Positions 1 through 39,280 of a stretch of 39,280 bases of DNA are shown in pieces. Position numbers and translations under genes: made by a program. This stretch comes from Bacteroidales bacterium (GTDB lineage Bacteria; Bacteroidota; Bacteroidia; Bacteroidales; WCHB1-69): positions 1 to 39,280 of the forward strand of contig JAISUP010000041.1 in assembly GCA_031272025.1 (NCBI GenBank). Reading direction: 5' to 3'. A model generated the notes under the pieces. It was not told where the DNA came from, did not search any database, and was given only the letters and a program-made list of their open reading frames with translations. Positions within the stretch are counted from its first letter, which is position 1. The number at the start of each line of letters is the position of its first letter.

Positions 1-1
1 T

Positions 2-724
2 GGTAATGGGGTTCAGCACAACCGGATAGTATATATTATTAATAAAAAGGAACAGATGCCAAATCCGAGAGGTATTTACATCACTGTTGAAAATTTAATT
101 GAAAGTTCTGTTTATTTAGCAATCCGTAAAGTTATAAAACAAACTTGGATTAACGACCGCGACCAATTTCTTTACCCCAATCAAAAATGGGAAAAAGACA
201 CGGAATTTCACAACGATTGCCTTGCCTACGCGATTTTCAGCAATAATATCTCGTCAAAACAGGGCGTAAATCACTGGATTCCGTTTGAAGAATCAGAAAT
301 CAACGCTCGAACATTATACGACAGCCATATTTTGCTCGGCTTTCTGCAAGGCAAAAAGATACAAAACGCTTATACAGATTTGTTTGAACAACAGGAACAA
401 AAGTTAATCAAGCGCGAATTTTCGCCCGAAGCGCAAGCGGTTTTCGATGCAGGACGCGAAATTTGGAAATACTATCACTCGCAAGATATAAAGTTTTTTG
501 AGTTCAACTTTGCACGCGAAAAATACAATGTCAATGCTTCGCTATACGATATTAAGTGGTATTTCAAGGGCTTTACAACCGACAAACAAGGCAAAGAACG
601 AATGAACAACAAATCGGATAATGAAGATTTTAACATTTTGGAAAATAATCTTTCAAAAGCATTGAAAAATCTTGCTGCGAAAATCGAGCCAAAAGTTTAT
701 GAATACGAATTTTTAATGGAATAA
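2..724 (+). CDS. C-terminal part of a DNA methyltransferase / restriction-modification protein (5' partial)
   Basis: The reading frame is open from base 2, with no stop before the ATG at 56, so this is the 3' end of a longer gene cut by the window edge. The visible part is about 240 residues. From memory it resembles the C-terminal region of large N6-adenine methylases and Eco57I/type IIG-like restriction-modification proteins: a stretch around NLIESSVYLAIRK, then WINDRDQFLYPN, GVNHWIPF, and FSPEAQAVFDAGREIWKYYH near residues 140-160 of the visible part. The catalytic NPPY and AdoMet motifs would lie upstream and cannot be seen, so the activity is inferred. It ends 7 bases before the GH92 gene. 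A free-standing 222-residue protein from the ATG at 56 is possible but less likely. Confidence 0.6.
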   Translation, partial: GNGVQHNRIVYIINKKEQMPNPRGIYITVENLIESSVYLAIRKVIKQTWINDRDQFLYPNQKWEKDTEFHNDCLAYAIFSNNISSKQGVNHWIPFEESEINARTLYDSHILLGFLQGKKIQNAYTDLFEQQEQKLIKREFSPEAQAVFDAGREIWKYYHSQDIKFFEFNFAREKYNVNASLYDIKWYFKGFTTDKQGKERMNNKSDNEDFNILENNLSKALKNLAAKIEPKVYEYEFLME

Positions 725-731
725 GTTCACT

Positions 732-3020
732 ATGCGAAAAAGTATCATATTTATTATCATGCTCGGCGCTTTTGCCGTAACTTCCTGTCATAGAAATTTC
801 CAATCACAGGTTACTGATGAAACTGACACCGAGAATTTGGTTGGTTATGTTAATCCTTACATGGGGAGTATCAGTCATTTACTTGTTCCCGCGTTTCCTA
901 CCGTGCATTTGCCCAACAGCATGATGCGCGTACACCCGGAGCGCGACGACTTTACCCGCGTTCAACTGCGGGGGTTACCCGTGATTTCCCCTTTTCACCG
1001 GGGCGGCTCCGTGTTCCATATCAGCCCGGTAAACGATTTGTCAACCGCAGACTTGCAACCCGTCAAATCTTATTCTTATGACTTGGAAAAGGTAACTCCT
1101 CACGACTATCATGTTTACCTTGATGAAGAACAAATTGAAGTCAATTATGCCACGGCACACAAGTCGGCAATATATTCTTTTGATTTTGAAAAAGAAGGCA
1201 CTCATGCAATAATTATACAAGTAAACGAGGGTAGCCTCGCGGCAAACGACCACGCCGTATCGGGAGAATACATCCTTTCAAGAGACGGACGTTTCGCGGG
1301 AAAAGTATATCTTCATCTCGAAACCTGCCCTCTTCCCTTATCTGTTGGGGTACTTCGCGACGGGAAGAAAACAACCGACAGCCTCGCCTCGGGAAAAGAA
1401 CAAGCCTTAGTCATCAAGTTCGCACCCGATGTAAAGAATATCAGTATGAAATACGGGGTGTCGTTGATTAGTACCTCACAGGCAAAGAAAAATCTGCAAC
1501 AAGAAATCCCCGATTACCAATGGACTACCGTTTCGCGTAAGGGGCGAAACCTGTGGAATGAAACTTTAAAAAAAATACAGGTAACCGGCGGCACACCACA
1601 GGATAAAACCGTGTTTTACACTTCTTTTTATCGCACTTGCGAGCGCATGATCGACATTACGGAAGACGGGATTTATTACAGTCCTTTTGACCGGAAAATA
1701 CACGAAACCGATGGGGTTCCCTTTTATATAGACGATTGGGTTTGGGACACTTATCGGGCAGCACACCCCTTGCGTGTATTATTAGACAATGAAATGGAAA
1801 GCGCGATGGTAACTTCATATATTCGTGCCGCGCAACAAGATAGCATACATGGGTGGATGCCCACGTTTCCGGAAATGACCGGAGACAGCCATTGCATGAA
1901 TGGTAATCATGCCGTAGCGGTTGTCCTTGACGCTTACGTGAAAGGAATACGAGACTTTGACCTCGAAGCAGCCTATCAGTCATGCCGAGCCACTATGCTC
2001 GAAAAATCGTGGTTGCCGTGGACTAAAATCCCTGCCACACCTTATGACCGTTTTTTTATGGAAAAAGGATATTTTCCCGCGCTAAAACCGGGCGAACCTG
2101 AAACCATCAAAGGGGTAAGCAATTGGGAAAAACGACAACCCGTTGCCGTAACCTTAGGGGCGTGTTACGACTTTTGGTGCCTCGCGCAATTGGCAAAAAT
2201 ACTTGGATACGAAAACGACTACCGCGATTTTCTTCAAAAATCACGAAACTATCGACACCTGTATAACCCTGAAACCGCCTTTTTTCATCCCAAAGACAAG
2301 GACGGGCAATTTATCACACCTTTCGACTATCGCTATTCTTCGGGACCCGGTGCGCGTGAATATTACGACGAGAACAATGCCTATATCTTCCAATGGGACG
2401 TGCCCCACGACATCGAAGGGCTGATCGCGCTCATGGGCGGCGAAAAAACATTCGTGGAAAATCTTGACCAAATGTTTCGCGAACCCTTAGGTAAAAGCAA
2501 AAACGAATTTTACGCGCAATTGCCTGACCACACCGGTAACGTGGGACAATTTTCCATGTCCAACGAAACAGCCCTCGCGATTCCTTATCTTTACAATTAC
2601 GGGAAACAACCGTGGAAAACCCAAAAATGTATTCGCGAACTATTAAAAGAATGGTTTAGAGACGATTTAATGGGTATCCCCGGAGACGAAGACGGGGGCG
2701 GTCTGTCGGCATTCGTGGTTTTCTCGTGCATGGGTTTTTATCCCGTAACACCGGGCACACCTGTATATAACATAGGTAGCCCTGTCTTTAAAAATGTAAA
2801 AATCGCGATGGGAAATGGCAAAATCTTTGAAATCGATACACGAAACTACGCCCCCGACCATAAGTATATCCAATCTGCCATGCTGAACGGTAAACCGTGG
2901 AATAACACGTGGCTATCACATGAAGATATTGCCAATGGAGGAATACTGGTATTGGAAATGGGCAAAAAAGCCAATCGTACATGGGGAAAAACCATCCCCG
3001 AAAATAAAGTAAAAGAGTAA
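732..3020 (+). CDS. GH92 family alpha-mannosidase-like lipoprotein
   Basis: The 762-residue product starts with a lipoprotein signal (MRKS, hydrophobic core, VTSC with the lipid cysteine at 19), so it should be anchored in the outer or inner membrane. The body matches glycoside hydrolase family 92, Ca2+-dependent exo-acting alpha-mannosidases. The N-terminal beta-domain begins near VGYVNPYMGS. WDTYRAAHPL follows near residue 340, and the C-terminal GIPGDEDGGGLSAF and GFYPVTPG block holds the paired Asp expected as catalytic base. The glutamate proposed as general acid is kept in SNETA, but the usual GNEPSHH around it is altered, so this is a divergent member and the exact linkage is uncertain. 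No SusC/SusD pair is nearby. It is followed after 3 bases by the GSCFA gene, so the two are probably co-transcribed. Confidence 0.88.
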   Translation: MRKSIIFIIMLGAFAVTSCHRNFQSQVTDETDTENLVGYVNPYMGSISHLLVPAFPTVHLPNSMMRVHPERDDFTRVQLRGLPVISPFHRGGSVFHISPVNDLSTADLQPVKSYSYDLEKVTPHDYHVYLDEEQIEVNYATAHKSAIYSFDFEKEGTHAIIIQVNEGSLAANDHAVSGEYILSRDGRFAGKVYLHLETCPLPLSVGVLRDGKKTTDSLASGKEQALVIKFAPDVKNISMKYGVSLISTSQAKKNLQQEIPDYQWTTVSRKGRNLWNETLKKIQVTGGTPQDKTVFYTSFYRTCERMIDITEDGIYYSPFDRKIHETDGVPFYIDDWVWDTYRAAHPLRVLLDNEMESAMVTSYIRAAQQDSIHGWMPTFPEMTGDSHCMNGNHAVAVVLDAYVKGIRDFDLEAAYQSCRATMLEKSWLPWTKIPATPYDRFFMEKGYFPALKPGEPETIKGVSNWEKRQPVAVTLGACYDFWCLAQLAKILGYENDYRDFLQKSRNYRHLYNPETAFFHPKDKDGQFITPFDYRYSSGPGAREYYDENNAYIFQWDVPHDIEGLIALMGGEKTFVENLDQMFREPLGKSKNEFYAQLPDHTGNVGQFSMSNETALAIPYLYNYGKQPWKTQKCIRELLKEWFRDDLMGIPGDEDGGGLSAFVVFSCMGFYPVTPGTPVYNIGSPVFKNVKIAMGNGKIFEIDTRNYAPDHKYIQSAMLNGKPWNNTWLSHEDIANGGILVLEMGKKANRTWGKTIPENKVKE

Positions 3021-3023
3021 GAC

Positions 3024-3962
3024 ATGAAATTTCGTACAGAATTATTGCCAAACGCGGCACCCTTTAAAATTACTCATGCTGATACGCTCTGTATGATAGG
3101 CTCTTGTTTTTCAGACAATATGGGGCGTTATTTTGAAGACCACGAATTTGAGGTACTGTCTAACCCGTTTGGCACCCTCTACAATCCGGCTTCTATCGCG
3201 TTAGCATTGCAATTGGCAATGTTTCCTGACGACTATAGCAACCGTTATGTCTGTTTTCACGATAACTTATGGCATAGTTTTGCTCACCACGGGCGTTTTT
3301 CTCATCCCGATGCCCGTGTATTTGAAAATCAAATCAAAACACAATTACAACATACCCGCGATTTTTTGAAAACAACACGATACTTATTCATCACTTTCGG
3401 GACATCTTTTACCTATCGACATATAGAGCGAGACTTTGTCGTGGCAAATTGTCATAAACTCCCCGCCCATTTTTTCGAGAAAAAATTGATGAGCATCGAA
3501 GAAATCATAACCGTTTTTAGCCATATTCGCGATAAGTTCAAAGTATTCAATCCTCATGCCCGACTGATTTATTCCATTAGCCCTATACGGCATCTTGGCG
3601 ATGGATTTCACGCGAACACGACAAGTAAAGCATTACTGCATATTGCCGTGAATCATTTGATAGAAAAAGACCCCGAAGACATTTATTTTCCTGCTTACGA
3701 ATTGTTGCTTGATGATTTGCGCGACTACCGGTTTTACGACCATGACCTTTGTCACCCAGCAGAAAATGCCATTGAATATATTCGCGAAAAAGTAACAACT
3801 ACTTTTTTTGATGAAAAAACTATCGAGAAAAATAAAAATATAGCACGAGAAAAAAAGGCAAAACAACACGTAACCCTTATTCCCGAACATGCAAAAACTC
3901 CTGATACAAACGCAACTCCCCGTTTTGTACCTCGTCAGGATAAAAATGCCGCACCCCGATAA
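3024..3962 (+). CDS. GSCFA-domain protein (SGNH-like hydrolase fold)
   Basis: The 312-residue protein has the family signature GSCFSDNMG near residue 27, the block SPIRHLGDGFHAN near residue 185 and a late DHDLCHPAE (DxxH-like) block near residue 240. These fit a Ser...Asp-His arrangement as in SGNH/GDSL hydrolases. The GSCFA family is widespread in Bacteroidota and Proteobacteria; its substrate is unknown, and a role in acyl or cell-surface glycan modification is only a guess. It starts 3 bases after the GH92 stop. After the domain there is a Lys-rich, then Pro/Thr-rich tail whose last 28 codons lie antisense to the end of the convergent gene, which suggests an extended, non-conserved C-terminus. 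Confidence 0.88.
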   Translation: MKFRTELLPNAAPFKITHADTLCMIGSCFSDNMGRYFEDHEFEVLSNPFGTLYNPASIALALQLAMFPDDYSNRYVCFHDNLWHSFAHHGRFSHPDARVFENQIKTQLQHTRDFLKTTRYLFITFGTSFTYRHIERDFVVANCHKLPAHFFEKKLMSIEEIITVFSHIRDKFKVFNPHARLIYSISPIRHLGDGFHANTTSKALLHIAVNHLIEKDPEDIYFPAYELLLDDLRDYRFYDHDLCHPAENAIEYIREKVTTTFFDEKTIEKNKNIAREKKAKQHVTLIPEHAKTPDTNATPRFVPRQDKNAAPR

Positions 3963-4776
3963 CATTGCCCGAAGAGTCATACTCATGCTCTGTGCACGAC
4001 AAGGCATGCCCTTCTCCATCTACTACCTCGCTCTTCACGAGTTTGTCGCCCTGATAATGATTTGTCGTTTTCTGATAATGGTCTAAGTCTTCCTCTTCCA
4101 ACACGAGCACTAACCCGCTGTCGTTATAAGAAGTATAACATTTCGCGATGAGAATATTTTCATAATCGTAAATCAAACGCTTAATCTCACGACCGTGTTC
4201 GTCATATTCCCAAAAGCAAGTTCGCCTATCCTTTTCTAAAACTTCATCTCTTACCTGTTTAATTACCAATCCATTAGAGTCGTATGTAAAAACAGTTACA
4301 TACTTTTCTTCCGCGTCTTCGTTGTACTCTATGATTTTAATAATCTTATTTTCAGAATTATAAAGCCATTTTTTTTCCGTGAAAGCGAACTGACCTTCAT
4401 CGTATGAATCTTGTTGCATAATTTTATCCCCCTCATACGTGTAATGAGTTTCGTAAGTAATGCCCATTTCTCCCAACTCGTGCCTCTGTATCAGCACCCT
4501 GTCGCGCTCATCGCGGGTAAATCCCGTAACCTCTACCAATTGCCCATCCCCATCATACTGGCAAGTTTTTGACAATCGCCCATGAGCATCGTATTCGTTA
4601 ATAACACGGTAATTCAACTCGTTCTCGGCAAGATAGTGTTTTTCCTGTTCTACATGAGCGTCCGCGTTGTACACGATTTCAGAGAACAAAAACTTTTCTT
4701 GCAGAATATCTTCTTTCCCGTAACCCGAACGAACATACCGGGTACAATAGATTTTCAATGATTTAAGAGTGTTCAT
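3877..4776 (-). CDS. YD/RHS-like repeat protein, function unknown
   Basis: The 299-residue protein is built of repeats of about 20-25 residues with the pattern Y(D/N)xxGxxxxxxxxxxD, for example YDAHGRLSK, YDGDGQLVE, YDSNGLVIK, YDEHGREIK, YNDSGLVLV and YDSSGNVIG. This is the YD/RHS-like pattern that forms beta-strand-rich shells or MORN-like sheets. It has no signal peptide or toxin domain and is very acidic. It is therefore not a full RHS toxin; a cytoplasmic scaffold or binding protein is possible. A likely promoter lies about 40-70 bases upstream (4818-4848). Its 3' end overlaps the convergent GSCFA gene by 86 bases. Confidence 0.75.
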   Translation of the reverse strand: MNTLKSLKIYCTRYVRSGYGKEDILQEKFLFSEIVYNADAHVEQEKHYLAENELNYRVINEYDAHGRLSKTCQYDGDGQLVEVTGFTRDERDRVLIQRHELGEMGITYETHYTYEGDKIMQQDSYDEGQFAFTEKKWLYNSENKIIKIIEYNEDAEEKYVTVFTYDSNGLVIKQVRDEVLEKDRRTCFWEYDEHGREIKRLIYDYENILIAKCYTSYNDSGLVLVLEEEDLDHYQKTTNHYQGDKLVKSEVVDGEGHALSCTEHEYDSSGNVIGVRHFYPDEVQNGELRLYQEFLHVRE

Positions 4777-4817
4777 GATCTTTTCGTATTTTTTTATGAA
4801 TATAATTTTTCAAGCGA

Positions 4818-4848
4818 CAAAAATACATGAATTTTTCGAGATTTTCAA
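4818..4848 (-). promoter_or_regulatory. Putative Bacteroidota promoter of the YD-repeat gene
   Basis: Read on the minus strand, CTTG (-33 box, ending at 4846), a 20-base spacer and TATTTTTG (-7 box TAnnTTTG, 4825-4818) lie about 40 bases before the start codon at 4776. This fits the sigma-ABfrA consensus TTTG-N19-TAnnTTTG with one mismatch in the distal box. Confidence 0.6.
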
Positions 4849-4904
4849 GCAGAAAAACACGAAAGCAAATCTTAGAAAATATAAAAATAAGAAAAAGAGA
4901 CGAC

Positions 4905-6380
4905 TTAGTAGGCTCTCGCGAAAATAACTCGCTGTTTTGAAGGCTTACCCGTGAGAATACACTTCCCGGGAGTCAAAGGATTTTGGAAAGGAATACAGCG
5001 AATCGTTGCTTTTGATTTTTCTTTAATCATATCTTCGGTTTCGGGGGTACCATCCCAATGTGCCTGCACGAAGCCACTTTGATGATCTAAAATATCAATA
5101 AACTCGTCCCACGTATTCGCCTCTCTAATATGGCTGTCTCTGAAAGCCAAGGCTTTCCTGTATAAATTTTGTTGAATGTTATCCAAGAGTTGCGCGATCG
5201 TTTGGTCTAAATTTTCCAAAGGCAATATTGATTTTTCGAGGGTATCGCGACGTGCTACCTCTGCTTGCTTATTTTCCAAATCACGAGGACCAATAGCCAC
5301 GCGCACGGGGACTCCTTTAACTTCATACTCGTTGAATTTCCACCCTGACCGTTTCGAATCATCGGTATCATATTTCACGAGTATATGGTTATCGCGCAAC
5401 TTTTGAATTAACGGGAGTACTTGCTCGCTAATGGCTTTCAACTGTATCTCGTCTTTAAAAACAGGAATAATCACTACTTGTATAGGGGCAAGTTTGGGGG
5501 GCAATACCAGCCCGTTATCATCAGAATGTGCCATGATAAGAGCACCTAACAGTCGAGTAGAAACACCCCACGAAGTTGCCCATACATATTCCAACTGATT
5601 TTCTTTATTTAAGAATTTCACGTCGAAAGCCTTCGCGAAGTTTTGTCCTAAGAAATGCGAGGTTCCGGCTTGCAAGGCTTTCCCGTCCTGCATCATTGCC
5701 TCAATGCAAAAAGTATCTTCAGCACCGGCAAAACGCTCGTTAGGGGTTTTTATTCCTTTGATGACCGGTAATGCCATGTAATTTTCTGCAAAATCGGCGT
5801 ATACTTCCAACATGCGCTCGGCTTCGGCTACGGCTTCCTCGCGGGTAGCATGTGCTGTGTGTCCCTCTTGCCATAAAAATTCTGCCGTGCGCAAAAATAG
5901 ACGTGTGCGCATTTCCCAACGCACCACATTTGCCCATTGATTACAAAGCACGGGCAAATCGCGATACGACTGTATCCAATTTTTATACGTGTCCCAAATA
6001 ATGGTTTCAGAAGTAGGACGCACGATGAGTTCCTCTTCTAATTTGGCTTCAGGGTCAACAACAACCCCTTTCCCTTGAGGATTGTTGATAAGTCGGTAAT
6101 GCGTTACCACGGCACATTCTTTGGCAAAACCGTCTACATGTGCAGCTTCGCGACTAAGAAATGACTTAGGGATAAAAAGCGGGAAATACGCGTTCACATG
6201 TCCCGTGTCTTTGAACATTTTATCTAAGGCATCGTGCATTTTTTCCCAAATCGCGTAGCCATGAGGTTTGATAACCATACAACCCCTAACTGCCGAATTT
6301 TCGGCAAGATCTGCCTGCTTCACGATGTCGTTATACCATTGAGAATAATTATCCTCTCTACTTGTAATATTTTTAGCCAT
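4905..6380 (-). CDS. proS: Prolyl-tRNA synthetase (archaeal/eukaryal type, no INS editing domain)
   Basis: Charges tRNA-Pro with proline in the cytoplasm. The 491-residue length and the continuous class II core fit the short archaeal/eukaryal type. Motif 1 lies around [14 protein letters not shown], motif 2 around [20 protein letters not shown], and motif 3 around [11 protein letters not shown]; the anticodon-binding domain begins near residue 300. The protein ends in ...RVIFARAY, with the terminal Tyr typical of this type. The long insertion (INS) editing domain of the bacterial type is absent between motifs 2 and 3. This type is usual in Bacteroidota. It lies downstream of tRNA-Pro, tRNA-Arg and a small lipoprotein gene on the same strand. 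Confidence 0.96.
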
Positions 6381-6424
6381 AATTATTTATATTTCAATGC
6401 TATTATTGTTATAATAAGAAAAAA

Positions 6425-6844
6425 TCAATTAAAACTTTTCACACGTAGCCTCATGCCATCATATATAGTTTTGTAATATCTCAGAGGCAATGTTGCCGGA
6501 CCGTCAATGGGATCCCCGTTTAGAATATTATATCTTGACCCGCAAGCACTATCAATAAGTGTCAACCCGTCATCGGCAACCCATAGCCACGAGTCGTTAT
6601 CTTCCCAATCGTAGGGACAAGCCCTGTCATAAGCCACGAAATTATTATAGTCAACTCTATAAATCACGATACCATTCACACCGCCGGTAAAATACATATA
6701 ACCACCGGGATAGAGTAAATCAGCATAAGTAATATCATTAGGATATATTGTAAAATTCACATACACGCTTGGCAAATTAGTAGGGTCGAAATGACAACTC
6801 GTGAACGCGAAAAGAAAAAATATATATAACAGTATTTTTTTCAA
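6425..6844 (-). CDS. Small lipoprotein with a degenerate Rieske-like fold
   Basis: The 139-residue protein begins with a lipoprotein signal (lipobox FTSC, Cys17). The second half follows the Rieske [2Fe-2S] layout: a CPYDWED block (Cys76), a spacer, CGSRYNI (Cys101), then NGDPIDGPATLPLRYY. In true Rieske proteins the ligands are CxH and CxxH. Here the histidine positions are Tyr78 and Arg104, so the cluster cannot be bound in the usual way. Such ligand-poor Rieske-like lipoproteins occur in Bacteroidota, but no function is established that I know of. It lies between the tRNA pair and proS, 44 bases before proS, and may share their transcript. Confidence 0.75.
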   Translation of the reverse strand: MKKILLYIFFLFAFTSCHFDPTNLPSVYVNFTIYPNDITYADLLYPGGYMYFTGGVNGIVIYRVDYNNFVAYDRACPYDWEDNDSWLWVADDGLTLIDSACGSRYNILNGDPIDGPATLPLRYYKTIYDGMRLRVKSFN

Positions 6845-6867
6845 TGTAATTAAGGGCTTTCTTTACG

Positions 6868-6940
6868 CGATTCCGGCTGGGATCGAACCAGCAACCTACT
6901 GCTTAGAAGGCAGTTGCTCTATCCATTGAGCTACGGAACC
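6868..6940 (-). tRNA. tRNA-Arg (anticodon TCT)
   Basis: On the minus strand a complete cloverleaf can be folded. The acceptor stem is GGTTCCG/CGGAATC with one G-T pair and discriminator G. There is a D arm (TAGCTCAATGGATAGAGCA), an anticodon stem-loop with TCT in the loop CTTCTAA, and a T arm containing GGTTCGATCCC. The length is 73 bases without CCA, and CCA is not encoded. TCT reads AGA/AGG arginine codons. Confidence 0.95.
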
Positions 6941-6967
6941 CGTGAAGTATAATTTCTATACTTGTTG

Positions 6968-7042
6968 TCGGGATAGCAAGATTCGAACTTGCGATCTCCT
7001 GCTCCCAAAGCAGGCGCGCTAACCGGACTACGCCATATCCCG
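6968..7042 (-). tRNA. tRNA-Pro (anticodon TGG)
   Basis: On the minus strand the acceptor stem is CGGGATA/TATCCCG with discriminator A. The anticodon stem CCTGC/GCAGG encloses the loop TTTGGGA with anticodon TGG, and the T arm contains AAGTTCGAATCTT. Length is 75 bases, CCA not encoded. It lies 27 bases upstream of tRNA-Arg, and prolyl-tRNA synthetase follows on the same strand. Confidence 0.95.
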
Positions 7043-7054
7043 AATTTCTGACCG

Positions 7055-7062
7055 CGAAGATA
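7055..7062 (-). promoter_or_regulatory. Possible -7 box for the tRNA-Pro/tRNA-Arg unit
   Basis: The minus strand reads TATCTTCG followed by C, 12 bases before the tRNA-Pro 5' end. It matches TAnnTTTG with one change (T to C). No clear -33 box is seen. Confidence 0.35.
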
Positions 7063-7086
7063 CGGTTTTTTTTTGAATTAAAAAGG

Positions 7087-8646
7087 TTACAGCGGCAAGT
7101 TGTCGTGTTTCTTCGCGGGATTTTCTAATCTTTTGTTTTTCAAAGATTCTAAAGCCCTAATGACCCTAAAACGGGTATTTCGAGGTTCTATAACATCATC
7201 CACGTAGCCATACCGGGCGGCAACGTATGGGTTAGCAAACGCGTCGCGATATTCCGTTTCTTTCTCGTTGATAAACTCGTTTTGTTGAACCGGGTCGGTC
7301 AAATTTTTAATTTCTTTTCCCATGAGTACTTCCACGGCTCCTTTGGCACCCATTACTGCAATTTCGGCGGTAGGCCACGCGTAATTGATGTCGCCTCTCA
7401 AATGTTTGGAACTCATCACGATATATGCTCCTCCATAATTTTTACGCATAATCACGGTTACTTTGGGTACGGTGGCTTCCCCATAGGCATAGAGCAGTTT
7501 TGCCCCATGCAGGATAATACCTCCATATTCTTGTCCCGTGCCGGGCAAAAAACCGGGGACATCAACCAAGGTTACCAACGGGATATTAAAGGCATCGCAA
7601 AAACGGACAAAACGGGCTCCTTTGCGCGAAGCATTGATGTCGAGTACCCCTGCCAAATATTTGGGCTGATTCGCGACAACACCTACCGACATGCCATTGA
7701 AACGGGCAAAACCGATAATGATATTTTGAGCATAATTTGACTGTATCTCGAAAAAGCAACGGTCATCTACAATACTATAAATTACCTCTTTCACGTCATA
7801 GGGTTTGTTGGGGTTATCGGGGATGATCTCGTTGAGATAATCTTCCAGACGATTGATAGGGTCGGTAGTAGGCACGTATGGAGGTTCTTCCATGTTGTTA
7901 GAAGGTAAAAATGACAGTAATTCCCGCAAAATTCTCATGCCATCTTCTTCGTTATCCACGGCAAAATGTGCAACTCCCGATTTGGTAGAATGTACCGATG
8001 CTCCTCCCAAATCTTCTACGGTAACATCTTCGTTTGTAACGGTCTTCACTACTTTTGGACCGGTTACGAACATATAACTCGTATTTTTTGCCATCATGAT
8101 AAAATCGGTGAGGGCAGGAGAATAGACAGCACCTCCGGCGCAGGGTCCAAAAATGACCGAGATTTGGGGGACTACCCCTGAGGCAAGAATATTACGTTGA
8201 AAAATTTCGCCATAACCCGACAAACTGTTCACGCCTTCTTGTATGCGCGCGCCGCCGGAATCGTTAAAACCGATAACCGGTGCCCCCATTTTCATTGCCA
8301 TATCCATTATCTTGCAAATCTTCGCGGATACGGTTTCTGACAAAGAGCCTCCAAAAACAGTAAAATCTTGCGAGAACACGTACACTAAGCGTCCTTCAAC
8401 AGTACCGTAACCGGTAATGACACCATCGGATAAGGGTTTGTCTTTTTCCATCCCGAAATTGGTGCAACGATGGGTTACAAACATGTCAAATTCCTCAAAA
8501 CTGCCCTCGTCAAGAAACATGAGCAGTCTCTCTCTCGCGGTGAATTTCCCTTGCTGGTGTTGTTTTTCTACTCGTTTCTCCCCGCCCCCTAAGCGCGCTT
8601 TCGCACGAAGTTCAAGAAGTTCGTTTACCTTCTCTTGCATTATCAT
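7087..8646 (-). CDS. Acyl-CoA carboxylase / methylmalonyl-CoA decarboxylase carboxyltransferase subunit
   Basis: The 519-residue protein is a biotin-dependent carboxyltransferase of the propionyl-CoA carboxylase beta / MmdA family, acting on propionyl-CoA or methylmalonyl-CoA. Visible landmarks are the N-terminal [20 protein letters not shown], the acyl-CoA oxyanion region [13 protein letters not shown] near residue 130, [13 protein letters not shown] near 168, and the C-terminal biotin-side loop [18 protein letters not shown] followed by [10 protein letters not shown]. In Bacteroidales it usually works with a small membrane subunit and a biotin carrier in propionate formation; neither is adjacent here. 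Both MIMQEKV and the ATG two codons later could be the start. It is divergent from nqrA across 201 bases. Confidence 0.92.
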
Positions 8647-8847
8647 AACTATATAATTTTTAATATTTTCATATTATAAAAATGAACACTTATCGCGAAA
8701 ACAAACAAGTGTTTTTCTGCTCTTTTTCGCAGGTGCGAAGGTACAACATTTTTTTGAAACAAAAACCTGTTTTATGAGACAATCTTATGATTTTTTTTCA
8801 TTGGCTTTCAATTTTTTTTTATATTTGCAACGCAAACAATAAAAAAA
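8647..8847. promoter_or_regulatory. Divergent promoter region between the carboxyltransferase gene and nqrA
   Basis: For nqrA, TATATTTG at 8820-8827 (plus) is a full TAnnTTTG -7 box, with TTG at 8801-8803. For the leftward gene, the minus strand reads TACCTTCG at 8743-8736, one base from consensus, with TTG at 8762-8760. Both distal boxes sit only 16 bases from their -7 boxes. A 7-bp inverted repeat AACACTT/AAGTGTT (8685-8691, 8707-8713) lies in the leftward leader. Confidence 0.55.
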
Positions 8848-10176
8848 ATGCCTAAGATTATAAAGATAAAAAAAGGTTTGAATATCAAACTAAAAGGTGC
8901 AGCATCTTCGATGGCTCTTCCTTTTCGAGCCACTGAGTATGCCCTTGTTCCTGCCCATTTTCGGTGGATTACCCCAAAGATGTTAGCGAAAGAAGGTGAC
9001 CCTGTAAGCGTGGGAACACCTGTTTTTTGCGCGAAAGAAGACGAAAGGATTATCTTCGTGTCGCCGGTAAGCGGGGTGGTGAAACAAGTGGTACGGGGTG
9101 AAAAACGAAAAATAGAACACGTGAGCATAACCTCTGACGAACAATTTAAAACCGTGCCCTTGGAGTTGCCCGCCGAGATAACCCCCGACCTCATAAAAAA
9201 ATGTTTATTACAATACGGGCTATGGAATTTGCTACGCGAACGTCCTTTTAATAGGATAGCCAACCCTGACCAATTACCCAAAGCCATTTTTGTCAGCGGG
9301 TTCGACACAGCACCCCTTGCCCCAACACCCGCGCAACTCGTGCAAAAGGAATGGGAAACCCTGCAAAAAGGAATTGACATACTCAAAATATTAACAGGAA
9401 AACCCTTATACCTCTCTTTATATCACGAGGACAATAACGAGCATTTTGAAAAACTGACATCGGTAGAAGTCCGTTATTTCACGGGGAAACATCCCGCGGG
9501 CAATATAGGGACACAAATACACCATATCGCGCCCATCAATAAAGGAGGAACCGTTTGGCATATCACACCGGAGGCATTAGTAATTATCGGTCGCTTATTT
9601 TCTCGACAAATACTTGACTTCTCTCGCGAAGTAGCCCTAACCGGTAGCGCGTTGCTACGTACCGGCTATATAAATACATGTCCGGGGGCAAGAATTACGT
9701 CTTTACTTGACAATAATATAAATACCCCTCGCGCACGGGTAATCACGGGCAACGTGCTGTCGGGAAAATCTATAGGAATAGACGGCTTTTTAGGGTACTA
9801 CGACCGGCAAATCACGGTCATTCCCGAAGGAGGCGACCGTTTCTTGCTGGGTTGGCTTAACCCCGGTTTTAACCGTTGGAGTTTTTGGCATACTTATTTG
9901 TCGTGGCTATTTCCCAGTAAAAAGTTCGAGTTCACCACCGCCCTACATGGAGGCGAACGTGCCATGATGCTACACAGCGACTACGACAAAGTCTTTCCCT
10001 TCGATATCTTACCTGCCGAACTGCTCAAAGCCTGCATTGCCGAAGATATAGACCGTATGGAAGCCTTAGGAATTTACGAAGTAATAGAAGAGGATTTTGC
10101 CCTTTGCGAAGTCATTTGTCCCTCAAAAATAGAATGGCAAAAGTTGTTTTATAAAGGTTTAACATTATTAAGATAA
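8848..10176 (+). CDS. nqrA: Na+-translocating NADH:quinone reductase subunit A
   Basis: The 442-residue length and sequence fit NqrA, the peripheral cytoplasmic subunit of the sodium-pumping NADH:quinone reductase that couples NADH oxidation to Na+ export. Landmarks are the N-terminal IKIKKGLNIKLKGAAS, the barrel-sandwich region DPVSVGTPVFCAKED...VSPVSGVVKQVVRG, the middle domain with the FVSGFDTAPLAP block, and the C-terminal LHGGERAMM with PFDILPAELLKACIAEDID. It has its own -7 box 20 bases upstream. nqrB follows after 5 bases. Confidence 0.96.
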   Translation: MPKIIKIKKGLNIKLKGAASSMALPFRATEYALVPAHFRWITPKMLAKEGDPVSVGTPVFCAKEDERIIFVSPVSGVVKQVVRGEKRKIEHVSITSDEQFKTVPLELPAEITPDLIKKCLLQYGLWNLLRERPFNRIANPDQLPKAIFVSGFDTAPLAPTPAQLVQKEWETLQKGIDILKILTGKPLYLSLYHEDNNEHFEKLTSVEVRYFTGKHPAGNIGTQIHHIAPINKGGTVWHITPEALVIIGRLFSRQILDFSREVALTGSALLRTGYINTCPGARITSLLDNNINTPRARVITGNVLSGKSIGIDGFLGYYDRQITVIPEGGDRFLLGWLNPGFNRWSFWHTYLSWLFPSKKFEFTTALHGGERAMMLHSDYDKVFPFDILPAELLKACIAEDIDRMEALGIYEVIEEDFALCEVICPSKIEWQKLFYKGLTLLR

Positions 10177-10181
10177 GAAAG

Positions 10182-11321
10182 ATGAGTTGGTTAGAAAATG
10201 CAAGTAACAAAATGAATCAATGGTTTGAGAAAGGGAAGCCGTTTCATGCTTTTCAGGCATTGTTTGACGCGATAGATACTTTCTTACTTACCCCAAACAC
10301 GATTACCCATGAAGGGAGTCATATTCGCGATGCCGTGGACATGAAACGCGTGATGATGACCGTGATTGTCGCCTTAATGCCTCCCCTGCTTTTCGGGTTG
10401 TGGAACGTGGGCTATCAGCATTACCTCTCCTTGGGGGCGACCGTTTCCTTTTGGCAACAATTTTGGTATGGCTTTGTCAAGTGGTTGCCGTTGGTACTCA
10501 CGGTTTACATATCAGGACTTGCCGTAGAAATCATCTTCGCGCAAAAAAGAGGTCATCAAGTTGCCGAAGGTTTTTTTGTTACCGGGATGCTTATCCCTAT
10601 GATCATGCCCCCCGATATTCCACTATGGATAGTGGCAGTCGCGACTATCTTTGCCGTGATTTTCGGTAAAGAAGTTTTTGGCGGTAATGGTTACAATTTT
10701 CTAAATCCCGCGTTGTTAGCGCGAGTATTTGTCTTTTTTGCCTACCCTTCGGTCATCTCTGGCGACAAAGTATGGATTGCCGAAAAAGCAGACGCTTACT
10801 CAGGGGCAACTCCTCTTGCCAATGCTTCGGCAGGACTAACCGACCAATTGCCTTCATTGTTTGACTTGTTCGCGGGCACTATCCCCGGCTGCATTGGAGA
10901 AACCTCAAAAATAGCCATATTGTTGGGTGCCGCGTTACTCATCTTTACCGGCACGGCAAGTTGGCGCATCATGCTGTCAATGACTGTCGGTGCGTTTGTT
11001 ACTGCATTATTATTCAATATTTTTGGACATAGTGCCTACATGCAGGTACCCGCTCACGAGCAACTGCTCATGGGAGGTCTCTTGTTCGCGACAGTGTACA
11101 TGGCTACAGACCCCGTTACTGCCCCACACACCCGAAAAGGACACGTGATTTTTGGACTACTCGCCGGTGGTCTTACCATACTAATTCGACAAATAAACCC
11201 CGGCTACGTGGAAGGTGCCATGCTTGCCGTGATACTGATGAATATCTTCGCCCCTCTCATCGATTGGTGCGTGATACAACAAAATATCAGAAAAAGACAA
11301 AAGAGAATTTCGGCACGATGA
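10182..11321 (+). CDS. nqrB: Na+-translocating NADH:quinone reductase subunit B
   Basis: The 379-residue polytopic membrane protein is the NqrB subunit, which carries covalently bound FMN and takes part in Na+ translocation and quinone reduction. The FMN attachment motif SGAT is present with Thr210, in DAYSGATPLA. Several hydrophobic segments (about 55-75, 100-118, 130-160, 175-190, 245-285, 300-345) and the conserved GNGYNFLNPALLARVF block agree. The C-terminus is basic (IRKRQKR). The next gene, overlapping by ATGA, is not nqrC but a secreted propeller-like protein. nqrCDEF are not in the window. Confidence 0.96.
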   Translation: MSWLENASNKMNQWFEKGKPFHAFQALFDAIDTFLLTPNTITHEGSHIRDAVDMKRVMMTVIVALMPPLLFGLWNVGYQHYLSLGATVSFWQQFWYGFVKWLPLVLTVYISGLAVEIIFAQKRGHQVAEGFFVTGMLIPMIMPPDIPLWIVAVATIFAVIFGKEVFGGNGYNFLNPALLARVFVFFAYPSVISGDKVWIAEKADAYSGATPLANASAGLTDQLPSLFDLFAGTIPGCIGETSKIAILLGAALLIFTGTASWRIMLSMTVGAFVTALLFNIFGHSAYMQVPAHEQLLMGGLLFATVYMATDPVTAPHTRKGHVIFGLLAGGLTILIRQINPGYVEGAMLAVILMNIFAPLIDWCVIQQNIRKRQKRISAR

Positions 11322-12160
11322 AAAATGTATTGCCTTTTTGCAAAAATATAGTCAAAAAAATGGTCTTATTGGCTATGATACTACCCGTGTTCTTAGACAT
11401 GTACGCGCAATCCATCCCTCCTGACCGTCCCCCCGAAGAATGGAAAGGAATAACCGCCGATTTTATAACTGCCGATAAATTGAACCATATTTATCTTGTC
11501 AAAGGCAGTACCGTATACAAGTTCCCGTTTGTAGCCCATCAAGCCCCCCACGACCTCTCGCGTTCCTTATCGTATACCTATTTTTCCGCGGGAAATATCA
11601 CGAGCATTGATGTTAGCAATCCAATGAAAATCATGCTTTTTTATCAAGAAAGTGGGGTCATTGTTTTTTTAGACGACCATTTGTCGCCCGTGAGTTCGCC
11701 TCTCGTTTTAACCGAGCAGCAAATGCCCTCGATTTCATTAGCCACTTATACCTCCGATAGCAAAATATGGCTTTACGATTTCGTGAACAACGATATGATA
11801 CAATTAGACCACTATTTGAAACCCACACAACGGGTACATTACCGATTTGAATCTTTTAACCCCATACAATTCAAAGAGATATATGGTAGACAACTGATGT
11901 TGCAGGATACCGGAAGGGGACTTTATCTTTTCGACACTTTTGGAACTTATAACAAAACCTTACCGGTAATAAGCCGGTTTCCCGTGCTCGCGGCAGGACA
12001 CTCTTTTTATTATTTAAAAGAAAATGAATTGTATGTTTATAATGACCTTACCTTAAAAGAAGAACATTTTTCTTTACCCGTGCCCGGCGTGATACAATGT
12101 CTTAACATACAAAACTCGTGGGTATTCTTGACAGAAAAAGGCAGTATCTTTGTTTGGTAA
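11318..12160 (+). CDS. Secreted beta-propeller-like protein, function unknown
   Basis: I chose the ATG at 11318, which overlaps the nqrB stop as ATGA and gives a 280-residue protein with a clear signal peptide (MKNVLPFCKNIVKK, hydrophobic core, MYAQS near residue 30). An upstream ATG at 11264 would lie wholly inside nqrB. The mature part consists of repeated strand-rich blocks such as IDVSNPMKIMLFYQESGVIV, SKIWLYDFVNNDMIQLD, GLYLFDTFG and NELYVYNDL, as in beta-propeller-like proteins found in Bacteroidota. There are no cofactor or catalytic motifs, and no resemblance to NqrC. It is probably periplasmic and translationally coupled to nqrB. Its end lies 11 bases from the convergent gene. Confidence 0.75.
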   Translation: MKNVLPFCKNIVKKMVLLAMILPVFLDMYAQSIPPDRPPEEWKGITADFITADKLNHIYLVKGSTVYKFPFVAHQAPHDLSRSLSYTYFSAGNITSIDVSNPMKIMLFYQESGVIVFLDDHLSPVSSPLVLTEQQMPSISLATYTSDSKIWLYDFVNNDMIQLDHYLKPTQRVHYRFESFNPIQFKEIYGRQLMLQDTGRGLYLFDTFGTYNKTLPVISRFPVLAAGHSFYYLKENELYVYNDLTLKEEHFSLPVPGVIQCLNIQNSWVFLTEKGSIFVW

Positions 12161-12171
12161 CGTTCTTTCAT

Positions 12172-15100
12172 TCAGAATTTTGCTCTTACCTGCAAATTTC
12201 CCGTGTGTATGACTTTGTTTCCTCGCGAATAGCGTCCGTTGTAGGCGAGTTCTATTTGCAAATAGTCGGTGATATTGGCTTGATAGCCCAATGCCCACAA
12301 AGCATTATGCCCGGGGAGTAAGCCGTCTAACATCTCGTAGCAAATGGCAGTATTTATTTCTTCATTATATTGAATATAAATAAATTGTAAAGACAAATTG
12401 AGATTACCGCGTTTTATCATGCGCGAATTGCCCTCCATGAACACTTGATGCTGAAAAGCCCGCTCCATACCTTGCAGGTTTTCTTTTCGAGAAAAAATAT
12501 AACTTGCTGTCAGGAAAAAAATATTTTTCCAATCTAATTGCAAGCGTTCTTCTATGGCATGTCGCTCTATGGTATAATTTTTGCTCTGCATATAGTCGGA
12601 TATATTTCTTCGATTAAGGTTAGTATATATGGTTTTGAGCGAGAGAGTAGGGTGTGGGGTAAGCCGCAACAATATTTCATTTAGCGTTTGGTTCTGCTGT
12701 TCGAAGCCATAATATAACAAACTTTTTACTCTTCCGGTTCGAGTCATGAAATCCATACCCCAATATTTTGATAATTGATTAAAAGACAATGTATTGGTAA
12801 AATTCAGGTTGCTGCTCACTATCGAGGTATCTTCTTTATTTGAGGGGAAAGGATTCAAGAGGGCGAAGCGGTTGTACATTTGACTTTTTTGCTCCGATTG
12901 TAACGTTGTCGTGTTTGACAGCCGCGCTACAAAACCCTTCAACCCTTTTTTGCCTGCCCACACGTTGGCAGGGCGTAACGAGAGACTTTGTGTCAGTTTG
13001 TTGTTACACGTCATGATATATTCTGTGGTAGTGAGCCATATTTTAACATAAGAAGCTTCGTCTTGAAATTTAGCGGGTTCAAACTCTTCCAATTCTTCTA
13101 TCCCGTTTGCATTGTAGTCGTTCCACGCGTGTGTACCTTGTCCAGCAGCCACTTTCAGGTATGAGAAACTCTTTTTTTGCTCTTGCCCGCTACCTACTTC
13201 ATAATAAGTATTCACGAGGATAGCATTCTTAAAAAAACGTCCGCTATACTCCGCGTTCCCGATAAAAAAATGCTCATCATGACCTTTTCCTAAGGAATCT
13301 TTGGTGTGCATATTACGATAGGTAACATTCCCGCGCAGACGATGCCGCGTCCATCGGTTCCATTCAAACCACATTTTTCCCTCATGATGCATCGTTTGTA
13401 GTCGCAACGCGATACTGTCTAACGCGTAATAATCAATCCTGTTCATGTAAGAAACATGAAACCTGTAGCGCGAGGAATCGTTATTCTGCACAAAAAAACG
13501 TGCTTCATTAAAGGCGTAACTTTCCGGTCTAATTTGTTTTTCTATACTGTTTTTAAATAAGTTATATTCTCCAATATGGTTTATTCCTATTTCCATACTT
13601 TTGATTGACTGTGAAAGGAGTAGATTATTTTTTAAGAATTGGCTATTTCGTGAAGAGTCGGACGAGAGCAAAAAAGAGGTTTGGCTCTCGCAGTTGACCC
13701 CGTGCCCGTGCAAATGAGTCGTGAGTTCGTTGCGCGTAGCCGTGATCTCGTCTTCGCGATGAAAAAAATTAAGTAGATAATCAATGCTTCCCGTTTTTTC
13801 ATGACTAATTCCGGTCTGAAAATGAAGCATTTGTTCGGCATTTTTTCGTTCTGTGAGTGAATTTAGATTATAGTCTCTGGCAAATTCCACGTTTCTGAAA
13901 CTCTCGGTAGTATAAAAATCGCGATGTAACCATTCGTATTGCAATTGATGCGCGAGCGTCCAAGGAGAGGATACCTGTTTTTTTGATTTGAGAGCATACC
14001 GGGTGTTAAAACCCATTTTGAGCGCATAGCCAAGGTTGTCGTTTTTATCTTTTTGGGAGAAAGTATTGAGGTCGTGATTGGAGAATGCCCCTTCTATTTG
14101 TAGCAGGCTATGCTTTTTAAAGCGATATTCGGCAGCCACGACACCCAAGTCCGTCATTTGTGGGGCAGTAAGTAACAACACGGGGTCGTAATTACCTTGT
14201 TTGATACCATTGACCGGAGCGACCCACCGAAAGACTCTGCCATTGGCGGTACTTCTATCCAACACGTAATTTCCTTGTCCTTCTCCCGTGAGCGTGAACC
14301 CGGGACGATACAACTGCACATCCGCCCGGGTGCTATGCCGATAAATATGATACGTTTCCCCGTTAACTACCGTGTCTATAGCAACATATAAAACTTCATT
14401 ACTATTAAAAGTCGCGGTATCCACCACGGGATAATATGCCCCCGTCAATTGGTCACCCAAAGAGGACAAAAATTGCTTGCGCGGGTTGTCTAATTCCGGC
14501 TGTATAGAACGATTACGGTCATCTTGCTCGTGCAAAAAATGAACATTGATTTTTAGTCTGTCGTTTTTTTCGTGTAAAAATTGATTATAGGTAAAAAGAG
14601 AGAAACGGTTAAAGTGCTCATTTTTGTATTCAAATTCTACGACAACACGTTTTTCGGCAGTAATAAGCGTGCGCGGAGTAAAGGTAATTTCTCCGGTATT
14701 GTAATTCATCACGTAGTCGTTTTCCTCTCCACGTGTAAGTAATTGTCCATCAATATATACTCTTTCACTACCGGAAACGATGATGACCGTGGCTTCTTGA
14801 TACGTGCCGGTAAGACGGTAAGGACCTTGCACCCCGTTGGCAACCGACAAGGTTTGTCGTGCAAAGATACCTTTGTTAATACCTCCTCCAACCTGATTTT
14901 GCAACGTGTTGACATTTTTTATTTTCTGAATCGAAGATAGGGACATTCCTAAAACCCGTTTGTTCACGACCATGAAATAAGACGATGGAGAAACAATATC
15001 AATATCACCGGCATGTAGCAAAAGTTGATTTTTATAATTAAGATGAATAAAAATGCGGTCAAAATCTTGTATCATTCTACTGTTTCCTTCGGGTTGCATG

Positions 15101-15675
15101 GGAATATTCCGGTCGGTAATATGAGCACTAACCGTTAGCCCATCTGCCAACGTACCTGATAATTGCAAATTCATATTTGATGATAACACGGGGTCTTGAT
15201 TGTTTCCCATGCTAAAGCCTCGCGCGATGCTACCCGCGATTTCGAGTTGACTCTCATCGGCGTTGACCCACGCGGGCAAAGTCTGTATAACCTGAAATGA
15301 CGAATGATAGCCCTCGGCTTTGGGTAAGAGTATTTGGGTAGACCGATGCTGATAATGCCGGGTGAAATTGAAAGGAAAAACCCGATAACTAAACGAGATG
15401 GTTTTTCCTAAAACCGAGTCTCCCGTGATATGTAAAGTCGCCGTAACCGAATTTAAATGATAATCACTGCTATCTAATCCTTTTAAGACAAACGAGGCAG
15501 GCAGAATGGGTAACGAATCTAAATGCAGAACAAGGGTGTCAATAGTACGCGTACCTGTCCTGAAAGTACTACCTGCACGAAAAGGAGAAATCTCTTTTTG
15601 CCCGTAACCCACCATGATACAAAAACACGAGGCAAACATTATTCCCAATATAATAAAGACTTTGGGGGGATACAC
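12172..15675 (-). CDS. Very large outer-membrane beta-barrel protein, function unknown
   Basis: The 1167-residue protein has an N-terminal signal (MYPPKVFIILGIMFASCFCIMVGYGQ). The N-terminal 250 residues are strand-rich, with Bacteroidota-type blocks such as FSMGNNQDPVLSSNMNLQLS and GDIDIVSPSSYFMVVNKRVL. The long C-terminal part has alternating amphipathic strands and ends in VRAKF with a terminal Phe, typical of outer-membrane barrels. The size and N-terminal pattern recall SprA-like or other large surface secretion/assembly proteins, but I do not recognise it as SprA. There is no TonB box, plug or Ig-like adhesin domain that I can see. It lies 59 bases after the phosphohexomutase gene on the same strand, perhaps in one transcript with rnr. 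Confidence 0.7.
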   Translation of the reverse strand: MYPPKVFIILGIMFASCFCIMVGYGQKEISPFRAGSTFRTGTRTIDTLVLHLDSLPILPASFVLKGLDSSDYHLNSVTATLHITGDSVLGKTISFSYRVFPFNFTRHYQHRSTQILLPKAEGYHSSFQVIQTLPAWVNADESQLEIAGSIARGFSMGNNQDPVLSSNMNLQLSGTLADGLTVSAHITDRNIPMQPEGNSRMIQDFDRIFIHLNYKNQLLLHAGDIDIVSPSSYFMVVNKRVLGMSLSSIQKIKNVNTLQNQVGGGINKGIFARQTLSVANGVQGPYRLTGTYQEATVIIVSGSERVYIDGQLLTRGEENDYVMNYNTGEITFTPRTLITAEKRVVVEFEYKNEHFNRFSLFTYNQFLHEKNDRLKINVHFLHEQDDRNRSIQPELDNPRKQFLSSLGDQLTGAYYPVVDTATFNSNEVLYVAIDTVVNGETYHIYRHSTRADVQLYRPGFTLTGEGQGNYVLDRSTANGRVFRWVAPVNGIKQGNYDPVLLLTAPQMTDLGVVAAEYRFKKHSLLQIEGAFSNHDLNTFSQKDKNDNLGYALKMGFNTRYALKSKKQVSSPWTLAHQLQYEWLHRDFYTTESFRNVEFARDYNLNSLTERKNAEQMLHFQTGISHEKTGSIDYLLNFFHREDEITATRNELTTHLHGHGVNCESQTSFLLSSDSSRNSQFLKNNLLLSQSIKSMEIGINHIGEYNLFKNSIEKQIRPESYAFNEARFFVQNNDSSRYRFHVSYMNRIDYYALDSIALRLQTMHHEGKMWFEWNRWTRHRLRGNVTYRNMHTKDSLGKGHDEHFFIGNAEYSGRFFKNAILVNTYYEVGSGQEQKKSFSYLKVAAGQGTHAWNDYNANGIEELEEFEPAKFQDEASYVKIWLTTTEYIMTCNNKLTQSLSLRPANVWAGKKGLKGFVARLSNTTTLQSEQKSQMYNRFALLNPFPSNKEDTSIVSSNLNFTNTLSFNQLSKYWGMDFMTRTGRVKSLLYYGFEQQNQTLNEILLRLTPHPTLSLKTIYTNLNRRNISDYMQSKNYTIERHAIEERLQLDWKNIFFLTASYIFSRKENLQGMERAFQHQVFMEGNSRMIKRGNLNLSLQFIYIQYNEEINTAICYEMLDGLLPGHNALWALGYQANITDYLQIELAYNGRYSRGNKVIHTGNLQVRAKF

Positions 15676-15734
15676 GGCGTGAAGTTATTCGTTTTTTTTA
15701 CAATATCAATAGCGTCTCTATCCTGTACAAGAAA

Positions 15735-17078
15735 TTACGCGAATTGTCTTAAAATATTTTCTATTTCATTGATTTTTAATGTTAACAATTCCTGAGTACG
15801 GGCTTCTACAAGGAGTCGTAAATAAGGTTCGGTATTAGAGGGACGAATGTTGAACCACCATGATTCAAACTCTATCCTATAGCCATCAAAATCCATAATT
15901 TTCAATGCTTTTTCTTGTTCGAGAAAATGTTTTTTCACGGTTTCTATGGCACCTTCTTTGTTCGCTATTTTAAAATTGAGTTCACCTGAATTAGCATACA
16001 CGGCTATACGCGAAATAAGCGCGGATACAGAGATTCCTTTGGTTTTCATTTGACTGAAAACATGTAAAATAAGGAGTGCCGCGAGCATGGCAGAATCAGA
16101 ATAGAAAAAATATTTAGAATAATAATGACCTGCAAATTCTCCGCCAAAAGATCCGTTGATTTCACGCAATTTCAGGGCAGCGTATGCCCTTCCAACCCGC
16201 CAAATATAGGGTTCGCATCCCATTTTCTCGATATATTCGGATACCGACTTCGAGGTACGGATATCCATGATTACTTGCCCTTCTTCGTGTTTTTCTAAAA
16301 TATAATAATGAGCCAAAACCGCGATCAATAAGTCGGGGGGTATAAATTTTCCATGCTCATCCACGAACATGACCCTGTCTGCATCGCCATCAAAAATAAC
16401 CCCTATATCGGAAAACGTGCCTGTAACTTTTTGAGACAAATCTTTTACATTTTTCATTTCCAAAGGGTTGGCTTCATGATTTGGAAAATGTCCATCGAGG
16501 ATGTCGTACAAATAGATAGGTTTTTGTCCAAAAATATCTTTAACCAAAAGTGAAGCCATGCCGTTAGAGCAATCTATGACCATATTGAGATTCGATATAT
16601 CATATTGATAGCGAGACAAAAAAGAAAGGTATTCTGCTTTCACGGGATAGTTGATGATTTTTCCCTGCTTTAAGACGGGTTTAGGGGTAGTTCGGGTTAG
16701 CCATTTTTCCAAGGTAGCGAGTCCGGTGTCATAGCCTACCGGTAAAGCGTTAGCACGAGATATTTTTAGACCGTTGTATTCTTTCGGGTTATGAGATGCC
16801 GTAATCATGACCGAAGCCTCGAAATGATGTTTTGCCGTGAAATAATACACCATAGGAGTAGTGCAAAGTCCCATGTCATACACGTCTGCCCCAGCCTCAA
16901 CAATTCCGCGCGCTAAGGCTTCAAACATACCGGGGGACGACAAGCGGGCATCCCTGCCTACCAATATCTTCCGCGTGTTTAATAATTCAGGTAAAAAATA
17001 CCCTATTTTATACACATCTTCTAACGTGAAATCTTCTTCAAATTTGCCTCGAAAATCGTATGCTTTAAACGCGTTCAT
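15735..17078 (-). CDS. manB: Phosphomannomutase / phosphoglucomutase
   Basis: The 447-residue alpha-D-phosphohexomutase interconverts hexose 1- and 6-phosphates for nucleotide-sugar and surface-glycan synthesis. All four family motifs are visible: the phosphoserine loop TASHNPKEYNG (Ser95), the Mg2+ loop FDGDADR (Asp230, 232, 234), the sugar-binding loop GGEFAGHYY (about 312-320), and the phosphate loop RPSNTEPYLR (412-421). The FAGH variant of the sugar loop and overall length fit the AlgC/ManB group rather than GlmM. It starts 14 bases after rnr and is probably co-transcribed with it. The gene symbol is by family resemblance; substrate preference is not provable here. Confidence 0.92.
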   Translation of the reverse strand: MNAFKAYDFRGKFEEDFTLEDVYKIGYFLPELLNTRKILVGRDARLSSPGMFEALARGIVEAGADVYDMGLCTTPMVYYFTAKHHFEASVMITASHNPKEYNGLKISRANALPVGYDTGLATLEKWLTRTTPKPVLKQGKIINYPVKAEYLSFLSRYQYDISNLNMVIDCSNGMASLLVKDIFGQKPIYLYDILDGHFPNHEANPLEMKNVKDLSQKVTGTFSDIGVIFDGDADRVMFVDEHGKFIPPDLLIAVLAHYYILEKHEEGQVIMDIRTSKSVSEYIEKMGCEPYIWRVGRAYAALKLREINGSFGGEFAGHYYSKYFFYSDSAMLAALLILHVFSQMKTKGISVSALISRIAVYANSGELNFKIANKEGAIETVKKHFLEQEKALKIMDFDGYRIEFESWWFNIRPSNTEPYLRLLVEARTQELLTLKINEIENILRQFA

Positions 17079-17092
17079 CTGTCTTTATTTTT

Positions 17093-19237
17093 TTATGATA
17101 CTATATCAAAAGTCATTTGTTTTTTTAACATGTCTACCTCTACCACTTTCACCCTGATTTTATCACCAAAGCGAATCATGCGTCCGTGGTGTAATCCCAC
17201 GAGCGTATAGTTTTCTTCATCAATATAATAAAAGTCATCGTCGAATTTGCGAATAGGGATAAGACCTTCACATTTGTTGTCTTGCAGTTCGGCAAAGACC
17301 CCCCAACGCGTAATTCCATTCACGGTTGCCTCAAAAACCTGTCCTATTTTATCGGTCAAAAATTCGGCTTGTTTGTAACGTATGGATGCCCGTTCTGCTT
17401 CATTTGCTCGCTGTTCCATTTGAGAAGCATATTTGCAACGCGTTTCCAAGTCATCCGCGTTGGCACTCGCCCCCCCATGCAAATAATGGTCTAACAAACG
17501 ATGTACCATTAAGTCGGGATAACGGCGAATAGGAGAAGTAAAATGCGTGTAATAAGAAAAGCCCAGCCCGTAGTGCCCGATATTTTGAGTAGAATATACA
17601 GCCTTCGACATGAGCCGTATCGAAAGTTTGGTAAGCATATCGTGTTCGGGGCGAGATTTCATCGTGCTAAATAATTGATTGAAAGATTTCGCGAGTACTT
17701 TGCGCGAGCCTGTTTTTAAATCAAAACCTAACTTTTGCACGAATTTACGAAACGTATCTACCTTGTCGCTCACCGGTTCGTCGTGTACACGATACAAAAA
17801 CGTGCGCGGTTGCGGGTTACGGGCACTCTTTTTCCCTATTTTTTCGGCTACTTTTCGATTGGCAAGGAGCATGAACTCTTCGATGAGAAAATTGGATTCT
17901 TTCTCTACCTTCACGTAAACACCGGTAGGATGTCCGTTCTCGTCCAAGTGAAATTTTACCTCTTCGGTTTCAAAATTGATGGCTTGTTTTTCCAAACGTT
18001 CGGCACGCATGATTTGGGCAAGCCGATGCAAAGTCAAAATAGATTCGCACATATCCCCTTTTCCGGTTTCGATAACCTCTTGTGCTTCTTCGTAAGAAAA
18101 ACGACGATTGGAATGAATCACGGTACGTCCGAACCATTCGCGGTGCACTTTCCCATGCTCATCAAGGTCGAATACCGCGCTATAACACAATTTATCTTCG
18201 TGTGGTTTGAGCGAACAAAGGTTGTTGGACAAAATTTCGGGTAACATGGGAATGGTGCGGTCTACCAAATAGACCGATGTTCCTCTGCGAGAGGCTTCCT
18301 CATCAACCGGGGTTCCGGGGCGGACATAATAAGACACGTCCGCGATGTGTACTCCCACGCGAATATACCCGTTTTCAATCACCTCGCACGACAGCGCATC
18401 GTCAAAGTCTTTGGCATCCGCGGGATCTATCGTGAATGTGGGTACCCCTCGAAAGTCTTTCCTGCATGAAATTTCCTGTTTTGAAATAGGAATATCCGAT
18501 TTTGCAGCAGCGGCTTCTGCCTCAGGGGGAAACGAAAGCGGGAAGTCATACTCGGCAAGTATTGCATTCATCTCTACGTTATTATCCCCCGGTTTTCCCA
18601 AACGATGAAGCACTTCCCCTAAGGGGCTACGCGTACCCGCTTTCCAATCCGTGATCACGATAACAACCTTCTCGCCATCTCGCGCCCCCCCCAGCAGCCG
18701 ACCTGGAATCAGAATTTCTCTACGAAAAGCAGGATTGTCGGGTAAGAAATAGGCAACACTTTTCTTAATCTTAATATTCCCTACCAATTGTTTTTTACTG
18801 CGTTCAACTACCTCTACGATTTCACCTTCCAATCCTTTGCGTCTCGCGATAGGAAATACTCGCGCTTTAACTCTATCATTGTGTAGCGCGTTACTCAAAT
18901 TCCCGTCCGCGATAAAAATGTCATCGGTTTCACCTTCTTCGGGGAGCACGAATGCCGCCCCGGACATAGTAACATGCAATTTTCCAATAACATAATTATG
19001 AGAAGTGTGTTCCCTGTTCAAGTATTTGCTGTTTATGCGATATTTTCCTCGCCCCGCGTGTAGCAAAATCTTCTTATCTATAAAATCCTGTATAACCTCT
19101 TGCACCTGCGCACGCCCTTCTTTATCAAAAATCCCGACTTTTGCCGCTAATTGTTTGTAGTTGTACAAAGCGTGAGCACTCTCGGAAAAAGTGTCTATCA
19201 ACTTTTTGGCTATTAGTGTATTGTCCTGCTTCAGCAT
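17093..19237 (-). CDS. rnr: Ribonuclease R
   Basis: The 714-residue processive 3'-5' exoribonuclease of the RNB family degrades structured RNA. Domains in order: a winged-helix region (about 1-70), a cold-shock domain with GKLHVTMSGAAFVLPE (about 84-130), a second CSD-like region, and the RNB catalytic domain. The catalytic DPADAKDFDD (271-280) is intact, followed by HIADVSYYVRPGTP and RYPDLMVHRLLDHYL. A C-terminal S1 domain (GITRWGVFAEL...CEGLIPI) runs from about 630. The Lys-rich tail of the E. coli enzyme is absent, which is common in this phylum. A -7 box lies upstream at 19300-19307. An uninterrupted run of eight C (plus strand 18685-18692) encodes Gly-Gly. Confidence 0.96.
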   Translation of the reverse strand: MLKQDNTLIAKKLIDTFSESAHALYNYKQLAAKVGIFDKEGRAQVQEVIQDFIDKKILLHAGRGKYRINSKYLNREHTSHNYVIGKLHVTMSGAAFVLPEEGETDDIFIADGNLSNALHNDRVKARVFPIARRKGLEGEIVEVVERSKKQLVGNIKIKKSVAYFLPDNPAFRREILIPGRLLGGARDGEKVVIVITDWKAGTRSPLGEVLHRLGKPGDNNVEMNAILAEYDFPLSFPPEAEAAAAKSDIPISKQEISCRKDFRGVPTFTIDPADAKDFDDALSCEVIENGYIRVGVHIADVSYYVRPGTPVDEEASRRGTSVYLVDRTIPMLPEILSNNLCSLKPHEDKLCYSAVFDLDEHGKVHREWFGRTVIHSNRRFSYEEAQEVIETGKGDMCESILTLHRLAQIMRAERLEKQAINFETEEVKFHLDENGHPTGVYVKVEKESNFLIEEFMLLANRKVAEKIGKKSARNPQPRTFLYRVHDEPVSDKVDTFRKFVQKLGFDLKTGSRKVLAKSFNQLFSTMKSRPEHDMLTKLSIRLMSKAVYSTQNIGHYGLGFSYYTHFTSPIRRYPDLMVHRLLDHYLHGGASANADDLETRCKYASQMEQRANEAERASIRYKQAEFLTDKIGQVFEATVNGITRWGVFAELQDNKCEGLIPIRKFDDDFYYIDEENYTLVGLHHGRMIRFGDKIRVKVVEVDMLKKQMTFDIVS

Positions 19238-19299
19238 AAATATATTTGTATTTTGGTTAAGTTGTGTTTTACAAATTAAAGTTTATTGAATTAAAAGTG

Positions 19300-19333
19300 C
19301 AAATATACATGAAAAAAACAATAGTTTGACAAA
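19300..19333 (-). promoter_or_regulatory. Putative promoter of rnr
   Basis: The minus strand reads TTTG (19333-19330), a 22-base spacer and TATATTTG (19307-19300), about 60 bases before the rnr start. The -7 box is a full TAnnTTTG match; the spacer is slightly long. Confidence 0.55.
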
Positions 19334-19363
19334 AAAAAAATTCAACAGTTTAAAAACACGTGG

Positions 19364-19392
19364 TTGTACCTAAAAAAAATCATGTATTTTTG
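19364..19392 (+). promoter_or_regulatory. Putative promoter of pdxA
   Basis: TTG (19364-19366), an 18-base spacer and TATTTTTG (19385-19392) form a Bacteroidota-type promoter about 60 bases before the pdxA start. The 216-base gap between rnr and pdxA carries this and the divergent rnr promoter in A/T-rich DNA. Confidence 0.6.
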
Positions 19393-19453
19393 CAAAAAAA
19401 TTTCTGAAAAAAAAAGAGGAGATTTTTAGATTATTTTTGACAGACTAAAAAAC

Positions 19454-20461
19454 ATGAGTAATAATATGTTACATAAAATAGGTATCACACATGGCGATAT
19501 CAATGGCATCGGGTACGAGGTAATCATGAAAGCCCTTTACGACCCGAAAATCCTTGATATATGTACCCCTGTTATTTATGGATTAGCCAAAGTCGCCACG
19601 TATCATAAAAAACCCTTAGAATTAAATGATCTTATATTTCAATTTATTAAAGACGTAGAACAGTCTACTACCAAAAAAGTCAATTTAGTCAACCTCACGG
19701 ATAATGAGGTAAAGATAGAGTTGGGCGTATCCACGAAAACAAGTACCGACATGTCGGTACTTTCTATTAAAAGTGCTTGTAATGATTTAAAAAACAATAA
19801 GATAGAAGCACTGATTACCGCCCCTGTTTGCACGAGTAATCTTTATTCAGAGGCATTTCCTTATCATGGACATACCGAATTTATTCGTCATTTTTTTAAC
19901 GTGAAAACCTATTTACCCATGCTATTGCACGAGCGAGTAAAAATAGGATTAGCCACTCATCACCTCCCGTTGAGTCAGGTAAGTCGTACCCTAAACGAAA
20001 CCATGCTCTTTGAAAAACTACAAATATTAAATTATAGTTTAAAACATGATTTTTGTCTTACCAATCCTTCGATAGCCGTTCTCGCGTTAAACCCGAATGA
20101 CGATGAGGGCGGTACCTCTTGCACCGAAGAACGGGAGATACTTAACCCTGTTATTAGCAAAGCCTTTGACCAAGGGATTAACGTGTTTGGACCGTTCGCC
20201 TCCACTCGTTTTTTCGCGACAAGACAATACCGTCAGTTTGATGCCGTACTTGCCATGCATCACGAACAAGGAACGTTACCTTTTCAACTTATCAGTGAAG
20301 GAGAAGGGGTGATATACACGGCAGGGTTGCCCATTATACGAACAGCCCCCGCGCACGGGACGGCATACGACATCGCGGGAAAAAATAAAGCATCAGGGCA
20401 AGCCACGCGCAACGCTATATATTATGCATTAGATATATTAAGAAATAGAAAAGGAGAATAA
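19454..20461 (+). CDS. pdxA: 4-hydroxythreonine-4-phosphate dehydrogenase
   Basis: The 335-residue protein acts in the DXP-dependent route to pyridoxal phosphate, oxidising 4-phosphohydroxy-L-threonine with NAD+. Family marks are the N-terminal GITHGDINGIGYEV, the first metal-ligand His in FPYHGHTEF (about 139), the second in AMHHEQGTLPF and the third in APAHGTAYDIAGKNKASG near residue 310. The start could also be the Met four codons later. It is preceded by a good promoter and followed by tRNA-Ser 68 bases downstream. No other pdx gene is present. Confidence 0.95.
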   Translation: MSNNMLHKIGITHGDINGIGYEVIMKALYDPKILDICTPVIYGLAKVATYHKKPLELNDLIFQFIKDVEQSTTKKVNLVNLTDNEVKIELGVSTKTSTDMSVLSIKSACNDLKNNKIEALITAPVCTSNLYSEAFPYHGHTEFIRHFFNVKTYLPMLLHERVKIGLATHHLPLSQVSRTLNETMLFEKLQILNYSLKHDFCLTNPSIAVLALNPNDDEGGTSCTEEREILNPVISKAFDQGINVFGPFASTRFFATRQYRQFDAVLAMHHEQGTLPFQLISEGEGVIYTAGLPIIRTAPAHGTAYDIAGKNKASGQATRNAIYYALDILRNRKGE

Positions 20462-20529
20462 AAAAAGAAAATAAAGATAGGGTATATGTGAATTTTTTTT
20501 TGTAATTTTACCGCCCGAAATTTGAGTAG

Positions 20530-20617
20530 GGAGAGATGGCCGAGTGGTCGAAGGCGCACGCCTGGAAAGTGTGTAAACGCCGAAAGCGTTTCAAGGGTTC
20601 GAATCCCTTTCTCTCCG
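20530..20617 (+). tRNA. tRNA-Ser (anticodon GGA)
   Basis: The acceptor stem is GGAGAGA/TCTCTCC with discriminator G. The anticodon stem CACGC/GTGTG encloses the loop CTGGAAA with GGA at 20564-20566. A long class II variable arm (AACGCCGAAAGCGTT) and a T arm with GGGTTCGAATCCC complete it. Length is 88 bases, CCA not encoded. Confidence 0.97.
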
Positions 20618-20685
20618 CGAATAAAAAATATTGATAATCAAATTAGTAAAATCATTTTTAACCGAATCAATTAATTAATTCAAAG

Positions 20686-21498
20686 ATGAAAAAACGGATA
20701 GCATTATTGACCGTAGTAGGTTTTTTAACCTTCGGTATGCCCCAAGGGGTTCACGCGCAAAAAGAGCAAAAAACAGACAAAGTAGCCGCGACGGAACAAG
20801 TTGTAGCCACAGAAACGCCAGCCCCGGCGGCTCAAGTACAATTAGAAACCGATAACGACGAGGTAGCAGAACAAAGTCTCCATTACGTGTTGAAAAATAA
20901 ATTTATCGAGGGCGGCGCGCTCTGGATGGCTCCTATTTTGCTGTGCTTAATCATGGGGCTTGCATTGGTAATAGAACGTATCTTTTATCTCAACCTTTCT
21001 TCTGTAAACACAGGTAAATTATTGGATAAAGTAGAAGATGCACTCAAAAGCGGTGGCGTGAGCAAAGCAAAAAAACTATGCGCCGACACCAAAGGACCCT
21101 TAGCGTCAGTCTTTTATCAAGGATTAGACCGGTATGATGAAGGTTTAGAATCCGTAGAGAAAGCCGTGGAGTCTTATGGTGGTGTACAAATGGGAAAACT
21201 CGAAGCCAATTTAGGATGGATTTCTCTATTTCTCGCGTTAGGACCCATGTTAGGGTTCTTAGGTACAGTTGTAGGTATGGTGCAAGCATTTGATGACATC
21301 GAAAGGGCAGGAGATATTAGCCCGACTATCGTTGCCGGCGGTATGAAAGTAGCCTTGCTTACCACAGTATTCGGCTTAATCACGGCTATTATTTTGCAAA
21401 TATTCTATAACTATATCTTGTCAAAAATCGACAGTTTGGTTAACGACATGGAAGATGCCACTATCGGGTTCATGGATATCCTTATCCGGAACAAATAA
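20686..21498 (+). CDS. exbB: ExbB/TolQ-type proton channel protein
   Basis: The 270-residue inner-membrane protein belongs to the MotA/TolQ/ExbB family and with ExbD forms the proton-driven motor that energises TonB-dependent outer-membrane transport. It starts with a signal-like segment (MKKRIALLTVVGFLTFGMP...HAQ) and a Thr/Ala/Pro-rich periplasmic stretch to about residue 75. Next come a transmembrane segment (about 83-105), a cytoplasmic loop, and the paired conserved segments FLALGPMLGFLGTVVGMVQAF and AGGMKVALLTTVFGLITAII. The extended N-terminus is common in Bacteroidota homologues. It is first in a cluster with a four-TM protein and two ExbD proteins. Confidence 0.93.
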   Translation: MKKRIALLTVVGFLTFGMPQGVHAQKEQKTDKVAATEQVVATETPAPAAQVQLETDNDEVAEQSLHYVLKNKFIEGGALWMAPILLCLIMGLALVIERIFYLNLSSVNTGKLLDKVEDALKSGGVSKAKKLCADTKGPLASVFYQGLDRYDEGLESVEKAVESYGGVQMGKLEANLGWISLFLALGPMLGFLGTVVGMVQAFDDIERAGDISPTIVAGGMKVALLTTVFGLITAIILQIFYNYILSKIDSLVNDMEDATIGFMDILIRNK

Positions 21499-21540
21499 GT
21501 AGCATTTATCTATTTTTATAATCCATTAATACACTGAAAA

Positions 21541-22488
21541 ATGAATAAGAAAATCATCAATATCATCATTTTCACGGTGGCTGCTATCGGGTGTTTGCTC
21601 GCGCTGTGGTTTGCTATCAGATTTGACGATGCCAAAAAAGAAAATTACGATACGGTATCCGAAATCAATAAGGTAAACCCGCGACTGATTGCCGACTTTA
21701 AAGCCACTTCGTTAGAACAACTACCCCAATTTGTCGAAAAAAATCAGGCAGAATTAACCGAGTTGAATAAGGAATTAAAAAATGCTCAATTACAACGCGA
21801 CATCTTTTATACCTATATTCACGAATTAAAGTCTATTGACGAGACTACTTTTGCCGACTATAAGGCGAATTTTCCCGCGCACGCTTTGGCATTGTTTGCC
21901 AAAGCCGATAAGCCCGAAAAATACATACAAGGATTCAACGCGCTTAAAGGCTATGACGATTTGTTACCCTATATCTATGATTTGGATAGCGAATACGCGG
22001 GAGTAAAACAAGCCTACCTTGAAAAAAAGGAATATGCCAAATCATTAGGGGGATTTTTAGCGGGAGCAGATAAAATTATATCTACGACCTCTGCCTCAAA
22101 GAAAGCCACAGAATATAGCGCGTTACAATCTGATGTGAAATCGTTCCTTAGTGAAGGAAGGCTGATCAATTGTGCGGTAGTTTTCTTGTACGTGATATTT
22201 GCTATCGCCATCCTGCTTATTGTAGCATTCTCGCTCTATTATTTGATAGTCAATATCAAGAGTTCATATAAAGCCTTGTTAGGCATTGCTTTAATCGCGG
22301 TTTTGGTATTGTTAGGCTATGTGTTGTCTTCGGGCGAGTTGAGCAAATCGGCGATAGCCAACGGCTTAACTTCTCAAACAGTGAAATGGATTGGCGCGGG
22401 TTGTATTACTACCTATATCGCGTTATTTGCCGCGATTTTGTCCATTTTGGTTGCATGGTTTATTGGTAAATTTATTAAAAAAGTATAA
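21541..22488 (+). CDS. Four-TM membrane protein of the exb cluster, function unknown
   Basis: The 315-residue protein has one N-terminal transmembrane segment (about 5-25), a charged, helical, probably extracytoplasmic domain (about 30-200, with a coiled-coil-like stretch QAELTELNKELKNAQLQR), and three C-terminal hydrophobic segments (about 205-232, 240-262, 283-310). I recognise it as a type of protein that accompanies exbB-exbD-exbD in Bacteroidales, but not its function. It lies 42 bases after exbB and 2 bases before the first exbD, so it is almost certainly in the same operon and perhaps part of the motor complex. Confidence 0.8.
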   Translation: MNKKIINIIIFTVAAIGCLLALWFAIRFDDAKKENYDTVSEINKVNPRLIADFKATSLEQLPQFVEKNQAELTELNKELKNAQLQRDIFYTYIHELKSIDETTFADYKANFPAHALALFAKADKPEKYIQGFNALKGYDDLLPYIYDLDSEYAGVKQAYLEKKEYAKSLGGFLAGADKIISTTSASKKATEYSALQSDVKSFLSEGRLINCAVVFLYVIFAIAILLIVAFSLYYLIVNIKSSYKALLGIALIAVLVLLGYVLSSGELSKSAIANGLTSQTVKWIGAGCITTYIALFAAILSILVAWFIGKFIKKV

Positions 22489-22490
22489 TT

Positions 22491-23072
22491 ATGGCAAGGA
22501 AAACACCGGGGATCAACACGGGGTCCATGGCAGATATTTCTTTTTTGCTATTGACATTTTTCCTGCTCACATCTTCCATTAACACTGAGCAGGGGATTCC
22601 GCGCAGGTTGCCCCCCCCGAAAGAAAATACGGAAGAAATTAAAATAGACATCAACCAACGAAATGTTTTGGATGTGAGGGTTAATTTTCGCGATGAGTTA
22701 GTGGTCAATGACGAGATTGTACCCTTGTCACAATTAACCTTAAAGGCAAAAGAGTTTCTTGAAAACGTGGAAAACTCACCCAATCTTCCCGAAAAAGAAT
22801 CTAAGTATATCGACAATATAGGGGAATTTTATGTTTCTAAGGGTGTAATATCGCTCACTAACGACCAAAGCACGAGTTATAGTGGATACGTGATGGTGCA
22901 AAATGAATTGCAACGAGCCGTCAACGAACTACGCGACAAAATTTCTACCCAATATTTCGGTAAAAGATACGACAATTTAGATACCGCCCAACAAGCGGCA
23001 ATACGTAAGGCTGTGCCCATGAATATATCCGAAGCACCGCCCGTGGATTATAACCAACAACCAGCACAGTAA
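22491..23072 (+). CDS. exbD: ExbD/TolR-family protein (first copy)
   Basis: The 193-residue protein has the ExbD layout: a short N-terminus with TPGINTGSMADISFLLLTFFLLT, where the Asp ahead of the single transmembrane segment is the proton-carrying residue, then a periplasmic domain. That domain is longer than in E. coli ExbD and ends in a Pro/Gln-rich tail. A run of eight C (22611-22618) encodes the LPPP just after the membrane segment. It starts 2 bases after the four-TM gene and is followed after 4 bases by the second exbD. Confidence 0.93.
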   Translation: MARKTPGINTGSMADISFLLLTFFLLTSSINTEQGIPRRLPPPKENTEEIKIDINQRNVLDVRVNFRDELVVNDEIVPLSQLTLKAKEFLENVENSPNLPEKESKYIDNIGEFYVSKGVISLTNDQSTSYSGYVMVQNELQRAVNELRDKISTQYFGKRYDNLDTAQQAAIRKAVPMNISEAPPVDYNQQPAQ

Positions 23073-23076
23073 AATT

Positions 23077-23568
23077 ATGGCACGTTTCAAGAAAGAACAA
23101 AAGAAAGAACTTCCGGCAATTAATACCGGTTCCATGTCAGATATTATTTTCATGTTTTTATTTTTCTTCATGGTTATCACTAACATGAGAGAAGCCGCTC
23201 TTAAAGTGAAATTGAAAGTTCCCAATGCTTCGGAAGTGCAAAAATTGGAGAAAAAATCATTGGTAGCAACAATTTATATAGGAGAGCCTCTCTCGGCAAC
23301 CGAAAACACGTTGCCCCCCGGTAAAGTATCTGTGCAACTCAACGACCAAACGGTAAAACAGGAAGATTTAGTCAATGACGTGCGCGACTTTATCGGTACC
23401 GAAAAAGAAGCCCGTAGTGAAGAGGATAAAAATAAACTAACTTTCTCCCTAAAAGTGGATAAAGGAGTGCAAATGCGTTATGTAAACACGATTAAACAAG
23501 AATTGCGCAAAAATAACGCGCTTAAAATCAATTATGCCACGGGGAAAAAAAGTGAGATGCAAAAGTAA
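23077..23568 (+). CDS. exbD: ExbD/TolR-family protein (second copy)
   Basis: The 163-residue protein has a basic N-terminus (MARFKKEQKKE), then INTGSMSDIIFMFLFFFMVI, where the Asp before the transmembrane segment is the family's proton-relay residue, and a periplasmic domain of about 120 residues. It differs clearly from the first copy, so the two probably act together as a heteromeric ExbD pair, as in other Bacteroidota clusters. A hairpin that may terminate the operon follows at 23617-23645. Confidence 0.93.
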   Translation: MARFKKEQKKELPAINTGSMSDIIFMFLFFFMVITNMREAALKVKLKVPNASEVQKLEKKSLVATIYIGEPLSATENTLPPGKVSVQLNDQTVKQEDLVNDVRDFIGTEKEARSEEDKNKLTFSLKVDKGVQMRYVNTIKQELRKNNALKINYATGKKSEMQK

Positions 23569-23616
23569 TTTGTTTTTTTATATTTTGTGTTAATATTTTT
23601 TGTTTTCATTGTTGAT

Positions 23617-23645
23617 AGAAAAGGGTGCCGTGTGTGCCCTTTTCT
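23617..23645 (+). terminator. Possible terminator after the exb operon
   Basis: AGAAAAGGG (23617-23625) pairs with CCCTTTTCT (23637-23645) around an 11-base loop. The 3' arm supplies a short T run, but no long U tract follows, so this may be a weak terminator or a processing hairpin ahead of yicC. Confidence 0.5.
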
Positions 23646-23667
23646 CTTGGAAAAAAAGAGATAGATT

Positions 23668-24540
23668 ATGATATTATCAATGACCGGGTTCGGTAAAGAA
23701 ATGTTGCATTGTGAAGGAATGCAAATCGCTATTGAAATAAAAACACTCAATAGCAAACAATTAGATCTTTTATTAAAGATACCTTCGCTTTTTAAAGAGC
23801 GCGAAAGCGATTTGCGCTCTTTGGTGGGCAAATCCTTGGAGCGAGGAAAAATAGAAGTGAGTATCGTGTTAGAAAAAGTAGACATCCCCACAACAACGAT
23901 AGACCACGACTTATTTAAGCATTATTATCACGATCTGCTTACCTTGTCGGAAGAGCTCCAGACCCCTACCCTACCGGATATTTTCGCGCAGGTATTGAAA
24001 ATTCCGGATGTGGTAATTAGTGCTAAAACAGAAATATCAGAAACCCTTTGGACGGCACTGTCGAATGCCGTGCTTGCCGCTTGTAAAAAAGTTACAGACT
24101 TTCGGGAATCGGAAGGCAAAGCCCTCGCGCACGACCTCGCGACCCGAACACGTCTCATAGACCAAATGATTGCCGAAATTACCCCTCACGAAAAACAACG
24201 AATAGAAAATTTGCGACTTAAATTTATTCAACACTTAGAAAATCTAAACATTGAAGTTGGCTATGACAAAAACCGTATGGAGGAAGAACTGATGTTCTAT
24301 ATAGAACGATTAGATATCACGGAAGAAAAAATACGACTGCATAAACATTGCGAGTATTTTTTAGAAACCATGCGCGAAGAACGTGCCAACGGGAAAAAAT
24401 TAGGCTTCATTGCTCAAGAATTTGGTCGCGAAGTCAATACCTTAGGCTCAAAGGCAAACGACTTTAACATACAACAAGTGGTAGTGCGCATGAAAGATGA
24501 AGTGGAAAAAATAAAAGAACAATTGGCAAATATCCTATGA
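23668..24540 (+). CDS. yicC: YicC-family endoribonuclease
   Basis: The 290-residue protein has the YicC N-terminal signature MILSMTGFGKE, the IEIKTLNSKQLDLLLKIP block and the conserved C-terminal GKKLGFIAQEFGREVNTLGSKA. Members of this family have been reported to be RNA endonucleases acting on small regulatory RNAs. In many bacteria it sits beside gmk; here it overlaps murF by four bases (ATGA, 24537-24540), so the two are translationally coupled. Confidence 0.94.
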   Translation: MILSMTGFGKEMLHCEGMQIAIEIKTLNSKQLDLLLKIPSLFKERESDLRSLVGKSLERGKIEVSIVLEKVDIPTTTIDHDLFKHYYHDLLTLSEELQTPTLPDIFAQVLKIPDVVISAKTEISETLWTALSNAVLAACKKVTDFRESEGKALAHDLATRTRLIDQMIAEITPHEKQRIENLRLKFIQHLENLNIEVGYDKNRMEEELMFYIERLDITEEKIRLHKHCEYFLETMREERANGKKLGFIAQEFGREVNTLGSKANDFNIQQVVVRMKDEVEKIKEQLANIL

Positions 24541-25829
24541 ACACGATATCCTATTTGTATTCTCTATATCGCGAGTACTCGTCTATTTCCACGGACACGA
24601 GGAATATAAAAGAAAATTCGCTTTTCTTTTGCCTTAAAGGTGAACATTTTGACGGCAACTATTTTGTGAACAATGCTTTAGAAAAAGGTGCCGCGATGGT
24701 GGTAACAGAAAACACGAGTTTTAGTAATCACCCAAAAGCAGTCATTGTCCCTGACGCGTTACAAACTTTACAACAATTGGCAAAGATGCATCGCGAACAT
24801 TTGGGCATTAGGGTCTTGGGCATTACCGGTACGAATGGCAAAACCACAACCAAAGAGTTGATTTCAGCAGTGCTCGCGCAAAAATACCAAACCCGTGCCA
24901 CCCGCGGCAATTTGAATAATCACATAGGCGTACCCCTTACACTGTTAGAAATGAATAATACTGACGAATTTGCCGTGATAGAAATGGGGGCAAATCACCC
25001 GGGCGAGATTGCAGACCTTTGTACCATTGCCGACCCTGACTGCGCGGTGATTACCAATATAGGAACAGCACATATCGAAGGTTTTGTATCGCGGGATGCC
25101 ATCTTTAAAACAAAAATCGCACTTTATCAACACGTGGCTCAAAAACATGGCACCCTTTTCGTGAACACGAAAGACATCCCCCTAACCGACAAAGCAAACC
25201 AAATTGCCCGTGAAAAAAAATGCCATATCGTATCTTGTTTCACGGAAAACAAAGACCTCAAAGTGATTGACATGAATCCTTTCCTGCATGTAGAACTCTT
25301 TGGAGAAAAAATAAAAACACACTTTACCGGACTTTATAACGTGAGTAATCTACTTTGTGCCGCGACCGTAGGACATTTTTACGGGGTAAGTAAAGAAAAT
25401 ATCTGCCAAGCCATTGCCGACTATGTCCCTTCTAATCATCGATCGCAAGTCCTTGTTAAAGGAAAATTAACCCTTATTGCCGACTATTATAATGCCAATC
25501 CTTCGAGCATGAAAACGGCAATTGATAGCCTTGTCGCCACAGGAATAAAGCCTCGACAAGCCATATTGGGAGAGATGTTAGAGTTGGGAACAAGTACCAA
25601 AACCGAGCATGAAAAAGTGGTACAATATTGTAAAGACCATGACATACAGGCTCTTTTTATTGGTGAAAATTTTGCACAAGTTGCCCCACAAGACCAATAT
25701 TTTGCTACTACCGAAGACTTTAACCATGCCGTATTGCCCTATTTTTTTCGCGAAGGGATATTGTTAGTCAAAGGATCGCGAGGCGTACACCTTGAAAATT
25801 TAAATATTTGGAACAATCCCGAAAAATAA
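24537..25829 (+). CDS. murF: UDP-MurNAc-tripeptide--D-alanyl-D-alanine ligase
   Basis: The 430-residue Mur ligase adds D-Ala-D-Ala to the peptidoglycan precursor in the cytoplasm. The N-terminal domain contains SISTDTRNIKENSLFFCLKGEHFDGNYF in two visible parts (about 16-43). The ATP-binding loop GITGTNGKTTTKE (95-107) is intact, the central domain has EMGANHPGEI, and the C-terminal domain has DYYNANPSSM and LVKGSRGVHLE. The substrate-recognition start typical of MurF (STDTR) separates it from MurE. It overlaps yicC by ATGA and is followed closely by a sensor kinase gene. Confidence 0.95.
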   Translation: MNTISYLYSLYREYSSISTDTRNIKENSLFFCLKGEHFDGNYFVNNALEKGAAMVVTENTSFSNHPKAVIVPDALQTLQQLAKMHREHLGIRVLGITGTNGKTTTKELISAVLAQKYQTRATRGNLNNHIGVPLTLLEMNNTDEFAVIEMGANHPGEIADLCTIADPDCAVITNIGTAHIEGFVSRDAIFKTKIALYQHVAQKHGTLFVNTKDIPLTDKANQIAREKKCHIVSCFTENKDLKVIDMNPFLHVELFGEKIKTHFTGLYNVSNLLCAATVGHFYGVSKENICQAIADYVPSNHRSQVLVKGKLTLIADYYNANPSSMKTAIDSLVATGIKPRQAILGEMLELGTSTKTEHEKVVQYCKDHDIQALFIGENFAQVAPQDQYFATTEDFNHAVLPYFFREGILLVKGSRGVHLENLNIWNNPEK

Positions 25830-25834
25830 AAAAA

Positions 25835-26890
25835 ATGATACGAAAACTGCTCCATTTTTTTAAGACTTGTTACGCGCAAATGTTGATTTATCTCGCGGTT
25901 TTCTTATTGCTGTTTATCGGGGGACTGCGTTTTCATCTCTTGGCATCTTGTGTGGTTTCGTTGATAGATACCCTTTTCATTATTCTCTTGGGTTTATTTT
26001 TGCAATGGTGCTTAAACAAACACACGAACCGGTTGTATCGTGCTCGGGTAGTGCCTATTTTGTTCATTATTCTATCTATCTTCTTGTTTTCAAATATTTT
26101 GTGTATTATTGAATTAGAAGCATGGAAACAATTGTTACCGCCGCCAACAGAAAAGGAATGGAAAATGAACCCTATATATGTTACTGTTCTTAAAGATTTT
26201 ATGTTGGTATCGGGAACTACGGTTGCTTCACTATTCATTCATGCGGACAAACAACGACAAAATGTTCGCGGGATGCAATTAGAAAAACAAGACCTGGAGT
26301 TACGTCTCCTAAAATCCCGCATCAATCCCCATTTTGTCTTTAACGTGCTCAACAATATCTATTCATTAGCGTATACCAAAAGTGAAAAAACCGCCGAAAT
26401 GATACTAAAACTATCCGATTTATTGCGTTTTACTATTGACGAAATGCAAATGGAAACCATCCCGATAGAAAAAGAACTGCAATATATTCGTAATTTTATT
26501 GATTTACAATTATTTAAAATTGAAAATTCGAAAAACATGACCCTTGTTGTAGACATCGACGACGAGCACGTGAAAATCCCGCCTCTATTATTGCAGCCTA
26601 TTATTGAAAATTGCTTTAAATACAGCGATATAGGGACTAATAAAGAGGCAAGGATTGATTTAAATTTAACCATAAAAAATAAGCAATTTTCTTTTTCGGC
26701 ATATAATACAAAAAAAAGAGGTACCTTCTCCGCGATAAGTAGACCCACGGGAATGGGGATAGACAATTTAAAACAGCGTTTACAACTTTACTACCCCGGT
26801 CATTATAATTTAAATATCCGCGATGAAGAGCATGAATATCATTTGGATTTATATATTAACTTATTGAAAATTATAATAAATAATCCATGA
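25835..26890 (+). CDS. LytS/YehU-type sensor histidine kinase
   Basis: I chose the ATG at 25835, 5 bases after the murF stop, giving 351 residues; a TTG nine codons upstream would lie inside murF. Hydrophobic segments at about 15-30, 36-58, 72-90 and 115-135 form the membrane sensor. The His_kinase domain has INPHFVFNVLNNI with the phospho-accepting His166. The ATPase part shows LLLQPIIENCFKY (N box) and TGMGIDNLKQRL (G box). No extracytoplasmic sensory domain is evident, so the signal is probably sensed in the membrane. It overlaps its response regulator by ATGA (26887-26890). Confidence 0.92.
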   Translation: MIRKLLHFFKTCYAQMLIYLAVFLLLFIGGLRFHLLASCVVSLIDTLFIILLGLFLQWCLNKHTNRLYRARVVPILFIILSIFLFSNILCIIELEAWKQLLPPPTEKEWKMNPIYVTVLKDFMLVSGTTVASLFIHADKQRQNVRGMQLEKQDLELRLLKSRINPHFVFNVLNNIYSLAYTKSEKTAEMILKLSDLLRFTIDEMQMETIPIEKELQYIRNFIDLQLFKIENSKNMTLVVDIDDEHVKIPPLLLQPIIENCFKYSDIGTNKEARIDLNLTIKNKQFSFSAYNTKKRGTFSAISRPTGMGIDNLKQRLQLYYPGHYNLNIRDEEHEYHLDLYINLLKIIINNP

Positions 26891-27600
26891 AACAATATCG
26901 TGTTTTGATTATTGATGACGAGTTATTGGCACGAACGTTGCTTACCGAGTACATTTACCGTATTCCCGATTTGGTGCTCGCGGGGTCGTATTCTAATGCC
27001 GTGGATGCCATGCAATTATTACAAAATAATGAAGTGGACATCGTGCTTACAGACATCGAGATGCCCGATATGAACGGGATGGATTTTGCCAAGATAATTC
27101 AGCGCAAAGTCGCGGTAATTTTTACCACGGCATATTCGCGCTACGCGGTAGAAGGTTTCTCGCTCGATGCTATTGATTATTTGCTTAAACCTATCGCGTT
27201 TCCCAGGTTCGTACAAGCAATACAAAAAGCCATCGCGTGGGTAGATAACCTCTCGAATACAAAAAATTATACCGAGAAATCACCCATAGATGCCGATTTC
27301 ATCCATGTTAAGGCAGACCATAAAGTATATAGAATTAACCTTAACGAACTCTATCGTGTGGAAGGCATGAGCGAATACGTGAAATTTTATACCGCCCGTG
27401 GCAATATCACGGCATTGTATGCCCTCAAAAAATTAGAAGAACAACTACCCGCCTCGCGTTTCATGAGAGTACATAAATCTCATATCATTTCTTTGCAACA
27501 CGTAGAGTATATTGGAAATAACAGTTTGCGTGTTGCCGGGCAAAACATTCCCATAGGGCTTACCTATCACGAAAAAATAGAAGCCTTTTTCTTTTCTTAA
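26887..27600 (+). CDS. LytTR-family response regulator
   Basis: The 237-residue protein has a receiver domain (about 1-120) with the acidic pair DD (10-11), phospho-acceptor Asp56 in LTDIEMPD, the Thr in FTTAYS and the Lys in LLKPI. A C-terminal LytTR DNA-binding domain (about 140-237) shows FIHVKADHKVYRINLNEL and FMRVHKSHIISLQHVEYI. It is translationally coupled to the kinase gene. LytTR regulators bind direct repeats upstream of targets. The porin gene 80 bases downstream, with its own promoter, is a candidate target but no clear repeat was identified. Confidence 0.93.
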   Translation: MKQYRVLIIDDELLARTLLTEYIYRIPDLVLAGSYSNAVDAMQLLQNNEVDIVLTDIEMPDMNGMDFAKIIQRKVAVIFTTAYSRYAVEGFSLDAIDYLLKPIAFPRFVQAIQKAIAWVDNLSNTKNYTEKSPIDADFIHVKADHKVYRINLNELYRVEGMSEYVKFYTARGNITALYALKKLEEQLPASRFMRVHKSHIISLQHVEYIGNNSLRVAGQNIPIGLTYHEKIEAFFFS

Positions 27601-27657
27601 AATTACTCAACTCTCATTTTTTTGCCTGTCGCGTGTGCAATTTAAAAAAATTTCATG

Positions 27658-27665
27658 TACCTTTG
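27658..27665 (+). promoter_or_regulatory. Putative -7 box of the porin gene
   Basis: TACCTTTG is a full TAnnTTTG match, followed by C as in several other promoters of this window. A weak TGTG lies 20 bases upstream (27634-27637). It is 16 bases before the proposed GTG start at 27681 and inside the longest open frame, so the upstream ATG at 27633 cannot be used from this promoter. Confidence 0.6.
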
Positions 27666-27680
27666 CATTTTTATTTTAGC

Positions 27681-29681
27681 GTGAGCAAAACAAACACGTT
27701 GGCATTTCGGGTAACCCGCTTGCTCGTATTCTTCTGGGCGATGACAGGATATTTGTTGCAGGCACAAAGTAGTGATGAAAAGAAAACAGGTACGGTAGAT
27801 TCCGTCATGGCTTTCTCTCCTTTTTACATGCCTGTGAGTTATGCTTTCATACAACCCTGCTATTTTGAACCTTTATCTTTCGTGCAGGTAGATACTTCCA
27901 TGTCGGGAACCGCTCATTATCACGAATGGCTGAAAATGGATAAATTGTATCAAAATTTGGGAATTTATGGTCAGGCACATCAAAGCATGGGATTCATTTT
28001 TTATCAAAATCCCGGTTTTCAATACCTTACTTTACCTTTTCCTCTTACCTTTACCCGTCAACAAGACGTGCCTTTTTATGACTTACAAACGTACTATACA
28101 CGCGTTGCCTACACTTTTGGTATAAGCACGGGCAATCAAGCCGAAAATCATTTTGATGCTACTCATGCTCAAAAAGTCAAAGGAATCACGATAGGAGTTA
28201 ATTTGCACGCGTATCTTAACCAGGGCGACTTTGTAAATCAAAAGAGTGGTAGGTTTTCGGGAGATGCCATGCTTCATTACGAATTACCGTCAAAAATATA
28301 TGGGTTGAAAATTTCGTATATCTATAATAGACTCACTTTTCAAGAAAACGGGGGACTTGCCGATTATAAAAACGACACGCTTACCCCCGCGGGCGTGTAC
28401 GACTATCACGCGTTCTTGAAAAATGTGTCGCCTCAAATGCAAGGTTACGCCGTCAACACCCCTACGGCAACCAGTAAAATTACCGGCAATGACATCTTAT
28501 TGCAACAATACGTGAACCTGCATTTTAAAGACGATAAAATCAATTTGGGTACCCTAACTCATTCTTTTCAATATAAGGATTTTAAAGTCTTGTATACCGA
28601 TCCATCTGTAGATACTGTCCTATACGCGAACTATCACGCCTCTGACAGCACACGCGATTCTCTAAATTTCTATTACCTGACAAACACGTTACAGTGGTCT
28701 AATTTTTCGCCCTTTGAAAAAATTAGCGACAAGAAATATTTTATACGCGTTGCTGCCGGTATCACGCACGAGTACTTACACGACAACGTGGCGCGAGAGC
28801 CTTTTTCTCAAAGGATACATCGTCTCAACAAGGATTCTTTGTTTCGTTTTACCAATCATACGGCAATTCTTTTTGCCCGAACTTTTATCCGGCTCTTTGG
28901 CTGCATGGATGTTCGAGGTGGGATAAGTTACTCTATCGCGGGTTATACAAACGCTAACGTGCAAGCCGAAGCCGCTCTGCAATGGACAATCAACCGACAA
29001 CACAAACACTTTTTTGGAATAGAAGGACACTATTACCGCTTATCTCCGGATTATATTTATAACTATTACCAAAGCAATCTTTTCCGGTGGGATACTGCAT
29101 TCCCCACACGAGACATCATGCAATTGGGAGCATATTGGAGTATTATGGATATAAAAGTGGCATTTAATTATTTCGCGTTACACCGTTTCTCGCGATTCAA
29201 TGCCGATTTACAGCCATTTGTATTTGACAAAACGGCGCATTTATTACAACTGCATTTTTATACCCCGTTTAAGTACAAAAGTTTTGGGTTTAATACCAAT
29301 TTTTATCTGCAATACTCGACTTCCGACCAACTTTCGTTACCCTTGTTCGCGGGGAAAGCAACCGTTTATCAGGCGTTTCATTTTTTTAAGCGAAAATTGC
29401 ATCTGCAAATTGGAGTAGATGCCATGTACAACACATCTTATTTTGCCGATGGGTATAGCCCTGTTTTGCACCAATTTTATGCCCAAAACACGATCAAAAC
29501 GGGCAATTATTTTTATTTAGATGCCCATTTGTGTTTGCGAGTATCTCGGCTCACTTTCTTTTTCCGCGCCAGCAATTTGTTGGCAGGTTTACCAAACAAC
29601 AATCATTATTTCACCACTTTGTACTATCCTATGGAAAACAGGCATTTTCAAATAGGCATCAATTGGCGTTTTTACGACTAA
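27681..29681 (+). CDS. Putative outer-membrane porin (Bacteroidota porin family)
   Basis: The frame is open from an ATG at 27633, but a TAnnTTTG box at 27658-27665 and a clear signal peptide argue for the in-frame GTG at 27681. This gives SKTNTLAFRVTRLLVFFWAM...LQAQS and a protein of 666 residues. The mature part resembles the putative porin family of Bacteroidota (Porin_10 type): blocks of aromatic, alternating strands such as LGIYGQAHQSMGFIFYQNPG, DLQTYYTRVAYTFG, and a C-terminal HFQIGINWRFYD with aromatics typical of barrel ends. Substrate unknown. It follows the LytTR regulator and ends 7 bases from the convergent GH95 gene. Confidence 0.78.
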   Translation: MSKTNTLAFRVTRLLVFFWAMTGYLLQAQSSDEKKTGTVDSVMAFSPFYMPVSYAFIQPCYFEPLSFVQVDTSMSGTAHYHEWLKMDKLYQNLGIYGQAHQSMGFIFYQNPGFQYLTLPFPLTFTRQQDVPFYDLQTYYTRVAYTFGISTGNQAENHFDATHAQKVKGITIGVNLHAYLNQGDFVNQKSGRFSGDAMLHYELPSKIYGLKISYIYNRLTFQENGGLADYKNDTLTPAGVYDYHAFLKNVSPQMQGYAVNTPTATSKITGNDILLQQYVNLHFKDDKINLGTLTHSFQYKDFKVLYTDPSVDTVLYANYHASDSTRDSLNFYYLTNTLQWSNFSPFEKISDKKYFIRVAAGITHEYLHDNVAREPFSQRIHRLNKDSLFRFTNHTAILFARTFIRLFGCMDVRGGISYSIAGYTNANVQAEAALQWTINRQHKHFFGIEGHYYRLSPDYIYNYYQSNLFRWDTAFPTRDIMQLGAYWSIMDIKVAFNYFALHRFSRFNADLQPFVFDKTAHLLQLHFYTPFKYKSFGFNTNFYLQYSTSDQLSLPLFAGKATVYQAFHFFKRKLHLQIGVDAMYNTSYFADGYSPVLHQFYAQNTIKTGNYFYLDAHLCLRVSRLTFFFRASNLLAGLPNNNHYFTTLYYPMENRHFQIGINWRFYD

Positions 29682-29688
29682 TGCTGTA

Positions 29689-32097
29689 TTATTTTGTTTG
29701 TCCGGTTACACGATATTGTTCGCCTGCTTTGACATTGAAGGTTATACATGTATTATCTATTTGTTTCACAGGTATTTTTTTCCCGCGATGGAAGACATTT
29801 ACCGGGGTTTTGGTTCGCAGGTGGCACGTTTGATCGCGGTGTGCGGTAAGCGTGGCGGCATATAATTGTCCGTTTTGCCACGCGAGGTCAATGTCGTAGC
29901 CTCCGCGAGCACGCAACCCGCTAATAGCACCATTTGCCCATGCCGCGGGTAAAGCCGGCAATAGTGATATCTCGTGGGAATGACTTTGCATGAGCATCTC
30001 TGTCATGCCTGCCGTTACCCCTTGTATAGCCTGATTCCCTTCAAAAGAAGGGGTAATTTTGCTGTCTTCGGGAGAAGGATGCAGACTAATTTCGGTGAGC
30101 ATTTTGCTCAAAATAGCGTATGCTTCTTCGGGTTCTTCCAAACGGGCATGCAAATTGATTTTCCAAGCACCGGACCAACCGCGATTATTGTCGCCTCTGC
30201 GTAACAAAACCGTTTTCACGGCTTTCGCCAGTTCCGGCGTACCGCGAAGGGTAATGTCATCGTCAGGATAAAACGCGAAAAGATGAGACATGTGCCGGTG
30301 AGTAACCTCGTTTTCTTTAAAATCGTGAAACCATTCCTGTAATTGTCCAAAACTTCCAATTTTGTAAGGAGGCAGTAGTGTAAGGATTTCCTCTGATTGT
30401 GTTCGCATGGACGCGTCCACGTTTAACACACGGGCACTTTCCACGTAGTTACTCAACAAATCGCGTATCGCGGCTATGTCGTTAGTAGCACCGTATGATA
30501 CCGCGACGGCATGACCCTTATCGTCCAAAAAACTGTTTTCGGGCGATGTGGAAGGGCAGGTTACCCAATACCCGCTTTCCGGGTCTTTGACTAAAAAGTC
30601 GAGGCAAAACAAGGCAGCCCCTTTCAAGAGAGGGTATATTCGTTTTAGATAAACGGTATCAAGGCTATATTGGTAATGGTCGTACAACTGTTGCATAAGC
30701 CACAAGCCACTCATGGGCCATGTCGCGTACACCGGAGCCCCGTCTGTAGGTGCCGTGTTGAACCACACGTCTGTCCCGTGATGCGAGCACCACCCCCGAC
30801 AGCCATACAACTCTTTTGCCGTGCGTTCACCTGCCGCCGCGAGGTTCTCTACAAACCATAATAGCGATTCGTTAATCTTGGGCAAATGAGTATTCTCTAC
30901 ACACCAATAACATTCTTGAATATTGATATTGAGTGTCCAACGCCCGCGCCATCTGCCTTCCATGTCATCAAGCCATAAGTTGTGATTGTTGAAGGCAAGC
31001 GTGTTTTCGCGTGCTGCCGCTAATAGCAGATATCTGCCATATTGAAAATAACGTGCTTCGTACGCGGGGTCGAAATGTCCTGCACGAAGACTATCCATCA
31101 CACGAGTAGTTGTGAAAGCAGGATACGGCGAATTACCCAAATCTATCTTACAAGACGAAAATAACGGACAATAATCATCTAAATGCCTTTTCACGAGTGT
31201 ATGATAATCCATTTGTGTTGCCTTGTTGATATATTGAGCACATTGTTCTTTTTCATTGGCAGAAATGTCGTTCCATGCTTTCCAATTGGTTGCCCCCGCG
31301 AGTATGAGCGTTACGGCATCTGCCCCTGATATAGAAAGTACACTGTCTGAAAACGTTACAGTTCCTCCTTCGGTGAGCACTTTCAGCCTTGCCTGCCATC
31401 GCATTTGTGGGGGTAAAATAGTCTCCCCCGATTTTTCGCTAATGGTGGCACCTTCCATGATGATTTCGTTATTGCCCCCGCGTAGCCTCGCGGTAGGTTG
31501 CAAACTGCTTAACCAAGTTCGAAAATTGAGCGCGCGACTTTGATTCGCGGTGAGTCGAACAACAATAACTTGTTCAGGATAACTGGCAAAATATTGGCGA
31601 TCATAGCGAATGCCTTTTTGCTCGTAATTCACGAGAACGAGAGCACTATCCATGCTCAATGCCCGCGAATAGTTGCTCACGGGAGAAAGGGTATCTAACA
31701 TTTGAATATGGATACGTCCCATGGGTTGGTAATACTGTACCGATTGAGGAATGCTCGACAGTCCCCACGCGGCATCATTTGCCCCTTGCCAGTCGCGGGC
31801 AAAGGCTTTCTCCCTGATTTTGGCAAGCGTTTTTGTCCCTTCGGGGTTATTCGGGTTATAAGGACCTCCCGTCCAAAGGGTTTCATCATTAAACGCGATC
31901 ACTTCATTCAGCGGTTGTCCGGGAATCATTGCCCCAAAACGTCCCGTACCAATGGGTAAGCCTTCCCAAAATTTGGTTCCTGCCGCATCATACCACCAAC
32001 GCATCGGAACTTGTTTTACTTCAATGTCTTCTTTGGAATGACAAGCGCAGCCTACCCATAAGTAGACTATCATCATAATAGATATATACTTTTTCAT
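29689..32097 (-). CDS. GH95 family alpha-L-fucosidase-like lipoprotein
   Basis: The 802-residue protein has a lipoprotein-like signal (MKKYISIMMIVYLWVGCACHSKED, lipid Cys17 or Cys19), followed by acidic residues as in Bacteroidota surface-export signals. The GH95 layout follows: an N-terminal beta-domain with GLPIGTGRFGAMIPG and NDETLWTGGPYNPNN, then the (alpha/alpha)6 catalytic part. In that part LNINIQECYW carries the two family Asn, TCPSTSPENSFLD (about 500) carries the expected acidic residue, and RRGDNNRGWSGAWKINLHARL lies near 640. The family removes alpha-1,2-fucose or related L-galactose units. The usual EMNYWPAE is changed to QECYWCVE, so specificity may differ. No SusC/SusD genes adjoin. 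It is downstream of the phosphoesterase gene by 34 bases. Confidence 0.9.
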   Translation of the reverse strand: MKKYISIMMIVYLWVGCACHSKEDIEVKQVPMRWWYDAAGTKFWEGLPIGTGRFGAMIPGQPLNEVIAFNDETLWTGGPYNPNNPEGTKTLAKIREKAFARDWQGANDAAWGLSSIPQSVQYYQPMGRIHIQMLDTLSPVSNYSRALSMDSALVLVNYEQKGIRYDRQYFASYPEQVIVVRLTANQSRALNFRTWLSSLQPTARLRGGNNEIIMEGATISEKSGETILPPQMRWQARLKVLTEGGTVTFSDSVLSISGADAVTLILAGATNWKAWNDISANEKEQCAQYINKATQMDYHTLVKRHLDDYCPLFSSCKIDLGNSPYPAFTTTRVMDSLRAGHFDPAYEARYFQYGRYLLLAAARENTLAFNNHNLWLDDMEGRWRGRWTLNINIQECYWCVENTHLPKINESLLWFVENLAAAGERTAKELYGCRGWCSHHGTDVWFNTAPTDGAPVYATWPMSGLWLMQQLYDHYQYSLDTVYLKRIYPLLKGAALFCLDFLVKDPESGYWVTCPSTSPENSFLDDKGHAVAVSYGATNDIAAIRDLLSNYVESARVLNVDASMRTQSEEILTLLPPYKIGSFGQLQEWFHDFKENEVTHRHMSHLFAFYPDDDITLRGTPELAKAVKTVLLRRGDNNRGWSGAWKINLHARLEEPEEAYAILSKMLTEISLHPSPEDSKITPSFEGNQAIQGVTAGMTEMLMQSHSHEISLLPALPAAWANGAISGLRARGGYDIDLAWQNGQLYAATLTAHRDQTCHLRTKTPVNVFHRGKKIPVKQIDNTCITFNVKAGEQYRVTGQTK

Positions 32098-32131
32098 AAT
32101 CTAATATCAAAATAAATAATGATATAATCTT

Positions 32132-33289
32132 TTATTTTTCTTCAGCAATGGTAATACGTACCCATTCGGAGCGCGAACCTATACGGAATGGAGGTCCCCA
32201 TAAGCCCAATCCTGATGAAACGACAATGTCGCTCTGTCCCATCTTAGCGTACCCGTAAGCAAACTTCCATATTTTGCCAATGATGGCGGTGAGTGGAAAA
32301 AGTTGCCCCGCGTGAGTATGCCCACATAGCACAAGATCTGCCCCAGCCTTAATGTCTGCCTCTATATCCGTGGGTTGATGATCTACAAGAATCATGAACG
32401 AAGAATCGGTTGGCGAGAACCATCGCGATAAAGGAGCACGGGTAGGTTGTGAAGCATCTTCGCGTCCGGCAATGATTAGTCCGGGTAAATAGCAACTGCT
32501 ATCTCTTAAAAGCGTGAATCCGGACTCTTTAATAAAAGCCACACTCGCGGATTTTTCCATGTAATACTCATGATTTCCCATGACGGCAAAAGCACCGCGG
32601 GCTGGTATCAAAGGTTTCAAGATGCCTGCAAAATCACGAGCAATCCATGCTTCTTTATCGCCATCAAGCAAGTCGCCCCCCACGATGAGTATGTCGTAAG
32701 GCTCACGCGTAAGTCGTTGCACGTACGCCTGCAAACGAGTTTTTGACATCATCGCGTTGAGATGTAAATCGCTAAAAAACAAAATATTAATTTGATGACC
32801 ATCCCAATGGTGTAAAGATTTACGCGTGGTAAGCATCACGCGCGTTTCTCGAGGATGAAGATAGCGAATATATCCGGAAATCATCACGATAGCAATACTT
32901 AAAGTCATTGCTAAAAAGGCAATTCTTTTCCATAAAACGAGATGTTCGTGAGAAAAAGTTGGAAAAAATGGCTTAATATAATGGATAACCCGGAATATAT
33001 CTACCAATAAGAAACAAAGAGTACTGTAAAGGATATAGACCATCCAAATGCTACCGATAAGACGTAACGTGGAAATGAACTCGAAAGAAAGAGACATTTT
33101 CGAGTTCATTCCTAAGAACATGCTTATCGGCAAACATATTGACAATAATATACATACAACTACATACCCGATTTTGAATACCCCTGTTGGAGCGAGTGCC
33201 TGCCAAATTCGGACACAAGCATACCCGTGTAGCAATAGCCAAAACAACAGGATAGAAACAATAAACAAGAGGCGGGAATTAGATAACAC
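32132..33289 (-). CDS. Membrane-anchored calcineurin-like metallophosphoesterase
   Basis: All metal-binding motifs of the family are present: FFSDLHLN, VGGDLLDGD, GNHEYY and LCGHTHAGQLFP, in the arrangement of YkuE/YaeI-like phosphoesterases that act at the membrane. Four hydrophobic segments fill the first 150 residues. The frame is open to an ATG at 33406, but that part ([13 protein letters not shown]) is just the other frame of the repeat-coded pnp tail. The GTG at 33289, 20 bases after the pnp stop, gives a 385-residue protein starting right before the first membrane segment and is my preferred start; a TTG seven codons later is also possible. It is probably co-transcribed with pnp. Confidence 0.87.
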   Translation of the reverse strand: MLSNSRLLFIVSILLFWLLLHGYACVRIWQALAPTGVFKIGYVVVCILLSICLPISMFLGMNSKMSLSFEFISTLRLIGSIWMVYILYSTLCFLLVDIFRVIHYIKPFFPTFSHEHLVLWKRIAFLAMTLSIAIVMISGYIRYLHPRETRVMLTTRKSLHHWDGHQINILFFSDLHLNAMMSKTRLQAYVQRLTREPYDILIVGGDLLDGDKEAWIARDFAGILKPLIPARGAFAVMGNHEYYMEKSASVAFIKESGFTLLRDSSCYLPGLIIAGREDASQPTRAPLSRWFSPTDSSFMILVDHQPTDIEADIKAGADLVLCGHTHAGQLFPLTAIIGKIWKFAYGYAKMGQSDIVVSSGLGLWGPPFRIGSRSEWVRITIAEEK

Positions 33290-33308
33290 GGGTTTAGAAA
33301 ATAGGGGG

Positions 33309-35582
33309 TTATCTTCTAAAACTTCTACGGTTTTCGTGCCCGCCACTTTTGCGTCTGTCGCCACCTCTGTCGCCTCTGTCTCTATCACCTCTATCACCTC
33401 TATCACCTCTGTCGTTTTCGCGGCGAGGGGGGCGGTCGGTTTTTTCGGTTTCCACGTACCCTTCGGGTTTGGGCATTAAGACTTTATGAGATAATTTCAA
33501 CTTACCGGTTTTCTCGTCAATGGCAATCAATTTCACGGAAATAGTATCGCCCACGGCAAGGATTCCATCTAAGGTGGCATGTCGTTGATAATCTACTTCT
33601 GAAATATGCATAAGACCTTCCGTGCCGGGGATAATTTCAATAAATGCCCCGAAGGAGACTACGCTCTTGACTTTACCTTCATAAATTTCCCCGATTTCAG
33701 GCACCGCGGTAATGGCTTTAATCCGGTTCATGGCTTCTTCTATGTCCGAGATATTTGCCGCGGCGATATCAATAACACCGTAATTGCCGACTTCTTCAAT
33801 ATTGATAACCGTGTTGGTTTCTCGTTGTATTTCTTGAATAACTTTACCGCCCGTGCCAATGACCGCACCAATTTTGTCGCGGTCTATCAACATTTGTATA
33901 ATACGCGGGACAAAAGGTTTGTAATCTTCGCGTGGTTTTGGGCAAGCCTCCACGATTTTATCAAGAATAAACAAGCGACCTTTGCGGGCTTGTTCCAATG
34001 CCTCTGCCAGCAACTCGGCGGTTAAGCCATTGACTTTAATATCCATTTGACAAGCCGTGATCCCATCTGCCGTACCACATACTTTAAAATCCATGTCTCC
34101 GAGGTGGTCTTCATCGCCAAGAATGTCTGACAAAATAGCATATTTACCGCTTTTTTCATCAGAAATTAGCCCCATGGCAATTCCCGAAACCGGTTTACTG
34201 ATTTTAACCCCACAGTCCATCAGAGCCAACGTGCCCGCGCACACGGTTGCCATAGAAGAACTGCCATTGGATTCGAGAATATCGGAAACGATACGCACGG
34301 TATAAGGGAATGTAGAATCTTCAAACGGGATAACGGATTGTAATGCCCTGTGAGCGAGGTTTCCATGTCCTATTTCCCGCCTACCCGCGCTACCAACACG
34401 TCTTACTTCGCCAACAGAATAAGGGGGAAAATTGTAATGTAAGATAAAACGACTGGATTTTTCTATAATCGCGCCATCAATGGTTTGCTCGTCTAATTTT
34501 GTTCCTAAGGTACAGGTAGTTAGAGATTGGGTTTCCCCGCGGGTAAAAATCGCGGAACCGTGGGCTGAAGGCAAATAGTCGGTCTCTATCCATATCGGTC
34601 GAATATCTTCGGTTGCACGTCCATCAAGACGTACTCGTTCGTCAAGAATCATCGCGCGCATGGCATCGTACTGAACATCATGATAGTACCTTTTGACAAG
34701 CGGTGCTTTGTCTTCCCGTTCTTCTTCGGGGATAGTTTCAAGAAACTCTTCCACGATAGCATCAAACCGCTCGTTGCGTTCTTGTTTGCTCGCGAATGAT
34801 TTTGCTATGGCGTATACTTTATCATAAAGTGCGGCATGAACTTTTTCGCGCAAATCGTCATCATTATTCTCGTGGCAATATACCCGTTTGTTTTGGGATT
34901 TGGGTACCATGGCGGCAAGATCTAATTGAGCCTGACATTGTATTTTAATTGCCTCATGCGCGAAGTGAATGGCTTCTACCATATCGGCTTCCGAAATTTC
35001 TTTCATCTCACCTTCTACCATCATAATATTATCCATCGAAGCGGCAACAATCATGTCTATATCCGATTCTGCCATTTGTTCAACGGTTGGATTGATAACC
35101 ATTTGTCCGTTAACCCTTCCTACCCGCACTTCCGATATAGGTCCATTGAAAGGGATGTCGGAAACGGCGAGTGCCGAAGAGGCGGCAAGACAGGCTAACG
35201 CGTCAGGCAAATTGTTCTTGTCGCCCGACACGAGCGTGAGAATTACTTGTGTCTCCGCGTGATAGTCGTCAGGAAAAAGCGGGCGCAAAGCACGATCTAC
35301 CAACCGGTCTATCAAAATCTCGTATTCCGAAGGACGTGCCTCCCGCTTAAAAAAACCACCGGGGAAACGTCCTACCGACGCGTATTTCTCTTGATATTCT
35401 ACTTGTAACGGCATGAAATCAACATTTTCGGCGGCTTCTTTTTTGCTGCAAACCGCGGCAAGCAACATGGTATTTCCCATTTTTACCAATACCGAACCAT
35501 CTGCTTGTTTCGCCAATTTCCCGGTCTCTATCATAATTTCACGACCGTCTCCTATATCGAAAATTTTTCTTATTCCTATCAT
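33309..35582 (-). CDS. pnp: Polyribonucleotide nucleotidyltransferase (PNPase)
   Basis: The 757-residue protein phosphorolytically degrades RNA 3'-5'. Two RNase PH-like domains are visible (N-terminal with [27 protein letters not shown]; second with [17 protein letters not shown] and [16 protein letters not shown]). A KH domain ([19 protein letters not shown]) and an S1 domain ([20 protein letters not shown]) follow. The last 45 or so residues are an Arg/Gly/Asp repeat tail (RGDRGDRGD type) encoded by a 9-base repeat at 33353-33420, likely disordered and RNA-binding. A strong promoter lies upstream, overlapping the rpsO terminator. rpsO precedes it on the same strand, the usual bacterial order. 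Confidence 0.97.
33353..33420 (-). repeat. Short tandem repeat coding the PNPase RGD tail
   Basis: The plus strand shows imperfect 9-base units of the type TCTATCACC/TCTGTCGCC, about seven in a row. On the minus strand they read GGT GAT AGA (Gly-Asp-Arg). Unit length is a multiple of three, so copy changes keep the frame. Confidence 0.85.
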
Positions 35583-35641
35583 TTTTTTATTTATTTAATT
35601 GTGATTCTGATAATTAATTCTATAACAAACTTCCTGTTTTT

Positions 35642-35672
35642 CAAAAATACAAAAAAAGGCAATTTTAACAAA
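35642..35672 (-). promoter_or_regulatory. Promoter of pnp overlapping the rpsO terminator
   Basis: On the minus strand TTTG (35672-35669), exactly 19 bases, then TATTTTTG (35649-35642): a perfect match to the Bacteroidota TTTG-N19-TAnnTTTG consensus, about 60 bases before the pnp start. The distal box lies in the loop and 3' arm of the terminator hairpin. Confidence 0.75.
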
Positions 35673-35683
35673 ATTGCCTTTTT
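35653..35683 (-). terminator. Rho-independent terminator of rpsO (bidirectional)
   Basis: GGCAATTTT (35658-35666) pairs with AAAATTGCC (35670-35678) around a 3-base loop, flanked by A runs and T runs that extend the stem and give a U tract on either strand. It lies 21 bases after the rpsO stop. Confidence 0.88.
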
Positions 35684-35703
35684 AGAGCATTATCGCTACG
35701 CGA

Positions 35704-35973
35704 CTACTTTCTTAATCCTAACGTTTTCACGATAGAACGATAACGTTCAATGTCTTGTTTCTTTAAGAAGTCAAGAAGTTTTCTTCTTTTCCCTACCAAA
35801 GAAATCAGTGAACGTTTGGTTACCAAATCTTTTTTATTGCTTTTTAAGTGCTCTGTCAAATGCTTAATTCTATACGTGAACAAGGCAACCTGACTTTCGG
35901 GAGAACCGGTATCTGCTACCGACTGCCCGTACTCTTTGAAGATGTTTTGTTTTACTTCAGGTGTTAAGTACAT
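35704..35973 (-). CDS. rpsO: 30S ribosomal protein S15
   Basis: The 89-residue length is exactly that of bacterial S15, which binds 16S rRNA in the platform of the small subunit. Signature residues are visible: GSPESQVALFTYRIKHLTEHLKSN in two blocks (about 24-47), KDLVTKRSLISLVGKRRKLLDFLKK (about 47-71) and the basic end TLGLRK. It is upstream of pnp on the same strand but separated by a strong terminator. A possible -7 box TAACTTTG lies upstream at 36040-36033. Confidence 0.98.
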   Translation of the reverse strand: MYLTPEVKQNIFKEYGQSVADTGSPESQVALFTYRIKHLTEHLKSNKKDLVTKRSLISLVGKRRKLLDFLKKQDIERYRSIVKTLGLRK

Positions 35974-36032
35974 AATTTTCTTTAATTTACTCCTTAAATT
36001 GTAACTAATGATAACTTTTTAAATTTCGGCTG

Positions 36033-36040
36033 CAAAGTTA
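36033..36040 (-). promoter_or_regulatory. Putative -7 box of rpsO
   Basis: The minus strand reads TAACTTTG followed by C, 60 bases before the rpsO start. It matches TAnnTTTG in full; no matching -33 box was found. Confidence 0.5.
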
Positions 36041-36086
36041 CAATTTTTTTTGGAATAAGAAAATGTCTTTTTAAGAAAAAAAGTAT

Positions 36087-36094
36087 TATTTTTG
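36087..36094 (+). promoter_or_regulatory. Putative -7 box of the HU-CCDC81/SPOR gene
   Basis: TATTTTTG matches TAnnTTTG 35 bases before the ATG at 36129. No clear -33 box. The 155-base gap to rpsO thus holds divergent promoters. Confidence 0.5.
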
Positions 36095-36128
36095 TATCGC
36101 TATTTTTTTAAAAATAAAAATTGTCATC

Positions 36129-37571
36129 ATGATAAAGCATATTGTAACCATTTTACAGGAGAAAGAGCAGGTTTTTGTCAATCACTTGGGGCTTTTCAGG
36201 TGCGAGAAAATGCCGGCTAAAGTAGTAAATAAAAAATTGCTGCCTCCATCGGTAACCATTGTTTTCGACCCGCTTGCCGAAGGTAATGGTTTTGATTTTA
36301 TATTGCGCTACGCGAATGACGAACACTTATCTTTGACTGCCGCCGATGATGCCATAAGTTATTGGAGAAACAAATTAAAGTCGGACATAGAAGATAAAGG
36401 CAAAGTCGTTTTCCGAGATTTCGGGACTTTTTTTCACGATGAACAAGGAAATTTGCAATTTAAAGCGGGTAAATTAAAGTGGTTAAACGTGGAATACGAA
36501 GGCATGGAACCCCTTGACACGAATAGCACTTTGGCTTCAGGAGAACCTGCGGACAAGTTGCCCCATGACAATGTGCAAAATACAGAAACAACCCCCAAAA
36601 CGCGAAAAACACGTCCGCCCCGTACTCGCCCTGAAATAGAAAAACAGCCTGTTCCTGACCCCGAAGAAGATCGTGCTCAAATAGACCTGTTTGGGGAAAC
36701 CCATGCCGCTAACACAACAATATCAAATGTAGAAACCTCTGAAAACGAAATCATTTCGGATAAAATAAAAATAGTGCCCGAACAAGAAAATATTGAAGAT
36801 ATTGAAGATATTGAAGATATTGAAGATATTAAACCTGCGAAGGAAGACTTACCGATAGTCGCGGATGTCCCTGTTTCTACAACGCCATCTGATACACCCT
36901 CTGAAAAGGAAGAGATGCCCACGCGAAAAACTACCCCTGTTCAGGAGGTTGTTCTTGTAACGGGAACAGACGAGAAAACTCATTCAAAACCGGGACACAC
37001 CTTGGCATGGATACTCTTCGCTTTGCTTTTCGTGATATTGCTTTACGCGGGTTATACCTACCGAGAGCATTGTGTATCCTTGTTAAAATCGGGCTACAAA
37101 ACTTTACAATCTTACATCACCCCAACGGTAGATTCTTCTACCCTGCAAATCAATATCGTTGACAGCACGAGCAAAATATTGCCGGATACAACTAACACTG
37201 CCCGTATGGATTCCTTAACTTCTTCGAGTAGAGATACCTTATCATCTAAAGAAATGCAAAAAAATGACACTTTGCCCAAAAAAGAAACTGAAAAATTTTC
37301 GAAAATATCCCAAGAAGAACGCCGCATCAACGCGTATGTCAGTTCGATGAAATTCCAAAAAGGAAAATTTTATGTTATATCAGGCAGTTTTGCCAATGAA
37401 CAAACCGCGGTAAAACACATCAAACATGCCAATTTAACAAAATACAAACCTTATCTTGTTCATCAAGACGGGGTAGAAAATGTTCGAATTTGCTTAGGTA
37501 TTTTTAACAGCGAAGAAGAAGCCAACGATTTTATAAAAACTTTACCCTACAATTGTTGGATACTCAAATAA
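36129..37571 (+). CDS. HU-CCDC81 / SPOR domain membrane protein
   Basis: The 480-residue protein has three parts. Residues about 1-120 match the bacterial HU-CCDC81 pair: VTILQEKEQVFVNHLGLFRCEK, then a second HU-like unit with LKSDIEDKGKVVFRDFGTFF. Residues about 135-285 are low complexity, acidic and Pro/Thr-rich, with a perfect IED repeat. One transmembrane segment (HTLAWILFALLFVILLYAGY, about 292-312) follows, then a Ser/Thr-rich linker and a C-terminal SPOR domain (about 405-480, KGKFYVISGSFANEQTAVKHI). SPOR domains bind peptidoglycan lacking stem peptides; HU-like folds bind nucleic acid or protein. The layout suggests a bitopic protein with a cytoplasmic HU part and a periplasmic SPOR part, perhaps in division. 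It has no signal peptide. Confidence 0.87.
   Translation: MIKHIVTILQEKEQVFVNHLGLFRCEKMPAKVVNKKLLPPSVTIVFDPLAEGNGFDFILRYANDEHLSLTAADDAISYWRNKLKSDIEDKGKVVFRDFGTFFHDEQGNLQFKAGKLKWLNVEYEGMEPLDTNSTLASGEPADKLPHDNVQNTETTPKTRKTRPPRTRPEIEKQPVPDPEEDRAQIDLFGETHAANTTISNVETSENEIISDKIKIVPEQENIEDIEDIEDIEDIKPAKEDLPIVADVPVSTTPSDTPSEKEEMPTRKTTPVQEVVLVTGTDEKTHSKPGHTLAWILFALLFVILLYAGYTYREHCVSLLKSGYKTLQSYITPTVDSSTLQINIVDSTSKILPDTTNTARMDSLTSSSRDTLSSKEMQKNDTLPKKETEKFSKISQEERRINAYVSSMKFQKGKFYVISGSFANEQTAVKHIKHANLTKYKPYLVHQDGVENVRICLGIFNSEEEANDFIKTLPYNCWILK
36792..36830 (+). repeat. 9-base tandem repeat in the SPOR-protein linker
   Basis: ATTGAAGAT is repeated four times without change (then ATTAAA), coding Ile-Glu-Asp units in the acidic linker. 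Perfect identity suggests recent expansion; the unit keeps the frame. Confidence 0.9.
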
Positions 37572-37592
37572 CCGGAGCATGAAAAAGGGGAG

Positions 37593-38837
37593 TTACCTGT
37601 TTTTTTTCCCAAACATGAGCATTTCGCGGCGGTAGATTTTGGCAGAAAGCCAAACACAAAAGAAGAAAAATAAGACAAGCAAAGTTCCCGATAACCACAA
37701 CTCCCACGAAGGTACCCCGAGAGGCAGTCGCGCGAGCATGGCTACGGGTGAAGTGAAGGGGATAATAGATAACCACCATAGTATCAGACTATATTGTCCA
37801 TCTTTTATAAGAAAAAGAAAAACGAGCGTTAAAAGCAGTGGAAATGTAACCGGTAAAACAAACGAAATCGTATCGGTTTCATGATCCGCGGCGGCTCCTA
37901 TTGCCGCGAACAATGCCGCGTATATCAAATATCCAAAAAGAAAATAAAAGACAAAAGATAAAAGAATGTCAGAAAAAGAGATACCCAAGATTGCATGATA
38001 AAATTCTTGTAATACTTCTCTATGGGTATCCATGTCTGTCGCGTGCCATAAACCCGGCAGTAGCGTGTTCATTCCTTGCACGATAGAAAATGTCAACAAT
38101 GCCCATAACCCAAATTGTGTTAGCCCTATCAACGCGATTCCCACAATTTTCCCCATCATCAATTCCAATGGCTTAACAGTAGATAGCAAAACTTCGGCGA
38201 CCCGTCCATTTTTTTCTTCCAACACGCCGCGCAATACTTGCGAAGAAAACATGACAATAATCAGGTAAATAATAAAACCTAAAAATAGCCCTATATAACG
38301 CGACAGTTGACTAAATCGTGAAAGCACGTTGCCGCTTTTGTCGGTGAGCAAAGAAACTAAATGAGAACGCGACTGATTTTTAATGGTCTCGAATTTGTCG
38401 GGGTTGATTTGAAATGTGTCTTGTAAAATTCTATCAAACAGTATTTTATCCAATTGACTTTCGATTTCCGGCACTAATAACATGGGAATTTCCTTCGCGG
38501 AGTAAAGATTAGCATAAATTTGTTGATTGTTAGACGGGATAGTCAAGACAGCATCGCAAGTTTCCCCGCGTATTGCTTCTTTTTGCAACCGCACGAGGTC
38601 GTCGCCGGTATGATATGAAAAATGAACATGCGCGTTGTCCGTAAATTTATTGATAAAAAAATAGTCATCGTAAAGAACTAATACCTCAACTTGTTTTTGA
38701 GAATTCGTTGCCCACCAAACCGGCAAAAGACACAAAAACGCGAAAAAAAATGGGGCAATAACGGTGAGCAACAAAAAACTTCTTTTCCTTACACGCGTAA
38801 TATATTCACGAGAAATAATCAATCCAATCTTATTCAT
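37593..38837 (-). CDS. ABC-2 type transporter permease (NatB-like)
   Basis: The 414-residue protein has the NatB/ABC-2 exporter layout: a short N-terminus with ISREYITRVRKRSF, a first transmembrane segment (about 20-43), a large extracytoplasmic domain (about 45-190), and five or six C-terminal segments (about 190-212, 235-262, 295-325, 335-355, 363-400). The region LRGVLEEKNGRVAEVLLSTVKPLELMMGKIVG is characteristic of this family. Its ATP-binding partner, usually just upstream, is not in this window; upstream is a 443-base repeat-rich non-coding stretch, so the permease begins its own unit. Substrate unknown; sodium, drug or lipid export have been described for relatives. Confidence 0.88.
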   Translation of the reverse strand: MNKIGLIISREYITRVRKRSFLLLTVIAPFFFAFLCLLPVWWATNSQKQVEVLVLYDDYFFINKFTDNAHVHFSYHTGDDLVRLQKEAIRGETCDAVLTIPSNNQQIYANLYSAKEIPMLLVPEIESQLDKILFDRILQDTFQINPDKFETIKNQSRSHLVSLLTDKSGNVLSRFSQLSRYIGLFLGFIIYLIIVMFSSQVLRGVLEEKNGRVAEVLLSTVKPLELMMGKIVGIALIGLTQFGLWALLTFSIVQGMNTLLPGLWHATDMDTHREVLQEFYHAILGISFSDILLSFVFYFLFGYLIYAALFAAIGAAADHETDTISFVLPVTFPLLLTLVFLFLIKDGQYSLILWWLSIIPFTSPVAMLARLPLGVPSWELWLSGTLLVLFFFFCVWLSAKIYRREMLMFGKKNR

Positions 38838-38947
38838 TCTCTTGTTGTTTTTCCTGATTTTTTTTTTTTGATTCGCGAAAATACACGATTTTTTTCTAAT
38901 AACCGGTTCTTCTCGAACCTTCGTGTAATTATTTTTAGTAACACGAA

Positions 38948-38964
38948 GAACCGCGAAGCGGTTC
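38948..38964. repeat. Perfect 7-bp hairpin
   Basis: GAACCGC and GCGGTTC enclose the loop GAA. The stem abuts a second inverted repeat (38919-38926/38941-38948). It is not followed by a T run, so it is unlikely to be a simple terminator. Confidence 0.7.
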
Positions 38965-39031
38965 AGAGAATAAGGTTTTGTTTTTCACGCGGAGAACGCC
39001 AAGAAGACGCGAAGCACGCGGACACCTACCC

Positions 39032-39045
39032 CCCGCGAAAGCGGG
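39032..39045. repeat. GNRA-loop hairpin of a dispersed-repeat type
   Basis: CCCGC-GAAA-GCGGG forms a 5-bp G/C stem with a GAAA tetraloop, followed by AATCCCCC. Such CCCGCGAAAGCGGGAATCC cores are known as dispersed intergenic repeats in several bacteria; family assignment here is by resemblance only. Confidence 0.6.
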
Positions 39046-39062
39046 AATCCCCCTGCAACAGT

Positions 39063-39255
39063 CCCGTCATCGCGAAGGCGAAGCCTGAAGGTCGTCCCGT
39101 CATCGCGAAGGCGAAGCCTGAAGGTCGTCCCGTCATCGCGAAGGCAAAGCCTGAAGGTCGTCCCGTCATCGCGAAGGCGAAGCCTGAAGGTCGTCCCGTC
39201 ATCGCGAAGGCGAAGCCTGAAGGTCGTGCCGTCATCGCGAAGGCGAAGCCTGAAG
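39063..39255. repeat. 33-bp tandem repeat, six copies (last truncated)
   Basis: Copies begin at 39063, 39096, 39129, 39162, 39195 and 39228. Each starts CCCGTCATCGCGAAGGCGAA and ends GCCTGAAGGTCGT. Copies 1, 2, 4 and 5 are nearly identical; copy 3 has one G-to-A change (CAAAG), copy 6 starts with G and stops after CCTGAAG, running into CGATCCATTTTACGG. There are no spacers, so it is not CRISPR. Confidence 0.93.
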
Positions 39256-39280
39256 CGATCCATTTTACGGCTTCCCTGAT

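Follow-up and report, generated by a model that had tools for sequence, protein, structure and literature searches.

Codon context around nqrB in a Bacteroidales genome: DNA words, lost palindromes and a candidate methyltransferase-glycosylase pair

Introduction

In nqrB (Na+-translocating NADH:quinone reductase subunit B; positions 10182..11321, plus strand, of the 39,280-nucleotide stretch that we analysed, called the window below) the choice of a codon appears to depend on the last base of the codon before it. The original prediction was that C-ending codons tend to be followed by G-ending ones and T-ending codons by C-ending ones, that this habit runs through most genes of the window, and that it comes from pressure on words crossing codon borders and not on single codons. 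It was to fall if shuffles keeping codon use and amino-acid order gave the same pair counts, and it called for a comparison with related genomes and with non-coding DNA. The question that the locus raises is thus what is being selected or mutated, a pair of codons or a word of DNA, and by what agent. nqrB itself turns out to be an ordinary host gene carrying a genome-wide signature.

Results

The counts on which the idea was built are correct. For alanine in nqrB they are exact, with GCC 12, GCT 2, GCA 2 and GCG 1 after T and GCG 7, GCC 3 and GCT 2 after C, as they are for threonine after C (ACG 3, ACC 1, ACT 1); after T, threonine has the ACC 5, ACT 3 and ACG 0 that were given and one ACA that was left out. 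Valine has the same habit, with C|GTG in 9 of 12 cases. To score the pattern we added C|{GCG,ACG,GTG} and T|{GCC,ACC,GTC} and compared the sum with shuffles that keep codon use and amino-acid order. nqrB scores 40 against 17.3±3.3 (maximum 29 in 2000 shuffles), so the bias survives, and the habit seen by eye across the window holds as well, with a score of 694 against 331.8±15.0 (maximum 381 in 500 shuffles). The third bases of nqrB are 26 C to 2 T before RYG and 19 C to 39 T before RYH (Fisher p=1e-7). The gene has 10 unstranded CGCG words, the first at 10268..10271 and the others starting at 10326, 10347, 10538, 10640, 10709, 10720, 10871, 10931 and 11087, against 2 TGCG and 2 CGCA; the whole window (1..39280) has 299 CGCG, 72 TGCG and 78 CGCA.

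The source genome, that of a gut bacterium, is a 1.88 Mb Bacteroidales assembly in 104 contigs, of which 1.85 Mb was covered as loci, and its nearest named relatives include MAGs with the bin names Gx481 and Rs511. Codon context was counted in 1197 ORFs taken from 1.57 Mb of this genome, observed against shuffle-expected. Over-represented are C|GCG (4811 vs 1895, 2.54x), T|GCC (6110 vs 3403), C|GTG (5751 vs 2516) and C|ACG (3333 vs 1604), and under-represented are T|GCG (608 vs 2215, 0.27x), C|GCA (474 vs 2068), A|GCT (101 vs 1403, 0.07x) and, nearly to extinction, G|GCC (12 vs 2274, 0.005x). The shuffles thus fail to reproduce the pair counts genome-wide as they did in nqrB, and the codon-context habit is real, extends over the whole genome and is far beyond chance. 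Its wording needs some correction. The rule of C-ending after T-ending codons is only partly general, since T|GGC (0.81) and T|CTC (0.84) go the opposite way.

Two DNA-level components account for most of the bias, a preference for CRYG and a loss of short palindromes. The first is that CRYG is favoured over TRYG and its complement CRYA, with the peak at CGCG. Among synonymous C/T third bases, C makes up 77% before RYG and 28-40% before RYA, RYC or RYT, which gives a C-versus-T log2 odds ratio (OR), RYG against RYH, of 2.75±0.02 genome-wide. In relatives the third-base log2 OR scatters around 0, with one clear exception. At third positions the effect is graded by the core of the word (GC 4.37, GT 3.04, AC 2.58, AT 1.61), while the pooled relatives lie between -0.05 and 0.21 for the same four cores. 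Only the outer C of CGCG responds: Y|GCG has 89% C against 28% for Y|GCH, and the inner C, CGY|G, has 64% against 60% in the control. The ratio of observed to expected CGCG (O/E) is uniform, at 1.29-2.14 in 100 pieces of the genome; relatives range from 0 to 1.47 with a median of 0.84. The exception among the relatives is L094 (JANTGU010000054.1; genome G393), a Bacteroidales record with a weaker and broader third-base preference for C before RNG (log2 OR 1.70±0.31). Its genome gave a partial C5-methyltransferase match, and no Mig-like or Vsr match was found in it.

Selection on codon pairs in translation, through a preference of ribosome or tRNAs for certain neighbouring codons, would be the usual reading of such numbers, and at codon borders the effect is indeed very strong and persists when codons are shuffled with their use kept. 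A translational bias would be confined to coding DNA in frame, and this was not found. In strict non-coding DNA the log2 OR for the GC core is 4.10±0.21, equal to the 4.37±0.06 of third positions, and it is 1.0-1.7 for the other cores. The preference for CGCG over TGCG is symmetric between the strands, four genes of the translation machinery (rpsL, rpsG, fusA and rpsJ) show no excess (2.98±0.45 vs 2.75 for the genome), and close relatives, whose proteins are similar, lack the bias. In intergenic DNA and on either strand the bias falls on the same words, which excludes a codon-pair rule; together with the translation genes this points to repair or mutation plus site avoidance, and we consider codon-pair selection extremely unlikely. 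Of the claim that words crossing codon borders are the unit and not single codons, the word therefore stands and the codon border proves incidental.

Counted free of frame on both strands, the tetranucleotides tell the same story, with O/E of 0.02 for GGCC, 0.06 for AGCT, 0.03 for CTAG, 0.32 for GATC and 0.49 for CGCA/TGCG at one end and 1.78 for CGCG, 1.67 for CACG/CGTG and 1.60 for GGCA/TGCC at the other. The correlation that matters is the one between bases three apart: it is 28.9 millibits for neighbouring third positions and falls to 1.8 at a distance of two codons, and in non-coding DNA it is 9.3 millibits against 2.8 in relatives. YRYR words hold 38% of the context chi-square and palindromes 11%; only part of the remainder is probably knock-on or compensation.

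The second component is the loss of palindromes. Genome-wide there are 113 GGCC against 5309 expected (0.02), 79 CTAG against 2770 (0.03), 222 AGCT against 3390 (0.07), 11 CATATG against 269 (0.04), 329 GTSAC against 1609 (0.20) and 157 CCWGG against 733 (0.21). The window retains GGCC at 7373, 20538 and 30716 and AGCT at 6144, 6929, 13054 and 23954, and has no CTAG in its 39,280 nt. In intergenic DNA, and in every codon phase that leaves them free to vary, there is a shortage of GGCC, AGCT, CTAG and GATC, as is expected of restriction-site avoidance, and ordinary avoidance is what this loss looks like. The avoidance of GGCC and AGCT produces the shortage of G|GCC and A|GCT and with it part of the GCC excess after T. 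Site avoidance is established, and systems that have since been lost can leave it behind (PMC4687349). As the sole C5-methyltransferase of the genome is a putative CGCG enzyme (see below), the avoidance of GGCC and AGCT may have been left by systems that are gone or that are not of the C5 type. GGCC avoidance is common to near relatives and AGCT avoidance mostly is not. CTCGAG and CTGCAG are also among the strongly lost palindromes, and there is no resident C5-methyltransferase for GGCC or AGCT. In the rather distant relative L122 (SUYL01000038.1) AGCT has an O/E of 0.09, against 0.92 in L123, whose nqrB is equally identical to the query; one may ask whether L122 has had a recent AGCT restriction system.

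Could avoidance alone, driven by present or past enzymes, explain everything, with the favoured words as compensation? The depth of the palindrome losses, the near absence of G|GCC and the precedent of lost-system traces speak for it. It is part of the story but not the whole of it, because avoidance of restriction sites could not yield an excess of CGCG over TGCG, neither TGCG nor CGCA being palindromic, and near relatives that avoid GGCC (L074, L075 and L080) have a CGCG O/E of 0.53-0.87. As the sole cause, avoidance seems to us quite unlikely.

Candidate genes for the first component are found not in the window but on contig C101 of this genome. A C5-methyltransferase (G000:C101:18192-19484, minus strand), the sole PF00145 match in the genome (E 1e-51), has the PCQ and ENV motifs invariant in the alignment and is encoded directly downstream of a Mig-like HhH-GPD glycosylase of 235 aa (G000:C101:19477-20181, minus strand), overlapping the end of its gene. 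The glycosylase matches PF00730, and its four FeS-cluster cysteines are invariant in the alignment. Its best PDB match is 1KEA, the G:T mismatch enzyme Mig.MthI (E 4e-26), ahead of MutY, whose best chain reaches 8e-21, and its score of 121 with the MutY model is below the cut-off of 286.5, so that it is closer to Mig than to MutY. The residues E42, R47, A50, F27 and Y126 of Mig are present together with the catalytic Asp; L187 of Mig, like A50 and Y126 a residue of the pocket, is replaced by Trp and not by the Q of MutY. An ordinary MutY, with the V and Q of that family at the equivalents of A50 and L187, is also encoded in the genome. From its sequence the enzyme is likely a Mig.MthI-type thymine-DNA glycosylase, with predicted activity on T:G. 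Vsr could be dismissed as the repair enzyme, as PF03852 has no match in the genome.

The target of the methyltransferase was approached through its homologues. One of them, in genome G268, has ThaI, which cuts CGCG, as its neighbour (PF15514, E 1.5e-83); this homologue is 52% identical to the first row of the alignment and the specificity region is strongly conserved. M.FnuDII methylates the outer C of CGCG (PMC3658993). Given the ThaI-side homologue, the outer-C bias and the CGCG-depleted records described below, our enzyme probably methylates the outer C of CGCG too. No restriction gene adjoins it. As to other methylases of the genome, no Dam-type D12 enzyme was found, and N6/N4 methylases are present without a link to the CRYG signature. 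Two related N4/N6 DNA methylases lie at contig ends (L023, 9542-11014, plus strand; L008, 1-771, minus strand), the former with a C-terminal part resembling a restriction domain.

A methyltransferase with no adjoining restriction gene also suggests a different cause, namely selection for retaining or acquiring methylated CGCG sites for epigenetic regulation or self-marking, with no bias of repair, and CGCG is in fact the most enriched word. But CGTG, CACG and CATG, which would not be methylated, are enriched as well, in graded fashion and at the expense of TRYG and CRYA, and the effect is uniform over the contigs, as the 100 pieces show. We regard such selection as very unlikely.

Mig-like glycosylases occur in only 3 of 393 related genomes (the source genome, G001 and G142) and homologous methyltransferases in 13 of the 393. 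In G001, of the same genus, glycosylase and methyltransferase form a single protein of 659 aa (L267, 1347-3323, minus strand, with a second copy in L279), and after this fusion comes a likely restriction gene that matches no family. In G142 the glycosylase adjoins a C5-methyltransferase of a different family; the two are convergent on L282, which also has a 393-aa probable restriction gene. Proteins of about 335-365 aa adjoin the CGCG-type methyltransferases (L268, 446-1495; L267, 292-1341; L272, 2743-3747; L274, 395-1489). They have no NCBIfam match, no Pfam match in the three tested and no PDB match for that of L268, and are probably unnamed restriction enzymes, perhaps cutters of CGCG. An NgoBV-like (GGNNCC) identity for the partner restriction genes was dropped for want of a Pfam, NCBIfam or PDB match.

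The sign is reversed in two other Bacteroidales records whose methyltransferase is homologous to ours. In one, Parabacteroides distasonis has a CGCG O/E of 0.38 and a GC-core log2 OR of -1.90±0.38, and Prevotella sp. oral taxon 299 has 0.15 and -2.88±0.72. In P. distasonis a Mig-type gene was not found near the methyltransferase, and neither record appears among the tblastn matches at E 1e-15 in the searched collection, from which the absence of such a gene in Prevotella and in the rest of P. distasonis is taken. Their loss of CGCG can be due to deamination, restriction avoidance or both, and by either route it supports CGCG as the target of this methyltransferase family. That the sign flips where the glycosylase is present is what a T:G to C:G repair that overcorrects would do.

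Among plasmids, Mig-like genes adjoin C5-methyltransferases in 7 of the 8 examined, the mig gene of pFV1 included. The CRYG signal is absent from the Alisedimentitalea plasmid and from pFV1; these two were set aside as replicates, as their methyltransferases come from other families and a plasmid need not stay with one host.

Discussion

We propose that the main component of the bias comes from Vsr-like repair by a Mig-type glycosylase paired with a CGCG methyltransferase, with site avoidance added to it, and give this reading a probability of about 0.77. We infer the two activities, the CGCG specificity and the causation from the words, the genes, their neighbourhoods and the statistics of relatives. 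The methyltransferase would mark the outer C of CGCG (m5CGCG), deamination there would leave a T:G mismatch, and the glycosylase would remove the T. Like E. coli Vsr, it would also act where T was the correct base and at relaxed sites, and TRYG (complement CRYA) would steadily be turned into CRYG, most of all TGCG into CGCG, then TGTG into CGTG and TACG into CACG, and least TATG into CATG. At third positions the outcome would be a C-ending codon before a G-ending one and a T-ending codon before one ending in C or T. Avoidance of GGCC, AGCT and CTAG would in addition keep GCC from following G-ending codons and GCT from following A-ending ones.

The pair and the signature were seen together in one genome. 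This leaves some room for another lineage-specific mutational process, such as a change in a polymerase or in repair, with the same four-base context and no relation to the gene pair, and L094 with its related bias and no Mig-like or Vsr match is a point in its favour. Such a process would need to peak by chance at CGCG, and there at the outer C only, in a genome with a putative outer-C methyltransferase and a Mig-type glycosylase. We therefore think it unlikely.

Four known systems come closest to what is seen here. Mig.MthI with M.MthTI on pFV1 of Methanothermobacter is likewise a Mig-type HhH-GPD FeS glycosylase near a C5-methyltransferase, and its gene is among the tblastn matches (E 6e-24). 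It differs in that our methyltransferase belongs to a different family (placed with the CGCG enzymes by what lies next to its homologues), that pFV1 has an NgoPII-family restriction enzyme, that no restriction gene adjoins our pair, and that the Trp at L187 and the genome-wide word signature are found here. E. coli Vsr also performs a biased T:G to C:G repair at words related to methylation and reshapes the word frequencies of its genome, which is discussed in a passage of PMC5337935 citing Bhagwat and McClelland 1992. Vsr is a nicking endonuclease acting on CCWGG-related words, whereas the enzyme here is a glycosylase and the words are CRYG, with CGCG at the peak. The CGCG restriction-modification systems (ThaI, FnuDII, CpaAI) share with our genome the methyltransferase homologue next to ThaI and the outer C, as for M.FnuDII, but here CGCG is enriched and not avoided, and no CGCG restriction gene adjoins. 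The known traces of site avoidance resemble the near absence of GGCC, AGCT, CTAG and CATATG and cover the second component only. In the open-access literature searched we found no earlier account of a Mig-type glycosylase leaving its fingerprint across a genome.

These results show that a strong codon-pair bias can arise wholly from DNA repair and restriction, which is a warning against reading codon-pair scores as a property of translation. They also allow the target of an uncharacterised methyltransferase to be predicted from genome words alone. Overcorrection by a glycosylase is in addition a candidate and testable cause for over-represented restriction sites, such as the CCGG of Helicobacter that Rusinov et al. 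reported without explanation (PMC4687349). For the organism itself, we lean, by a little more than even odds, to the idea that a Mig-type glycosylase, taken over from a restriction-modification system and remaining beside an orphan CGCG methyltransferase, turns TRYG into CRYG in one direction throughout the genome and reshapes the codon pairs of the whole bacterium. The codon context would then be a record of methylation, and the fusion in the sister genome would be a protein that can both write and proofread.
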